Part shown: positions 1 through 39,243 of the stretch, one piece after another | Numbering within the stretch: the first letter of the stretch is position 1 | How the letters are laid out: each line of letters opens with the position of its first letter | Source: Rhodothermia bacterium | GTDB taxonomy: Bacteria > Bacteroidota > Rhodothermia > Rhodothermales > JAAAOL01 | Assembly (NCBI GenBank): GCA_030428385.1 | Contig: JAUIDY010000054.1 | Coordinates: forward strand, 1-39,243 | Direction: 5' to 3' | DNA: 39,243 bases | The notes under the pieces: model-generated | Databases searched by the model: none | Seen by the model: the letters and a program-made list of their open reading frames with translations, nothing else | What the model was told of the DNA's origin: nothing | Translations under genes and position numbers: made by a program

Positions 1-92
1 CGAGTATGCCACCGAGAGCAGCGAGACGATGATTCAGCTAGCAATGTCCCGTTTAATGATCAATCGGCTCGCCTAATTCCTCAACAGTTTCT
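1..92 (+). mobile_element. Right end of an IS5-like insertion sequence (partial)
   Basis: The first 92 bases hold the 3' end of a transposase gene followed by what is probably the terminal inverted repeat, ending near base 92. Bases 10-92 are a perfect reverse complement of 39161-39243, so the same element sits at both window edges facing inward. The match stops abruptly at base 93, which marks the likely element boundary. The rest of the element, its other end and any target duplication lie outside the window. The IS5 family call rests on the style of the transposase C-terminus only. Confidence 0.8.
2..76 (+). CDS. IS transposase, C-terminal fragment
   Basis: This is an open reading frame entering from the left edge and ending at TAA (74-76). 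The 24 visible residues end in AMSRLMINRLA, which resembles the extreme C-terminus of IS5-group DDE transposases (compare the common AMIRLMLRRL ending; recalled, not searched). The catalytic region is outside the window. An identical fragment is encoded on the minus strand at the right edge. The gene is partial because the window starts inside it, so nothing can be said about whether the full copy is intact. Confidence 0.65.
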   Translation, partial: EYATESSETMIQLAMSRLMINRLA

Positions 93-117
93 CAGACTCG
101 GCGCGTACCCATGTGGA

Positions 118-229
118 TAATCCCCTCTGAGCCAACTCGACCTGCGTCTCGCTGGCTCTGTCTCCCCTTTGCACAAAGGAGAGACAGAAGGGAGAACCAC
201 GAAGGTGGTGAACCCTTCGAAGGGGATTA
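118..229. repeat. Small palindromic (MITE/REP-like) element
   Basis: This 112-bp non-coding segment is bounded by perfect 9-bp inverted repeats, TAATCCCCT (118-126) and AGGGGATTA (221-229). Inside is a strong hairpin: arms 157-171 and 174-188 pair over 15 bp with one mismatch and a CA loop. A smaller perfect palindrome, CCCTTCGAAGGG, lies at 213-224. The nested symmetry and the lack of coding capacity suggest a mobile or repetitive palindromic element. It lies just downstream of the ion-channel gene, and its hairpin could also act as a transcription end, though no T-run follows. Copy number elsewhere is unknown. Confidence 0.5.
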
Positions 230-267
230 CGCTTTGGCAACAGCATAGCGTCTGCGGCTTGGCCCCT

Positions 268-1092
268 TCATGCATCACGCTTTAGGCGCTCGTGCTCCCG
301 CATCTCTTCGCGGAACTCCTGCAACTCCTGCCGCAGTTCCGCTACCATTTGTTCGACCCGGTTGGTGTTGTCGGAGGTCATTTCATCCACAAAGACCGCA
401 TTCGCCATCGACAGCCCCAGCAGACCACCGATGAGGACCGCGCCCATAAAGTAGAGCCGCAGCAACAGGATCATGCTGCTGCTGGCCCCGCTGCGGGCAA
501 GGTGATCGGGGATTTCGTACCAGCCCTCGATGGTGAAGACTTTAAACAGTGAATAGAACGACACGAGTGGGTCGCCGAAGTACGGGCGGGCGGCTTCCAG
601 GTCGCCAAAAAGCAAATTGGCGCCCATGGCCAGGATCAGGTTGAGCACAAACAGCACCAGGAAAACGGCAACCGACGCTTTCAGCGCCCGCACCATGCCA
701 CGCCCGATCTGGCTGGCGTTGGGCACCGACCGCAACAGCCGGGAAAACCGCAGCAGCCGCCCCAGCCGCAAAAGCAGCAGGATCGACAGGTCGTGCAAGG
801 CATCGCCCACCAGCGGACTGAACAGCAGTGGCACGCTGCCCAGCACAATCAGGAAATCCATCCGGTTCCACAGGCTCTTCCAGTACCCCGAAAACGACCA
901 CGCCTTGATCTTGAGCACCGCCTCGACGACAAAAAAGATCATGCAGCCATAGTCGATCCAGAACAACATCTGGTGCCAGCGTGTGGGCAGATCTGGAAAG
1001 GCATCCAGGAAAAGGGCCAGCGCATTCAGGACAATGACGACAACAACAGTGCGCTCGTGAATCAGGAAGGAAGCAAGGCGATGCTGGGGCAT
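268..1092 (-). CDS. One-domain voltage-gated cation channel (ion transporter, NaChBac type)
   Basis: The 274-residue product has the single six-helix repeat of bacterial voltage-gated Na/Ca channels. S1-S3 lie in about residues 12-95. The S4 voltage sensor (about 104-122) carries regularly spaced arginines in RLGRLLRFSRLLR. S5 is at about 138-160 and the pore loop reads FTIEGWYEI (186-194). S6 is at about 207-235, followed by a charged C-terminal coiled coil (about 243-270) like the tetramerising tail of bacterial Nav channels. The filter TIEGW differs from the LESWA type of NaChBac, so sodium versus calcium selectivity is open. The gene is divergent from the MaoC gene, with 245 bp between them. 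It should form a homotetramer in the inner membrane. Confidence 0.9.
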   Translation of the reverse strand: MPQHRLASFLIHERTVVVVIVLNALALFLDAFPDLPTRWHQMLFWIDYGCMIFFVVEAVLKIKAWSFSGYWKSLWNRMDFLIVLGSVPLLFSPLVGDALHDLSILLLLRLGRLLRFSRLLRSVPNASQIGRGMVRALKASVAVFLVLFVLNLILAMGANLLFGDLEAARPYFGDPLVSFYSLFKVFTIEGWYEIPDHLARSGASSSMILLLRLYFMGAVLIGGLLGLSMANAVFVDEMTSDNTNRVEQMVAELRQELQEFREEMREHERLKRDA

Positions 1093-1337
1093 GACACAGA
1101 GGGGTGGCGGTGGAGGTCGTCAACCGCGTGGCCCGCTTTTCTCCGGGGCCTACGTTTGGAGGACACGCGCCCTAAGGTACTTACAAACCGCGCTTCTTTG
1201 CCCCCTCGTTTCGAGGATACGGACGAGAACAAAACAAACGTCCGCTTCGATGGGTGGGCGCGGCCCCTGTCGGGCAACAGAAACCCCGTCCCAGAGCCCA
1301 CGTTCGAAACCCACACATCCACCTGTCGCCCCGTCCC

Positions 1338-1748
1338 ATGAACGTCGTCGTTGGGCAAACCGCTTCCCGCACGCTCCACATCACCGCCGAGCAGGTGGAG
1401 ACCTACGCCACCCTGAGCGGCGACTACAACCCCCTGCATTTCGACGCCGACTTCGCGGCCCAAACGCCCTTCGAGCGGCTGGTGGTGCAAGGCGGGCTGA
1501 CCACCGGATTGCTGCACGCGCTGGTGGCGATGGACATGCCCGGTCCGGGCACGGTTTTTCTCAGCCAGAACTGGAAGTTCACCGCCCCTGTGTTCATCGG
1601 CGACACCATCAAGGCCGAGGCCGAGGTGGTGCATGTGCATCCGACGAAGCCCGTCACGCAGCTACAGGTCCGGGTGACGCGGCAGGATGGGACCGAGGTG
1701 CTGGAAGGCGAGGCGTGGTGTTACACGTTTTCGCCAGACGCCGAATAG
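1338..1748 (+). CDS. MaoC-type hotdog dehydratase / (R)-specific enoyl-CoA hydratase family
   Basis: This 136-residue protein is one hotdog fold of normal length for PhaJ/MaoC-like hydratases. The hydratase motif SGDYNPLHFD (27-36) supplies the catalytic Asp29 and His34. The family hydrates trans-2-enoyl-CoA to (R)-3-hydroxyacyl-CoA in the cytoplasm; the exact acyl substrate here is unknown. I chose the ATG at 1338 because the protein then begins right at the family's N-terminus; an upstream in-frame ATG at 1254 adds a low-complexity, non-homologous stretch. The stop is followed after one base by the start of the MFS transporter gene, so the two are probably co-translated. Confidence 0.87.
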   Translation: MNVVVGQTASRTLHITAEQVETYATLSGDYNPLHFDADFAAQTPFERLVVQGGLTTGLLHALVAMDMPGPGTVFLSQNWKFTAPVFIGDTIKAEAEVVHVHPTKPVTQLQVRVTRQDGTEVLEGEAWCYTFSPDAE

Positions 1749-1749
1749 C

Positions 1750-2985
1750 ATGACCGCCGTGCCACCGATACGGAGAAAGTCGTATCAACTGTTCTTCCTG
1801 GCGATGGCGGAACTGCTGGCCATGACGCTCTGGTTTTCGGCCAGCGCCGTGGTGCCGCAGTTGACGGAAGTGTGGGACTTGACCGATGCCGAGCGCTCGT
1901 GGATGACGATGAGTGTGCAGGTGGGGTTTGTGGTGGGGGCGTTGCTCAGCGCCGTGCTTACCCTCGCCGACCGGGTTTCGGCGCGGCATCTTTTTGCAGC
2001 CTGTGCGCTGCTGGGGGCGCTTTGCAACGCGGCCATTCCGCTGTTCGACGGCGGCCCGGAAGCGGCGCTGGGGTTGCGGTTCCTCACCGGCGTGATGCTC
2101 GCAGGGGTCTATCCGCCGGGGATGAAGCTGATGGCGACGTGGTGTAAGGAAGACCGGGGCTTTGGAATTGGCCTCTTGGTGGGGGCGCTGGCGGTGGGGT
2201 CGGCCCTGCCGCACCTACTCAATGCGGTGCCGTTTGCGGGCGGCGTGGGGGGCATGCCGCCGTGGAACATGGTGTTGCTGGTGGCTTCGGGGCTGGCTGT
2301 GCTGGCGGGCCTCCTCGCGCTGGTCTTTGTGCGGGAAGGTCCGTTTCTGAGCCAGCGGGCGCCGTTCAACTGGCGCTTTGCGCGGCAGGCGCTGGCTCAC
2401 CGCCCGACCCGGCTCGCCAACTTCGGTTATCTGGGGCACATGTGGGAGTTGTACGCGATGTGGACGTGGGTGCCGCTGCTGCTGCTCGTTAGTTATGAAC
2501 AGGCCGGGTGGGCACTGGAAGGCGCGCGGCTCGCCGGGTTTGCCGTGGTTGCCGTGGGTGGCCTCGGGGCCGTGGTGGCGGGTCAACTCGCCGACCGTTA
2601 CGGGCGTACCACGGTTACCATCGCGAGCCTGCTCGTCTCCGGGGGCTGTGCGCTGCTGGTGGGGCTGGTATGGACACACCCGTTGGTGCTGACGGCGCTG
2701 TGCCTCGTCTGGGGCTTCGCCGTGGTGGCCGACAGCGCCCAGTTCAGCGCCGCCGTGAGTGAGTTGACCGACCCGCGTTATGTGGGCACGGCGCTCACCA
2801 TCCAGACGAGCCTCGGGTTTTTGCTGACGCTGTTTACCATCCGCCTCATCCCGCCGCTGGTGGAGGCATGGGGCTGGGAGGTGGCGTTCCTCGTGCTGGC
2901 GCTGGGCCCCGTGTTCGGGATCTGGAGCATGGTGCGCCTGCGCAGGCTGCCCGAAGCGCAGCAGATGGCCTCGGGAAACCGATAG
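1750..2985 (+). CDS. MFS transporter, 12-TM
   Basis: The product is 411 residues, almost all hydrophobic and consistent with 12 membrane helices in two halves. An N-terminal half loop (about residues 68-75) and the central LADRYGRTTV segment (about 282-291) match the MFS loop 2-3 and loop 8-9 signatures (Asp-Arg-x-Gly-Arg). The start at 1750 follows the MaoC stop with one base between, which argues for translational coupling and against the longer start at 1687 that would overlap the MaoC gene. Substrate cannot be read from sequence. Linkage to an acyl-CoA hydratase hints at an organic acid or related metabolite, but that is inference. The gene converges on the oxidase gene, with 11 bp between the stops. 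Confidence 0.88.
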   Translation: MTAVPPIRRKSYQLFFLAMAELLAMTLWFSASAVVPQLTEVWDLTDAERSWMTMSVQVGFVVGALLSAVLTLADRVSARHLFAACALLGALCNAAIPLFDGGPEAALGLRFLTGVMLAGVYPPGMKLMATWCKEDRGFGIGLLVGALAVGSALPHLLNAVPFAGGVGGMPPWNMVLLVASGLAVLAGLLALVFVREGPFLSQRAPFNWRFARQALAHRPTRLANFGYLGHMWELYAMWTWVPLLLLVSYEQAGWALEGARLAGFAVVAVGGLGAVVAGQLADRYGRTTVTIASLLVSGGCALLVGLVWTHPLVLTALCLVWGFAVVADSAQFSAAVSELTDPRYVGTALTIQTSLGFLLTLFTIRLIPPLVEAWGWEVAFLVLALGPVFGIWSMVRLRRLPEAQQMASGNR

Positions 2986-2996
2986 CGCGCTGTCCC

Positions 2997-4451
2997 TTAC
3001 GCGTTGTTGACTTCCGTCGCGGCCCGCATCCCTGACTCGATGGCCCCGTTCATCCATGCAAACCAGGTGGACGTATGTTCGCCCGCAAAATGGATATGTC
3101 CCTCGGGTGTGGCAATGTGGGGGTAAAGGTCCACTACCTGCCCTGGCCGCATCAGCCGGACGGCCCCGCGTGCCCACGGGTCGTTTTCCCAGCACTGCGA
3201 GAACACGCCTTCGATGTTGCCGCTCAGGCCGGGAAAAACCTGCTCAATGTGGGTGGTGGCATACCGCGCCCGTTCGTCTTCGGTCATCGACGCGGCATAT
3301 TCGGACGACGGCCCGAGGAGGTACAGTTGCAGCAACCCGCGCGGCCCGGGATGGTCGTGCGACGGGTGCCAGATCTCGGCGGGCAGATCGGTGTGGGCAA
3401 ACCCATTGCGGCCCTGTTCAAGCCAGTAGCGCTGGCTTACCTGCACCGTGATGCGCGAGAGCGAGACGTAGCTCATCTCGTGAATGACGCGGTGCTTGGA
3501 GGGGGAGAAGTGGGGGTGTACGTCCAGATGCCGCAGCACAGTGAACGGGATGGCACAGATCAGCTTGTCGGCGGCGAGGCGGTGGTGCTGGCCCTGCTGC
3601 GTGTACACCACCTCCACACCCGCGTCGCCTTGCTCGATGCGGACCACGGCGGCCCCGTACCGAATGTGGCCTGCAAGGCGATGCGCAAAGGCCTGCGGCA
3701 ACTGGCCATTGCCCCCGACAATCTTGGACATGACGGTGGCCCCGTGTCCGTTGCCGATCACGCTGAGTGTTTCCAGCATCGACGCGCCCTCGAAGGGCGG
3801 GAGTCCGAAGACTTCGTACACATCCGGCGAAAAGCCTTGCTGCTGCAAATACTCTTTCACCGTCATCTGGTCCAGCGGCTTCAGCGTTTCCGGCGGCCAG
3901 GGATCGCGTTCATCCACCAGGTGCACGATGTCGCCAAAGGCTTTTTCCATCAGTCCGCCGAGGCCCATCGCTTCTTCTTGAGGTGTCAGCGCCAGATCGA
4001 GGGCAGAGAGGGAAGGCTGGGCACCCGCCGCGTTCGGGACGTTTGCTGCCCGGATGGTGGTCGTGAACTCGTGCGCGTCGGGGTAAAACGGAGCCAACTC
4101 CAACCCAAACGCCTCTATGTATTTAAGCGTCCAGGCGTGGTTGTCGGGGATGCGGGCTGCGCCCACCTCGCCATAGAGTCCATCGGCGAGCGGATGCCGC
4201 AAGGTGCGGACCCGCCCGCCGGGGCGCGTCTGCGCCTCCAGCACGGTCACGTCATGGCCCTGCTGCATCAACTCGTAGGCGGCGGTGAGTCCGGCCAATC
4301 CGGCGCCGATGACGATGACCGATTTGGGGGCCACGCCGCGTCGTAGGCGGGAAGCCGCCTGTGCCGGCGTAACAAACGACGGAAGGGCGAGCGAACCGGC
4401 AGCGAGGCTGCCGATGCGGAGAAAGTCGCGGCGGCTGAAGGACGTGCGCAT
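2997..4451 (-). CDS. Tat-exported FAD-dependent amine / L-amino-acid oxidase
   Basis: This 484-residue protein belongs to the flavin amine oxidase family. It starts with a twin-arginine signal (SRRDFLRIG, residues 6-14) followed by a hydrophobic stretch and an AQA-type cleavage site near 32. The dinucleotide-binding motif VIGAGLAGLTAAYEL comes at about 47-61, then the RPGGRV motif typical of amine and L-amino-acid oxidases. Near the C-terminus, HFAGEHTS and an alanine/glycine-rich helix complete the FAD site. The family oxidises an amine or amino acid to an imine with release of H2O2. The Tat signal implies export of the folded flavoprotein. It lies 33 bp downstream of the RidA-like lipoprotein gene, which probably handles the imine product. 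Substrate is unknown. Confidence 0.9.
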   Translation of the reverse strand: MRTSFSRRDFLRIGSLAAGSLALPSFVTPAQAASRLRRGVAPKSVIVIGAGLAGLTAAYELMQQGHDVTVLEAQTRPGGRVRTLRHPLADGLYGEVGAARIPDNHAWTLKYIEAFGLELAPFYPDAHEFTTTIRAANVPNAAGAQPSLSALDLALTPQEEAMGLGGLMEKAFGDIVHLVDERDPWPPETLKPLDQMTVKEYLQQQGFSPDVYEVFGLPPFEGASMLETLSVIGNGHGATVMSKIVGGNGQLPQAFAHRLAGHIRYGAAVVRIEQGDAGVEVVYTQQGQHHRLAADKLICAIPFTVLRHLDVHPHFSPSKHRVIHEMSYVSLSRITVQVSQRYWLEQGRNGFAHTDLPAEIWHPSHDHPGPRGLLQLYLLGPSSEYAASMTEDERARYATTHIEQVFPGLSGNIEGVFSQCWENDPWARGAVRLMRPGQVVDLYPHIATPEGHIHFAGEHTSTWFAWMNGAIESGMRAATEVNNA

Positions 4452-4484
4452 GGGCGTTCGGTTTGGATGGGCGAGGGCGGAGCG

Positions 4485-5072
4485 TTAGTCGGCGACCTCC
4501 ACAATCATCTCAATCTCCACGGCGATGTTGCGGGGCAGCGAGCCCATGCCGATGGCGGAGCGGGCGTGCTTGCCGCGCTCGCCAAAAACCTCCACCATCA
4601 GATCGGAAAAGCCGTTGATGACCTCCGGGTGGTCGGTGAAGTCGGGCGTGGCGTTTACCATGCCCAACACCTTAACGATGCGCGTCACCTTGTCGAGGTC
4701 GCCGAGTTCGGCTTTTAACGCCGCCAGTTGCTGGATGGCGGTGAGGCGAGCGGCTTCGTAGCCTTCTTCGACAGTCAGGTCGGCACCTACCTTGCCGACG
4801 ACGTAGGTACCGTCCTCGCGGGCGGGGCCTTTGCCCGCCGTGAAGACGAGGTTGCCGGTGCGGACGGCGTTGACGTAGTTGGCCACGGGAGGCCCGACTT
4901 CAGGAAGCACGATGCCCATTTCCTGGAGCCGCGCTTCGATGACGCCATCTTGAGGGGCTGTCACCATGCGGGTTGGGGGTTCTGGTTCCGGGGGTGCCGA
5001 GGTGGTGTTGGGCGAGGGCGTACACGCCGCCAGTCCAACGGCAAGGCATAGCAAAAGAAAGAGGTTACGCAT
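4485..5072 (-). CDS. RidA/YjgF-family lipoprotein
   Basis: From the ATG at 5072 the product is 195 residues with a lipoprotein signal whose lipobox LAAC puts the lipidated Cys at 17. This start is preferred over the one at 5168 because it gives a clean signal peptide. Residues 40-195 are a RidA-like domain of the longer subgroup (RL..MGI.LPEVGPPVANYV). The substrate-binding Arg of RidA is retained in KHARSAIG (Arg171), and the conserved acid is in VEIE (184-188 region); the family Cys that follows ARS is replaced. RidA proteins hydrolyse reactive 2-imino acids to keto acids and ammonia. Being exported and placed directly upstream of an exported amine oxidase, it probably clears that enzyme's imine product in the periplasm. 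It begins 103 bp after the last histidine kinase gene. Confidence 0.87.
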   Translation of the reverse strand: MRNLFLLLCLAVGLAACTPSPNTTSAPPEPEPPTRMVTAPQDGVIEARLQEMGIVLPEVGPPVANYVNAVRTGNLVFTAGKGPAREDGTYVVGKVGADLTVEEGYEAARLTAIQQLAALKAELGDLDKVTRIVKVLGMVNATPDFTDHPEVINGFSDLMVEVFGERGKHARSAIGMGSLPRNIAVEIEMIVEVAD

Positions 5073-5175
5073 AAGGTAGGACAGCGGATGGGTGGAGGCA
5101 ATGGGTGCGCACAAGGTACAAAACCGAGGCACAGCGGGTAGGGCGTTCAGGCAGGGCAATGTCAGCACACGTTGC

Positions 5176-7674
5176 TTAGGCGGGAAGGGTTACGATAAAC
5201 GCCGCGCCCGCGCCTTCGTCGCTCTCCACCGTCATCGTCCCGCCGTGCCCCTGTGTAATGATGTCGTAGCTTAGGCTCAAACCCAATCCCGTCCCGCTGC
5301 CCGTTGGCTTCGTTGTGAAAAACGGCTCAAACACTTTTGCTCTCACCGCGTCGCTCATCCCCGGCCCGTTGTCTGCCACCCTAACCTCGACGCCGCCTTC
5401 CTTTCTGCGCGATGAAACACGCACCACGGGCTCATGGTGTCCATTAACCTGCGCCGCATGCTCTAAAACTGCATCGAAGGCATTGCCGATGAGGTTCAAG
5501 ATCACCCGCCCGAAGTCCTGAGGAATCACCTCCGCGGTGCCCACCGCCTCGTCGTAGGCGCGCTCGATCGTCACACTGAACTCGGGCACCTGCGCCCGTT
5601 TACCGTGGTAGGCCAACTCCACATGCTCGTCAATCAAGGCATTGAGGTTGACGGCCTCCCGTTCGCCTTTGCCTTCGCGGGCGTGCGCCATCATGGATTT
5701 AACGATGCCGTCGGCGCGTTTGCCGTGCTGGGCGATGACGGCGGCGTTCTGTTTCAGGTCGGCGATAATGTCGTCTACGGTTTCGCCCTTGGCGAGGGCG
5801 TCTTGGAGTTCGTCGGCGAGTTCTTCGTTGACCTCGGCGAAGTTGTTGATAAAGTTGAGCGGGTTTTTGATCTCGTGCGCGATACCCGCCGTGAGTTGCC
5901 CCAGCGAGGCCATCTTCTCCTGCTGCACGAGTTGGGCCTGTGTGGCTTTGAGGTGGTCCAGCGATTGGTTGAGCGCAGCGGTGCGTTCTTCCACCAACGC
6001 TTCCATTTCTTGGTTGTAGCGCCGCAGCGACTGCGTCATGCTGTTAAAATGATCAGCCAGTGCCCCCAATTCATTGCGTTCGCCAATGCGTACCTCGGCG
6101 TCGAGGTTGCCTGCTGCCACCTGCTGAACCCCGGCCAAAACCTGTTTCAGGGGGCGCACCAGGCCCACGCGGAAAAACACAACGCCTGCCGCGACAAAGA
6201 CAAACAAGCCCAGGATCCCGACGCCAGTCCACGTACGCCCGAGGGGCGCGATAAACTGCCGAAAGGCGAGACGGTCATCTGTAAACGTGAACAACGCGCC
6301 GCCTGCGGAGGCAGACACCGGGGCCGCCTTCAGGTCGGTGGGTTCTTGCAGACCGCCCGGCGAGATTCCGACGAAGGCACGAAGGGGCGGCGTGGTCACC
6401 CGGTGGTAGTTAAATTGGATCCGTCCATCGGCATACAGCAGGGCCTGGAAGTCAAGGAGGGATTCGTATAGGTAAAATTCGCTCACGCGTGTCCACGTCA
6501 CCACGAGCAAGGAGTCGGTGGCGTCGATTTGGGAGCCTGCGCCGGTGCCTGCGTAAATCAGGTCGGCATACAGCGGTGCGATGGAGGGAACGGGCTCGAA
6601 GAAGCTCTCGCCGAGCGTGAAGGCATTGTCGGCCTCGATGTTGGCTCCCAGCGAAATGATCCCGTTCGTAACGATCCAGAGCGAATCGTAGGCTGCGCCG
6701 TAGAAGGGAAACGAAAAGGGGGCGCGCATGGCGGCGGCATCATCATCGCCGGTAAGCTGCAAGGCACCTTGTGGGGCGTGCCACTGCACGGGTAAACGGG
6801 CGACGGTGTAGCCTTGTGCACTATCCGGTGTAAACAGCAGCGTAGACCGTTCGGCGGGGCCGCTAAATACCTGCCGCTGCTCCAGTGCGGGGCGCAGCAC
6901 GGCGGTGCTGAGCACGAGCAAGGCCATGTAGGTCACCAACAAGAAGCCCACCAGCTTGGCGAGCACGGAATGCCGCTCTTCCCCATACAACAACACCGCG
7001 AGAAACAACAAGCTGGCGAAAAGGATGCCGCTAAAGATGCTGATGCTGGTCCGCCATTCGGCACCGAGACCCCAAACGCCCGCCTGGTTGGTTCCGCCGA
7101 GGATGGCGAGGGCCAGGCAGAAAAACGCCGCCATCACTAGGAGGCAGAGGCGACGGGTGCGAACGTCATAGCTGCCTCGGTGGGCCCGCCACGCCTTTCG
7201 GGCTGCCACCACAAAAGTCCAGAAGAAGAGGAAACCACCGAGATTGGAAGCCACGGACCGCATGCCCGGATCAGGCACGCCCTCCGGCACCCACTTGCCG
7301 ATCTGCCATAACAACCACCCCTGCACGACGGCATAGCCGAAGACAACCACCCGCTCCTCCCAGATCGCAAGCCGGAAGCGAATACGGTAGGCCAGCACAA
7401 GAAGGACCAAAGGAACCAACGCATTAAAGAACTGACTGGCGAAGGCGCCCCAGGGAATCTCCAGGTAGGCGACGGTAGTGTCTAGGCGGGCGAGTTGGGT
7501 GATGTCATAATAAAGGTTGTGAAGCCCGGAGAGATAGACCAGCCCCAGCACCACAAGCAGGAGCCGGGTGTCGCGCGTCTTGTTAGGCAACACCGCCAGA
7601 TAGAGCAACCCGATGGCAAACCCCAACAGCACAACGATGCCGCTGGCACGTCCAGGTGTCCAGAGAATCTCCAT
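5176..7674 (-). CDS. Histidine kinase E: 7TM + nidogen-like sensor + HAMP
   Basis: The product is 832 residues. About seven membrane helices occupy residues 10-265. A beta-rich domain follows (290-465) with FPFYGAAYDSLWI, SIAPLYADL, VVTWTRV and the DGRIQFNY segment, matching the pattern of nidogen-type (NIDO) extracellular domains. Then come one more helix (478-502), HAMP (503-555), a coiled coil, the dimerisation helix with phospho-acceptor His600 in AHEIKNPL, and the ATPase domain with N727/N731, DNGPGM (768-773) and GTGLGL (794-799). The HEIKN motif keeps the residues for both kinase and phosphatase activity. The start overlaps the stop of kinase D by one base (TGATG). It is the fifth of five tandem kinases; it has no adjacent stand-alone response regulator. 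Confidence 0.9.
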   Translation of the reverse strand: MEILWTPGRASGIVVLLGFAIGLLYLAVLPNKTRDTRLLLVVLGLVYLSGLHNLYYDITQLARLDTTVAYLEIPWGAFASQFFNALVPLVLLVLAYRIRFRLAIWEERVVVFGYAVVQGWLLWQIGKWVPEGVPDPGMRSVASNLGGFLFFWTFVVAARKAWRAHRGSYDVRTRRLCLLVMAAFFCLALAILGGTNQAGVWGLGAEWRTSISIFSGILFASLLFLAVLLYGEERHSVLAKLVGFLLVTYMALLVLSTAVLRPALEQRQVFSGPAERSTLLFTPDSAQGYTVARLPVQWHAPQGALQLTGDDDAAAMRAPFSFPFYGAAYDSLWIVTNGIISLGANIEADNAFTLGESFFEPVPSIAPLYADLIYAGTGAGSQIDATDSLLVVTWTRVSEFYLYESLLDFQALLYADGRIQFNYHRVTTPPLRAFVGISPGGLQEPTDLKAAPVSASAGGALFTFTDDRLAFRQFIAPLGRTWTGVGILGLFVFVAAGVVFFRVGLVRPLKQVLAGVQQVAAGNLDAEVRIGERNELGALADHFNSMTQSLRRYNQEMEALVEERTAALNQSLDHLKATQAQLVQQEKMASLGQLTAGIAHEIKNPLNFINNFAEVNEELADELQDALAKGETVDDIIADLKQNAAVIAQHGKRADGIVKSMMAHAREGKGEREAVNLNALIDEHVELAYHGKRAQVPEFSVTIERAYDEAVGTAEVIPQDFGRVILNLIGNAFDAVLEHAAQVNGHHEPVVRVSSRRKEGGVEVRVADNGPGMSDAVRAKVFEPFFTTKPTGSGTGLGLSLSYDIITQGHGGTMTVESDEGAGAAFIVTLPA
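5702..5772 (-). repeat. 71-bp block identical to 13440-13510 (kinase dimerisation region)
   Basis: These 71 bases in the dimerisation helix of kinase E are identical, as read by eye, to 13440-13510 in kinase B. A second 62-bp identical block follows (5789-5850 and 13527-13588). Identity at silent positions between genes with unrelated sensor halves points to recent duplication of the transmitter or gene conversion. Confidence 0.8.
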
Positions 7675-10600
7675 CAGTTCATCTCGTTAGGAAGTGTGAT
7701 GATAAACGCCGCGCCCTTGCCTGCGGTACGCTCCACCGTGAGTGTGCCACCGTGCCCCTGCGTGATGATGTCGTACGAGAGCGACAGGCCCAGCCCCGTC
7801 CCCGAGCCCGTCGGCTTCGTCGTGAAGAACGGCTCGAAGATCTTCTCGCGGATCTCCTCTGGAATGCCTGGTCCGTTATCCGACACCCGGATCTCTATGG
7901 CGTTCTCTTTTCTACACGACACCACCCGCACCGTTGGCTCATACGTCCCGTCACTTTGCGTCGAACGCTCGATCACCGCATCGAAGGCATTGCCCAACAG
8001 ATTCAACATCACCCGCCCGATCTCTTGTGGCATGACCTCAACCATCCTCACGTCGTCTCCTAGGTCTTTGCGAATGGCAACTTGAAGGTCGGGCACCTGG
8101 GCCCGCTTGCCGTGATACGCCAGGTCGATGTGCTCCGAGATGAGATGGTTAAGGTTGGTCGGTTCGCGCTGACCGGTACCGGTTGCGGCATGCTGCATCA
8201 TGGCGTGCACGATGCCATCGGCGCGTTTGCCATGTTCTTCGATTTTCCCGGCGTTGACCTTGAGGTCATCCAAAATCGCCTGGATCTCCTCCGGGTCGGT
8301 TTCTTCTTCGATTTCATCAATGAGCTCCCGCGAGAGCACCGCGAAGTTATTGACAAAGTTGAGCGGGTTCTTGATCTCATGCGCGATACCGGCGGTAAGC
8401 TGCCCCAGCGAGGCCATCTTCTCGGCGTGGATCAGTTGCTGCTGGGCCGCTTTCAGGTCGCGCAGGGCTTCCTTCAAATGCTGGGTTCGTTCCTCCACCT
8501 TGTGCTCCAGGCTTTCGGCGTAGGTCTGCCGTTCTTTTTCGGCCACCTGCAGCGAGGCCGCCATCCGGTTAAACCCCTGTGCGAGGGTGCCAATTTCGTC
8601 GTTGACGCGGACGGGCACGCGCGCGCCAAGGTCACCGCCATCAACGCGGCGTACGCCCCCGAGCAGCGCCGCGAGCGGACGGACAAGGCTGATCCGAAAC
8701 AAGACGGGGAAGATGACGAGGACGAAGAGCGTGCTGCCGAGGATCACGTACAGAAACGGGATCATGCGTCCATGCCGATACGCCAGGAAGGCTTGATCGG
8801 CCCGGGCGAAAAAGTTCTCGGCCATGCCCGCCCCCGGCGTTCCCTGAAAAGCGTTGGTGGCGGTCAGGTAGCGAAGCGGATCTACGGGCGTGCCTTCCGC
8901 TCCGGGATACAGCCCCCACAGGTCGGCGGCAAACGCTGTCATCCCCACATGGGCATAGGTGAAGTCGATGGTGCCGGTGCGATGCAGCACCAGTTGCACC
9001 GTGTTGGTGTAGCGCTGGCCGAGGTCGGGCACGTCGTGCCAGGTGATGGTGGCTTTGTCAGTGTCGGTCTTGTAAAAAACGGCCCCGCCCTGCCCCGGGT
9101 TTAAATCGTCGAAGAGGGGCGCGATGAGGGGGACTTCGGCATAGAGCGGATCGGAGGGGTTGAACCAGGCGGGCTCGTCCGGATACACCGACCGACCAAA
9201 ACTAACCAGTCCGTTGTCGCTGATGAAGACGCTGTCCCAGGCGGCCTCAAAAAACGGAAAGGCAAAGCCCAGCGGGACGGCGGCGACCTGCATGTTGCCG
9301 AGTGCGAGATCCTCGCCGAGGGCAGCATCGAAGCGGGCCGGGATGGATGCAAAGCGGTAATCGCTGTTAGTCTCGGCTTCGAAGCGGATCGTCTGGCCTT
9401 TGGGCAGCAGCGCTTCCGTGATGGTGGTCGCAGGCGCACCAAAGGGTTGCTCGTCCCAGCGCGGCTCTGGCCCGCCAGGGTGCAAGCCCCGGAGGCCATA
9501 GAACGGCAGGGCTTCCATACGGTCGTACACAAAGTCGATGGTGCCGTCCTGGTGCAACACCAGTTGGATGGTGTTCTCGTTGTCCGGTTGTTCGTCGTAG
9601 CGCTCGCGGACGCGGTACCAGGTCACGGTAACCCGGTCGGCCTCGGGTTTGTAATAGACGCCGCTCTCGGCTGAGGCGAGGGGCACCAGCGCCCGGTAAT
9701 AGGGGGCGATCTTCGGGAGTTCGCTGTCAAAGAAAAAATGAAACTGCGTGGCGCGGTACGCATCACCGAAGGTGACGAGGCCATTCGCGTCGATGTACAT
9801 CGCGTCCCACGATGCGTCGTAGAATGGAAAGGCAAACCCCAGTGCTACGAGCGTGTCTCCCTCAACGCCCACCCCCAGGTCCGTGCCCAAATCGGCGTCG
9901 AACGGCAACGGCACGGCCGCCTTACGATAGGCGCCTGCCTCGTCCCGCTCGAACCGGAGGGATTGCACCTCCGGGAGGGCCGTCTGGCTGGCGCGTCGCA
10001 ATGCCGCATCGGGATAGAGCAGCAGCGCGGCCAGACCCAGCACCGTCAGCAACGTCGCCAGCGACAGGCCCACCAACTTGATCAGAAACGTGGTGGGCTC
10101 CGACGCATGGTTGATGTACACCACCACAAAGGACAGCAGCAACACCGTATAGGCGAGGTAATGGCTGGAGTTGGGCCAGCCCTGCCAGTCCATCAGGGCC
10201 ATGCCTACGCCGCGAAGGGTCACGAGAATGATCATCAGCGTGAGCACAGAAAATGCCCGCAGCGCCCGTGTTTCGCGGCTCTCGGTCTGGAAAATCCGTG
10301 TCCAACCCCCGCCCGCTGTTGTCAGCCGTGCCTTTTTGCGCAGCAGGATGCCCAACGTCCACGCGATCATCGTGAAGTGGACGCATTCAAGCATCAACTC
10401 ATACCCATCCGGTATGGCCGTTCTGGACAGAAACAGGTAGCCCTGGTAGCATGCATTGATTACCACAAACGCCAGCGTCCCCCGGAATACCCACGTCGAC
10501 TCGCGGGGGAAGGGATTGTCGAGGAACGCATAGCTGAAATGCAGAAAACCAAACAGTACGAGGGGGGCCAGGGCGGCATCCAGCACATCGAGGTTGAAGG

Positions 10601-10799
10601 GCACCAACGCATCGTTGGGAATGCTGAGGACCAGCGCTTCGCTTGCCCAGAGCAACCCAAATGCGCCCATAAAAAGGGCGAGCATCCAAGCGGCGCGTGT
10701 TTTGTGGCGAATGCTGACGAGGTACAAAGCCACAAAAAACGCCAGGATGGACTGCGACAAGGCCAACAGCGACCAGGGATGCAGATAGAACCAGTTCAT
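7674..10799 (-). CDS. Histidine kinase D: 7TM + two nidogen-like sensor domains + HAMP
   Basis: This 1041-residue kinase begins with about seven membrane helices (10-262). Two tandem nidogen-like domains follow (about 285-460 and 480-655), each with an FAFPF-x-W-NGLV-FG segment, an IAP segment, a T-W segment and an IQLVLH/VQLVLH-x-GTIDF segment. Next come a helix at about 678-702, HAMP (702-755), a coiled coil, His807 in AHEIKNPL, and the ATPase domain (about 910-1038). It is the same design as kinase E with the sensor domain doubled, so the two are probably paralogues. Its stop overlaps the start of kinase E by one base. It starts 41 bp after kinase C. The ligand is unknown. Confidence 0.9.
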   Translation of the reverse strand: MNWFYLHPWSLLALSQSILAFFVALYLVSIRHKTRAAWMLALFMGAFGLLWASEALVLSIPNDALVPFNLDVLDAALAPLVLFGFLHFSYAFLDNPFPRESTWVFRGTLAFVVINACYQGYLFLSRTAIPDGYELMLECVHFTMIAWTLGILLRKKARLTTAGGGWTRIFQTESRETRALRAFSVLTLMIILVTLRGVGMALMDWQGWPNSSHYLAYTVLLLSFVVVYINHASEPTTFLIKLVGLSLATLLTVLGLAALLLYPDAALRRASQTALPEVQSLRFERDEAGAYRKAAVPLPFDADLGTDLGVGVEGDTLVALGFAFPFYDASWDAMYIDANGLVTFGDAYRATQFHFFFDSELPKIAPYYRALVPLASAESGVYYKPEADRVTVTWYRVRERYDEQPDNENTIQLVLHQDGTIDFVYDRMEALPFYGLRGLHPGGPEPRWDEQPFGAPATTITEALLPKGQTIRFEAETNSDYRFASIPARFDAALGEDLALGNMQVAAVPLGFAFPFFEAAWDSVFISDNGLVSFGRSVYPDEPAWFNPSDPLYAEVPLIAPLFDDLNPGQGGAVFYKTDTDKATITWHDVPDLGQRYTNTVQLVLHRTGTIDFTYAHVGMTAFAADLWGLYPGAEGTPVDPLRYLTATNAFQGTPGAGMAENFFARADQAFLAYRHGRMIPFLYVILGSTLFVLVIFPVLFRISLVRPLAALLGGVRRVDGGDLGARVPVRVNDEIGTLAQGFNRMAASLQVAEKERQTYAESLEHKVEERTQHLKEALRDLKAAQQQLIHAEKMASLGQLTAGIAHEIKNPLNFVNNFAVLSRELIDEIEEETDPEEIQAILDDLKVNAGKIEEHGKRADGIVHAMMQHAATGTGQREPTNLNHLISEHIDLAYHGKRAQVPDLQVAIRKDLGDDVRMVEVMPQEIGRVMLNLLGNAFDAVIERSTQSDGTYEPTVRVVSCRKENAIEIRVSDNGPGIPEEIREKIFEPFFTTKPTGSGTGLGLSLSYDIITQGHGGTLTVERTAGKGAAFIITLPNEMN

Positions 10800-10840
10800 G
10801 GATTCATGTTGCCAGAATGCGTGCGGTACCAGCGTCTACA

Positions 10841-12880
10841 CTACGAAGGAAGGGGGAGGCGCACAAGGAAGGTTGCCCCTGCGCCGGGTGTGCTCACCAC
10901 CGTGAGCGTGCCGCCGTGCCCCTGTGTGATGATGTCGTACGAGAGCGACAGGCCCAAGCCCGTGCCTGAGCCCGTCGGCTTCGTCGTAAAGAACGGCTCG
11001 AACACCTTCGCCTGCACCTCGGGGCTCATCCCCGGTCCATTGTCTTCCACGCGGATCTCCATGGCGTCTGCTTTCCTACACGACACCACCCGCACGATCG
11101 GCTCATACGCCCCCTTCTCGCTCGCTGCCCGCTCCATGACCGCATCGAAGGCGTTGCCCACCAGATTCAGCACCACCCGTCCCATGTCCTGGGGCACCAC
11201 GGCTACGTGGCCCACGTTTTTACCATAGTCGCGTTCGATATGTACCGTTAGCTGAGGCCGGTGGGCGCGTTTGCCGTGGTAGGCCAAGGTTACATACTCA
11301 TCGATCAATTCGTTGAGGGCAACGGTTTCACGCGTGCCCTTGCCCTCCTGGGCGTGCGCCATCATACTTTGCACGATGTTGTCAGCGCGTTTGCCATGTG
11401 TTTCGATCTTTCCCGCATTGGTCTTTAGGTCCGCCAGGATCACTCTGACTTCGTCGGGATCGGTCTCGTGCGCCAACTCATCCACCAATTCCCGAGAAAG
11501 CGCCGCAAAGTTGTTGATGAAGTTGAGTGGGTTTTTGATCTCATGGGCAATGCCTGCGGTGAGCCCTCCGAGTGAAGCCAGCTTTTCCTGCTGAATCAAC
11601 TGTGCCTGCGTCGCTTTTAGGTGTTTCAACGACGTGGACAGGGCGTCGGTGCGTTCGGCGACACGCTGTTCCAGGGTGGCATTGATGTCGGCCAGGGCCG
11701 CCGTTTTTTCCTCTAGCTGGCGTGTGTTGTTCTGGAAACGATATTGGACCAGGTAGCCAGACGTAAACAGCAGCAGCACAAATCCATATTGTGATACACC
11801 GGGCTGGTCGATCTTAAGGCCCAGTCCCAAAAAAACGGTGTCGTGGATTCCCAGCACCACCGCGATCAGGGTCACCGCACCGAAGATGCGGGCCTCGTAT
11901 TGTCCTCCTCGAATATACACGAGGGCCACCATGGTCATCACCACCAGGCTTAGGGCCAGCAAGACAAAAAAGGGCACGAAATAATCAGGGATGGCGAGGA
12001 TGCCTGCCACATCGCACAGCACGATCAACACGGCAAACCCCAGATGCAGGCCCGCCATCCAGCGTACGATCTGTCGGGGTCCGGCTCCGACGACCTGCTC
12101 GAAGAATCCAAGCAGCCCTACCGGGAAGAAGATCACCGAAAACGAGGCATAGTAGGTGATCACAGGGAAAGGCAACACGATGCGGACGAAAATGGAATCG
12201 GTGAGGTAATTGCTGCCGACAGTGAGCGCCAGCAGCGCAAAGGAACCCACCAGCAGGAGTTCGTTTTTTCGACGCAGCGTGAGTAACAAAAACACCGCCC
12301 CGAGGCCCAAGGTGGTACAAATGGCACCGATCACAAATAAGTCCGCCCGGTCTAACCAGGCCCGCCTCAGGACCGCGAGGGTGGTTCCTACGAACGCGGG
12401 CTGGCCCAATCCAATAAAGTGTGTAGAGGTCGAATGCACCCGGAGGTAGAGCCAAGAACCGGCCGCATCGGGTGGAAAGGGGACCAGGTACGAATGCGCA
12501 CTTGCATACTTCGTCCCGGCATAAGCCGACACCTCGCGGGCTGAAAAAATCGGCGTTGTCTCGATGTACGCCTCGAAGTCGAGGAGGACCGTGGGAAGTA
12601 CCAGCACCGACTGCGGAGGCAACGGTTCGGGCAGGCGGGTGCGTAGCCAGACGACATGGTTTTCGCGCGGGCCCTGGATAAACGCGATCTCCATCGGGGT
12701 CCACGCGGTGTCGGCGGGCCACTGCGGAGGGTGGTTCAGGTCGGCCGCGTCCGCTTCCCATTGGTAGGTCCAGTTCGTGAGGGTCCAGGCCGACGTTGCT
12801 TCCGAGGAGGATGGGGTCCCCGGGTCTTCCTGGGCTCCTCGCCCTACCAGGATGATCAAAAAAGCGTATAGCAGTACCAT
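10841..12880 (-). CDS. Histidine kinase C: DISM-type extracellular domain + 7TM
   Basis: The product is 679 residues. A short N-terminal signal helix is followed by an extracytoplasmic beta domain (about 25-180) containing VVWLRTRLPEPLPPQSVLVL. Seven membrane helices then occupy about 185-375, the layout of 7TMR-DISM receptors. A coiled coil (380-430) leads to the dimerisation helix with phospho-acceptor His446 in AHEIKNPL, and the C-terminal ATPase domain has DNGPGM and GTGLGL boxes. There is no HAMP, PAS or GAF domain. DISM receptors are thought to sense small molecules, often carbohydrates, but nothing here fixes a ligand. The start lies six bases after the stop of kinase B, indicating one operon. 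Confidence 0.88.
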   Translation of the reverse strand: MVLLYAFLIILVGRGAQEDPGTPSSSEATSAWTLTNWTYQWEADAADLNHPPQWPADTAWTPMEIAFIQGPRENHVVWLRTRLPEPLPPQSVLVLPTVLLDFEAYIETTPIFSAREVSAYAGTKYASAHSYLVPFPPDAAGSWLYLRVHSTSTHFIGLGQPAFVGTTLAVLRRAWLDRADLFVIGAICTTLGLGAVFLLLTLRRKNELLLVGSFALLALTVGSNYLTDSIFVRIVLPFPVITYYASFSVIFFPVGLLGFFEQVVGAGPRQIVRWMAGLHLGFAVLIVLCDVAGILAIPDYFVPFFVLLALSLVVMTMVALVYIRGGQYEARIFGAVTLIAVVLGIHDTVFLGLGLKIDQPGVSQYGFVLLLFTSGYLVQYRFQNNTRQLEEKTAALADINATLEQRVAERTDALSTSLKHLKATQAQLIQQEKLASLGGLTAGIAHEIKNPLNFINNFAALSRELVDELAHETDPDEVRVILADLKTNAGKIETHGKRADNIVQSMMAHAQEGKGTRETVALNELIDEYVTLAYHGKRAHRPQLTVHIERDYGKNVGHVAVVPQDMGRVVLNLVGNAFDAVMERAASEKGAYEPIVRVVSCRKADAMEIRVEDNGPGMSPEVQAKVFEPFFTTKPTGSGTGLGLSLSYDIITQGHGGTLTVVSTPGAGATFLVRLPLPS

Positions 12881-12886
12881 GAGCCC

Positions 12887-15800
12887 TTAACCCGTAGAAC
12901 CAGGGGAATCCTCCGCGAGCGGTAAGGTAATTACAAACGCGGCACCTTCGCCTTCGTCGCTTTCCACCGTGAGCGTACCGCCGTGCCCTTGCGTGATGAT
13001 GTCATAGGAGAGCGAGAGGCCGAGTCCCGTGCCGCTGCCCGTGGGCTTCGTCGTGAAAAACGGCTCGAAGACCTTCGCCTTGACGGCCTCGTTCATGCCC
13101 GGCCCGTTGTCTGTCACCCTGATTTCGATGCACTCTGCCTTTTTGCATGACGAAACGTGGACCACCGGCTCATACTGTCCTTTCGAGCCGGCTGCTCGTT
13201 CCAGCACGGCGTCGAAGGCGTTGCCGACGAGGTTCAAGATCACCCGGCCGATGTCTTGCGGCACGATTTCTACCTTGCCAATTGAATCATCGTAGACGCG
13301 CTCAATCTCCACCTTAAACTCCGGCACCTGGGCGCGCTTGCCGTGGTAGGCCAACTCCACATGCTCGTCGATGAGCGCGTTCAGGTTCACCACCTCGCGT
13401 TCGCCCTTGCCTTCTCTGGCGTGGGCCATCATGCTCTTGACGATGCCGTCGGCGCGTTTGCCGTGCTGGGCGATGACGGCGGCGTTCTGTTTCAGGTCGG
13501 CGATAATGTCCTCCACCGACTCGCCGTTGGCGAGGGCGTCTTGGAGTTCGTCGGCGAGTTCTTCGTTGACCTCGGCGAAGTTGTTGATGAAGTTCAACGG
13601 GTTTTTGATCTCGTGCGCAATCCCTGCCGTCAGCGCCCCCAGCGAGGCCATCTTTTCTTGCTGCACCAGTTGGGCCTGGGTGGACTTGAGCTGGGTATAG
13701 GCTTTCTCGATCTCGCGGGCCTGTTCAAGTTCTCGCTCGGCAGCCTCGGCGCGGAGGCGCTCGGTTTCCACTTCGGCCCGCTGGCGCTCTTTCGCAATGA
13801 GCCGTCGCCGCTGCACCCGGTCCACCGTAAAGACGCCCCCCGCAAAAAGAACCACGTAGAAACCATACGCCCAGGCCGTACGCCACCACGGTGGGCGAAT
13901 CACGACGCGCACCGATGCACCGTCTTCGTTCCAGACGCCGTCGCTGTTGGCGGCCTTCACGCGGAACGTGTACGTCCCCGGCGAGAGGTTGGTGTAGGAG
14001 GCCATCCGCTGCGTCCCAGCCTCCACCCAATCGTCATCGTAGCCCTCCAGCATATAGGCATAGCGGTTGCGTGCCGGATCACTGAAGTGCAGCCCCACAT
14101 AGCCGAAGGCGAGGTCGTGTTGCTCGTGCGCCAGGGTGAGTTGCTCGGTGGCAAAGAGCGCTTCGGGCAGCAGGGTACTGCGCACCACAACGGGCTCGTT
14201 GAACAGCGCCAGTTGGGTTAAGGCGACCTCCGGGGGGTAGGGATTGTCGGTGACCGCGCTCGGGAAGAACGCATTGACGCCGTTCGTGCCTCCCACAAAA
14301 AACTCCCCGCTTGTGCTCTGGAAATAGGCATACGCGTTAAACTCGCGCCCTTGCACGCCATCGTCCACATCAAAGGCCTTAACGGTGCGGGTATCGGGCG
14401 AGAAGCGAATCAGGCCGCCAAAGTCCATGGTAAGCCACAGGTGCCCTTCGTCGTCTTCGAGGATGCCCCAGATGGTATTGTCGGGCAGGTCGCTGTTTTG
14501 TGCGGTGAGGCGGGTGTGTTGCCCGGTCTGGGTGTCATAGCGAATCAAGCCGCCGCCGCGGGTCCCAAGCCACAGGACTCCCGGCTCATCACGGCGCTCA
14601 TCAACCGTCATGACGGCGTTTTCTTCCGTCAGCACCTGCTCCATGGCTTCTGCCGTTTGGTCGAAATAATAGAGACCATCGGTTGCGCCTAGCCACAAGC
14701 CTTCCTCGCCATCCGGGAATACACTAACGAACCAGGTCCCTTCGCCATACGTTGCCTCGATGGTCCGCGTGGTGGCAGACAGGCGAAATAATCCATTCGC
14801 AGCAGCCACCCAGAGGGTACGGTCGGTGTCCTCATAATACCCCTGTCCACTAGCAATGGTCGGGTACCGGACGACGGTGCCGCGCTGTGGATCAAGGCGA
14901 TTCAGCATCGGAACTGTACCCGTCTCCACAGAGAAAAAAGACCCACCCCAGATCATGCCCTCCTGGTCTTCGTAGACCCCCATAATCATATTTCCACCCA
15001 TCGTGGCGGGGTCATCCGGGTCATTGCGGTATCGCGTAACGGCTCCGGTGGTTCGGTCGAGGCGGCGGAGCCCTCTAGATGATCCCAGCCACAGCGCGCC
15101 ATCCTTTGCTTCCATAATGCCAAAAGTAGAACTCCAGGCAAGGCCATCGGGCTTATTCGGGTCGGCCTTGTAATGAAGAATGGAGTAGCCGGTTGGCTCA
15201 AAGCGGCTCGCGCCGCTGCGCGTAGTGGCCCACATGCTTCCTTGCCGGTCGGCGTATAGCTTCTGAATAATATCGGAGGTAAGGCTCGTCGGATCGGCGG
15301 GGTCCCGCTGATACCGCACGAACCTGCCTGACGGTGCGGAAGAAGCGGCCGCCGTCACCAGCCGATTGAGTCCGCCACCGTTTGTCCCTATCCACAGCCT
15401 GCCTTCATCGTCGAAGGCCAGCGTACGCACATCGTCATGACTCAGGCTTTCGGGGTTGGCGGGGTCGTGGCGATACGGAGTAATTCCTCCGGCAGCGGGA
15501 TCGAAATGGTACAGGCCCTCATTGGTCCCCACCCAGAGCCCCTCGCCGGGGTCGGGCAGCAGCGCCTGCAGCTTTCGGGAGCCCCACGGTTGCGGGTAGT
15601 GCGTGGCGGTGCCCGTCGCCGGGTCGAAATAAAAAAGACCCTGCCCATCCGTGCCTACCCAGAGCTTTCCCTCCGTGTCTGCGTGAATCGCGAGCAGGGT
15701 TGTGGTGCCCGGCGTTTCCCGTTCCAGTTCCACAAGGGGATAGTGCGTAAAGGATCGCGAGGCAGCGTCGAAGCGATATAGCACCCCTTCGGTGGTCCCC

Positions 15801-16270
15801 ACCCAGAGTTGGCCTGCGGGGTCGGTATAGAGGACAGGGAAGGTATAGGCACCAATGCTATTACTCGGGGCCCGCCCCGGGCTCAGCGTGCCCGTGGAGT
15901 CGCGCCGAAAATGCATAAAGGTGTCGGTCTTGGGATCGTAGCGACTCAGGCTTTCTGGGTGACTCATCCAGATATGTCCCGTCCCATCCTCGGCCAGAGC
16001 GTTCACGCTGTTTCTCGCTAGGCTGTTGTCCGGCGCGTAGGGGTCGTGCATATAGACCTGAAAGGTATAGCCGTCATACCTGCGTACGCCTCCGGGATCC
16101 GTAGCGAACCATAGAAACCCGCGTTGGTCTTGCAGCACATCGAGCGTTACGCTGTACAGCCCCTCATCGCTGGTAAACCGCTCGAAGGAGAGCGGCTGTG
16201 CCATGAGCACGCCCGCCGTACAGCATACCGCCACGACGAAGGAAGAGAGGCGCTTTGCCGCTTGCGTCAT
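12887..16270 (-). CDS. Histidine kinase B: periplasmic propeller + Y_Y_Y sensor
   Basis: The 1127-residue protein has a signal peptide (cut near AQPLSF, residue 25). A long two-component propeller region (about 28-700) is built of repeats such as LWVGT-x-GLYRFD and IWMSHPESLSRYD. A Y_Y_Y domain (about 715-790; RYAYMLEGYDDDW, YTNLSPGTYTFRVKA) and one membrane helix (about 795-816) come next. A coiled coil then leads to His886 in AHEIKNPL and the ATPase domain. This is the sensor half of hybrid two-component systems common in Bacteroidota, where it usually detects glycans, but the receiver and HTH_AraC parts found in those hybrids are missing. The start overlaps the stop of kinase A in ATGA. 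Long DNA blocks match kinases A and E. Confidence 0.92.
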   Translation of the reverse strand: MTQAAKRLSSFVVAVCCTAGVLMAQPLSFERFTSDEGLYSVTLDVLQDQRGFLWFATDPGGVRRYDGYTFQVYMHDPYAPDNSLARNSVNALAEDGTGHIWMSHPESLSRYDPKTDTFMHFRRDSTGTLSPGRAPSNSIGAYTFPVLYTDPAGQLWVGTTEGVLYRFDAASRSFTHYPLVELERETPGTTTLLAIHADTEGKLWVGTDGQGLFYFDPATGTATHYPQPWGSRKLQALLPDPGEGLWVGTNEGLYHFDPAAGGITPYRHDPANPESLSHDDVRTLAFDDEGRLWIGTNGGGLNRLVTAAASSAPSGRFVRYQRDPADPTSLTSDIIQKLYADRQGSMWATTRSGASRFEPTGYSILHYKADPNKPDGLAWSSTFGIMEAKDGALWLGSSRGLRRLDRTTGAVTRYRNDPDDPATMGGNMIMGVYEDQEGMIWGGSFFSVETGTVPMLNRLDPQRGTVVRYPTIASGQGYYEDTDRTLWVAAANGLFRLSATTRTIEATYGEGTWFVSVFPDGEEGLWLGATDGLYYFDQTAEAMEQVLTEENAVMTVDERRDEPGVLWLGTRGGGLIRYDTQTGQHTRLTAQNSDLPDNTIWGILEDDEGHLWLTMDFGGLIRFSPDTRTVKAFDVDDGVQGREFNAYAYFQSTSGEFFVGGTNGVNAFFPSAVTDNPYPPEVALTQLALFNEPVVVRSTLLPEALFATEQLTLAHEQHDLAFGYVGLHFSDPARNRYAYMLEGYDDDWVEAGTQRMASYTNLSPGTYTFRVKAANSDGVWNEDGASVRVVIRPPWWRTAWAYGFYVVLFAGGVFTVDRVQRRRLIAKERQRAEVETERLRAEAAERELEQAREIEKAYTQLKSTQAQLVQQEKMASLGALTAGIAHEIKNPLNFINNFAEVNEELADELQDALANGESVEDIIADLKQNAAVIAQHGKRADGIVKSMMAHAREGKGEREVVNLNALIDEHVELAYHGKRAQVPEFKVEIERVYDDSIGKVEIVPQDIGRVILNLVGNAFDAVLERAAGSKGQYEPVVHVSSCKKAECIEIRVTDNGPGMNEAVKAKVFEPFFTTKPTGSGTGLGLSLSYDIITQGHGGTLTVESDEGEGAAFVITLPLAEDSPGSTG
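13025..13119 (-). repeat. 95-bp block matching 16402-16496 (kinase ATPase domain)
   Basis: This part of the ATPase domain of kinase B matches 16402-16496 in kinase A at 94 of 95 bases by eye; the difference is at 13072 versus 16449. The block covers the F-box and G2 region, from NGPGM through the FTTKPTGSGTG motif. It supports recent duplication or gene conversion among the five kinase genes. Confidence 0.8.
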
Positions 16271-19200
16271 GGCATAGTTACTTGTTTTGGGGAGTCTGGA
16301 AGAGTCAGGAGGAAGACCGCGCCCTCGTTCTCACTGCTCTCCACGGTGAGTGTGCCGCCGTGCCCTTGCGTGATGATGTCGTACGAGAGCGACAGGCCCA
16401 ATCCCGTGCCGCTGCCCGTGGGCTTCGTCGTGAAAAACGGCTCGAAGATCTTCGCCTTGACGGCCTCGTTCATGCCCGGCCCGTTGTCTGTCACCCGAAC
16501 CTCTACGCGGTCGCCCACCCTGCGGGTCGAGACCATCACCTGGGGAGTATACTGCCCGTTTTGCTGCGCCGCGTACTCCAGCACGGCGTCGAAGGCGTTG
16601 CCGACTAGGTTCAAAATCACCCGCCCGAAGTCCTGGGGGACAACCGCCACCTCGCCAACCGCCGCATCATAGTCACGGGCAATCTCGACGTTGAACCCGG
16701 GCGTTTGGGCGCGTTTGCCGTGGTACGCCAGTTCCATATGCTCGTCGATGAGCGTATTCAGTTCCACCTGCACCCGTTCGCCCTTGCCCTCGCGGGCGTG
16801 GGCCATCATGCTGCGGACGATGCTGTCGGCGCGTTTGCCATGGAGCGCAATCACCCCGGCGTTTTGCTTGAGGTCGGCCAGCAGGTCGTCAATGTGGGCG
16901 AGGGCTTCCGGAAAGTCGGCCAGGTCTTCGCGGACTTCGTCGGCGAGTTCTTCGTTGACCTCAGCGAAGTTGTTGATGAAGTTGAGCGGATTCTTGATCT
17001 CGTGCGCGATGCCCGCCGTCAGCGCTCCCAGCGAGGCCATTTTTTCCTGCTGCACCAGTTGCTGCTGCGTCGTCGTCAGTTCTTCGAGTGCGGCGGCAAG
17101 CTGCTGGTAGGCCTCGGCGTTGTTGAGCGCCACGCCCACGTTGGCGGCAATGGTGTTCAAAAGCCGCAGATCGTCGTCGCCGAAGCGGTTTTCTTCCTGG
17201 GTGCTTTGCACGCTAATCACGCCCATCGCCACCTCGCCTGCCATGATGGGCACGCCGAGATAGGACGCCGACCGTCGCCCGACCCGCTCGATGCCGAGCC
17301 GCACGGTCTCGCCCTGGACGTCACGGTTTAGCAGCAACGGCTGGCGGGTCTGAAGGATCTGCGACGTAAGCCCTTCGCCATAGGCGATGGTGTCGAGGGC
17401 TTCGCCGTAGACGTACGGAAAACGGATCAGCCCAGCCGCTTGGTCGTGGAGGGCCACATAGGCAATGTCGGCGTCGAAGGTCTCGCGCATCTGCTCGCCG
17501 ACGAGGCGGACGAGCGCGTCGAAGTCGAGCTGGGCCACGAGGGCTTTGCTGACCCGGTTGACGGTGTCCAGTTCTTCCACGCGATGCTGGATCTCGGCGG
17601 TGCGCTCCGTCACGGTCTGCTCCAGTTCGCGCTGGCGGGCTTTGAGGTGGCGCGTCCGCTCGCGCACCACGCCGGTCACCACGCCCACGACACCAAGCGC
17701 ATACAGCAAATAGGCCCACCACGAGCGGTACCACGGCGGCAGGATAGTTAGCGCAAACGTAGCTTCGGGACTCTCGTGGTTATAGATGTTTTTGGCCCGC
17801 ACGCGGAACGTGTAGTCGCCCGGCGGCAGGTTGGTGTAGTCGCGGCGGTTTTCATGGGTCCACGCCGACCAGCCTTCATCGAAGCCGCTGAGGATGGTCT
17901 GGTACTGGTTCTCGCGGGCATTGACGAAGCTGAGCGCGGCGTAGGAGAAGCGGAGGGCGCTGTGGGAGGCATCGATGCGCGGTGTGACCGCCTGCACCTG
18001 CCCGGCTCCGCCATAAATCGTCGAATCATTACCCGCCGCCACGCGCCGGATGAGCACGGGGAAATCGGCTTCGTAGTTTTTGTCTTTGCCCTGGTCGTAC
18101 CGAATCACGCCATTGGTGGTACCAAACCACACCACCCCGTCGGCCTCAGGGTAGATGGAATAGGCGGGCGTGGTGCCAAAGCGCCGCAGCGCCGCGTTGT
18201 CGACCTCGTAGGTGCCGTCGGGCTGTCTGCGGAGGCGGGTGGTTTCTTCCCCGAAGTTAATCCAGCGGTTGCCCGCGGCATCATCCACAAAGGTGTACTC
18301 TTCCACCGAATTGTCGAAGGAAACGAGGTTGCTCAAGACGGTGTCAAGCACAAAGCGTTCATTCTCCTCATCAAAGCGATGAACCTGCTCGTTGGCAGCA
18401 AAGAGGGGACCGTTGCGGCTTTCGAGCACCGTACTGTGTTCGGACAACCCCGCATCCCTTTCAAAACGGTCGATGGTGGGGTTGGCAAACGTCTCTTCGC
18501 CGAAGCGCACCCGTAGGATTCCGTCGTTGTAGGTCCCGATCCACAAGACCCCAGGCTCCGGCTCGACGAGCGAGATGATGTAGCTATCGATACCCTCCAC
18601 GCGGCCTTCGTCCACCCAGTCGCCGGAGGGCATCCGGCGGAAGCGTTGGATGCCCTCGAGCAACCCCACGAGCACCACATCGGGGTGTTGGCGAGACTGA
18701 TGGAGAATTTGGGCGTGGAAGTCCCCGGCAACACTTTCGCGGATGATTTCCGCTTGTCCCTGTTCAATCCGATACAGCCCGGAGGTAAGGGCGGCCAGCA
18801 AGTCGCCCTGGCTCTCTAAGAGTTCCCATCCCTGCTTGGTCCCGCCCAGCCCGGACACAGGGACCATCTGGCGGCTGACTGGATCGAGATAAAACACGTT
18901 GTTGTCGGTGGAGACATACAGGATGCCGTTGTGGCGTTTGGTATCTACCACGGCCCCGAGTCCCATGCTGTCGTCGTAGCGCGAGAGCGGCGACGGGATT
19001 TCGACATGGCAGAGGCGGTTGTTGGCCGAGATCCACACCTGATCGTCGTGACTAAGGTAGACATCATAAATGGTGTTGCCCAATCCTGCTCCCAAGTCCA
19101 GGTGCTGGCGCAGGTTGCCTTCACGGTCGATCACATAAAGCCCGCCATCAATCAACCCTAAAACGAAGCTGCCATCGGGAAGGCGTTGTCCTTTGTAAAG

Positions 19201-20010
19201 CGCGCCTCCGCTCATGCGAGCCTGGGCGTTGGTGGAAAAAGGGGTGAACCCCTCGGCATCCGTGAGATAGAGGTTGTTGCTGAAGGTCCCGACCAGGAAG
19301 CGCGTCTCGCCTGCTACCTCATCGTACGGAAGCATCACCTGCATGCGGTCGTTGGCAACCACCTCGCTGCCGGGCAGCACCACGAGTTTGTCGTCCACCA
19401 TTTTCATCAGGCCCACGCCTGCCTGATGCACGTAGTAGATGCCCTCCAGCCAGAAGGCATAGAGAAAACGCTGTTGGGGCTCCCACGTCTTCACCGTCCA
19501 GCCATTCCCTTCCGCCGTCAAACGAAACAGCCGCTCGCGGGCCAGGAAGTAGAGCCCGTCGTCGGTATCGTGAATGGTCCAGATGTCGTTGAACGTGCGC
19601 GCCTCCTCGGGGATTTCGTCCAAGAGGGAGGCAAACTGCAAGTCCCCAGCGGCATCCGGCGTCAGGTACCCGAAGTCGCCAAAGGTGCCTACATAGATGC
19701 GCCCGTCGCGGGCGGCCTCCAGGGAACGGGTGATGTTGTTTTGCGAGTCGATTAACCGCCAGGAGGCGCCGTCATATTCCAGCACACCATCGTTGTTGGC
19801 CACATAGAGCACGCCCCGCGCGTCCTGGGCAAAGTCCCAACTCTGAAAATCGCCGCCATACGCATCGGCATCGAAGCAGGAGAAGAACGGGCGTCCGGCC
19901 TCATCGCGGGGGCTGGACACCGCCGTCTGCTCGGTTTGGGCAACAGCGGGAAGGGGCATCATCCCGGCAACAACGATCAGCAGCAGCGTGCGGCAACAAG
20001 AGGGGTTCAT
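16267..20010 (-). CDS. Histidine kinase A: periplasmic propeller + Y_Y_Y + GAF
   Basis: From the ATG at 20010 the product is 1247 residues with a signal peptide ending at PAVAQ. A propeller sensor (about 30-680) with repeats such as GVLYVANNDGVLEYDG and VLWIGTYNDGILRV is followed by a Y_Y_Y domain (YQTILSGFDEGW, YTNLPPGDYTFRVRAK), a membrane helix, a coiled coil and a cytoplasmic GAF domain (roughly 830-980; AYVALHDQAAGLIRFPYVYG, ASYLGVPIM). The dimerisation helix has His1003 in AHEIKNPL, then the ATPase domain. A longer frame to 20304 exists, but its extra residues are translated palindromic repeat, so it was rejected. It is the first of the five kinases, 318 bp after the kinase-receiver-phosphatase gene. 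The stop overlaps the start of kinase B in ATGA. Confidence 0.9.
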   Translation of the reverse strand: MNPSCCRTLLLIVVAGMMPLPAVAQTEQTAVSSPRDEAGRPFFSCFDADAYGGDFQSWDFAQDARGVLYVANNDGVLEYDGASWRLIDSQNNITRSLEAARDGRIYVGTFGDFGYLTPDAAGDLQFASLLDEIPEEARTFNDIWTIHDTDDGLYFLARERLFRLTAEGNGWTVKTWEPQQRFLYAFWLEGIYYVHQAGVGLMKMVDDKLVVLPGSEVVANDRMQVMLPYDEVAGETRFLVGTFSNNLYLTDAEGFTPFSTNAQARMSGGALYKGQRLPDGSFVLGLIDGGLYVIDREGNLRQHLDLGAGLGNTIYDVYLSHDDQVWISANNRLCHVEIPSPLSRYDDSMGLGAVVDTKRHNGILYVSTDNNVFYLDPVSRQMVPVSGLGGTKQGWELLESQGDLLAALTSGLYRIEQGQAEIIRESVAGDFHAQILHQSRQHPDVVLVGLLEGIQRFRRMPSGDWVDEGRVEGIDSYIISLVEPEPGVLWIGTYNDGILRVRFGEETFANPTIDRFERDAGLSEHSTVLESRNGPLFAANEQVHRFDEENERFVLDTVLSNLVSFDNSVEEYTFVDDAAGNRWINFGEETTRLRRQPDGTYEVDNAALRRFGTTPAYSIYPEADGVVWFGTTNGVIRYDQGKDKNYEADFPVLIRRVAAGNDSTIYGGAGQVQAVTPRIDASHSALRFSYAALSFVNARENQYQTILSGFDEGWSAWTHENRRDYTNLPPGDYTFRVRAKNIYNHESPEATFALTILPPWYRSWWAYLLYALGVVGVVTGVVRERTRHLKARQRELEQTVTERTAEIQHRVEELDTVNRVSKALVAQLDFDALVRLVGEQMRETFDADIAYVALHDQAAGLIRFPYVYGEALDTIAYGEGLTSQILQTRQPLLLNRDVQGETVRLGIERVGRRSASYLGVPIMAGEVAMGVISVQSTQEENRFGDDDLRLLNTIAANVGVALNNAEAYQQLAAALEELTTTQQQLVQQEKMASLGALTAGIAHEIKNPLNFINNFAEVNEELADEVREDLADFPEALAHIDDLLADLKQNAGVIALHGKRADSIVRSMMAHAREGKGERVQVELNTLIDEHMELAYHGKRAQTPGFNVEIARDYDAAVGEVAVVPQDFGRVILNLVGNAFDAVLEYAAQQNGQYTPQVMVSTRRVGDRVEVRVTDNGPGMNEAVKAKIFEPFFTTKPTGSGTGLGLSLSYDIITQGHGGTLTVESSENEGAVFLLTLPDSPKQVTMP

Positions 20011-20328
20011 GCGAAAGGTCGTGGTTTTGGTGGCGGGGTTGTGGCGGGCGTGGGTTATGGAGTACTCATGGCGAGTTGTCTTTTTCCGTACCGTGGATGA
20101 GCATGCGGCAAGGCCTTGTCCCGTGTCATCCTGAACTTGTTTTAGGATCTCTCGCCATCGTATGAGATTCCGAAACAAGTTCGGAATGACACTTTGTTGT
20201 GCGGGGTGGCATCTCTCGGTCAGGATGACACCTTGTTGTGTGGGATGACACCTTTTTTCAGTTGACGCTAACCGATAGGATGAAAAAACCGCCTTCATAA
20301 GCACACACGACGTTTTTCTCCAACCGGC
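20011..20328 (-). promoter_or_regulatory. 318-bp intergenic region upstream of the five-kinase array
   Basis: This is the only large gap inside the minus-strand block from the sigma factor to the oxidase. It holds the palindromic repeat described at 20123-20262 and otherwise no gene. A separate promoter for the kinase array could lie between the repeat and 20010, but I see no convincing -35/-10 pair. Transcription may also read through from the upstream gene. Confidence 0.4.
20123..20262. repeat. Palindromic REP-like repeat cluster
   Basis: Bases 20123-20152 (GTGTCATCCTGAACTTGTTT and on) and 20164-20192 form an imperfect inverted repeat of about 29 bp with an 11-bp loop. ATGACAC-type units recur at about 20186, 20225 and 20245 with TTGTTGTG between them. 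The CATCCTGAACTTGTTT...AAACAAGTTC pattern is a widespread bacterial extragenic palindrome. Read in one frame it encodes IPNLFRNL and KQVQDD peptides that are often wrongly annotated as protein. It separates the phosphatase fusion gene from the kinase array and could attenuate transcription between them. Confidence 0.75.
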
Positions 20329-22656
20329 TCATGCGCCCGAATAAACACCGAGAAAACGCAGCGCGAGCACGGTTAAATCGTCAATGAGGGGGGCGTCGTC
20401 GATGTGGTTCATCACCTCCCGGACGATGTCGCGGATACGGCGGGCGGCGCTGGTTTCGGGAGGCAGGCTGCGGAGGGTGGCGGCGAGGCGCTCGGTGGTG
20501 AATGGCTGCCCCGCCTCGTCGATGGCGCGGGGGACGCCGTCGGTGAACAGAAACAAGCCCTCGCCGGGAGTCAGCGTCACCTGATGGGTAGCGTAGACGG
20601 TATCGCGGTCCTTCCAGACGGGCGGTGCGGTGCCGGGCAGGGGCTCCACACGGTTCGGCCCCACGAGATAGGGCGCGGGATGTCCGGCGTTGGCATACAA
20701 CACGGTGCCGGTGGACGTGTCGAGCACGCCATAACACACCGTCACGGCAAGGTCGGGGAAGCCCTGGGGATAGAGCACGCGGTTCATTTCAGTGAGGCAC
20801 GCGCCCGGCACCTCGTCCTGCCGCGCTACGCCTTTCAAAAACGTCTGGCTCATTGCCATAAACAGCGCAGCCGACACGCCCTTGCCTGCCACGTCGCCGA
20901 TGAGAAAACCCACGCGGTGGTCGCCCATCTCGAAGAAGTCGTAGAAGGTACCGCTGACGTTGCTGGCCGTCGTGGTGAAGGCGTACAGGTCCACATCGGC
21001 ACGCTGCGGAAAGGCGACGGGCAGGATGGCTTCCTGGATGCGCCGCGCCACCTCTAACTCCTGCTGCATCGCTGCCACCTGCCGCTGCGCCTCCGTGGCC
21101 TGACGGTAGGCCCGCAGTTCAGTGTGGGTTTTTTCGATAGTGGTTTCCAGATCCACAAAGTCGATGGGCTTTGTCACGAAGTCGAACGCGCCCCGGTTCA
21201 TCGCCGTGCGGATGTTGGAGAGGTCGCCGTAGGCCGAGACGACGACGGTTTTGATGGGGCGGTTCAGGTCGTGCAGCTTCGAGAGTAGCGTCAGCCCGTC
21301 CATCTTCGGCATGTTGAGGTCCGTCAGCACCACATCAATCTCGGAGTGGAGGTCGAGTTGGTGGAGGGCGTCGTGCCCGTCCACGGCGAAGGTGAACACC
21401 CAGTCCCCTGCGCGGATCTTGCGGCGGAATTTCTGCCGCATTAGCAGTTCCAGTTCGGGCTCGTCGTCTACCACCAGCAGATGCACGCGCTCGTCTTCTG
21501 GCTCGTCGATGGTGGTGAGGGCGGTCGGGGCTGGGGCTGCTGGAGCGCTGGGCAACACCGCCTCCACCACGCTGGTTCGGGCATCGAGCCGTGCCTGCAC
21601 GGCCTTGAGGTCGGCCATCAGGTCGTGCATCGACGCATAGCGGCGTCCGAGGTCGCGGGACAGCGCTTTGTTGATGACGTGGGCGAGTTGCATCGGCACG
21701 CCGCTGCGCAGGCCGGTGACGGGCGGCGGGTCGTGGTTGAGCAGCCCGTAGATGACCGCTTGCGGGTTGTCGCCGGGGAAGGCGCGCTGGCCTGACACCA
21801 TCTCGTAGAGCACGGCACCGAGCGCCCAGACGTCGGCGCGGTGGTCCAGGGCCTCGCCACGGGCTTGCTCGGGGGCCATGTAGGCGGCGGTGCCCATAAG
21901 CGTGCCGCTGCGGGTGATCTGCACCGTGTCGGTCAGCTTCGCCAACCCGAAGTCGAGCAGCTTCACGCGTCCGTCGGTGATGATGACGTTGGCGGGCTTC
22001 ACATCGCGGTGGACGATGCCACGTGTGTGGGCCTGCGCCAGCCCGTCGGCCATTTGTAGCGTCCAGTCGAGCACCGACGCCAGCGGCAGTGCGCCCCGTC
22101 GTAAGGTGGCGTGCAGCGTCTCGCCCGCGTAATACGCCATCGCGATGAACACCTGCCCGTCGGCGGTATCGTTGATTTCGTAGACGGTGCAGATGGCGGG
22201 ATGATCGAGGGCCGAGGCGGCCTGGGCTTCGCGCAAAAAGCGCCGCCGCGCGCGTTCGTCGCGGCTCCAGAGCGGGGGCAGGAACTTGAGCGCCACGGTG
22301 CGGCGCAAGCGGGTGTCTTCGGCTTTGTAGACCACGCCCATGCCACCGCCGCCCAACAGCTCGTCCACGCGGTACGGCCCCACGGTTTGCCCTACCAACT
22401 GATGCGGATCGGGCTGGGGCGGCAGCCCTGCCGCTGGAGGAGGGAGCTTGCCAAACAGGCTGTCCGACAGGCTATCGAAGTAGTCGGGGGCTTCCTCATA
22501 GGCGGCGAGCAAGGCGTCCACTTCACGGCGCTTCGGCGTATCCACGCCGCACGTCACATCGAGGAAATCCGACCGTTGGTCGGTGGGCAATTCCAGCACT
22601 TGGACGATGAGGGACCCCAGTTCGTCCCAGCGGTCGGCGTCGAGGGTTCCAGCCAT
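20329..22656 (-). CDS. Ser/Thr protein kinase - receiver - SpoIIE-type phosphatase fusion
   Basis: The 775-residue protein starts with an 85-residue helical module seen in sigma-coupled kinases. A Hanks-type kinase follows (about 94-355; GGGGMGVVYK loop, Lys124, catalytic Asp218 in HRDVKPAN, Asp235 in DFG, APEQ). A CheY-type receiver (391-510) has the acid pair at 397-398, phospho-acceptor Asp446 in LTDLNMP, Ser474 and Lys496. A coiled coil with RRIQEAILP leads to a SpoIIE/RsbU PP2C phosphatase (555-770; Asp588 in DVAGKG, Asp706 in FTDG, Asp759-760). The usual GGDxYD reads SGTFYD, so one Asp is Thr570. No membrane helix: cytoplasmic. The start overlaps the sigma-factor stop by one base (TGATG). 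It probably integrates phosphorelay input into Ser/Thr phosphorylation and dephosphorylation of unknown partners. Confidence 0.93.
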   Translation of the reverse strand: MAGTLDADRWDELGSLIVQVLELPTDQRSDFLDVTCGVDTPKRREVDALLAAYEEAPDYFDSLSDSLFGKLPPPAAGLPPQPDPHQLVGQTVGPYRVDELLGGGGMGVVYKAEDTRLRRTVALKFLPPLWSRDERARRRFLREAQAASALDHPAICTVYEINDTADGQVFIAMAYYAGETLHATLRRGALPLASVLDWTLQMADGLAQAHTRGIVHRDVKPANVIITDGRVKLLDFGLAKLTDTVQITRSGTLMGTAAYMAPEQARGEALDHRADVWALGAVLYEMVSGQRAFPGDNPQAVIYGLLNHDPPPVTGLRSGVPMQLAHVINKALSRDLGRRYASMHDLMADLKAVQARLDARTSVVEAVLPSAPAAPAPTALTTIDEPEDERVHLLVVDDEPELELLMRQKFRRKIRAGDWVFTFAVDGHDALHQLDLHSEIDVVLTDLNMPKMDGLTLLSKLHDLNRPIKTVVVSAYGDLSNIRTAMNRGAFDFVTKPIDFVDLETTIEKTHTELRAYRQATEAQRQVAAMQQELEVARRIQEAILPVAFPQRADVDLYAFTTTASNVSGTFYDFFEMGDHRVGFLIGDVAGKGVSAALFMAMSQTFLKGVARQDEVPGACLTEMNRVLYPQGFPDLAVTVCYGVLDTSTGTVLYANAGHPAPYLVGPNRVEPLPGTAPPVWKDRDTVYATHQVTLTPGEGLFLFTDGVPRAIDEAGQPFTTERLAATLRSLPPETSAARRIRDIVREVMNHIDDAPLIDDLTVLALRFLGVYSGA

Positions 22657-23246
22657 CAGGATACCGTGGCTTGCTTGAGGTGATGGTACAGCCACGTCTG
22701 GGCCAGCAGCCAGTCGCGCTTGACCGTAGCAGGCGAGATGCCGAGGGCCTCGGCGGTGTCAGGGATGGTCATGCCGCCAAAGAACCGGCATTCCACCACC
22801 CGCCCTTGCCGCTCGTTGATTTGTGTCAGGCGTTGCAGGGCCGTGTTGAGGTGGAGCACTTCCTCCGCTTGTTCGAGCGAGAGGGGGCCATACGTTTGGG
22901 CGGCGGCCTGTTGGATGGGGTCGAGGTCCACCCGCTGCTGGTCGCCGCCGCGCTTCTGGCGCTGTTGCTGCTTGGCGTAGTCGATGAGGATATGACGCAT
23001 GGCTTTGGCGGCCACGCCGAGGAAATGTGCCCGGCTGTTCCAGCCCGCGTGCGTCTGGTCTACCAGTTTCAGGTACGCCTCATGGACAAGCGCTGTGGTG
23101 TTGAGGGTGTAGTCGCCGTGCCACCGGCGGCGTTGGTGCTGGGCCTGCGCCCGTAGTTCATTGTACACCAACGGAAACAGGGCATTCCAGGCTTCCTGGT
23201 TTCCTTCATCAATAGCCTCCAGAAGCTGGGTTACGTTTTCTGGCAT
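22656..23246 (-). CDS. ECF-like RNA polymerase sigma factor (TIGR02999-type)
   Basis: This 196-residue protein has sigma region 2 (about 10-90; AWNALFPLVYNELRAQA, HEAYLKLVD, RAHFLGVAAKAMRHILIDYAK) and region 4 (about 130-190; LTQINERQGRVVECRFFGGM, then a helix-turn-helix in TIPDTAEALGISPATVKRDW). The sequence style matches the ECF-like group common in Planctomycetes, Acidobacteria and Rhodothermota that is regularly encoded beside Ser/Thr kinases and is not controlled by a classical membrane anti-sigma. Here too no anti-sigma gene is present and the next gene encodes a Ser/Thr kinase fusion, translationally coupled through TGATG. Control of the sigma factor by that kinase/phosphatase is plausible. 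It is divergent from the FAD-enzyme operon. Confidence 0.92.
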   Translation of the reverse strand: MPENVTQLLEAIDEGNQEAWNALFPLVYNELRAQAQHQRRRWHGDYTLNTTALVHEAYLKLVDQTHAGWNSRAHFLGVAAKAMRHILIDYAKQQQRQKRGGDQQRVDLDPIQQAAAQTYGPLSLEQAEEVLHLNTALQRLTQINERQGRVVECRFFGGMTIPDTAEALGISPATVKRDWLLAQTWLYHHLKQATVS

Positions 23247-23324
23247 CGTGGTGTGGGGAAGAGGGCAGATGAAGAAGGAACGCCGACCGGGGCAACCGTC
23301 CGTTGCTGCAATAAAGCACCTCCT

Positions 23325-23353
23325 AACATACTTGATGCCGACGCACGGTGCAA
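23325..23353 (-). promoter_or_regulatory. Candidate promoter for the sigma-factor gene
   Basis: On the minus strand TTGCAC (23353-23348) and TATGTT (23330-23325) are separated by 17 bases, giving a weak sigma70-like arrangement about 80 bases upstream of the sigma-factor start. Only three and four of the six consensus bases match, so this is a guess from spacing. A GGAGGT follows at 23323-23318. Confidence 0.25.
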
Positions 23354-23472
23354 TGCTTGATGGCAGAGGAGGGCTTGCGGTTTTTTGGCCGTCGGTTTGG
23401 GGAAAGAAAGAGGTTTCGCGTCATGGTAATCAACGGCGCTTCTCTGAACATGCGAGCGCCCCGGAAAATAAC

Positions 23473-23486
23473 GCGCCTTCGGGCGC
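23473..23486 (+). other. GCGCC-TTCG-GGCGC hairpin upstream of the FAD-enzyme gene
   Basis: A five-pair GC stem closed by a TTCG tetraloop lies 27 bases before the ATG at 23513. UUCG loops are very stable in RNA, so this would fold in the 5' untranslated region. No T-run follows, so a terminator is unlikely; its role is unknown. Confidence 0.35.
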
Positions 23487-23512
23487 ATGCACATAGATCA
23501 ACGGTGTTCTCC

Positions 23513-25219
23513 ATGACTCCCAACTCCTCCTTCGATGTCGTCGTGATAGGCGGTGGACCGCATGGCATAACCTATGCCTCATGGCTCAAAAAATGGCGTC
23601 CCGAAACCCGCATCGCCATCGTCGAGCGGCTCGCTACGCCGGGTTACAAAGTGGGCGAAAGCCTGCTGTCCACCGCCACGCGCAGCTTCGTCTCGATGGG
23701 GCTGTCGATGGGGGTCATGCGGCGGCTGTTCAGCAACAAGGCAGGCATCCGCTTCTGGTGGACGGAGCCGTATACGAACGCCCTGCACCGCCACCTCGAC
23801 GTGGTGGACATCGAAGAGACGTTTCAGGTGGAGCGGCGCGTCCTCGACCTCGCCCTCCAGGAAACTGCCCGTCGCAAAGGCATCACCCTGCTGACGGGCA
23901 CCCGGGTCAACCTGAAGAAGTCGGACCTCCGCAGCGAAACCAAACAGATCGCGTGCGACGGCCCCGATGGTCCGTTTACGCTCTCCTGCAGGATGGTGTG
24001 TGACGCCAGCGGCCCCGCCTCCATCTTGTCGCGCCACCTCGGGCTGTATCGCAAAGCCCCGGAAGCCCACCAGACGTTCAGCACCCATTCCTATTTCGCG
24101 TATTTCAAGCCTAAAAAATCCGTCCCGGTGCCTTTCTGGGATGAGCCTGCTACCCGCCACCTGTGCTTTCCCGGCGGCTGGGGCTGGGTGATCCGCATGA
24201 CCTCGTGGGACCAGACGCCCGACGAAAACCTGCGGCAGATGGTGAACCACCTGCTGGATCAGGGCGAGGCTCCTGACGCGGCGTTGCCGTCGCGCCATGC
24301 CCTGGCCGCGCAGTTTGGTGCCACGCACGAACCGCTCGTCAGCATCGGCTTCACCGTCCGCGCCGACCGCGACACCGCCACCGGGCGCGACGTCCGGGCT
24401 GCCTTTGAGCATTACGTCCAAAAACATCCCGCTATCGCCGAGATTATGCAGCACTACGAGCTGGTGGAGACGCCGTATGGCAAGCCGACGCCCTACATGG
24501 CCTTTCGCAACCTCGTGCACGACAGCAAGCGCGTGGCGGGCCAGGGTTGGTGCATCGTGGGTGATGCCGCCGCGTTCGTCAACCCCCTGTTTTCGCCCGG
24601 GATGAACCTCGGCAGTGGCAGTTGCTACCTGGCCGCGCAGGCCACCGTCGATGCCCTCGATCAAGACATCCCCACGGCAAAACCCTTTGCCGACTACGAG
24701 CAGTACATGCGCGACATTTACGAAGCCGTACTCGCCGAGACCGACCTCTACTACCGCGCCTTCGACCACATCGACACGTACGAATGGGCGCTCTTGCTCA
24801 AGATTTTCTTCGGCGCGGCGGACGTCATCACCCGCGACGATGTGTACACCGCATCCGATCCGTACGTCCACGACCTGCTCAACCCGGCCTTTCGGGAGCG
24901 CGTGGATGCCGCCCGCACGATGCTATATGAAGCCGAACTGACGGGCACGCCCGTTTCGAAGGTTGCGCCCTTTGTGCGCAGCATCATCGAGCCCTTTGTG
25001 AAGGGGCGCCTCCGCGAACCCGCCGTGCAAGCCCTGCGCCTGGGCGACGTGTTCAGCGAGTACACCGCCCTCGGCGACCGCGTGGCCCACAAGCACCGCC
25101 ATCGCCCCGAACTGAGCTTCGACGCCTGTGACACCTGCGCCGAACACAAAGACGCCAACCTTTCGCTCTGCCCCATTTGTGGCGCTGAGACCGCCGCGAC
25201 CCACCGCACTGCGGCCTGA
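23513..25219 (+). CDS. Halogenase-like FAD-dependent oxidoreductase with four-Cys tail
   Basis: The 568-residue product has a Rossmann FAD motif VVIGGGPHG (9-17), the VGESLL segment (47-52) typical of flavin-dependent halogenases and related monooxygenases, and the second FAD motif CIVGDAAAFVNPLFSPGMNLG (347-367 region). The halogenase signature WxWxIP appears as WGWVIR (223-228), with Arg in place of Pro. The C-terminus carries CDTC (539-542) and CPIC (553-556), a zinc-ribbon or rubredoxin-like four-Cys pattern not usual for the family. The ATG at 23513 is chosen because upstream in-frame starts add non-homologous sequence. It heads an operon with an OsmC protein and a methyltransferase, suggesting modification of an aromatic or lipid metabolite. 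Halogenation itself is unproven. Confidence 0.85.
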   Translation: MTPNSSFDVVVIGGGPHGITYASWLKKWRPETRIAIVERLATPGYKVGESLLSTATRSFVSMGLSMGVMRRLFSNKAGIRFWWTEPYTNALHRHLDVVDIEETFQVERRVLDLALQETARRKGITLLTGTRVNLKKSDLRSETKQIACDGPDGPFTLSCRMVCDASGPASILSRHLGLYRKAPEAHQTFSTHSYFAYFKPKKSVPVPFWDEPATRHLCFPGGWGWVIRMTSWDQTPDENLRQMVNHLLDQGEAPDAALPSRHALAAQFGATHEPLVSIGFTVRADRDTATGRDVRAAFEHYVQKHPAIAEIMQHYELVETPYGKPTPYMAFRNLVHDSKRVAGQGWCIVGDAAAFVNPLFSPGMNLGSGSCYLAAQATVDALDQDIPTAKPFADYEQYMRDIYEAVLAETDLYYRAFDHIDTYEWALLLKIFFGAADVITRDDVYTASDPYVHDLLNPAFRERVDAARTMLYEAELTGTPVSKVAPFVRSIIEPFVKGRLREPAVQALRLGDVFSEYTALGDRVAHKHRHRPELSFDACDTCAEHKDANLSLCPICGAETAATHRTAA

Positions 25220-25247
25220 CCTGACCCTTTTAACCCGAGATAAACCG

Positions 25248-25772
25248 ATGAACCCGACCCACGCTGTCATTAAAGACGCCCTCGAACGCAAAATCCGGCT
25301 GCTCAAGCATCGCCCGAGCATTGCCCAAGGGACCGCCACGTCACGCACAACGCTGAAAGAAGGCATGGTCTGCGACGTGGAAGAAGGCCGCTGGCAGGTG
25401 CGACTCGACATCAGCCCGAAGTCGGGCGGCACCGGGAGCGCGCCCGACCCGGGCGTCTTCGGACGCGCCGCGCTCGGAAGCTGCATGGCGATGACCTACC
25501 AGCGCTGGGCCATCCTGCTCGATATTCCCGTCGACGCCATCACGGTGGAGGTGCAGGCCGACTACGACGCACAGGGGCAATACGACCTGGCTCCCGTGCC
25601 CATCAGCTACACCGCCGTGCGGGTGCATGTCACCATCGACAGCCCCGCCTCCGACGACGATTTGCAGTACCTCTTGGACTTTGCCGATGCGCATTGTCCG
25701 TACCTCGATGTGTTCCGCCGCGCCTTGCCGGTGGAGCGCACCGTTTCACTCACGACCTCAACCTCGATATAG
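25248..25772 (+). CDS. OsmC-family peroxide reductase
   Basis: The 174-residue protein is an OsmC/Ohr-type thiol peroxidase. The peroxidatic Cys79 is in GRAALGSCMAMTY and the resolving Cys150 is in DAHCPYLDVF, so both catalytic cysteines are present. The N-terminal 45 residues carry an extra basic helix (DALERKIRLLKHRP). The family reduces organic hydroperoxides with dithiols in the cytoplasm. The start at 25248 is 28 bases after the FAD-enzyme stop; the longer frame from 25128 would overlap that gene. Its place in the operon suggests it copes with peroxide formed by the upstream flavoenzyme. Its stop lies two bases before the methyltransferase start. Confidence 0.87.
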   Translation: MNPTHAVIKDALERKIRLLKHRPSIAQGTATSRTTLKEGMVCDVEEGRWQVRLDISPKSGGTGSAPDPGVFGRAALGSCMAMTYQRWAILLDIPVDAITVEVQADYDAQGQYDLAPVPISYTAVRVHVTIDSPASDDDLQYLLDFADAHCPYLDVFRRALPVERTVSLTTSTSI

Positions 25773-25774
25773 CT

Positions 25775-26593
25775 ATGACTCCGCAACTACAACGCCGCGT
25801 GCAGCGCTACGGCTGGGACCACGCGATGCCCCACTACGAAAACGGCTGGAAACAGCAACTCGCTCCGTCGCAAGAGCGCCTGCTGGCCCTCGCCAACCTC
25901 GACGCCTTCGAGCGGGTGCTGGATGTCGCCTGTGGCACCGGCCTCATCACCTTCCCCGCTGCCGAACAGGTTGGCCCCGGCGGCAAAGTGTTCGCCACCG
26001 ACATTTCCGACAAGATGGTGGACTTCGTCAAGCAGGAAGCCCGCCGCCGCAAGCTGGGGCAAGTCGTCGCAAAGCGCGCCGAAGCCGAGCAGCTGAACAT
26101 GCCTGCGCACTGCTTCGATGCCGTCCTGTGCTCCCTGGGACTGATGTATGTCCCTGACCCGATGCAGGCGCTTTCCCAGATGCTCCAGGTGGTGTGTCCC
26201 GGTGGGCGGGTGGTGGCCTCCGTGTGGGGCGCCCGTGCTCATTGCGGGTGGTCGGGCATCTTCCCCGTGGTGGACGCCCGCGTGAACACCGATGTGTGTC
26301 CGCTGTTTTTCCAACTGGGGACGCAGGACCTCTTGGCCCAGGCGTTCACCCAAACCGGATTCACGCAGGTGATCAGCGAGCGTATCTCCACGCTGCTGCA
26401 CTACCCCAACGCCGAGGCGGCGTGCTTTGCCGCCTTCGTGGCCGGTCCCGTGGCCATGGCCTATGCCCGCTTCGACGAACAAACGCGCGCTGAAGCCAAG
26501 GCCGACTACCTCGCTACCATCGAGCAATACCGCCAGGGTACGGGCTATGCCATTCCCGGCGAGTTTGTAGTGGTGCGGGGCATCAAACCATAA
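25775..26593 (+). CDS. Class I SAM-dependent methyltransferase (UbiE/Methyltransf_11-like)
   Basis: This 272-residue enzyme has SAM motif I VLDVACGTGLIT (48-59), the acidic end of strand 2 in VFATDIS (72-78), motif II around FDAVLCSLGLMYVPDP (114-129), and the post-II PGGRVVASVW segment (143-152). The spacing is typical of UbiE-like small-molecule methyltransferases; the acceptor is not evident. ATG 25775 follows the OsmC stop by two bases, and the longer frame from 25694 would overlap OsmC, so the short start is used. It is the last gene of the three-gene operon and is followed after 26 bases by a strong terminator. Confidence 0.88.
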   Translation: MTPQLQRRVQRYGWDHAMPHYENGWKQQLAPSQERLLALANLDAFERVLDVACGTGLITFPAAEQVGPGGKVFATDISDKMVDFVKQEARRRKLGQVVAKRAEAEQLNMPAHCFDAVLCSLGLMYVPDPMQALSQMLQVVCPGGRVVASVWGARAHCGWSGIFPVVDARVNTDVCPLFFQLGTQDLLAQAFTQTGFTQVISERISTLLHYPNAEAACFAAFVAGPVAMAYARFDEQTRAEAKADYLATIEQYRQGTGYAIPGEFVVVRGIKP

Positions 26594-26619
26594 CGGAGGA
26601 TCAACGAAGGGGTGTTCGG

Positions 26620-26655
26620 AAAGGGTCTGGTAGTATGGCTACCAGACCCTTTCTT
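26620..26655 (+). terminator. Rho-independent terminator of the FAD-enzyme operon
   Basis: A perfect 14-bp stem, AAAGGGTCTGGTAG (26620-26633) and its complement (26639-26652), closes a five-base TATGG loop and runs into TTTCTT. It lies just downstream of the methyltransferase stop and should end the three-gene plus-strand operon. Confidence 0.85.
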
Positions 26656-26784
26656 GCGGTGGGTCTTGCGTGTTTTTACGAAAGCCCTTTGGGGAAACGC
26701 TCCCCGATTGCGTCATGATAGACAACAGCCTTCCAACCGAAGGCGCAACCCCTCGAAAACGGAACCCCCTTTGAGGTATAGATC

Positions 26785-27489
26785 ATGACCAACCGCTTCT
26801 ACATAACCCCTCGCTTTTCCCTGTGTCTGATGTGTTGTTTGGTGCTGGTGCTCACCGGCTGCGATATGCCGTCCAGCTATACCGATGAACGAGAACCCTC
26901 CGTCAATCTGACGAACCCGATCACGGTGCCGTTTTTTATCACCAACGGGTATGGCACCACCCCAACACAGCCCAGCAGCTATGTTTACGAAAGCCGCACG
27001 GAAACGCCCGTGAAATCACCGGATGGTACCCACCTGACCTGGGCCGACTTTAGCACCGTACAGGGCACGGCGCAGGTGGAATGCCGGGCCAATGGCACCT
27101 TCATCGAAGTGGAACTGACGGGCCTGATACCCAACGGCGTGTACACCCTCTGGAATGTCACCTTCAATGCGCCCGGGATGGATCCGTCGAAAGAGATGCT
27201 TAACATCAACGGCATGGGCGTAGTGGGGCCTGCCGATGGCTCCGAAAACGGCTTCATGGCGTCGGCGCAGGGCACGGCCCGGATCTCGACAACCACGGCG
27301 GGCGGTACCCTTTCGATGGTGGGGGACATGGGCCATTGTGCCTTAACCGACGAAGCGGAGTGGCACCTGGTGGGTTCGTACCACCTCGACCAGCAGACCC
27401 ACGGCCCCGACCTGGGACCTCCGGGGACGGCGGTGGAGCAGTTCGGCTTCATCTACAAGCGCCGGTCGATCCTGACAGCGCCCATGTAA
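26785..27489 (+). CDS. Lipoprotein of unknown function
   Basis: The 234-residue protein begins with a lipoprotein signal; the lipobox LTGC places the lipidated Cys at 26, and MPSS follows, so it is probably sent to the outer membrane or periplasm. The rest (about 60-230) looks beta-rich, with segments VECRANGTFIEVELTGLIPNG, YTLWNVTFNAPG and WHLVGSYHLD. The pattern faintly resembles secreted beta-sandwich (CHRD-like) domains, but I do not recognise a family. There are no membrane helices after the signal. It is monocistronic: a terminator precedes it and another hairpin follows, and the next gene converges. Confidence 0.75.
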   Translation: MTNRFYITPRFSLCLMCCLVLVLTGCDMPSSYTDEREPSVNLTNPITVPFFITNGYGTTPTQPSSYVYESRTETPVKSPDGTHLTWADFSTVQGTAQVECRANGTFIEVELTGLIPNGVYTLWNVTFNAPGMDPSKEMLNINGMGVVGPADGSENGFMASAQGTARISTTTAGGTLSMVGDMGHCALTDEAEWHLVGSYHLDQQTHGPDLGPPGTAVEQFGFIYKRRSILTAPM

Positions 27490-27508
27490 AGCGTCCGAGA
27501 GATGAGTG

Positions 27509-27544
27509 ACGGCGCAGCGGGTTTTGTCCTCGTTGCGCCGTTTT
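27509..27544 (+). terminator. Terminator after the lipoprotein gene
   Basis: ACGGCGCAGCG (27509-27519) pairs with CGTTGCGCCGT (27531-27541), 11 bp with one G-U, and is followed by TTTT within 27541-27544. It lies 20 bases after the lipoprotein stop and between two convergent genes, fitting a plus-strand terminator. Confidence 0.75.
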
Positions 27545-27570
27545 GCGTTGGCATTTCGTTCCTTACGCCT

Positions 27571-30500
27571 CTACATACGCTGGATGAGTTCTTGAAAGCG
27601 CGGGTTGTCGCGCAACGGGTCCATGTCGGGGTCATGCTCCACCCATTCGCGGTGGGCGATGCCCTGGTCAATGGCCCGTTCGAGGCAGTCGAGGGCGCGT
27701 TCCAGGGCGCCAGCCCTGGCAAAGCCACACGCTGCATTCCACATCACGGTCGGATTTTCGGGACCCAGGGCGAGGGCGCGTTCGATGTAGGCGAGGCCTT
27801 GTTCTTTTTCGCCCAGGCGGATGAGGGTGCTGCCGCCCAGGTAGAGCGCGCGCAAGTTGTCTGGGTTGAACTCCAGGTGGCGTTCAACCCGCTGCAAGCT
27901 GCGTTTTCGTTGGGCCTGGGCAAGGTCTTTGGCATCCAGCGCTTCATACACCAGCGCGAGCAAGGAGGCCGACTGGAACTCGCGCGGGTCCAGTTCCGAG
28001 GCTTCCTTAAAATGAACGGCGGCCTGCTCGTATTTGCCCTGCTTAAAAGAGAGGCGGGCATAGAAGTAGTGGGCGTCGTACAGCTTCGGGTTGATGGTGA
28101 CGGCTTCCTGCAGCGCAGCCTCGGCGGCATGATATTCCCCGGCCAGGTCCAAGGCCAAGCCCCGTGCCACGTGCGACTCGGCGAGGTGGGGTGCGAGAGA
28201 GAGGGTGTGCTGGCTGATTTTCATGGCTTTCTGTGCCGTCTCCGCCGATGCCTGCACCCATTTGTCACGGAAATAATAGACATAGACACACGCGGCATGG
28301 GCGGGCGCATAGGTTGGGTCAATGTCGATGGCGCGGGCAAACAGCCGCAGCGCATGTTCCAGGTCATCGACGTTGGTTTCATACAGAAACTGCCGCCCTT
28401 TGAGGTAATATTCGTACGCCTCCACATGGGTGGGCGTGCTCTGATGGAGCGCATCCCGGTCGTCGGGCGTGAGCATGCCGCGTAGCATCCGGGCGGTGTG
28501 TTCGGCAATCTCGTCCTGCACCGCAAAGATGTCGGCCACCTCGCGGTCGTACCGCTCCGACCAGCGGTGGTAACCGTCGGCGGTGTTGATCAACTGGACC
28601 GTGATGCGCAGCTGGTTGCCGGCTTTGCGCACGCTGCCTTCGAGCACCGTATCTACGTTCAACTGCTCACCGATGGCGCGGATGTCGAGGGTGGCGTCCT
28701 TAAACAAAAACGACGACGTGCGAGAGGCCACCTGCAGCCCTTCGAGGCGGGTTAAGGCGTTGATGATTTCCTCGGCGACGCCCTCGCAGAAATACCCCTG
28801 GTCGCGGGCGGGGCTCATGTCAGAAAACGGGAGGACGGCAATGGAGGGGATGATAGGCTCGGTGGGAAGGGCATCAAGGACGGTGCGGGCGTTGACGAGG
28901 TCGGGCGTGTCGAAGCCTTCGGTAAACCAGGCATAGAGGGGGACCAGCACCGCACGGGCGCCTTCGGCCTGACCTTGCCGGTGCATCCAGGTGGCGAGGC
29001 TGGTGGCAGCCCGCAACTCCATCGTCTTCGACCGCTGCAACTGGGCCACCGCGATGGCTTCGCGGTAGGCAGCCACGGCCACGGCGGGCTGATGGGTTTC
29101 CTGCAGCACTCCTTGCAGGCGGTGGAGTTCAGCCTTGTAGAAATAGCGCCGGAAGTTGCCCAGTTCATCCAGGGCTTCTTGGAGGGCGAGCAGTCCTTCG
29201 GGCGTGCGTCCGGCATGGTGCAGGGCCTCGGCGAGGAGGCCCAGGTAATAGGGGCGGTCCATGCGGGCCCCGTTGCGTTCACAGTGTGCCATCCCCTCCT
29301 GTATCAGGCGCACCCCTTCGTCGGCTTGTTTCTGGTCGGCGCCGTCGTCGCAGGCCATCGCCCAGCCCTGCAGAATGCTGCCGGTGGCGACCCGGTAGGG
29401 AAACCCCTGGCGCTCGGCCACGGCGATAGTGGCATCGGCCCATTCGCGGGTGAGGCGTACTTCGCCCCGGCACTGATAAAAGACCGCCGCCTGCTCTTGT
29501 ACATGGGCGAGGTTGTAGAGGTGGTCGGGGTTTTGGTTGAGATGCAGCGCGTGCTCGAATTGTACCAGGGCTTGGTCGGGGTAGCCCAGAAACCAGTGCG
29601 ACAGCGCCCCCCACGTGAGGCACGAGATGCCGGGGTTGTCGCCCATAAAAGCGCTGAGGGCATCGTGTTTTTGGGGATTAAACAGGGTCAGTCCTTGCTC
29701 GGCGTGCTCCAGGGCACGGGCAAAGCGGCCCTGATGAAACAGCGAGCAGGCGAGCAGTTCATGGGCTTCCAGAATCATGGGGCCTTCCGGCGTCAGCAAG
29801 CGCTCTGTTGCGATCTTCTCCGAGCGATCGAACTGACCTTGCAACTCATACAGGCTGGCCAGTGCCTGAATGATGCCCGGTTGCTGGGGAGGATTATCCA
29901 ACTGGCTGCACAGCACATCGGCGCGGAGGAAGGCCGCTTCGGCATCGGGGGCGGCCCAGCCTTTGGTGAGGATCAGGATGGGCCCCAGGAGCGCTTGCAG
30001 CTTTAGTTCGAGTTCCAGGCGCACCGTATCCTGTGGCAGGTTTTCGAGTAAGGCAAACCCTTGCTCCAGGTGGTCGACGGCTTCCGGGTGGGCACTGCGG
30101 CGCATGGCTTGCCGGGCCGCCGCATACAGGTGCGTCACCGCATGCGCGAACTCGCGTCCACGGATGAAGTGCAGGGCCAGTTCGGCCGCATGTTGAGCCA
30201 CCTCATCGGCATAAGCCGTCTCCAGCCGATGGCCCACAAGCCGGTGCCAGCGGACCCGTCGGGCCGGCGGGATCTGTTGGTACAGCACTTCTTGATAAAG
30301 GGCATGCGTGAAGGCGTAACGCCCCGTCAGGGTGCCGTCCGGCCAGTCGGCAGTGCCGCGGCTGCGCAAGAACCGCCGCCGTTGGACCAGCGCTTCACAC
30401 CGGGCTTCTATAGTTTCTTCCGTGTGGTGCAGCAGCGGGGCGACGGCAGCGGCCGAGAACCCCACGCCTACGATGCTGGCGGCTTCCAGCACGTCCCGGT

Positions 30501-33417
30501 CCGCGGCGTCCAGTTGCTGCATTTGCTCTTCCACCAACAGCCGCACGTTTTCGGGCACCTCCGTTGCCAGCTTGTCCAGCGGGGTTTGGAGTTTCCAGGT
30601 TGATCCTTCCTGCACCACATGGCCGTGGTTCACCCAAGCGTCCACCACGTTACCCATAAACAAGGCATTGCCATCGGTGCGTTCATGCAACACCGGGGCC
30701 AGCACCGAAGGCAGGGTGGAGCCGGGGAAGCACTGGGCCAGGTAGGTCTCCACGTGGGCAGGTTGCAACAACGGCACTGCCTGTTGCTCGGCATAGCCGC
30801 GCTGAGGCAACACATGCAGGGCATGCAGCGGATGCGCTGGATCGAGGGCATCGGCGGGGCGGTAGGTGCCAATGAGGAGCAAACGCGCCGGTTCAGTGCG
30901 CCGTGCCAGCCGAACGAGCAGATCGATGGTCGACGGGTCGCTCCAGTGCAGGTCTTCGATGACCAGCACCAGCGGGTGTTCGTGGGCACAGATCTCCATC
31001 GCCTCGGTCATCTCGCGGAGCATGCGCTCTTTGGTGGCACCGAGCACGCGCACCTGCAACTCCTCGTACAGGGCCGTATCCACCAGCCCGGGCATCTGGA
31101 CGAGCCACGTGGGTGCTTGCTGGGCGAGGAGATGAACCAGCTTGTCGCCCGCCGTCTTGCGGCAAAGCCGCGCCACGGCTTCGAGCACGGGCATGTAGGC
31201 TTCGCCGGCGCCCCGGTGTTCCAGACACTGCCCGTGCCCGATCCACAGCGAAGGGGTGGAGCGGATCGATGCCAGAAACGCTTCGATGAGGGTTGTTTTG
31301 CCCATGCCTGCTTCGCCTGTAAGCAACACCATCTGTCGGCGGCCTTGCAGCGCCAGGTGGAGCCGGTCGTGCAAAAAGGCGAGTTCGTCTGTTCGTCCTA
31401 CCACCCGTTCGACATGGGTGCCCGTGGGGACACCGGAGTTTGAGGTGGAGGGCGCTATGGGGCCGAACGCCTCGGCGGGCGGTAGGGCGGGGTCGGGAGG
31501 GGATGGAAACGACAGGTCCGCCAGGTGGTGGACCACGGCCTCCGCCGAGGCAAGCCGGGCGGTGCGGTCTTTCTGGAGCATCTGCTCCACAAGGTGGGCT
31601 ACGGCGTCGGGCACCTCAGGGCGCAGCGACTGCACCGGGGCGGGGTCCTCATGCAAAATGGCGTTGAGGATGGCATAGTCGTAGGCCCCCGTAAACGGGC
31701 GCTCTCCGGTTAGCATCTGATAGAGCACCACGCCGAGGCTCCAGAGGTCGGCGCGGTGGTCGACGGGCTGGTGGCGGACCTGCTCGGGGCTCATGTAGGC
31801 AATCGTCCCCACCAGTTGCCCCGTGCGGGTCAGCTTCACGTCTTCCACCTTGGCGATGCCGAAGTCGAGCAGCTTAACCTCGCCGTGGGTGGTCACGGCC
31901 ACGTTGGCGGGCTTGATGTCGCGGTGGATGACCCCGGCGGCATGGGCCCGCGCCAGCCCCGCCGCCATCTGGCGGGCATAATGGAGGGCGTCGGAAAGGG
32001 GAATGGGGCCGTGTACTACTTTTTCCTGAAGCGTCTCGCCTTCATAAAAGGCCATCGCGATGCACAGCCGCCCATCGTTGTCCTCCACGATGTCATAGAT
32101 GGTGCAGATGTTGGGATGGTCGAGCGACGACGCGATCCGGGCCTCATGCACAAACCGCTGCTTGGCCTCAGGATGGTCGCTCACATGGGGCGGCAAAAAC
32201 TTTAGGGCCACAATGCGGCCTAGCCGTTGGTCGCGGGCCTTGTACACGACGCCCATGCCGCCCTTGCCCAGCGGCTCCAGCATCTCATAGTGCAGGATGT
32301 GCGGAGGTGGGGAGGCGGGCGCGGCTATTTCCCATGCATCAGAGGCGGGGGCGAGGCTATCGGTGCGCTCCACTCCTAAAAAGTCGTACACCGAATCCAC
32401 AAACTGAGCCCACGCGGGCTCGTGTGCGAGCAACAAGTGGTTGTTGCTTTCGAGCGGCACAAACTGCGCTTCGGGGATCAGGGTGGCGAGCAGGCGGCCT
32501 TCCTTGCGGGGAATGAGGCGATCGTCCCGCGCATGAAGGACGAGGGTGGGCACGCTCACCTGCTGGGCCGCCTCCAGCACATTCATTTCGGCAAAACTGC
32601 TGATGAGGGCGGCGGCGTTTTCGGGAGAGGTGGTGATGCGTTGCAGTTCGTTGAACCACCGCATGTGTTCGGCGGAGCCCTCGGGGATAAACAGGCTGGT
32701 GAACACCTGCCGAAAGGCTTCATGGTCCTGTCCCCAGCCATAGCGGATGACGGGCATCATCATCTCGGTGGCGTCGTTGACGGTTTGTCCCCGAAAGCGC
32801 CATCCCCGTCCAAAGGCCCCATGCAGGATGAGGTGGCTGACCTTTTCCGGGTGCTTCACCGCATAGGCGATGGCAATGGCACCGCCCTGCGAGATGCCCA
32901 GCAGCGGAAAGCGTTCCAGTCCCAGCGCGTCCACCACCGTTTCGAGGTCCTGCACCCACGCGTCGAGGGAGTAGTCCTTCACGTCCCAGTCCGAGAGGCC
33001 ACAGCCGCGTTCGTCGTAGCGCACCAGCGTATGGTAGCGCGAGAGCGCCTGCATCCAGTGTTTCCAGACGGGACTTTCCCACTCGAATTCCAGGTGGGTG
33101 AGCCAGTTGGCCACCTTCACGAGGGGCGGCCCATCGCCCACGGTGGCATAGGCGAGGCGGGTGCCATCGGCGGCGGTGCAGAACTGAACCTGCTGGGAGG
33201 GCGTGACGGACGGCGGGGCGGGCTTGAGTTGAACGGCGGGCTTTTCGAGGAAACCATCACTTTCGGCTTCTTCATCGGCCTCCAGCAGGCTTTGCAACTC
33301 CACCCGCAGGTCGGTGTCATCGGCGCACGCTGCATCCAGAAAGGCCCCCCGCTCCTCCGGCGGGTACATTTTGGCAGCGCGGAACAGCCATTCCAAACGG
33401 TCGAGGTGGGGGGTCAT
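27571..33417 (-). CDS. Giant signalling protein: alpha/beta hydrolase - Ser/Thr kinase - AAA ATPase - TPR - TolB-like - TPR
   Basis: The 1948-residue protein has a helical N-terminal module (1-60) like that of the sigma-linked kinase. An alpha/beta hydrolase (80-350) has nucleophile Ser176 in GISQGG, Asp298/299 and His327. A Hanks-type kinase (375-635) has GKGGMGVVYK, Lys406, Asp500 in HRD, Asp518 in DFG and SPEQ. A predicted STAND/AAA ATPase (670-1050) has Walker A GEAGMGKTT (701-709) and Walker B VLVIEDLHW (817-825). TPR-like helices occupy 1080-1500, a TolB-like domain common in adenylate cyclases occupies 1524-1650 (SIAVLPFSDMSP, LEGSVRKAGNQLRITVQLI), and further TPRs reach the end. No signal or clear membrane helix: cytoplasmic. 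ATG 33417 fits the N-terminal module better than the start nine codons upstream. Confidence 0.9.
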   Translation of the reverse strand: MTPHLDRLEWLFRAAKMYPPEERGAFLDAACADDTDLRVELQSLLEADEEAESDGFLEKPAVQLKPAPPSVTPSQQVQFCTAADGTRLAYATVGDGPPLVKVANWLTHLEFEWESPVWKHWMQALSRYHTLVRYDERGCGLSDWDVKDYSLDAWVQDLETVVDALGLERFPLLGISQGGAIAIAYAVKHPEKVSHLILHGAFGRGWRFRGQTVNDATEMMMPVIRYGWGQDHEAFRQVFTSLFIPEGSAEHMRWFNELQRITTSPENAAALISSFAEMNVLEAAQQVSVPTLVLHARDDRLIPRKEGRLLATLIPEAQFVPLESNNHLLLAHEPAWAQFVDSVYDFLGVERTDSLAPASDAWEIAAPASPPPHILHYEMLEPLGKGGMGVVYKARDQRLGRIVALKFLPPHVSDHPEAKQRFVHEARIASSLDHPNICTIYDIVEDNDGRLCIAMAFYEGETLQEKVVHGPIPLSDALHYARQMAAGLARAHAAGVIHRDIKPANVAVTTHGEVKLLDFGIAKVEDVKLTRTGQLVGTIAYMSPEQVRHQPVDHRADLWSLGVVLYQMLTGERPFTGAYDYAILNAILHEDPAPVQSLRPEVPDAVAHLVEQMLQKDRTARLASAEAVVHHLADLSFPSPPDPALPPAEAFGPIAPSTSNSGVPTGTHVERVVGRTDELAFLHDRLHLALQGRRQMVLLTGEAGMGKTTLIEAFLASIRSTPSLWIGHGQCLEHRGAGEAYMPVLEAVARLCRKTAGDKLVHLLAQQAPTWLVQMPGLVDTALYEELQVRVLGATKERMLREMTEAMEICAHEHPLVLVIEDLHWSDPSTIDLLVRLARRTEPARLLLIGTYRPADALDPAHPLHALHVLPQRGYAEQQAVPLLQPAHVETYLAQCFPGSTLPSVLAPVLHERTDGNALFMGNVVDAWVNHGHVVQEGSTWKLQTPLDKLATEVPENVRLLVEEQMQQLDAADRDVLEAASIVGVGFSAAAVAPLLHHTEETIEARCEALVQRRRFLRSRGTADWPDGTLTGRYAFTHALYQEVLYQQIPPARRVRWHRLVGHRLETAYADEVAQHAAELALHFIRGREFAHAVTHLYAAARQAMRRSAHPEAVDHLEQGFALLENLPQDTVRLELELKLQALLGPILILTKGWAAPDAEAAFLRADVLCSQLDNPPQQPGIIQALASLYELQGQFDRSEKIATERLLTPEGPMILEAHELLACSLFHQGRFARALEHAEQGLTLFNPQKHDALSAFMGDNPGISCLTWGALSHWFLGYPDQALVQFEHALHLNQNPDHLYNLAHVQEQAAVFYQCRGEVRLTREWADATIAVAERQGFPYRVATGSILQGWAMACDDGADQKQADEGVRLIQEGMAHCERNGARMDRPYYLGLLAEALHHAGRTPEGLLALQEALDELGNFRRYFYKAELHRLQGVLQETHQPAVAVAAYREAIAVAQLQRSKTMELRAATSLATWMHRQGQAEGARAVLVPLYAWFTEGFDTPDLVNARTVLDALPTEPIIPSIAVLPFSDMSPARDQGYFCEGVAEEIINALTRLEGLQVASRTSSFLFKDATLDIRAIGEQLNVDTVLEGSVRKAGNQLRITVQLINTADGYHRWSERYDREVADIFAVQDEIAEHTARMLRGMLTPDDRDALHQSTPTHVEAYEYYLKGRQFLYETNVDDLEHALRLFARAIDIDPTYAPAHAACVYVYYFRDKWVQASAETAQKAMKISQHTLSLAPHLAESHVARGLALDLAGEYHAAEAALQEAVTINPKLYDAHYFYARLSFKQGKYEQAAVHFKEASELDPREFQSASLLALVYEALDAKDLAQAQRKRSLQRVERHLEFNPDNLRALYLGGSTLIRLGEKEQGLAYIERALALGPENPTVMWNAACGFARAGALERALDCLERAIDQGIAHREWVEHDPDMDPLRDNPRFQELIQRM

Positions 33418-33558
33418 GCCAGAAACAGTACCTGTCAGACGCAAAAAAGCGGGTGGGGCACCGGTCGCGCCCTCCGAATCCTACCGCTGCGATACGATAC
33501 AAAAAATCGCTGAATCGTTTTGTGTTTTCTTTCGCTTACGGCTCCCGATAGGCGGTGG

Positions 33559-34062
33559 TTACCATCCCGGCACGCCGCGCTGTTCGGCGTAATAGAACAG
33601 CAGATCCACGTTGCCCGGCGTATAGCCCAGCATGCGCAGCAGCAGCGCCACCTGCCCCCGGTGGTGCACGGCGTGGTTGGCGGCATGGTGCATCAACTCA
33701 CCGAGGGGCAGCGCACGCGGGGCCGTGCCCACGTATTCCACCGTCCGCGAAAGGTCGGCGTCGGTGAGGGCAGTCAGGAAGGTGCGGACGTAGCCTTCGA
33801 CGGTTGCCCAGGCGTTGATGAGGGAGGCGGCATCGGGGTAGTCGCTGGGCACGAGGCGAGCGGGACGAGCGGGGCCTCCACATCGGCTGAGCCATCCCCA
33901 CTCCGTGCTGAGCATGTGCACCAGCGTGTTGCGCAGCGAGCCGTAGCTTCCGGCAACGTGTTGTGTGAACGCGTCGGGCGGGAGTTGCTGGATAACGGCG
34001 AAGAATTTCTGGTTGGCCCAGTAGCTGTAGTCGTAGAGGGTGGTTAGGTGTTGGACGGTCAT
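33559..34062 (-). CDS. DinB-family metal-dependent protein
   Basis: The 167-residue product is a four-helix DinB/YfiT-like protein of usual length. The metal-binding histidine triad is present: His49 in NTLVHMLSTEWGW, and His130 and His134 in HAANHAVHHRGQV. Members are predicted metal-dependent hydrolases or thiol transferases (bacillithiol-type); the substrate here is unknown. The ATG at 34062 starts directly with the first helix (MTVQHLTTLYDYSYWANQ); the longer frame from 34146 adds unrelated sequence. It lies 141 bp upstream of the giant kinase, which may or may not be co-transcribed with it. Confidence 0.87.
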   Translation of the reverse strand: MTVQHLTTLYDYSYWANQKFFAVIQQLPPDAFTQHVAGSYGSLRNTLVHMLSTEWGWLSRCGGPARPARLVPSDYPDAASLINAWATVEGYVRTFLTALTDADLSRTVEYVGTAPRALPLGELMHHAANHAVHHRGQVALLLRMLGYTPGNVDLLFYYAEQRGVPGW

Positions 34063-34363
34063 GGGGGTTGGGGAAAGGGAGCTTGTGCAAGAAAGAGTTT
34101 GGCTTTGGCAAAATCGGTGGCGGGGAGAGTGGACGGAGCAACACACACAACACGCCTATTGCTCCGTGGACGTTAGAAAAAGCAATGCTGCCAGCACCGG
34201 GCACCAGCGTCCCATTCCCGGCAAGCGCGACGGGAAGAAGCCCGTGCGTTTAGCCGGTGGGCGATCAGCACCGCGTCTATCGAACAGCGAAGCGTGTACC
34301 GCCCAGCGGGTACGGATCGTGCGGCGGACGGGCTTGGTGGGATTGAATGGGACAAGGCGTTTG

Positions 34364-34385
34364 GTCCTTTCCGCTGTGAAAGGAC
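34364..34385. repeat. Hairpin repeat, copy 1
   Basis: GTCCTTTC (34364-34371) pairs with GAAAGGAC (34378-34385) around a six-base loop. Outer TTGGT (34361-34365 region) and ACCAA after the stem extend the symmetry. It shares size, loop length and the CTTTC/GAAAG core with the hairpin at 34475-34496. Confidence 0.6.
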
Positions 34386-34474
34386 GAAAAACCAACACGC
34401 GTGCAGGATGCTCATGAGCCTGTTAACGAGCAGCCACGTCCTAAGGGTCATGCCGAAGCAACCACTTTACCCTT

Positions 34475-34496
34475 GTTCTTTCAAGGACGAAAGAAC
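34475..34496. repeat. Hairpin repeat, copy 2
   Basis: GTTCTTTC (34475-34482) pairs with GAAAGAAC (34489-34496) around AAGGAC, again an 8-bp stem and 6-base loop, followed by CAAC as in copy 1. The two differ by compensating changes in the stem, so the fold rather than the exact bases is kept. Confidence 0.6.
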
Positions 34497-34735
34497 CAAC
34501 GTCCTGCCGCCTCCGAAACGCACGAACCCCGATCCACCCCCACCTATTCCGTACCCAACGGGCACAAAACACGACCCAAACTGAAACGCCTCGGTGATGC
34601 CCATTGGCTAAACGCACCGGGGTTCCCCCCACCGCGCCCTCGCCACGGAGGCGGCACCGGTGCTCGGTTCCAGCGTTGCGTCATGCGATGAGCGGGAGAA
34701 CGGCTTCTTTCAATATGTGGCGCTGCTGTGTTCGC

Positions 34736-35917
34736 CTACCTATTCCCCAACTGCTTTTTCAGGCGCTCCAGGTTGCCGCAGTAGACCGACGTGTTTGGGT
34801 GATTGGCGGTGCGGGCGCGGGTGCAGGCGGTTTCGTAGGCGGCCTTCGCCTTGTCGTGTTCCTCGGCGGCATCATAGCCATCGCCGAGGCTGTCGTAGGC
34901 GTTGATGGAAGCGGGATAGGCTTCGACGTTGCGCGTGAACACCGCGATGGCGTCCTGTGCCCGTCCTTGCCCTAGTAAGCCATAGCCCAACTGATTGACG
35001 AGGTTTTCCGGCGTAGGAATGGCATAGCCGAACCGCTCGCTCAGGCTGGCAAAATGCGCATCAATGGCGGCGAGGCCGCCCTTTTCGAATAGCGCCATCG
35101 GGTTGGCGATATCCCAGCCTGCGTACAGCATCTCTAGCCCGTCGTAGGTGCTGCGGTGGGGGATGGAGCCATGTGTCTCTTCCTCCATCAGTTCGAAGTG
35201 CCAGGTGAACGTGTCGGGTGCTTTTTCTTCGAAGATGCCCGCTAGTCCCCAAGCCCCGCCCAGCATGCTGCCGCCTTCGTTGCCCATCGTCATGTACATA
35301 AACGCGTTGAGGTCGGGCTGTGTGTCGAAAAACGCATCGGCGATAGGAAGCAGGCCCTTGTTGTCCCACCACATACTGGGGCTGATGGCAATGTGGGCAT
35401 CGAAGAGATCGGGGCGGGTGAGCAGGGCATGCACCGAAAAAAGGCCGCCAAAAGAATGGCCCACCAGAATCTTGTAGGGCGCGGTGCGGTAGCGGGTCTC
35501 CACAAACGGCATCAGTTCGTCGGCAATAAATGCCAGAAACGTGTCTGCGCCGCCTGCGGTGGGGAAACGTTCATCGTCGGCGGGCGGCGTCAGGTCGCGG
35601 GTGCGGTCGGTGTTGGGCAGGCCGATGATGAGAACCGGCGGCATCTTGCCGTTCTGTGAGAGAAACTGGGTGATGCCTGCGGTGTGAAGCAGGTGCGCAT
35701 CGCCATCGAGCAGATACAGCACGGGATAATGGGTGTCGCTCTGGTCATAATCAGAGGGTTTGTAGACCAGCACGGGGCGCTTTTCCTGGAGCACCTCGGA
35801 GTGGATGCTCAGTTTTTCGCCCAGCGGGATGGGTTCGGCTTCCTGCGCACGGGCATCGGTGGGGGCCAGCAAGAGGAGAAGAATGGGCAGGAAGACAATC
35901 AGAAAAGGATGTTTCAT
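34736..35917 (-). CDS. Secreted PF00756-type esterase with TPR tail
   Basis: The 393-residue protein has a signal peptide (cleavage after ARA, about residue 24) and an alpha/beta-hydrolase of the putative-esterase (Fes/IroE/antigen-85-like) family. Key parts are VLYLLDGD (66-73), nucleophile Ser155 in GHSFGG and His249 in ETHGS. Residues about 300-390 form TPR-like helices (AINAYDSLGDGYDAAEEHDKAKAAYETAC pattern), a common tail in Bacteroidota esterases. It is probably periplasmic, hydrolysing an ester or ester-linked siderophore; substrate unknown. It is the last gene of the operon that begins with the two T9SS proteins; its start is 12 bases after the propeller stop. Confidence 0.87.
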   Translation of the reverse strand: MKHPFLIVFLPILLLLLAPTDARAQEAEPIPLGEKLSIHSEVLQEKRPVLVYKPSDYDQSDTHYPVLYLLDGDAHLLHTAGITQFLSQNGKMPPVLIIGLPNTDRTRDLTPPADDERFPTAGGADTFLAFIADELMPFVETRYRTAPYKILVGHSFGGLFSVHALLTRPDLFDAHIAISPSMWWDNKGLLPIADAFFDTQPDLNAFMYMTMGNEGGSMLGGAWGLAGIFEEKAPDTFTWHFELMEEETHGSIPHRSTYDGLEMLYAGWDIANPMALFEKGGLAAIDAHFASLSERFGYAIPTPENLVNQLGYGLLGQGRAQDAIAVFTRNVEAYPASINAYDSLGDGYDAAEEHDKAKAAYETACTRARTANHPNTSVYCGNLERLKKQLGNR

Positions 35918-35929
35918 GTAGGGTGGAGA

Positions 35930-38158
35930 TTAATGCAAAACGATCAGTTGACGCGTCTGGGTGTATGTCTCATGGACACCCTTGGCGACGACGCGGTAAG
36001 AATAAACCCCGGAAGATAAGGAAGCGGCATCCAACGATACAGCATGAGGGCCCGCGGCCACCGGCCCCACTGCGTGTGTCAACACCATCCGCCCGAGCAG
36101 GTCGAAGACCTCAACGCGCACGTCGGCAGGCGTGGGCAGGGTGAAGCGGAGCGTTGTGGTTTCGCGGAAAGGGTTGGGGTAGTTTGGCTCCAGCATTCCA
36201 TGTTGAGGAAGGCCCGGGAAAGGGGGAGAGAGGGCCGTGCCTTGGTCCCCTGTAGTAAGATGCAGGATGGTGCCGCCGCCGCCGCTGATCCACCCGGTGT
36301 GTTCGTCGGCAAAGTCGATGCCGAGTAGGATGTTGGTGGTGCCACTTGGTTCAGGCACCCACGTCTGCCCACCATCAGAAGAATGGAGCAGTATGCCGAA
36401 CTGCCCAACAATCCACCCCTGCATGGGACTACTGAAGGCAATGTCATACAGCGCATGAAAGGTGCCACTTGACAGCGGCACCCACGTTGAACCGCCATCA
36501 TTGGTATGCAGGAGTGTCCCACTGTCGCCCACGGCCCAGCCGTTCTGTGCATCTGCAAAATAGACGCTTCGTAGCAGACGCGCGGTGCCACTTAGCTGCG
36601 GCACCCACATTTGTCCGCCATCGGTGGTGTGCAGGATGGTGCCTTGATTGCCCACCACCCAACCCTGTTCGGTGTCTACAAAAGCTATCCCTTCGAGACT
36701 AACGCTGACGCCGCTGTCCTGCGGCTCCCACGTTTCCGCGCCATCGTCAGTGTGCAGGATGATGCCGTTTGTGCCCGCCACCCAGCCATGCAGCGTATCG
36801 GGAAACGCCAACGTGGTAAACTCCCCATCGACGCCCAGGTCAAACGATTCCCAATAGACCTCCAGGCTATCGGCCATGGGATACGTGGGCACCGCATCCT
36901 GCCCAAAAGCAAGCCCGAATCTTAAGCCAACGAGGATGGCAAGGCATTGCACGTAGGTGCGTTTCACTTCGTCCAGGTCGCTCTCAGAAACGCCTGCTTT
37001 TACAATGCCTTTGCACGGAAAATCATCAGCGGTCTTTCCTCGGTTATCGTAAAAGGATTGCTGCCATGTCATTCCGCCATTTCCTGAAAGGTAGGCATGG
37101 GTGGACGGGCCGCTCACAACAACCGTATCCGCCGAATGGGCCGCCACCCCCCAGAAGGTATCCGTTGGTCCGCTAACCTGAGACCTCCAACTGGCCCCGC
37201 CATCCGTCGTTTGTTGAATATCACCCGCTACCCCTACGAGCCAACCCGTGTCCGCCGTGGCAAAATGAACACCCAAGAGGTCAACCAGGGCACCCGTAGC
37301 CACCAACGTCCAGGTAACTCCGCCATCGGTGGTGCGGCGGATGGCCGTGCCTTCGGCGGTGGATTGTGTCGACGCGATCCACCCGTGGGCGGCATCGGCG
37401 AAGTAGACATCAGTGAGCAGCGCGGGCCCGCCGACGTTATCCTGTGGCGTCCATGTCGCGCCGCCATCGGTCGTGTGCAGGATGGTGCCGCTATTTCCTA
37501 CCACCCACCCGGTTGTCGCGTTGATGAAATGCAGCGCCGAGAACTGGATGGCATTCGGGTCTACCCCGGCGTCTTGAGGCGTCCAGGTGGTGCCGCCATC
37601 ACTCGTGTGGAGGATCATCCCAAAACGACCCACCGCCCAGCCCGTCTGTGCGTCCGCGAAGTAAACATCGGTGAGATTGGTCCGATTGGGGTCGGTGTTG
37701 GTAGCCTGTGGGGTCCAGGTGGTACCGCCATCGGCGGTATGCAGGATCGTCCGTGACCCCACGGCCCAGCCGGTTTGCGTGTCCACGAAATGAATGCCAT
37801 AAACAAAATCAGCCAGCGCGGCTTCCTGGATCGTCCACGTTATGCCGCCATCGTTGGTACGAATAATGGTGCGTTCGCCGACGGCCCAGCCAGTTTGTGC
37901 GTTGATGAAGTGCATCCCGCTCAGGCTCGTGGACGTCCCGCTTGTTTGAACAGCCCATGTTGCCCCCCCATCTGCCGTATGCACAATCGTTCCGGTTTCC
38001 CCCACCGCCCATCCGGTTTGACTATCCACAAAGTGAACCGCGTTAAGTGGGTTGCCTTGCGGAAGGGGATTTTGCCACGTCACGCGGGGTTGTTGTGCGA
38101 AGGCATAGGCAGGGATAAGCAGAAGGAGGAACGGGATGCTACGATACACGGGCTTCAT
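35930..38158 (-). CDS. Secreted YCF48-type propeller protein with T9SS sorting domain
   Basis: This 742-residue protein has a signal peptide (AYAFA, residue 21), then about eight YCF48/sialidase-like repeats (30-365; each with GWAVG-x-TILHT-x-DGG-x-TW). A non-repeat stretch (368-440) is followed by five more repeats (445-635) and a T9SS type A sorting domain (655-742; NYPNPFRETTTLRFTLP, DLLGRMV, SGVYSYRV). The stretch includes VKRTYVQCLAILVGLRFG (398-415), which looks like a signal peptide beginning at a GTG codon (36967). The gene may thus be two fused propeller genes, or a second gene may start there. It should be exported and attached to the cell surface through T9SS. It starts 23 bases after the DUF4397 gene. 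Confidence 0.88.
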   Translation of the reverse strand: MKPVYRSIPFLLLLIPAYAFAQQPRVTWQNPLPQGNPLNAVHFVDSQTGWAVGETGTIVHTADGGATWAVQTSGTSTSLSGMHFINAQTGWAVGERTIIRTNDGGITWTIQEAALADFVYGIHFVDTQTGWAVGSRTILHTADGGTTWTPQATNTDPNRTNLTDVYFADAQTGWAVGRFGMILHTSDGGTTWTPQDAGVDPNAIQFSALHFINATTGWVVGNSGTILHTTDGGATWTPQDNVGGPALLTDVYFADAAHGWIASTQSTAEGTAIRRTTDGGVTWTLVATGALVDLLGVHFATADTGWLVGVAGDIQQTTDGGASWRSQVSGPTDTFWGVAAHSADTVVVSGPSTHAYLSGNGGMTWQQSFYDNRGKTADDFPCKGIVKAGVSESDLDEVKRTYVQCLAILVGLRFGLAFGQDAVPTYPMADSLEVYWESFDLGVDGEFTTLAFPDTLHGWVAGTNGIILHTDDGAETWEPQDSGVSVSLEGIAFVDTEQGWVVGNQGTILHTTDGGQMWVPQLSGTARLLRSVYFADAQNGWAVGDSGTLLHTNDGGSTWVPLSSGTFHALYDIAFSSPMQGWIVGQFGILLHSSDGGQTWVPEPSGTTNILLGIDFADEHTGWISGGGGTILHLTTGDQGTALSPPFPGLPQHGMLEPNYPNPFRETTTLRFTLPTPADVRVEVFDLLGRMVLTHAVGPVAAGPHAVSLDAASLSSGVYSYRVVAKGVHETYTQTRQLIVLH

Positions 38159-38181
38159 ACATCACCTCATGGTTCCAAGGG

Positions 38182-39159
38182 CTAGTTCAGGAGGACAAAC
38201 TGGCTTGTCTGGGTGTACGTCTCTGCGGCACCTTCGGCGACGACGCGGTACACATATACGCCGGAAGACAACGCCGCCGCCTCCAGCAGCACTGCATGGC
38301 GGCCCGTTACTACCGGCCCCACCGTTTGAGTCAAAACCACCCGTCCCAAGAGGTCGAAGACCTCAACACGCACGGTGGCAGGGGCGGGTATGGTGAAGCG
38401 GAGGGTGGTGGTCTCGTGAAAAGGGTTGGGGTAGTTGTCTTCCAGTATCAAGCGGTCTACAGAGGGCACCGACGGTTCGGAAGCGGTCACCACGGGCACG
38501 TCGAGGGTGTTGCCGGCGGCATCAAAGGCGAGCAGCGCGACGGTTTCTTGTTTGCCGCCCTCCGCTTCCACAGGCACCAGCGCCATCGTCAGTGCTTCGC
38601 CCTGATGGGCACTCAGGTCCACGCGGAAGAGGTCGATCACCGTACCGTCGGTGGTGGTCACTTGCACGTCGTGAATGTCGGGCGAAAGGGTGGCATAGCC
38701 GGTGAGATCGCGAGGGGCAACATCATCGAACAGCACGGTGCCATCGGCGAGGCGGAGATCGAAGGCGGGGGCGCTGAAGGCCGTGTGGGCGAGAAAGAAC
38801 TCGACCTGGGAGGGGTTTTCGGCTACGGTGCGCACGTCGTGCTTAACGAGCAGGTCGATGCTGTCGGGTTCGACTTCCACGAACAGCAGGGCACTGGCGT
38901 CGGGCACATAGGCGTCTTCATCATCAATATCGCCCACGAGAAAAAGGGGCTGGAAAGTTTCGAGAGGCGCACTGTTGCCGGGTGCGGTGCTTTCTACGAT
39001 ATCAATTTGGGGTTCCAGGCGCGGTAGTTCAAATGACAAACCGCCCGTAGAGGTATTCAACGGCAGGTCGTTCGCCACCTGCTGGCTGTCTACGTAAATG
39101 TCGAGGGCGTTCTCTTGCTTGCGTTTTGGAGCCACACCAATAAACATGTAAAAGACACT
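38182..39159 (-). CDS. DUF4397/T9SS sorting-domain protein, 5' truncated by an IS
   Basis: The visible frame encodes a DUF4397-like beta domain near its start (ALDIYVDSQQVANDLPL), more beta-rich sequence, and a T9SS type A sorting domain at the C-terminus (NYPNPFHETTTLRFTIP, DLLGRVVLTQ, SGVYVYRV), closely similar to that of the next gene. There is no signal peptide. The frame stays open upstream of the first ATG (39147) until the IS boundary at 39161, and even through the IS to the window edge. So the true 5' part, with the signal, was very probably cut off by the IS insertion. The remaining piece would not be exported if translated from 39147. It is followed by the propeller and esterase genes. 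Confidence 0.8.
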   Translation of the reverse strand, partial: SVFYMFIGVAPKRKQENALDIYVDSQQVANDLPLNTSTGGLSFELPRLEPQIDIVESTAPGNSAPLETFQPLFLVGDIDDEDAYVPDASALLFVEVEPDSIDLLVKHDVRTVAENPSQVEFFLAHTAFSAPAFDLRLADGTVLFDDVAPRDLTGYATLSPDIHDVQVTTTDGTVIDLFRVDLSAHQGEALTMALVPVEAEGGKQETVALLAFDAAGNTLDVPVVTASEPSVPSVDRLILEDNYPNPFHETTTLRFTIPAPATVRVEVFDLLGRVVLTQTVGPVVTGRHAVLLEAAALSSGVYVYRVVAEGAAETYTQTSQFVLLN

Positions 39160-39160
39160 A

Positions 39161-39243
39161 AGAAACTGTTGAGGAATTAGGCGAGCCGATTGATCATTAA
39201 ACGGGACATTGCTAGCTGAATCATCGTCTCGCTGCTCTCGGTG
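39161..39243 (-). mobile_element. Right-edge copy of the IS5-like element (partial)
   Basis: Bases 39161-39243 are the exact reverse complement of bases 10-92. The element end at 39161 (AGAAACTGTTGAGGAATT) abuts the coding sequence of the DUF4397/T9SS gene. Only the end with the transposase C-terminus is in the window. Confidence 0.8.
39177..39242 (-). CDS. IS transposase, C-terminal fragment
   Basis: The minus-strand copy of the fragment at the left edge: 21 codons and a TAA stop (39179-39177), entering from the right edge. The translated residues are identical to the left copy's C-terminus (ETMIQLAMSRLMINRLA). Partial because the window ends inside it. Confidence 0.65.
   Translation of the reverse strand, partial: TESSETMIQLAMSRLMINRLA

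Follow-up and report, generated by a model that had tools for sequence, protein, structure and literature searches.

A probable bacterial member of the zinc-tailed MalA class of flavin-dependent halogenases, encoded in front of an older OsmC–methyltransferase gene pair

Introduction

The fungal halogenase MalA has been proposed to belong to a new class whose C-terminus binds zinc (accessible text of PMC5945002), a feature that is also described in section 8 of PMC8407142. Lys108 of MalA is named as its catalytic lysine (PMC9144378, section 31), and the active-site residue Glu494 is assigned to substrate binding and activation (PMC9144378, section 31; PMC8407142, section 8). The latter section treats Glu494 as the base for the substrate NH, a substrate-specific rather than class-defining feature, reports that halogenases acting on electron-rich phenols lack the corresponding glutamate, and gives Fx.Px.Sx.G as the halogenase tunnel motif. 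Our literature searches, conducted mostly at the level of search results and with subscription papers outside their scope, surfaced no bacterial MalA-like or zinc-tailed halogenase, and the accessible text of a 2026 preprint (PMC12871659) makes no mention of MalA or zinc.

Here we analyze contig JAUIDY010000054.1 of a Rhodothermia bacterium (assembly GCA_030428385.1), whose 39,243 nucleotides constitute the window referred to throughout. It encodes a 568-aa flavoenzyme that, judged from its sequence, is probably (at a probability of roughly 0.8) a bacterial member of the known zinc-tailed MalA class and a two-component flavin-dependent halogenase. This assignment draws on its FAD motif, catalytic lysine, WxWxI and Fx.Px.Sx.G motifs, shared descent with MalA and a conserved four-cysteine tail.

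Results

The flavoenzyme is encoded on the plus strand by an open reading frame with an ATG start. An alternative in-frame GTG start at 23348 would yield 623 aa; the homologues match the ATG start instead. Two genes follow closely on the same strand, and the features of the locus are as follows.

23513–25219 (+): predicted MalA-type flavin-dependent halogenase, 568 aa (Pfam, PDB search, MalA alignment, tree)
23549–23566 (+): GxGxxG FAD-binding motif, residues 13–18 (G13/G15/G18 on MalA G44/G46/G49)
23738–23740 (+): Lys76, counterpart of MalA catalytic Lys108 (MalA alignment; kept in 17 of 17 family rows aligned)
24179–24196 (+): WGWVIR, residues 223–228, WxWxI motif followed by Arg, a feature shared with MalA (MalA alignment, MAFFT rows)
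24575–24601 (+): FVNPLFSPG, residues 355–363, Fx.Px.Sx.G halogenase tunnel motif (alignments with MalA and family rows)
24818–24820 (+): Ala436, probable counterpart of MalA Glu494 (profile alignments; MAFFT puts the column elsewhere)
25127–25180 (+): CxxC-x10-CxxC tail, Cys 539, 542, 553 and 556, predicted zinc site (Calothrix conservation, tail profile)
25248–25772 (+): OsmC-like protein, upstream member of the older gene pair (PF02566, E 2e-16)
25775–26593 (+): class I SAM-dependent methyltransferase, downstream member of that pair (PF08241, E 3e-20)
About 26618–26654 (+): terminator-like hairpin 3' of the methyltransferase gene, with a short U tract (folding energy)

Gaps of 28 nt between the halogenase and OsmC genes and of 2 nt between the OsmC and methyltransferase genes suggest that all three are co-transcribed. 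The hairpin that follows is strong (−38.4 kcal/mol over 26590–26670, z −5.5), and past it lies a lipoprotein-like gene at 26785. Neither a sigma-70-like promoter nor a match to the Bacteroidota-type promoter patterns that we tried was found for the three-gene unit. An initial annotation, made from the sequence alone, had described this layout accurately: the OsmC-like and methyltransferase genes that it named are present, and both the WGWVIR motif and the numbering of the four cysteines are correct.

Upstream of the halogenase gene and divergent from it is an ECF sigma factor gene (22656–23246, minus strand), adjoined by a gene for a 788-aa protein in which Ser/Thr kinase, response-regulator receiver and SpoIIE-type phosphatase domains are combined (20329–22695, minus strand). 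Further out, the minus strand carries five consecutive large sensor-type ORFs (5176–20304), and a Pfam scan of the first four found histidine kinase ATPase domains in each. The fifth encodes 1345 aa; its true start probably lies further in, since its upstream part (20100–20304, minus strand) enters repeat-like DNA (GTGTCATCC stretches and their complement). On the other side of the locus, a 1957-aa protein (27571–33444, minus strand) unites alpha/beta hydrolase, Ser/Thr kinase and AAA ATPase parts with TPR repeats.

The 568-aa protein scores 65 bits against the Pfam family Trp_halogenase (PF04820; gathering cut-off 21). Its score falls short of the cut-off for each of the 25 NCBIfam models shown, among them the geranylgeranyl reductase model TIGR02032 (78.4 bits against a curated cut-off of 158.8), and its broad Pfam and NCBIfam matches also take in hydroxylases and reductases. 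When all solved structures were searched with phmmer, the best matches were the MalA/MalA' entries 5wgr–5wgz (E about 1e-56), with the next-best solved halogenase about thirty orders of magnitude behind at E 7e-24. A profile search against MalA gave E 6e-69. In the phmmer alignment with MalA, 130 of 367 aligned residues are identical, K76 falls on K108 and W223-W225-I227-R228 on W263-W265-I267-R268, and FxNPxxSPG is common to both proteins. Of the WxWxI(P) motif, WGWVI is kept and the final proline is replaced by arginine. This replacement had been taken as a departure from halogenases; it is instead a MalA trait, because R228 falls on R268. At the position of Glu494, the profile alignment places Ala436 followed by Asp437 in the window protein and a glutamate in the Calothrix proteins described below, an equivalence that depends on the aligner.

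The closest homologues come from the cyanobacteria Dulcicalothrix desertica PCC 7102 and Calothrix sp. PCC 7103, one protein each. Both retain the four tail cysteines, which are absent from all 13 tail-less cyanobacterial relatives. Although the tail of the window protein is only about 30% identical to those of the Calothrix proteins, the four cysteines, P554 and G557 are invariant, which argues that the cysteines are conserved beyond chance. The initial annotation held that its reading would fall if phylogeny set the protein firmly among non-halogenating reductases and homologues did not conserve the cysteines; all four are kept in the closest homologues, and the tree described below separates the protein from geranylgeranyl reductases. 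The tail of MalA does not align with that of the window protein by sequence, and alignments end near MalA 524–529. Three approaches to aligning the two tails (the tail sequence alone, a tail profile and a MalA-anchored profile) failed, the score of the last being circular and not counted as evidence. Judged by their position and by the published descriptions of MalA, the two cysteine clusters are putatively homologous. A structure prediction from a three-row alignment (A1) had a pLDDT of 39.8, too low to be of use.

Phylogenetic analysis, which the initial annotation had proposed as a check, placed the window protein with MalA and outside the geranylgeranyl reductases. The main tree comprised 27 rows and omitted the tail, whose columns were filled in fewer than 30% of rows; MalA was represented by residues 38–524 only. 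Left out were GGR_L058, GGR_L061 (the same protein as TRPH_L067), two sequences without the full halogenase motif set (TRPH_L066 and TRPH_L068) and six for which extraction gave an empty or fragmentary result (L057, L060, L062, L063, L064 and L065). The window protein and the two Calothrix proteins joined at 100/98, and these joined MalA at 100/99. The tailed group, MalA and the tail-less cyanobacterial enzymes formed one clade (100/100), and five geranylgeranyl-reductase-family proteins were set apart (100/99). Removing the reductases left the grouping of window, Calothrix and MalA proteins the same (100/99), and removing the window protein as well still joined Calothrix and MalA (98/99). In the two trees that contained the window protein, the two most divergent tail-less cyanobacterial proteins branched beside the tailed group (92/90 and 91/87). 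MalA, the one fungal row, forms a long branch in every tree.

A family profile (E 1e-60) detected the halogenase in one of 114 genomes of the order, one of 394 genomes sampled from the phylum of the window and two of 386 sampled from the Calothrix phylum. The tail-less relatives number 13 and come from 12 cyanobacterial genomes (of 388 genomes searched, 13 gave a match, Dulcicalothrix among them); all 13 proteins have the lysine, WxWxIP and Fx.Px.Sx.G, and none has the cysteine tail. In the one flank examined, that of the tail-less halogenase L007, the neighbours do not look biosynthetic. No relative was found in the viral collections searched and no match in the phage records searched, and plasmid records gave only distant halogenase or oxidoreductase matches below 60% identity, with at least 80% query coverage in one of 47 records.

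OsmC relatives occur in nine further genomes from the order (10 of 114 including its own) and methyltransferase relatives in eight (9 of 114 including its own). In each of these eight genomes the two genes are same-strand neighbours whose matched stretches are separated by 11 to 70 nt, and in none of them is the halogenase present; the ninth OsmC genome (G1127) gave no methyltransferase match. The genes upstream of the pair vary among the eight (L044–L048, L050–L052). No relative of either gene was found at either Calothrix locus (17.7 kb apiece, with a further 24 kb around the Dulcicalothrix one) or, within the flanks covered, beside the 13 tail-less cyanobacterial relatives. A literature search naming both proteins surfaced no function for the pair, and searches for a link between OsmC and halogenases, mostly at search-result level, surfaced none.

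Discussion

Our results identify the window protein as probably a halogenase of the MalA class, which agrees with the “halogenase-like” label of the initial annotation: the motifs are kept, MalA is the best solved relative, and the tree excludes geranylgeranyl reductases from the clade. It is conceivable that the protein is instead an FAD monooxygenase or an enzyme of the geranylgeranyl-reductase type that does not halogenate but has retained halogenase-like motifs, given that models of the GG-red superfamily and of hydroxylases match it and that the proline of WxWxIP is gone. We consider this rather improbable, with the catalytic lysine, WxWxI and Fx.Px.Sx.G all in place, the five reductase-family proteins split from it in the tree at 100/99, and the same proline missing from MalA, a working halogenase. 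As for the tail, CxxC-CPxCG is also the pattern of rubredoxin and rubrerythrin, and the cysteines could form a rubredoxin-like iron or thiol redox domain that feeds electrons to the flavin and makes the enzyme a single-component halogenase. Rubrerythrin is indeed among the weak matches of the tail profile in the PDB (best E 0.022), but these are mostly zinc-binding proteins (RING, zinc hook, zinc knuckle, Nop10 and LysW). Every catalytic motif is kept in the 13 tail-less relatives, and the C-terminus of MalA binds zinc (accessible text of PMC5945002), making a redox tail very improbable. The electron-transfer role that had been suggested for the tail is thus unnecessary, since a zinc-binding C-terminus has already been described for MalA. 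Of the earlier proposal that the cysteines bind zinc or iron, the metal site stands as plausible by comparison with MalA, most likely as one structural Zn2+ (predicted), and both the arginine and the tail find an ordinary explanation in MalA.

The downstream genes raise the question of whether the locus encodes one dedicated pathway in which a compound is halogenated and O- or C-methylated while OsmC clears peroxide. Close spacing and a common terminator-like hairpin speak for such a pathway, and halogenation is coupled to methylation in some fungal pathways, as with AoiQ (accessible text of PMC9144378). Against it, the OsmC and methyltransferase genes are adjacent in eight other genomes of the order that lack such a halogenase, and neither has a relative at the Calothrix loci or, in the flanks covered, beside the 13 cyanobacterial enzymes. 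Since the pair is adjacent in eight genomes of which none has the halogenase, it is older and independent, and we regard a dedicated three-gene pathway as unlikely. For the same reason, the earlier reading of the locus as a three-gene metabolite operon is weak, and that of OsmC as a scavenger of peroxide leaked by the flavin is unsupported. The pair may have been recruited later into one pathway with the halogenase in this strain. More generally, a co-directional cluster of three genes should not be equated with a pathway if two of them are an older pair.

The halogenase gene was probably acquired horizontally and landed in front of the resident pair, which would then share its transcript and not its pathway. 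The GC3 and base composition of the gene resemble those of its neighbours and bear no foreign mark, so any transfer was not recent enough to show. No insertion scar was found around the gene, and nearby repeats look like chance.

By analogy with the family, a separate flavin reductase would supply FADH2, which would react with O2 to form a C4a-hydroperoxide that is then attacked by halide. The resulting HOX would move down the tunnel to Lys76 for halogenation of a free aromatic substrate. A flavin reductase gene (PF01613) is present elsewhere in the genome; such genes also occur in 13 of 14 control genomes, and its presence is permissive only. The apparent alanine at the Glu494 position hints, at the level of sequence, at an electron-rich, phenol-like substrate that would need no base.

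Because two divergent tail-less cyanobacterial proteins branch beside the tailed group, we tentatively propose, at less than even odds, that the tail arose in bacteria. Tail-less WxWxIP halogenases, perhaps cyanobacterial, would have gained the CxxC-CxxC motif and later passed to fungi, with the window enzyme a surviving bacterial form whose active-site base, and hence substrate class, has changed.

The window and Calothrix proteins would add bacterial members, shorter and probably easy to express, to a class that the reviews consulted present through fungal MalA, and natural variation at the Pro/Arg/Thr and Glu/Ala sites could be used to probe the roles of the zinc tail and the glutamate base.

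Compared with MalA/MalA' from Malbranchea (PDB 5wgr–5wgz), the window protein has a catalytic domain that is 35% identical over 367 residues and shares the counterpart of K108, WxWxIR, FxNPxxSPG and, putatively, a metal-type tail at the C-terminus. It differs in being bacterial, in its length (568 against 667 residues), in the apparent alanine in place of Glu494, in a C-terminal tail that is not alignable with that of MalA by sequence, and in the location of its gene outside any indole-alkaloid cluster. The Dulcicalothrix and Calothrix proteins (L002 and L003) are 46% identical to it over the full length and carry all four tail cysteines, but they have WMWFIT where the window protein has WGWVIR, a glutamate at the Glu494 position where profile alignment gives the window protein alanine, and no OsmC or methyltransferase neighbour. 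The tail-less cyanobacterial relatives (L007–L019) share the same catalytic motifs and the same wider clade (100/100), but have the canonical WxWxIP and are without the CxxC-CxxC tail. The OsmC-like protein, for its part, resembles the OsmC/Ohr family (PF02566) in its Pfam membership and its two cysteines (GSC and HCP), as a putative peroxidase, and differs in scoring below what NCBIfam requires for its OsmC-like (seleno)protein and Ohr models.
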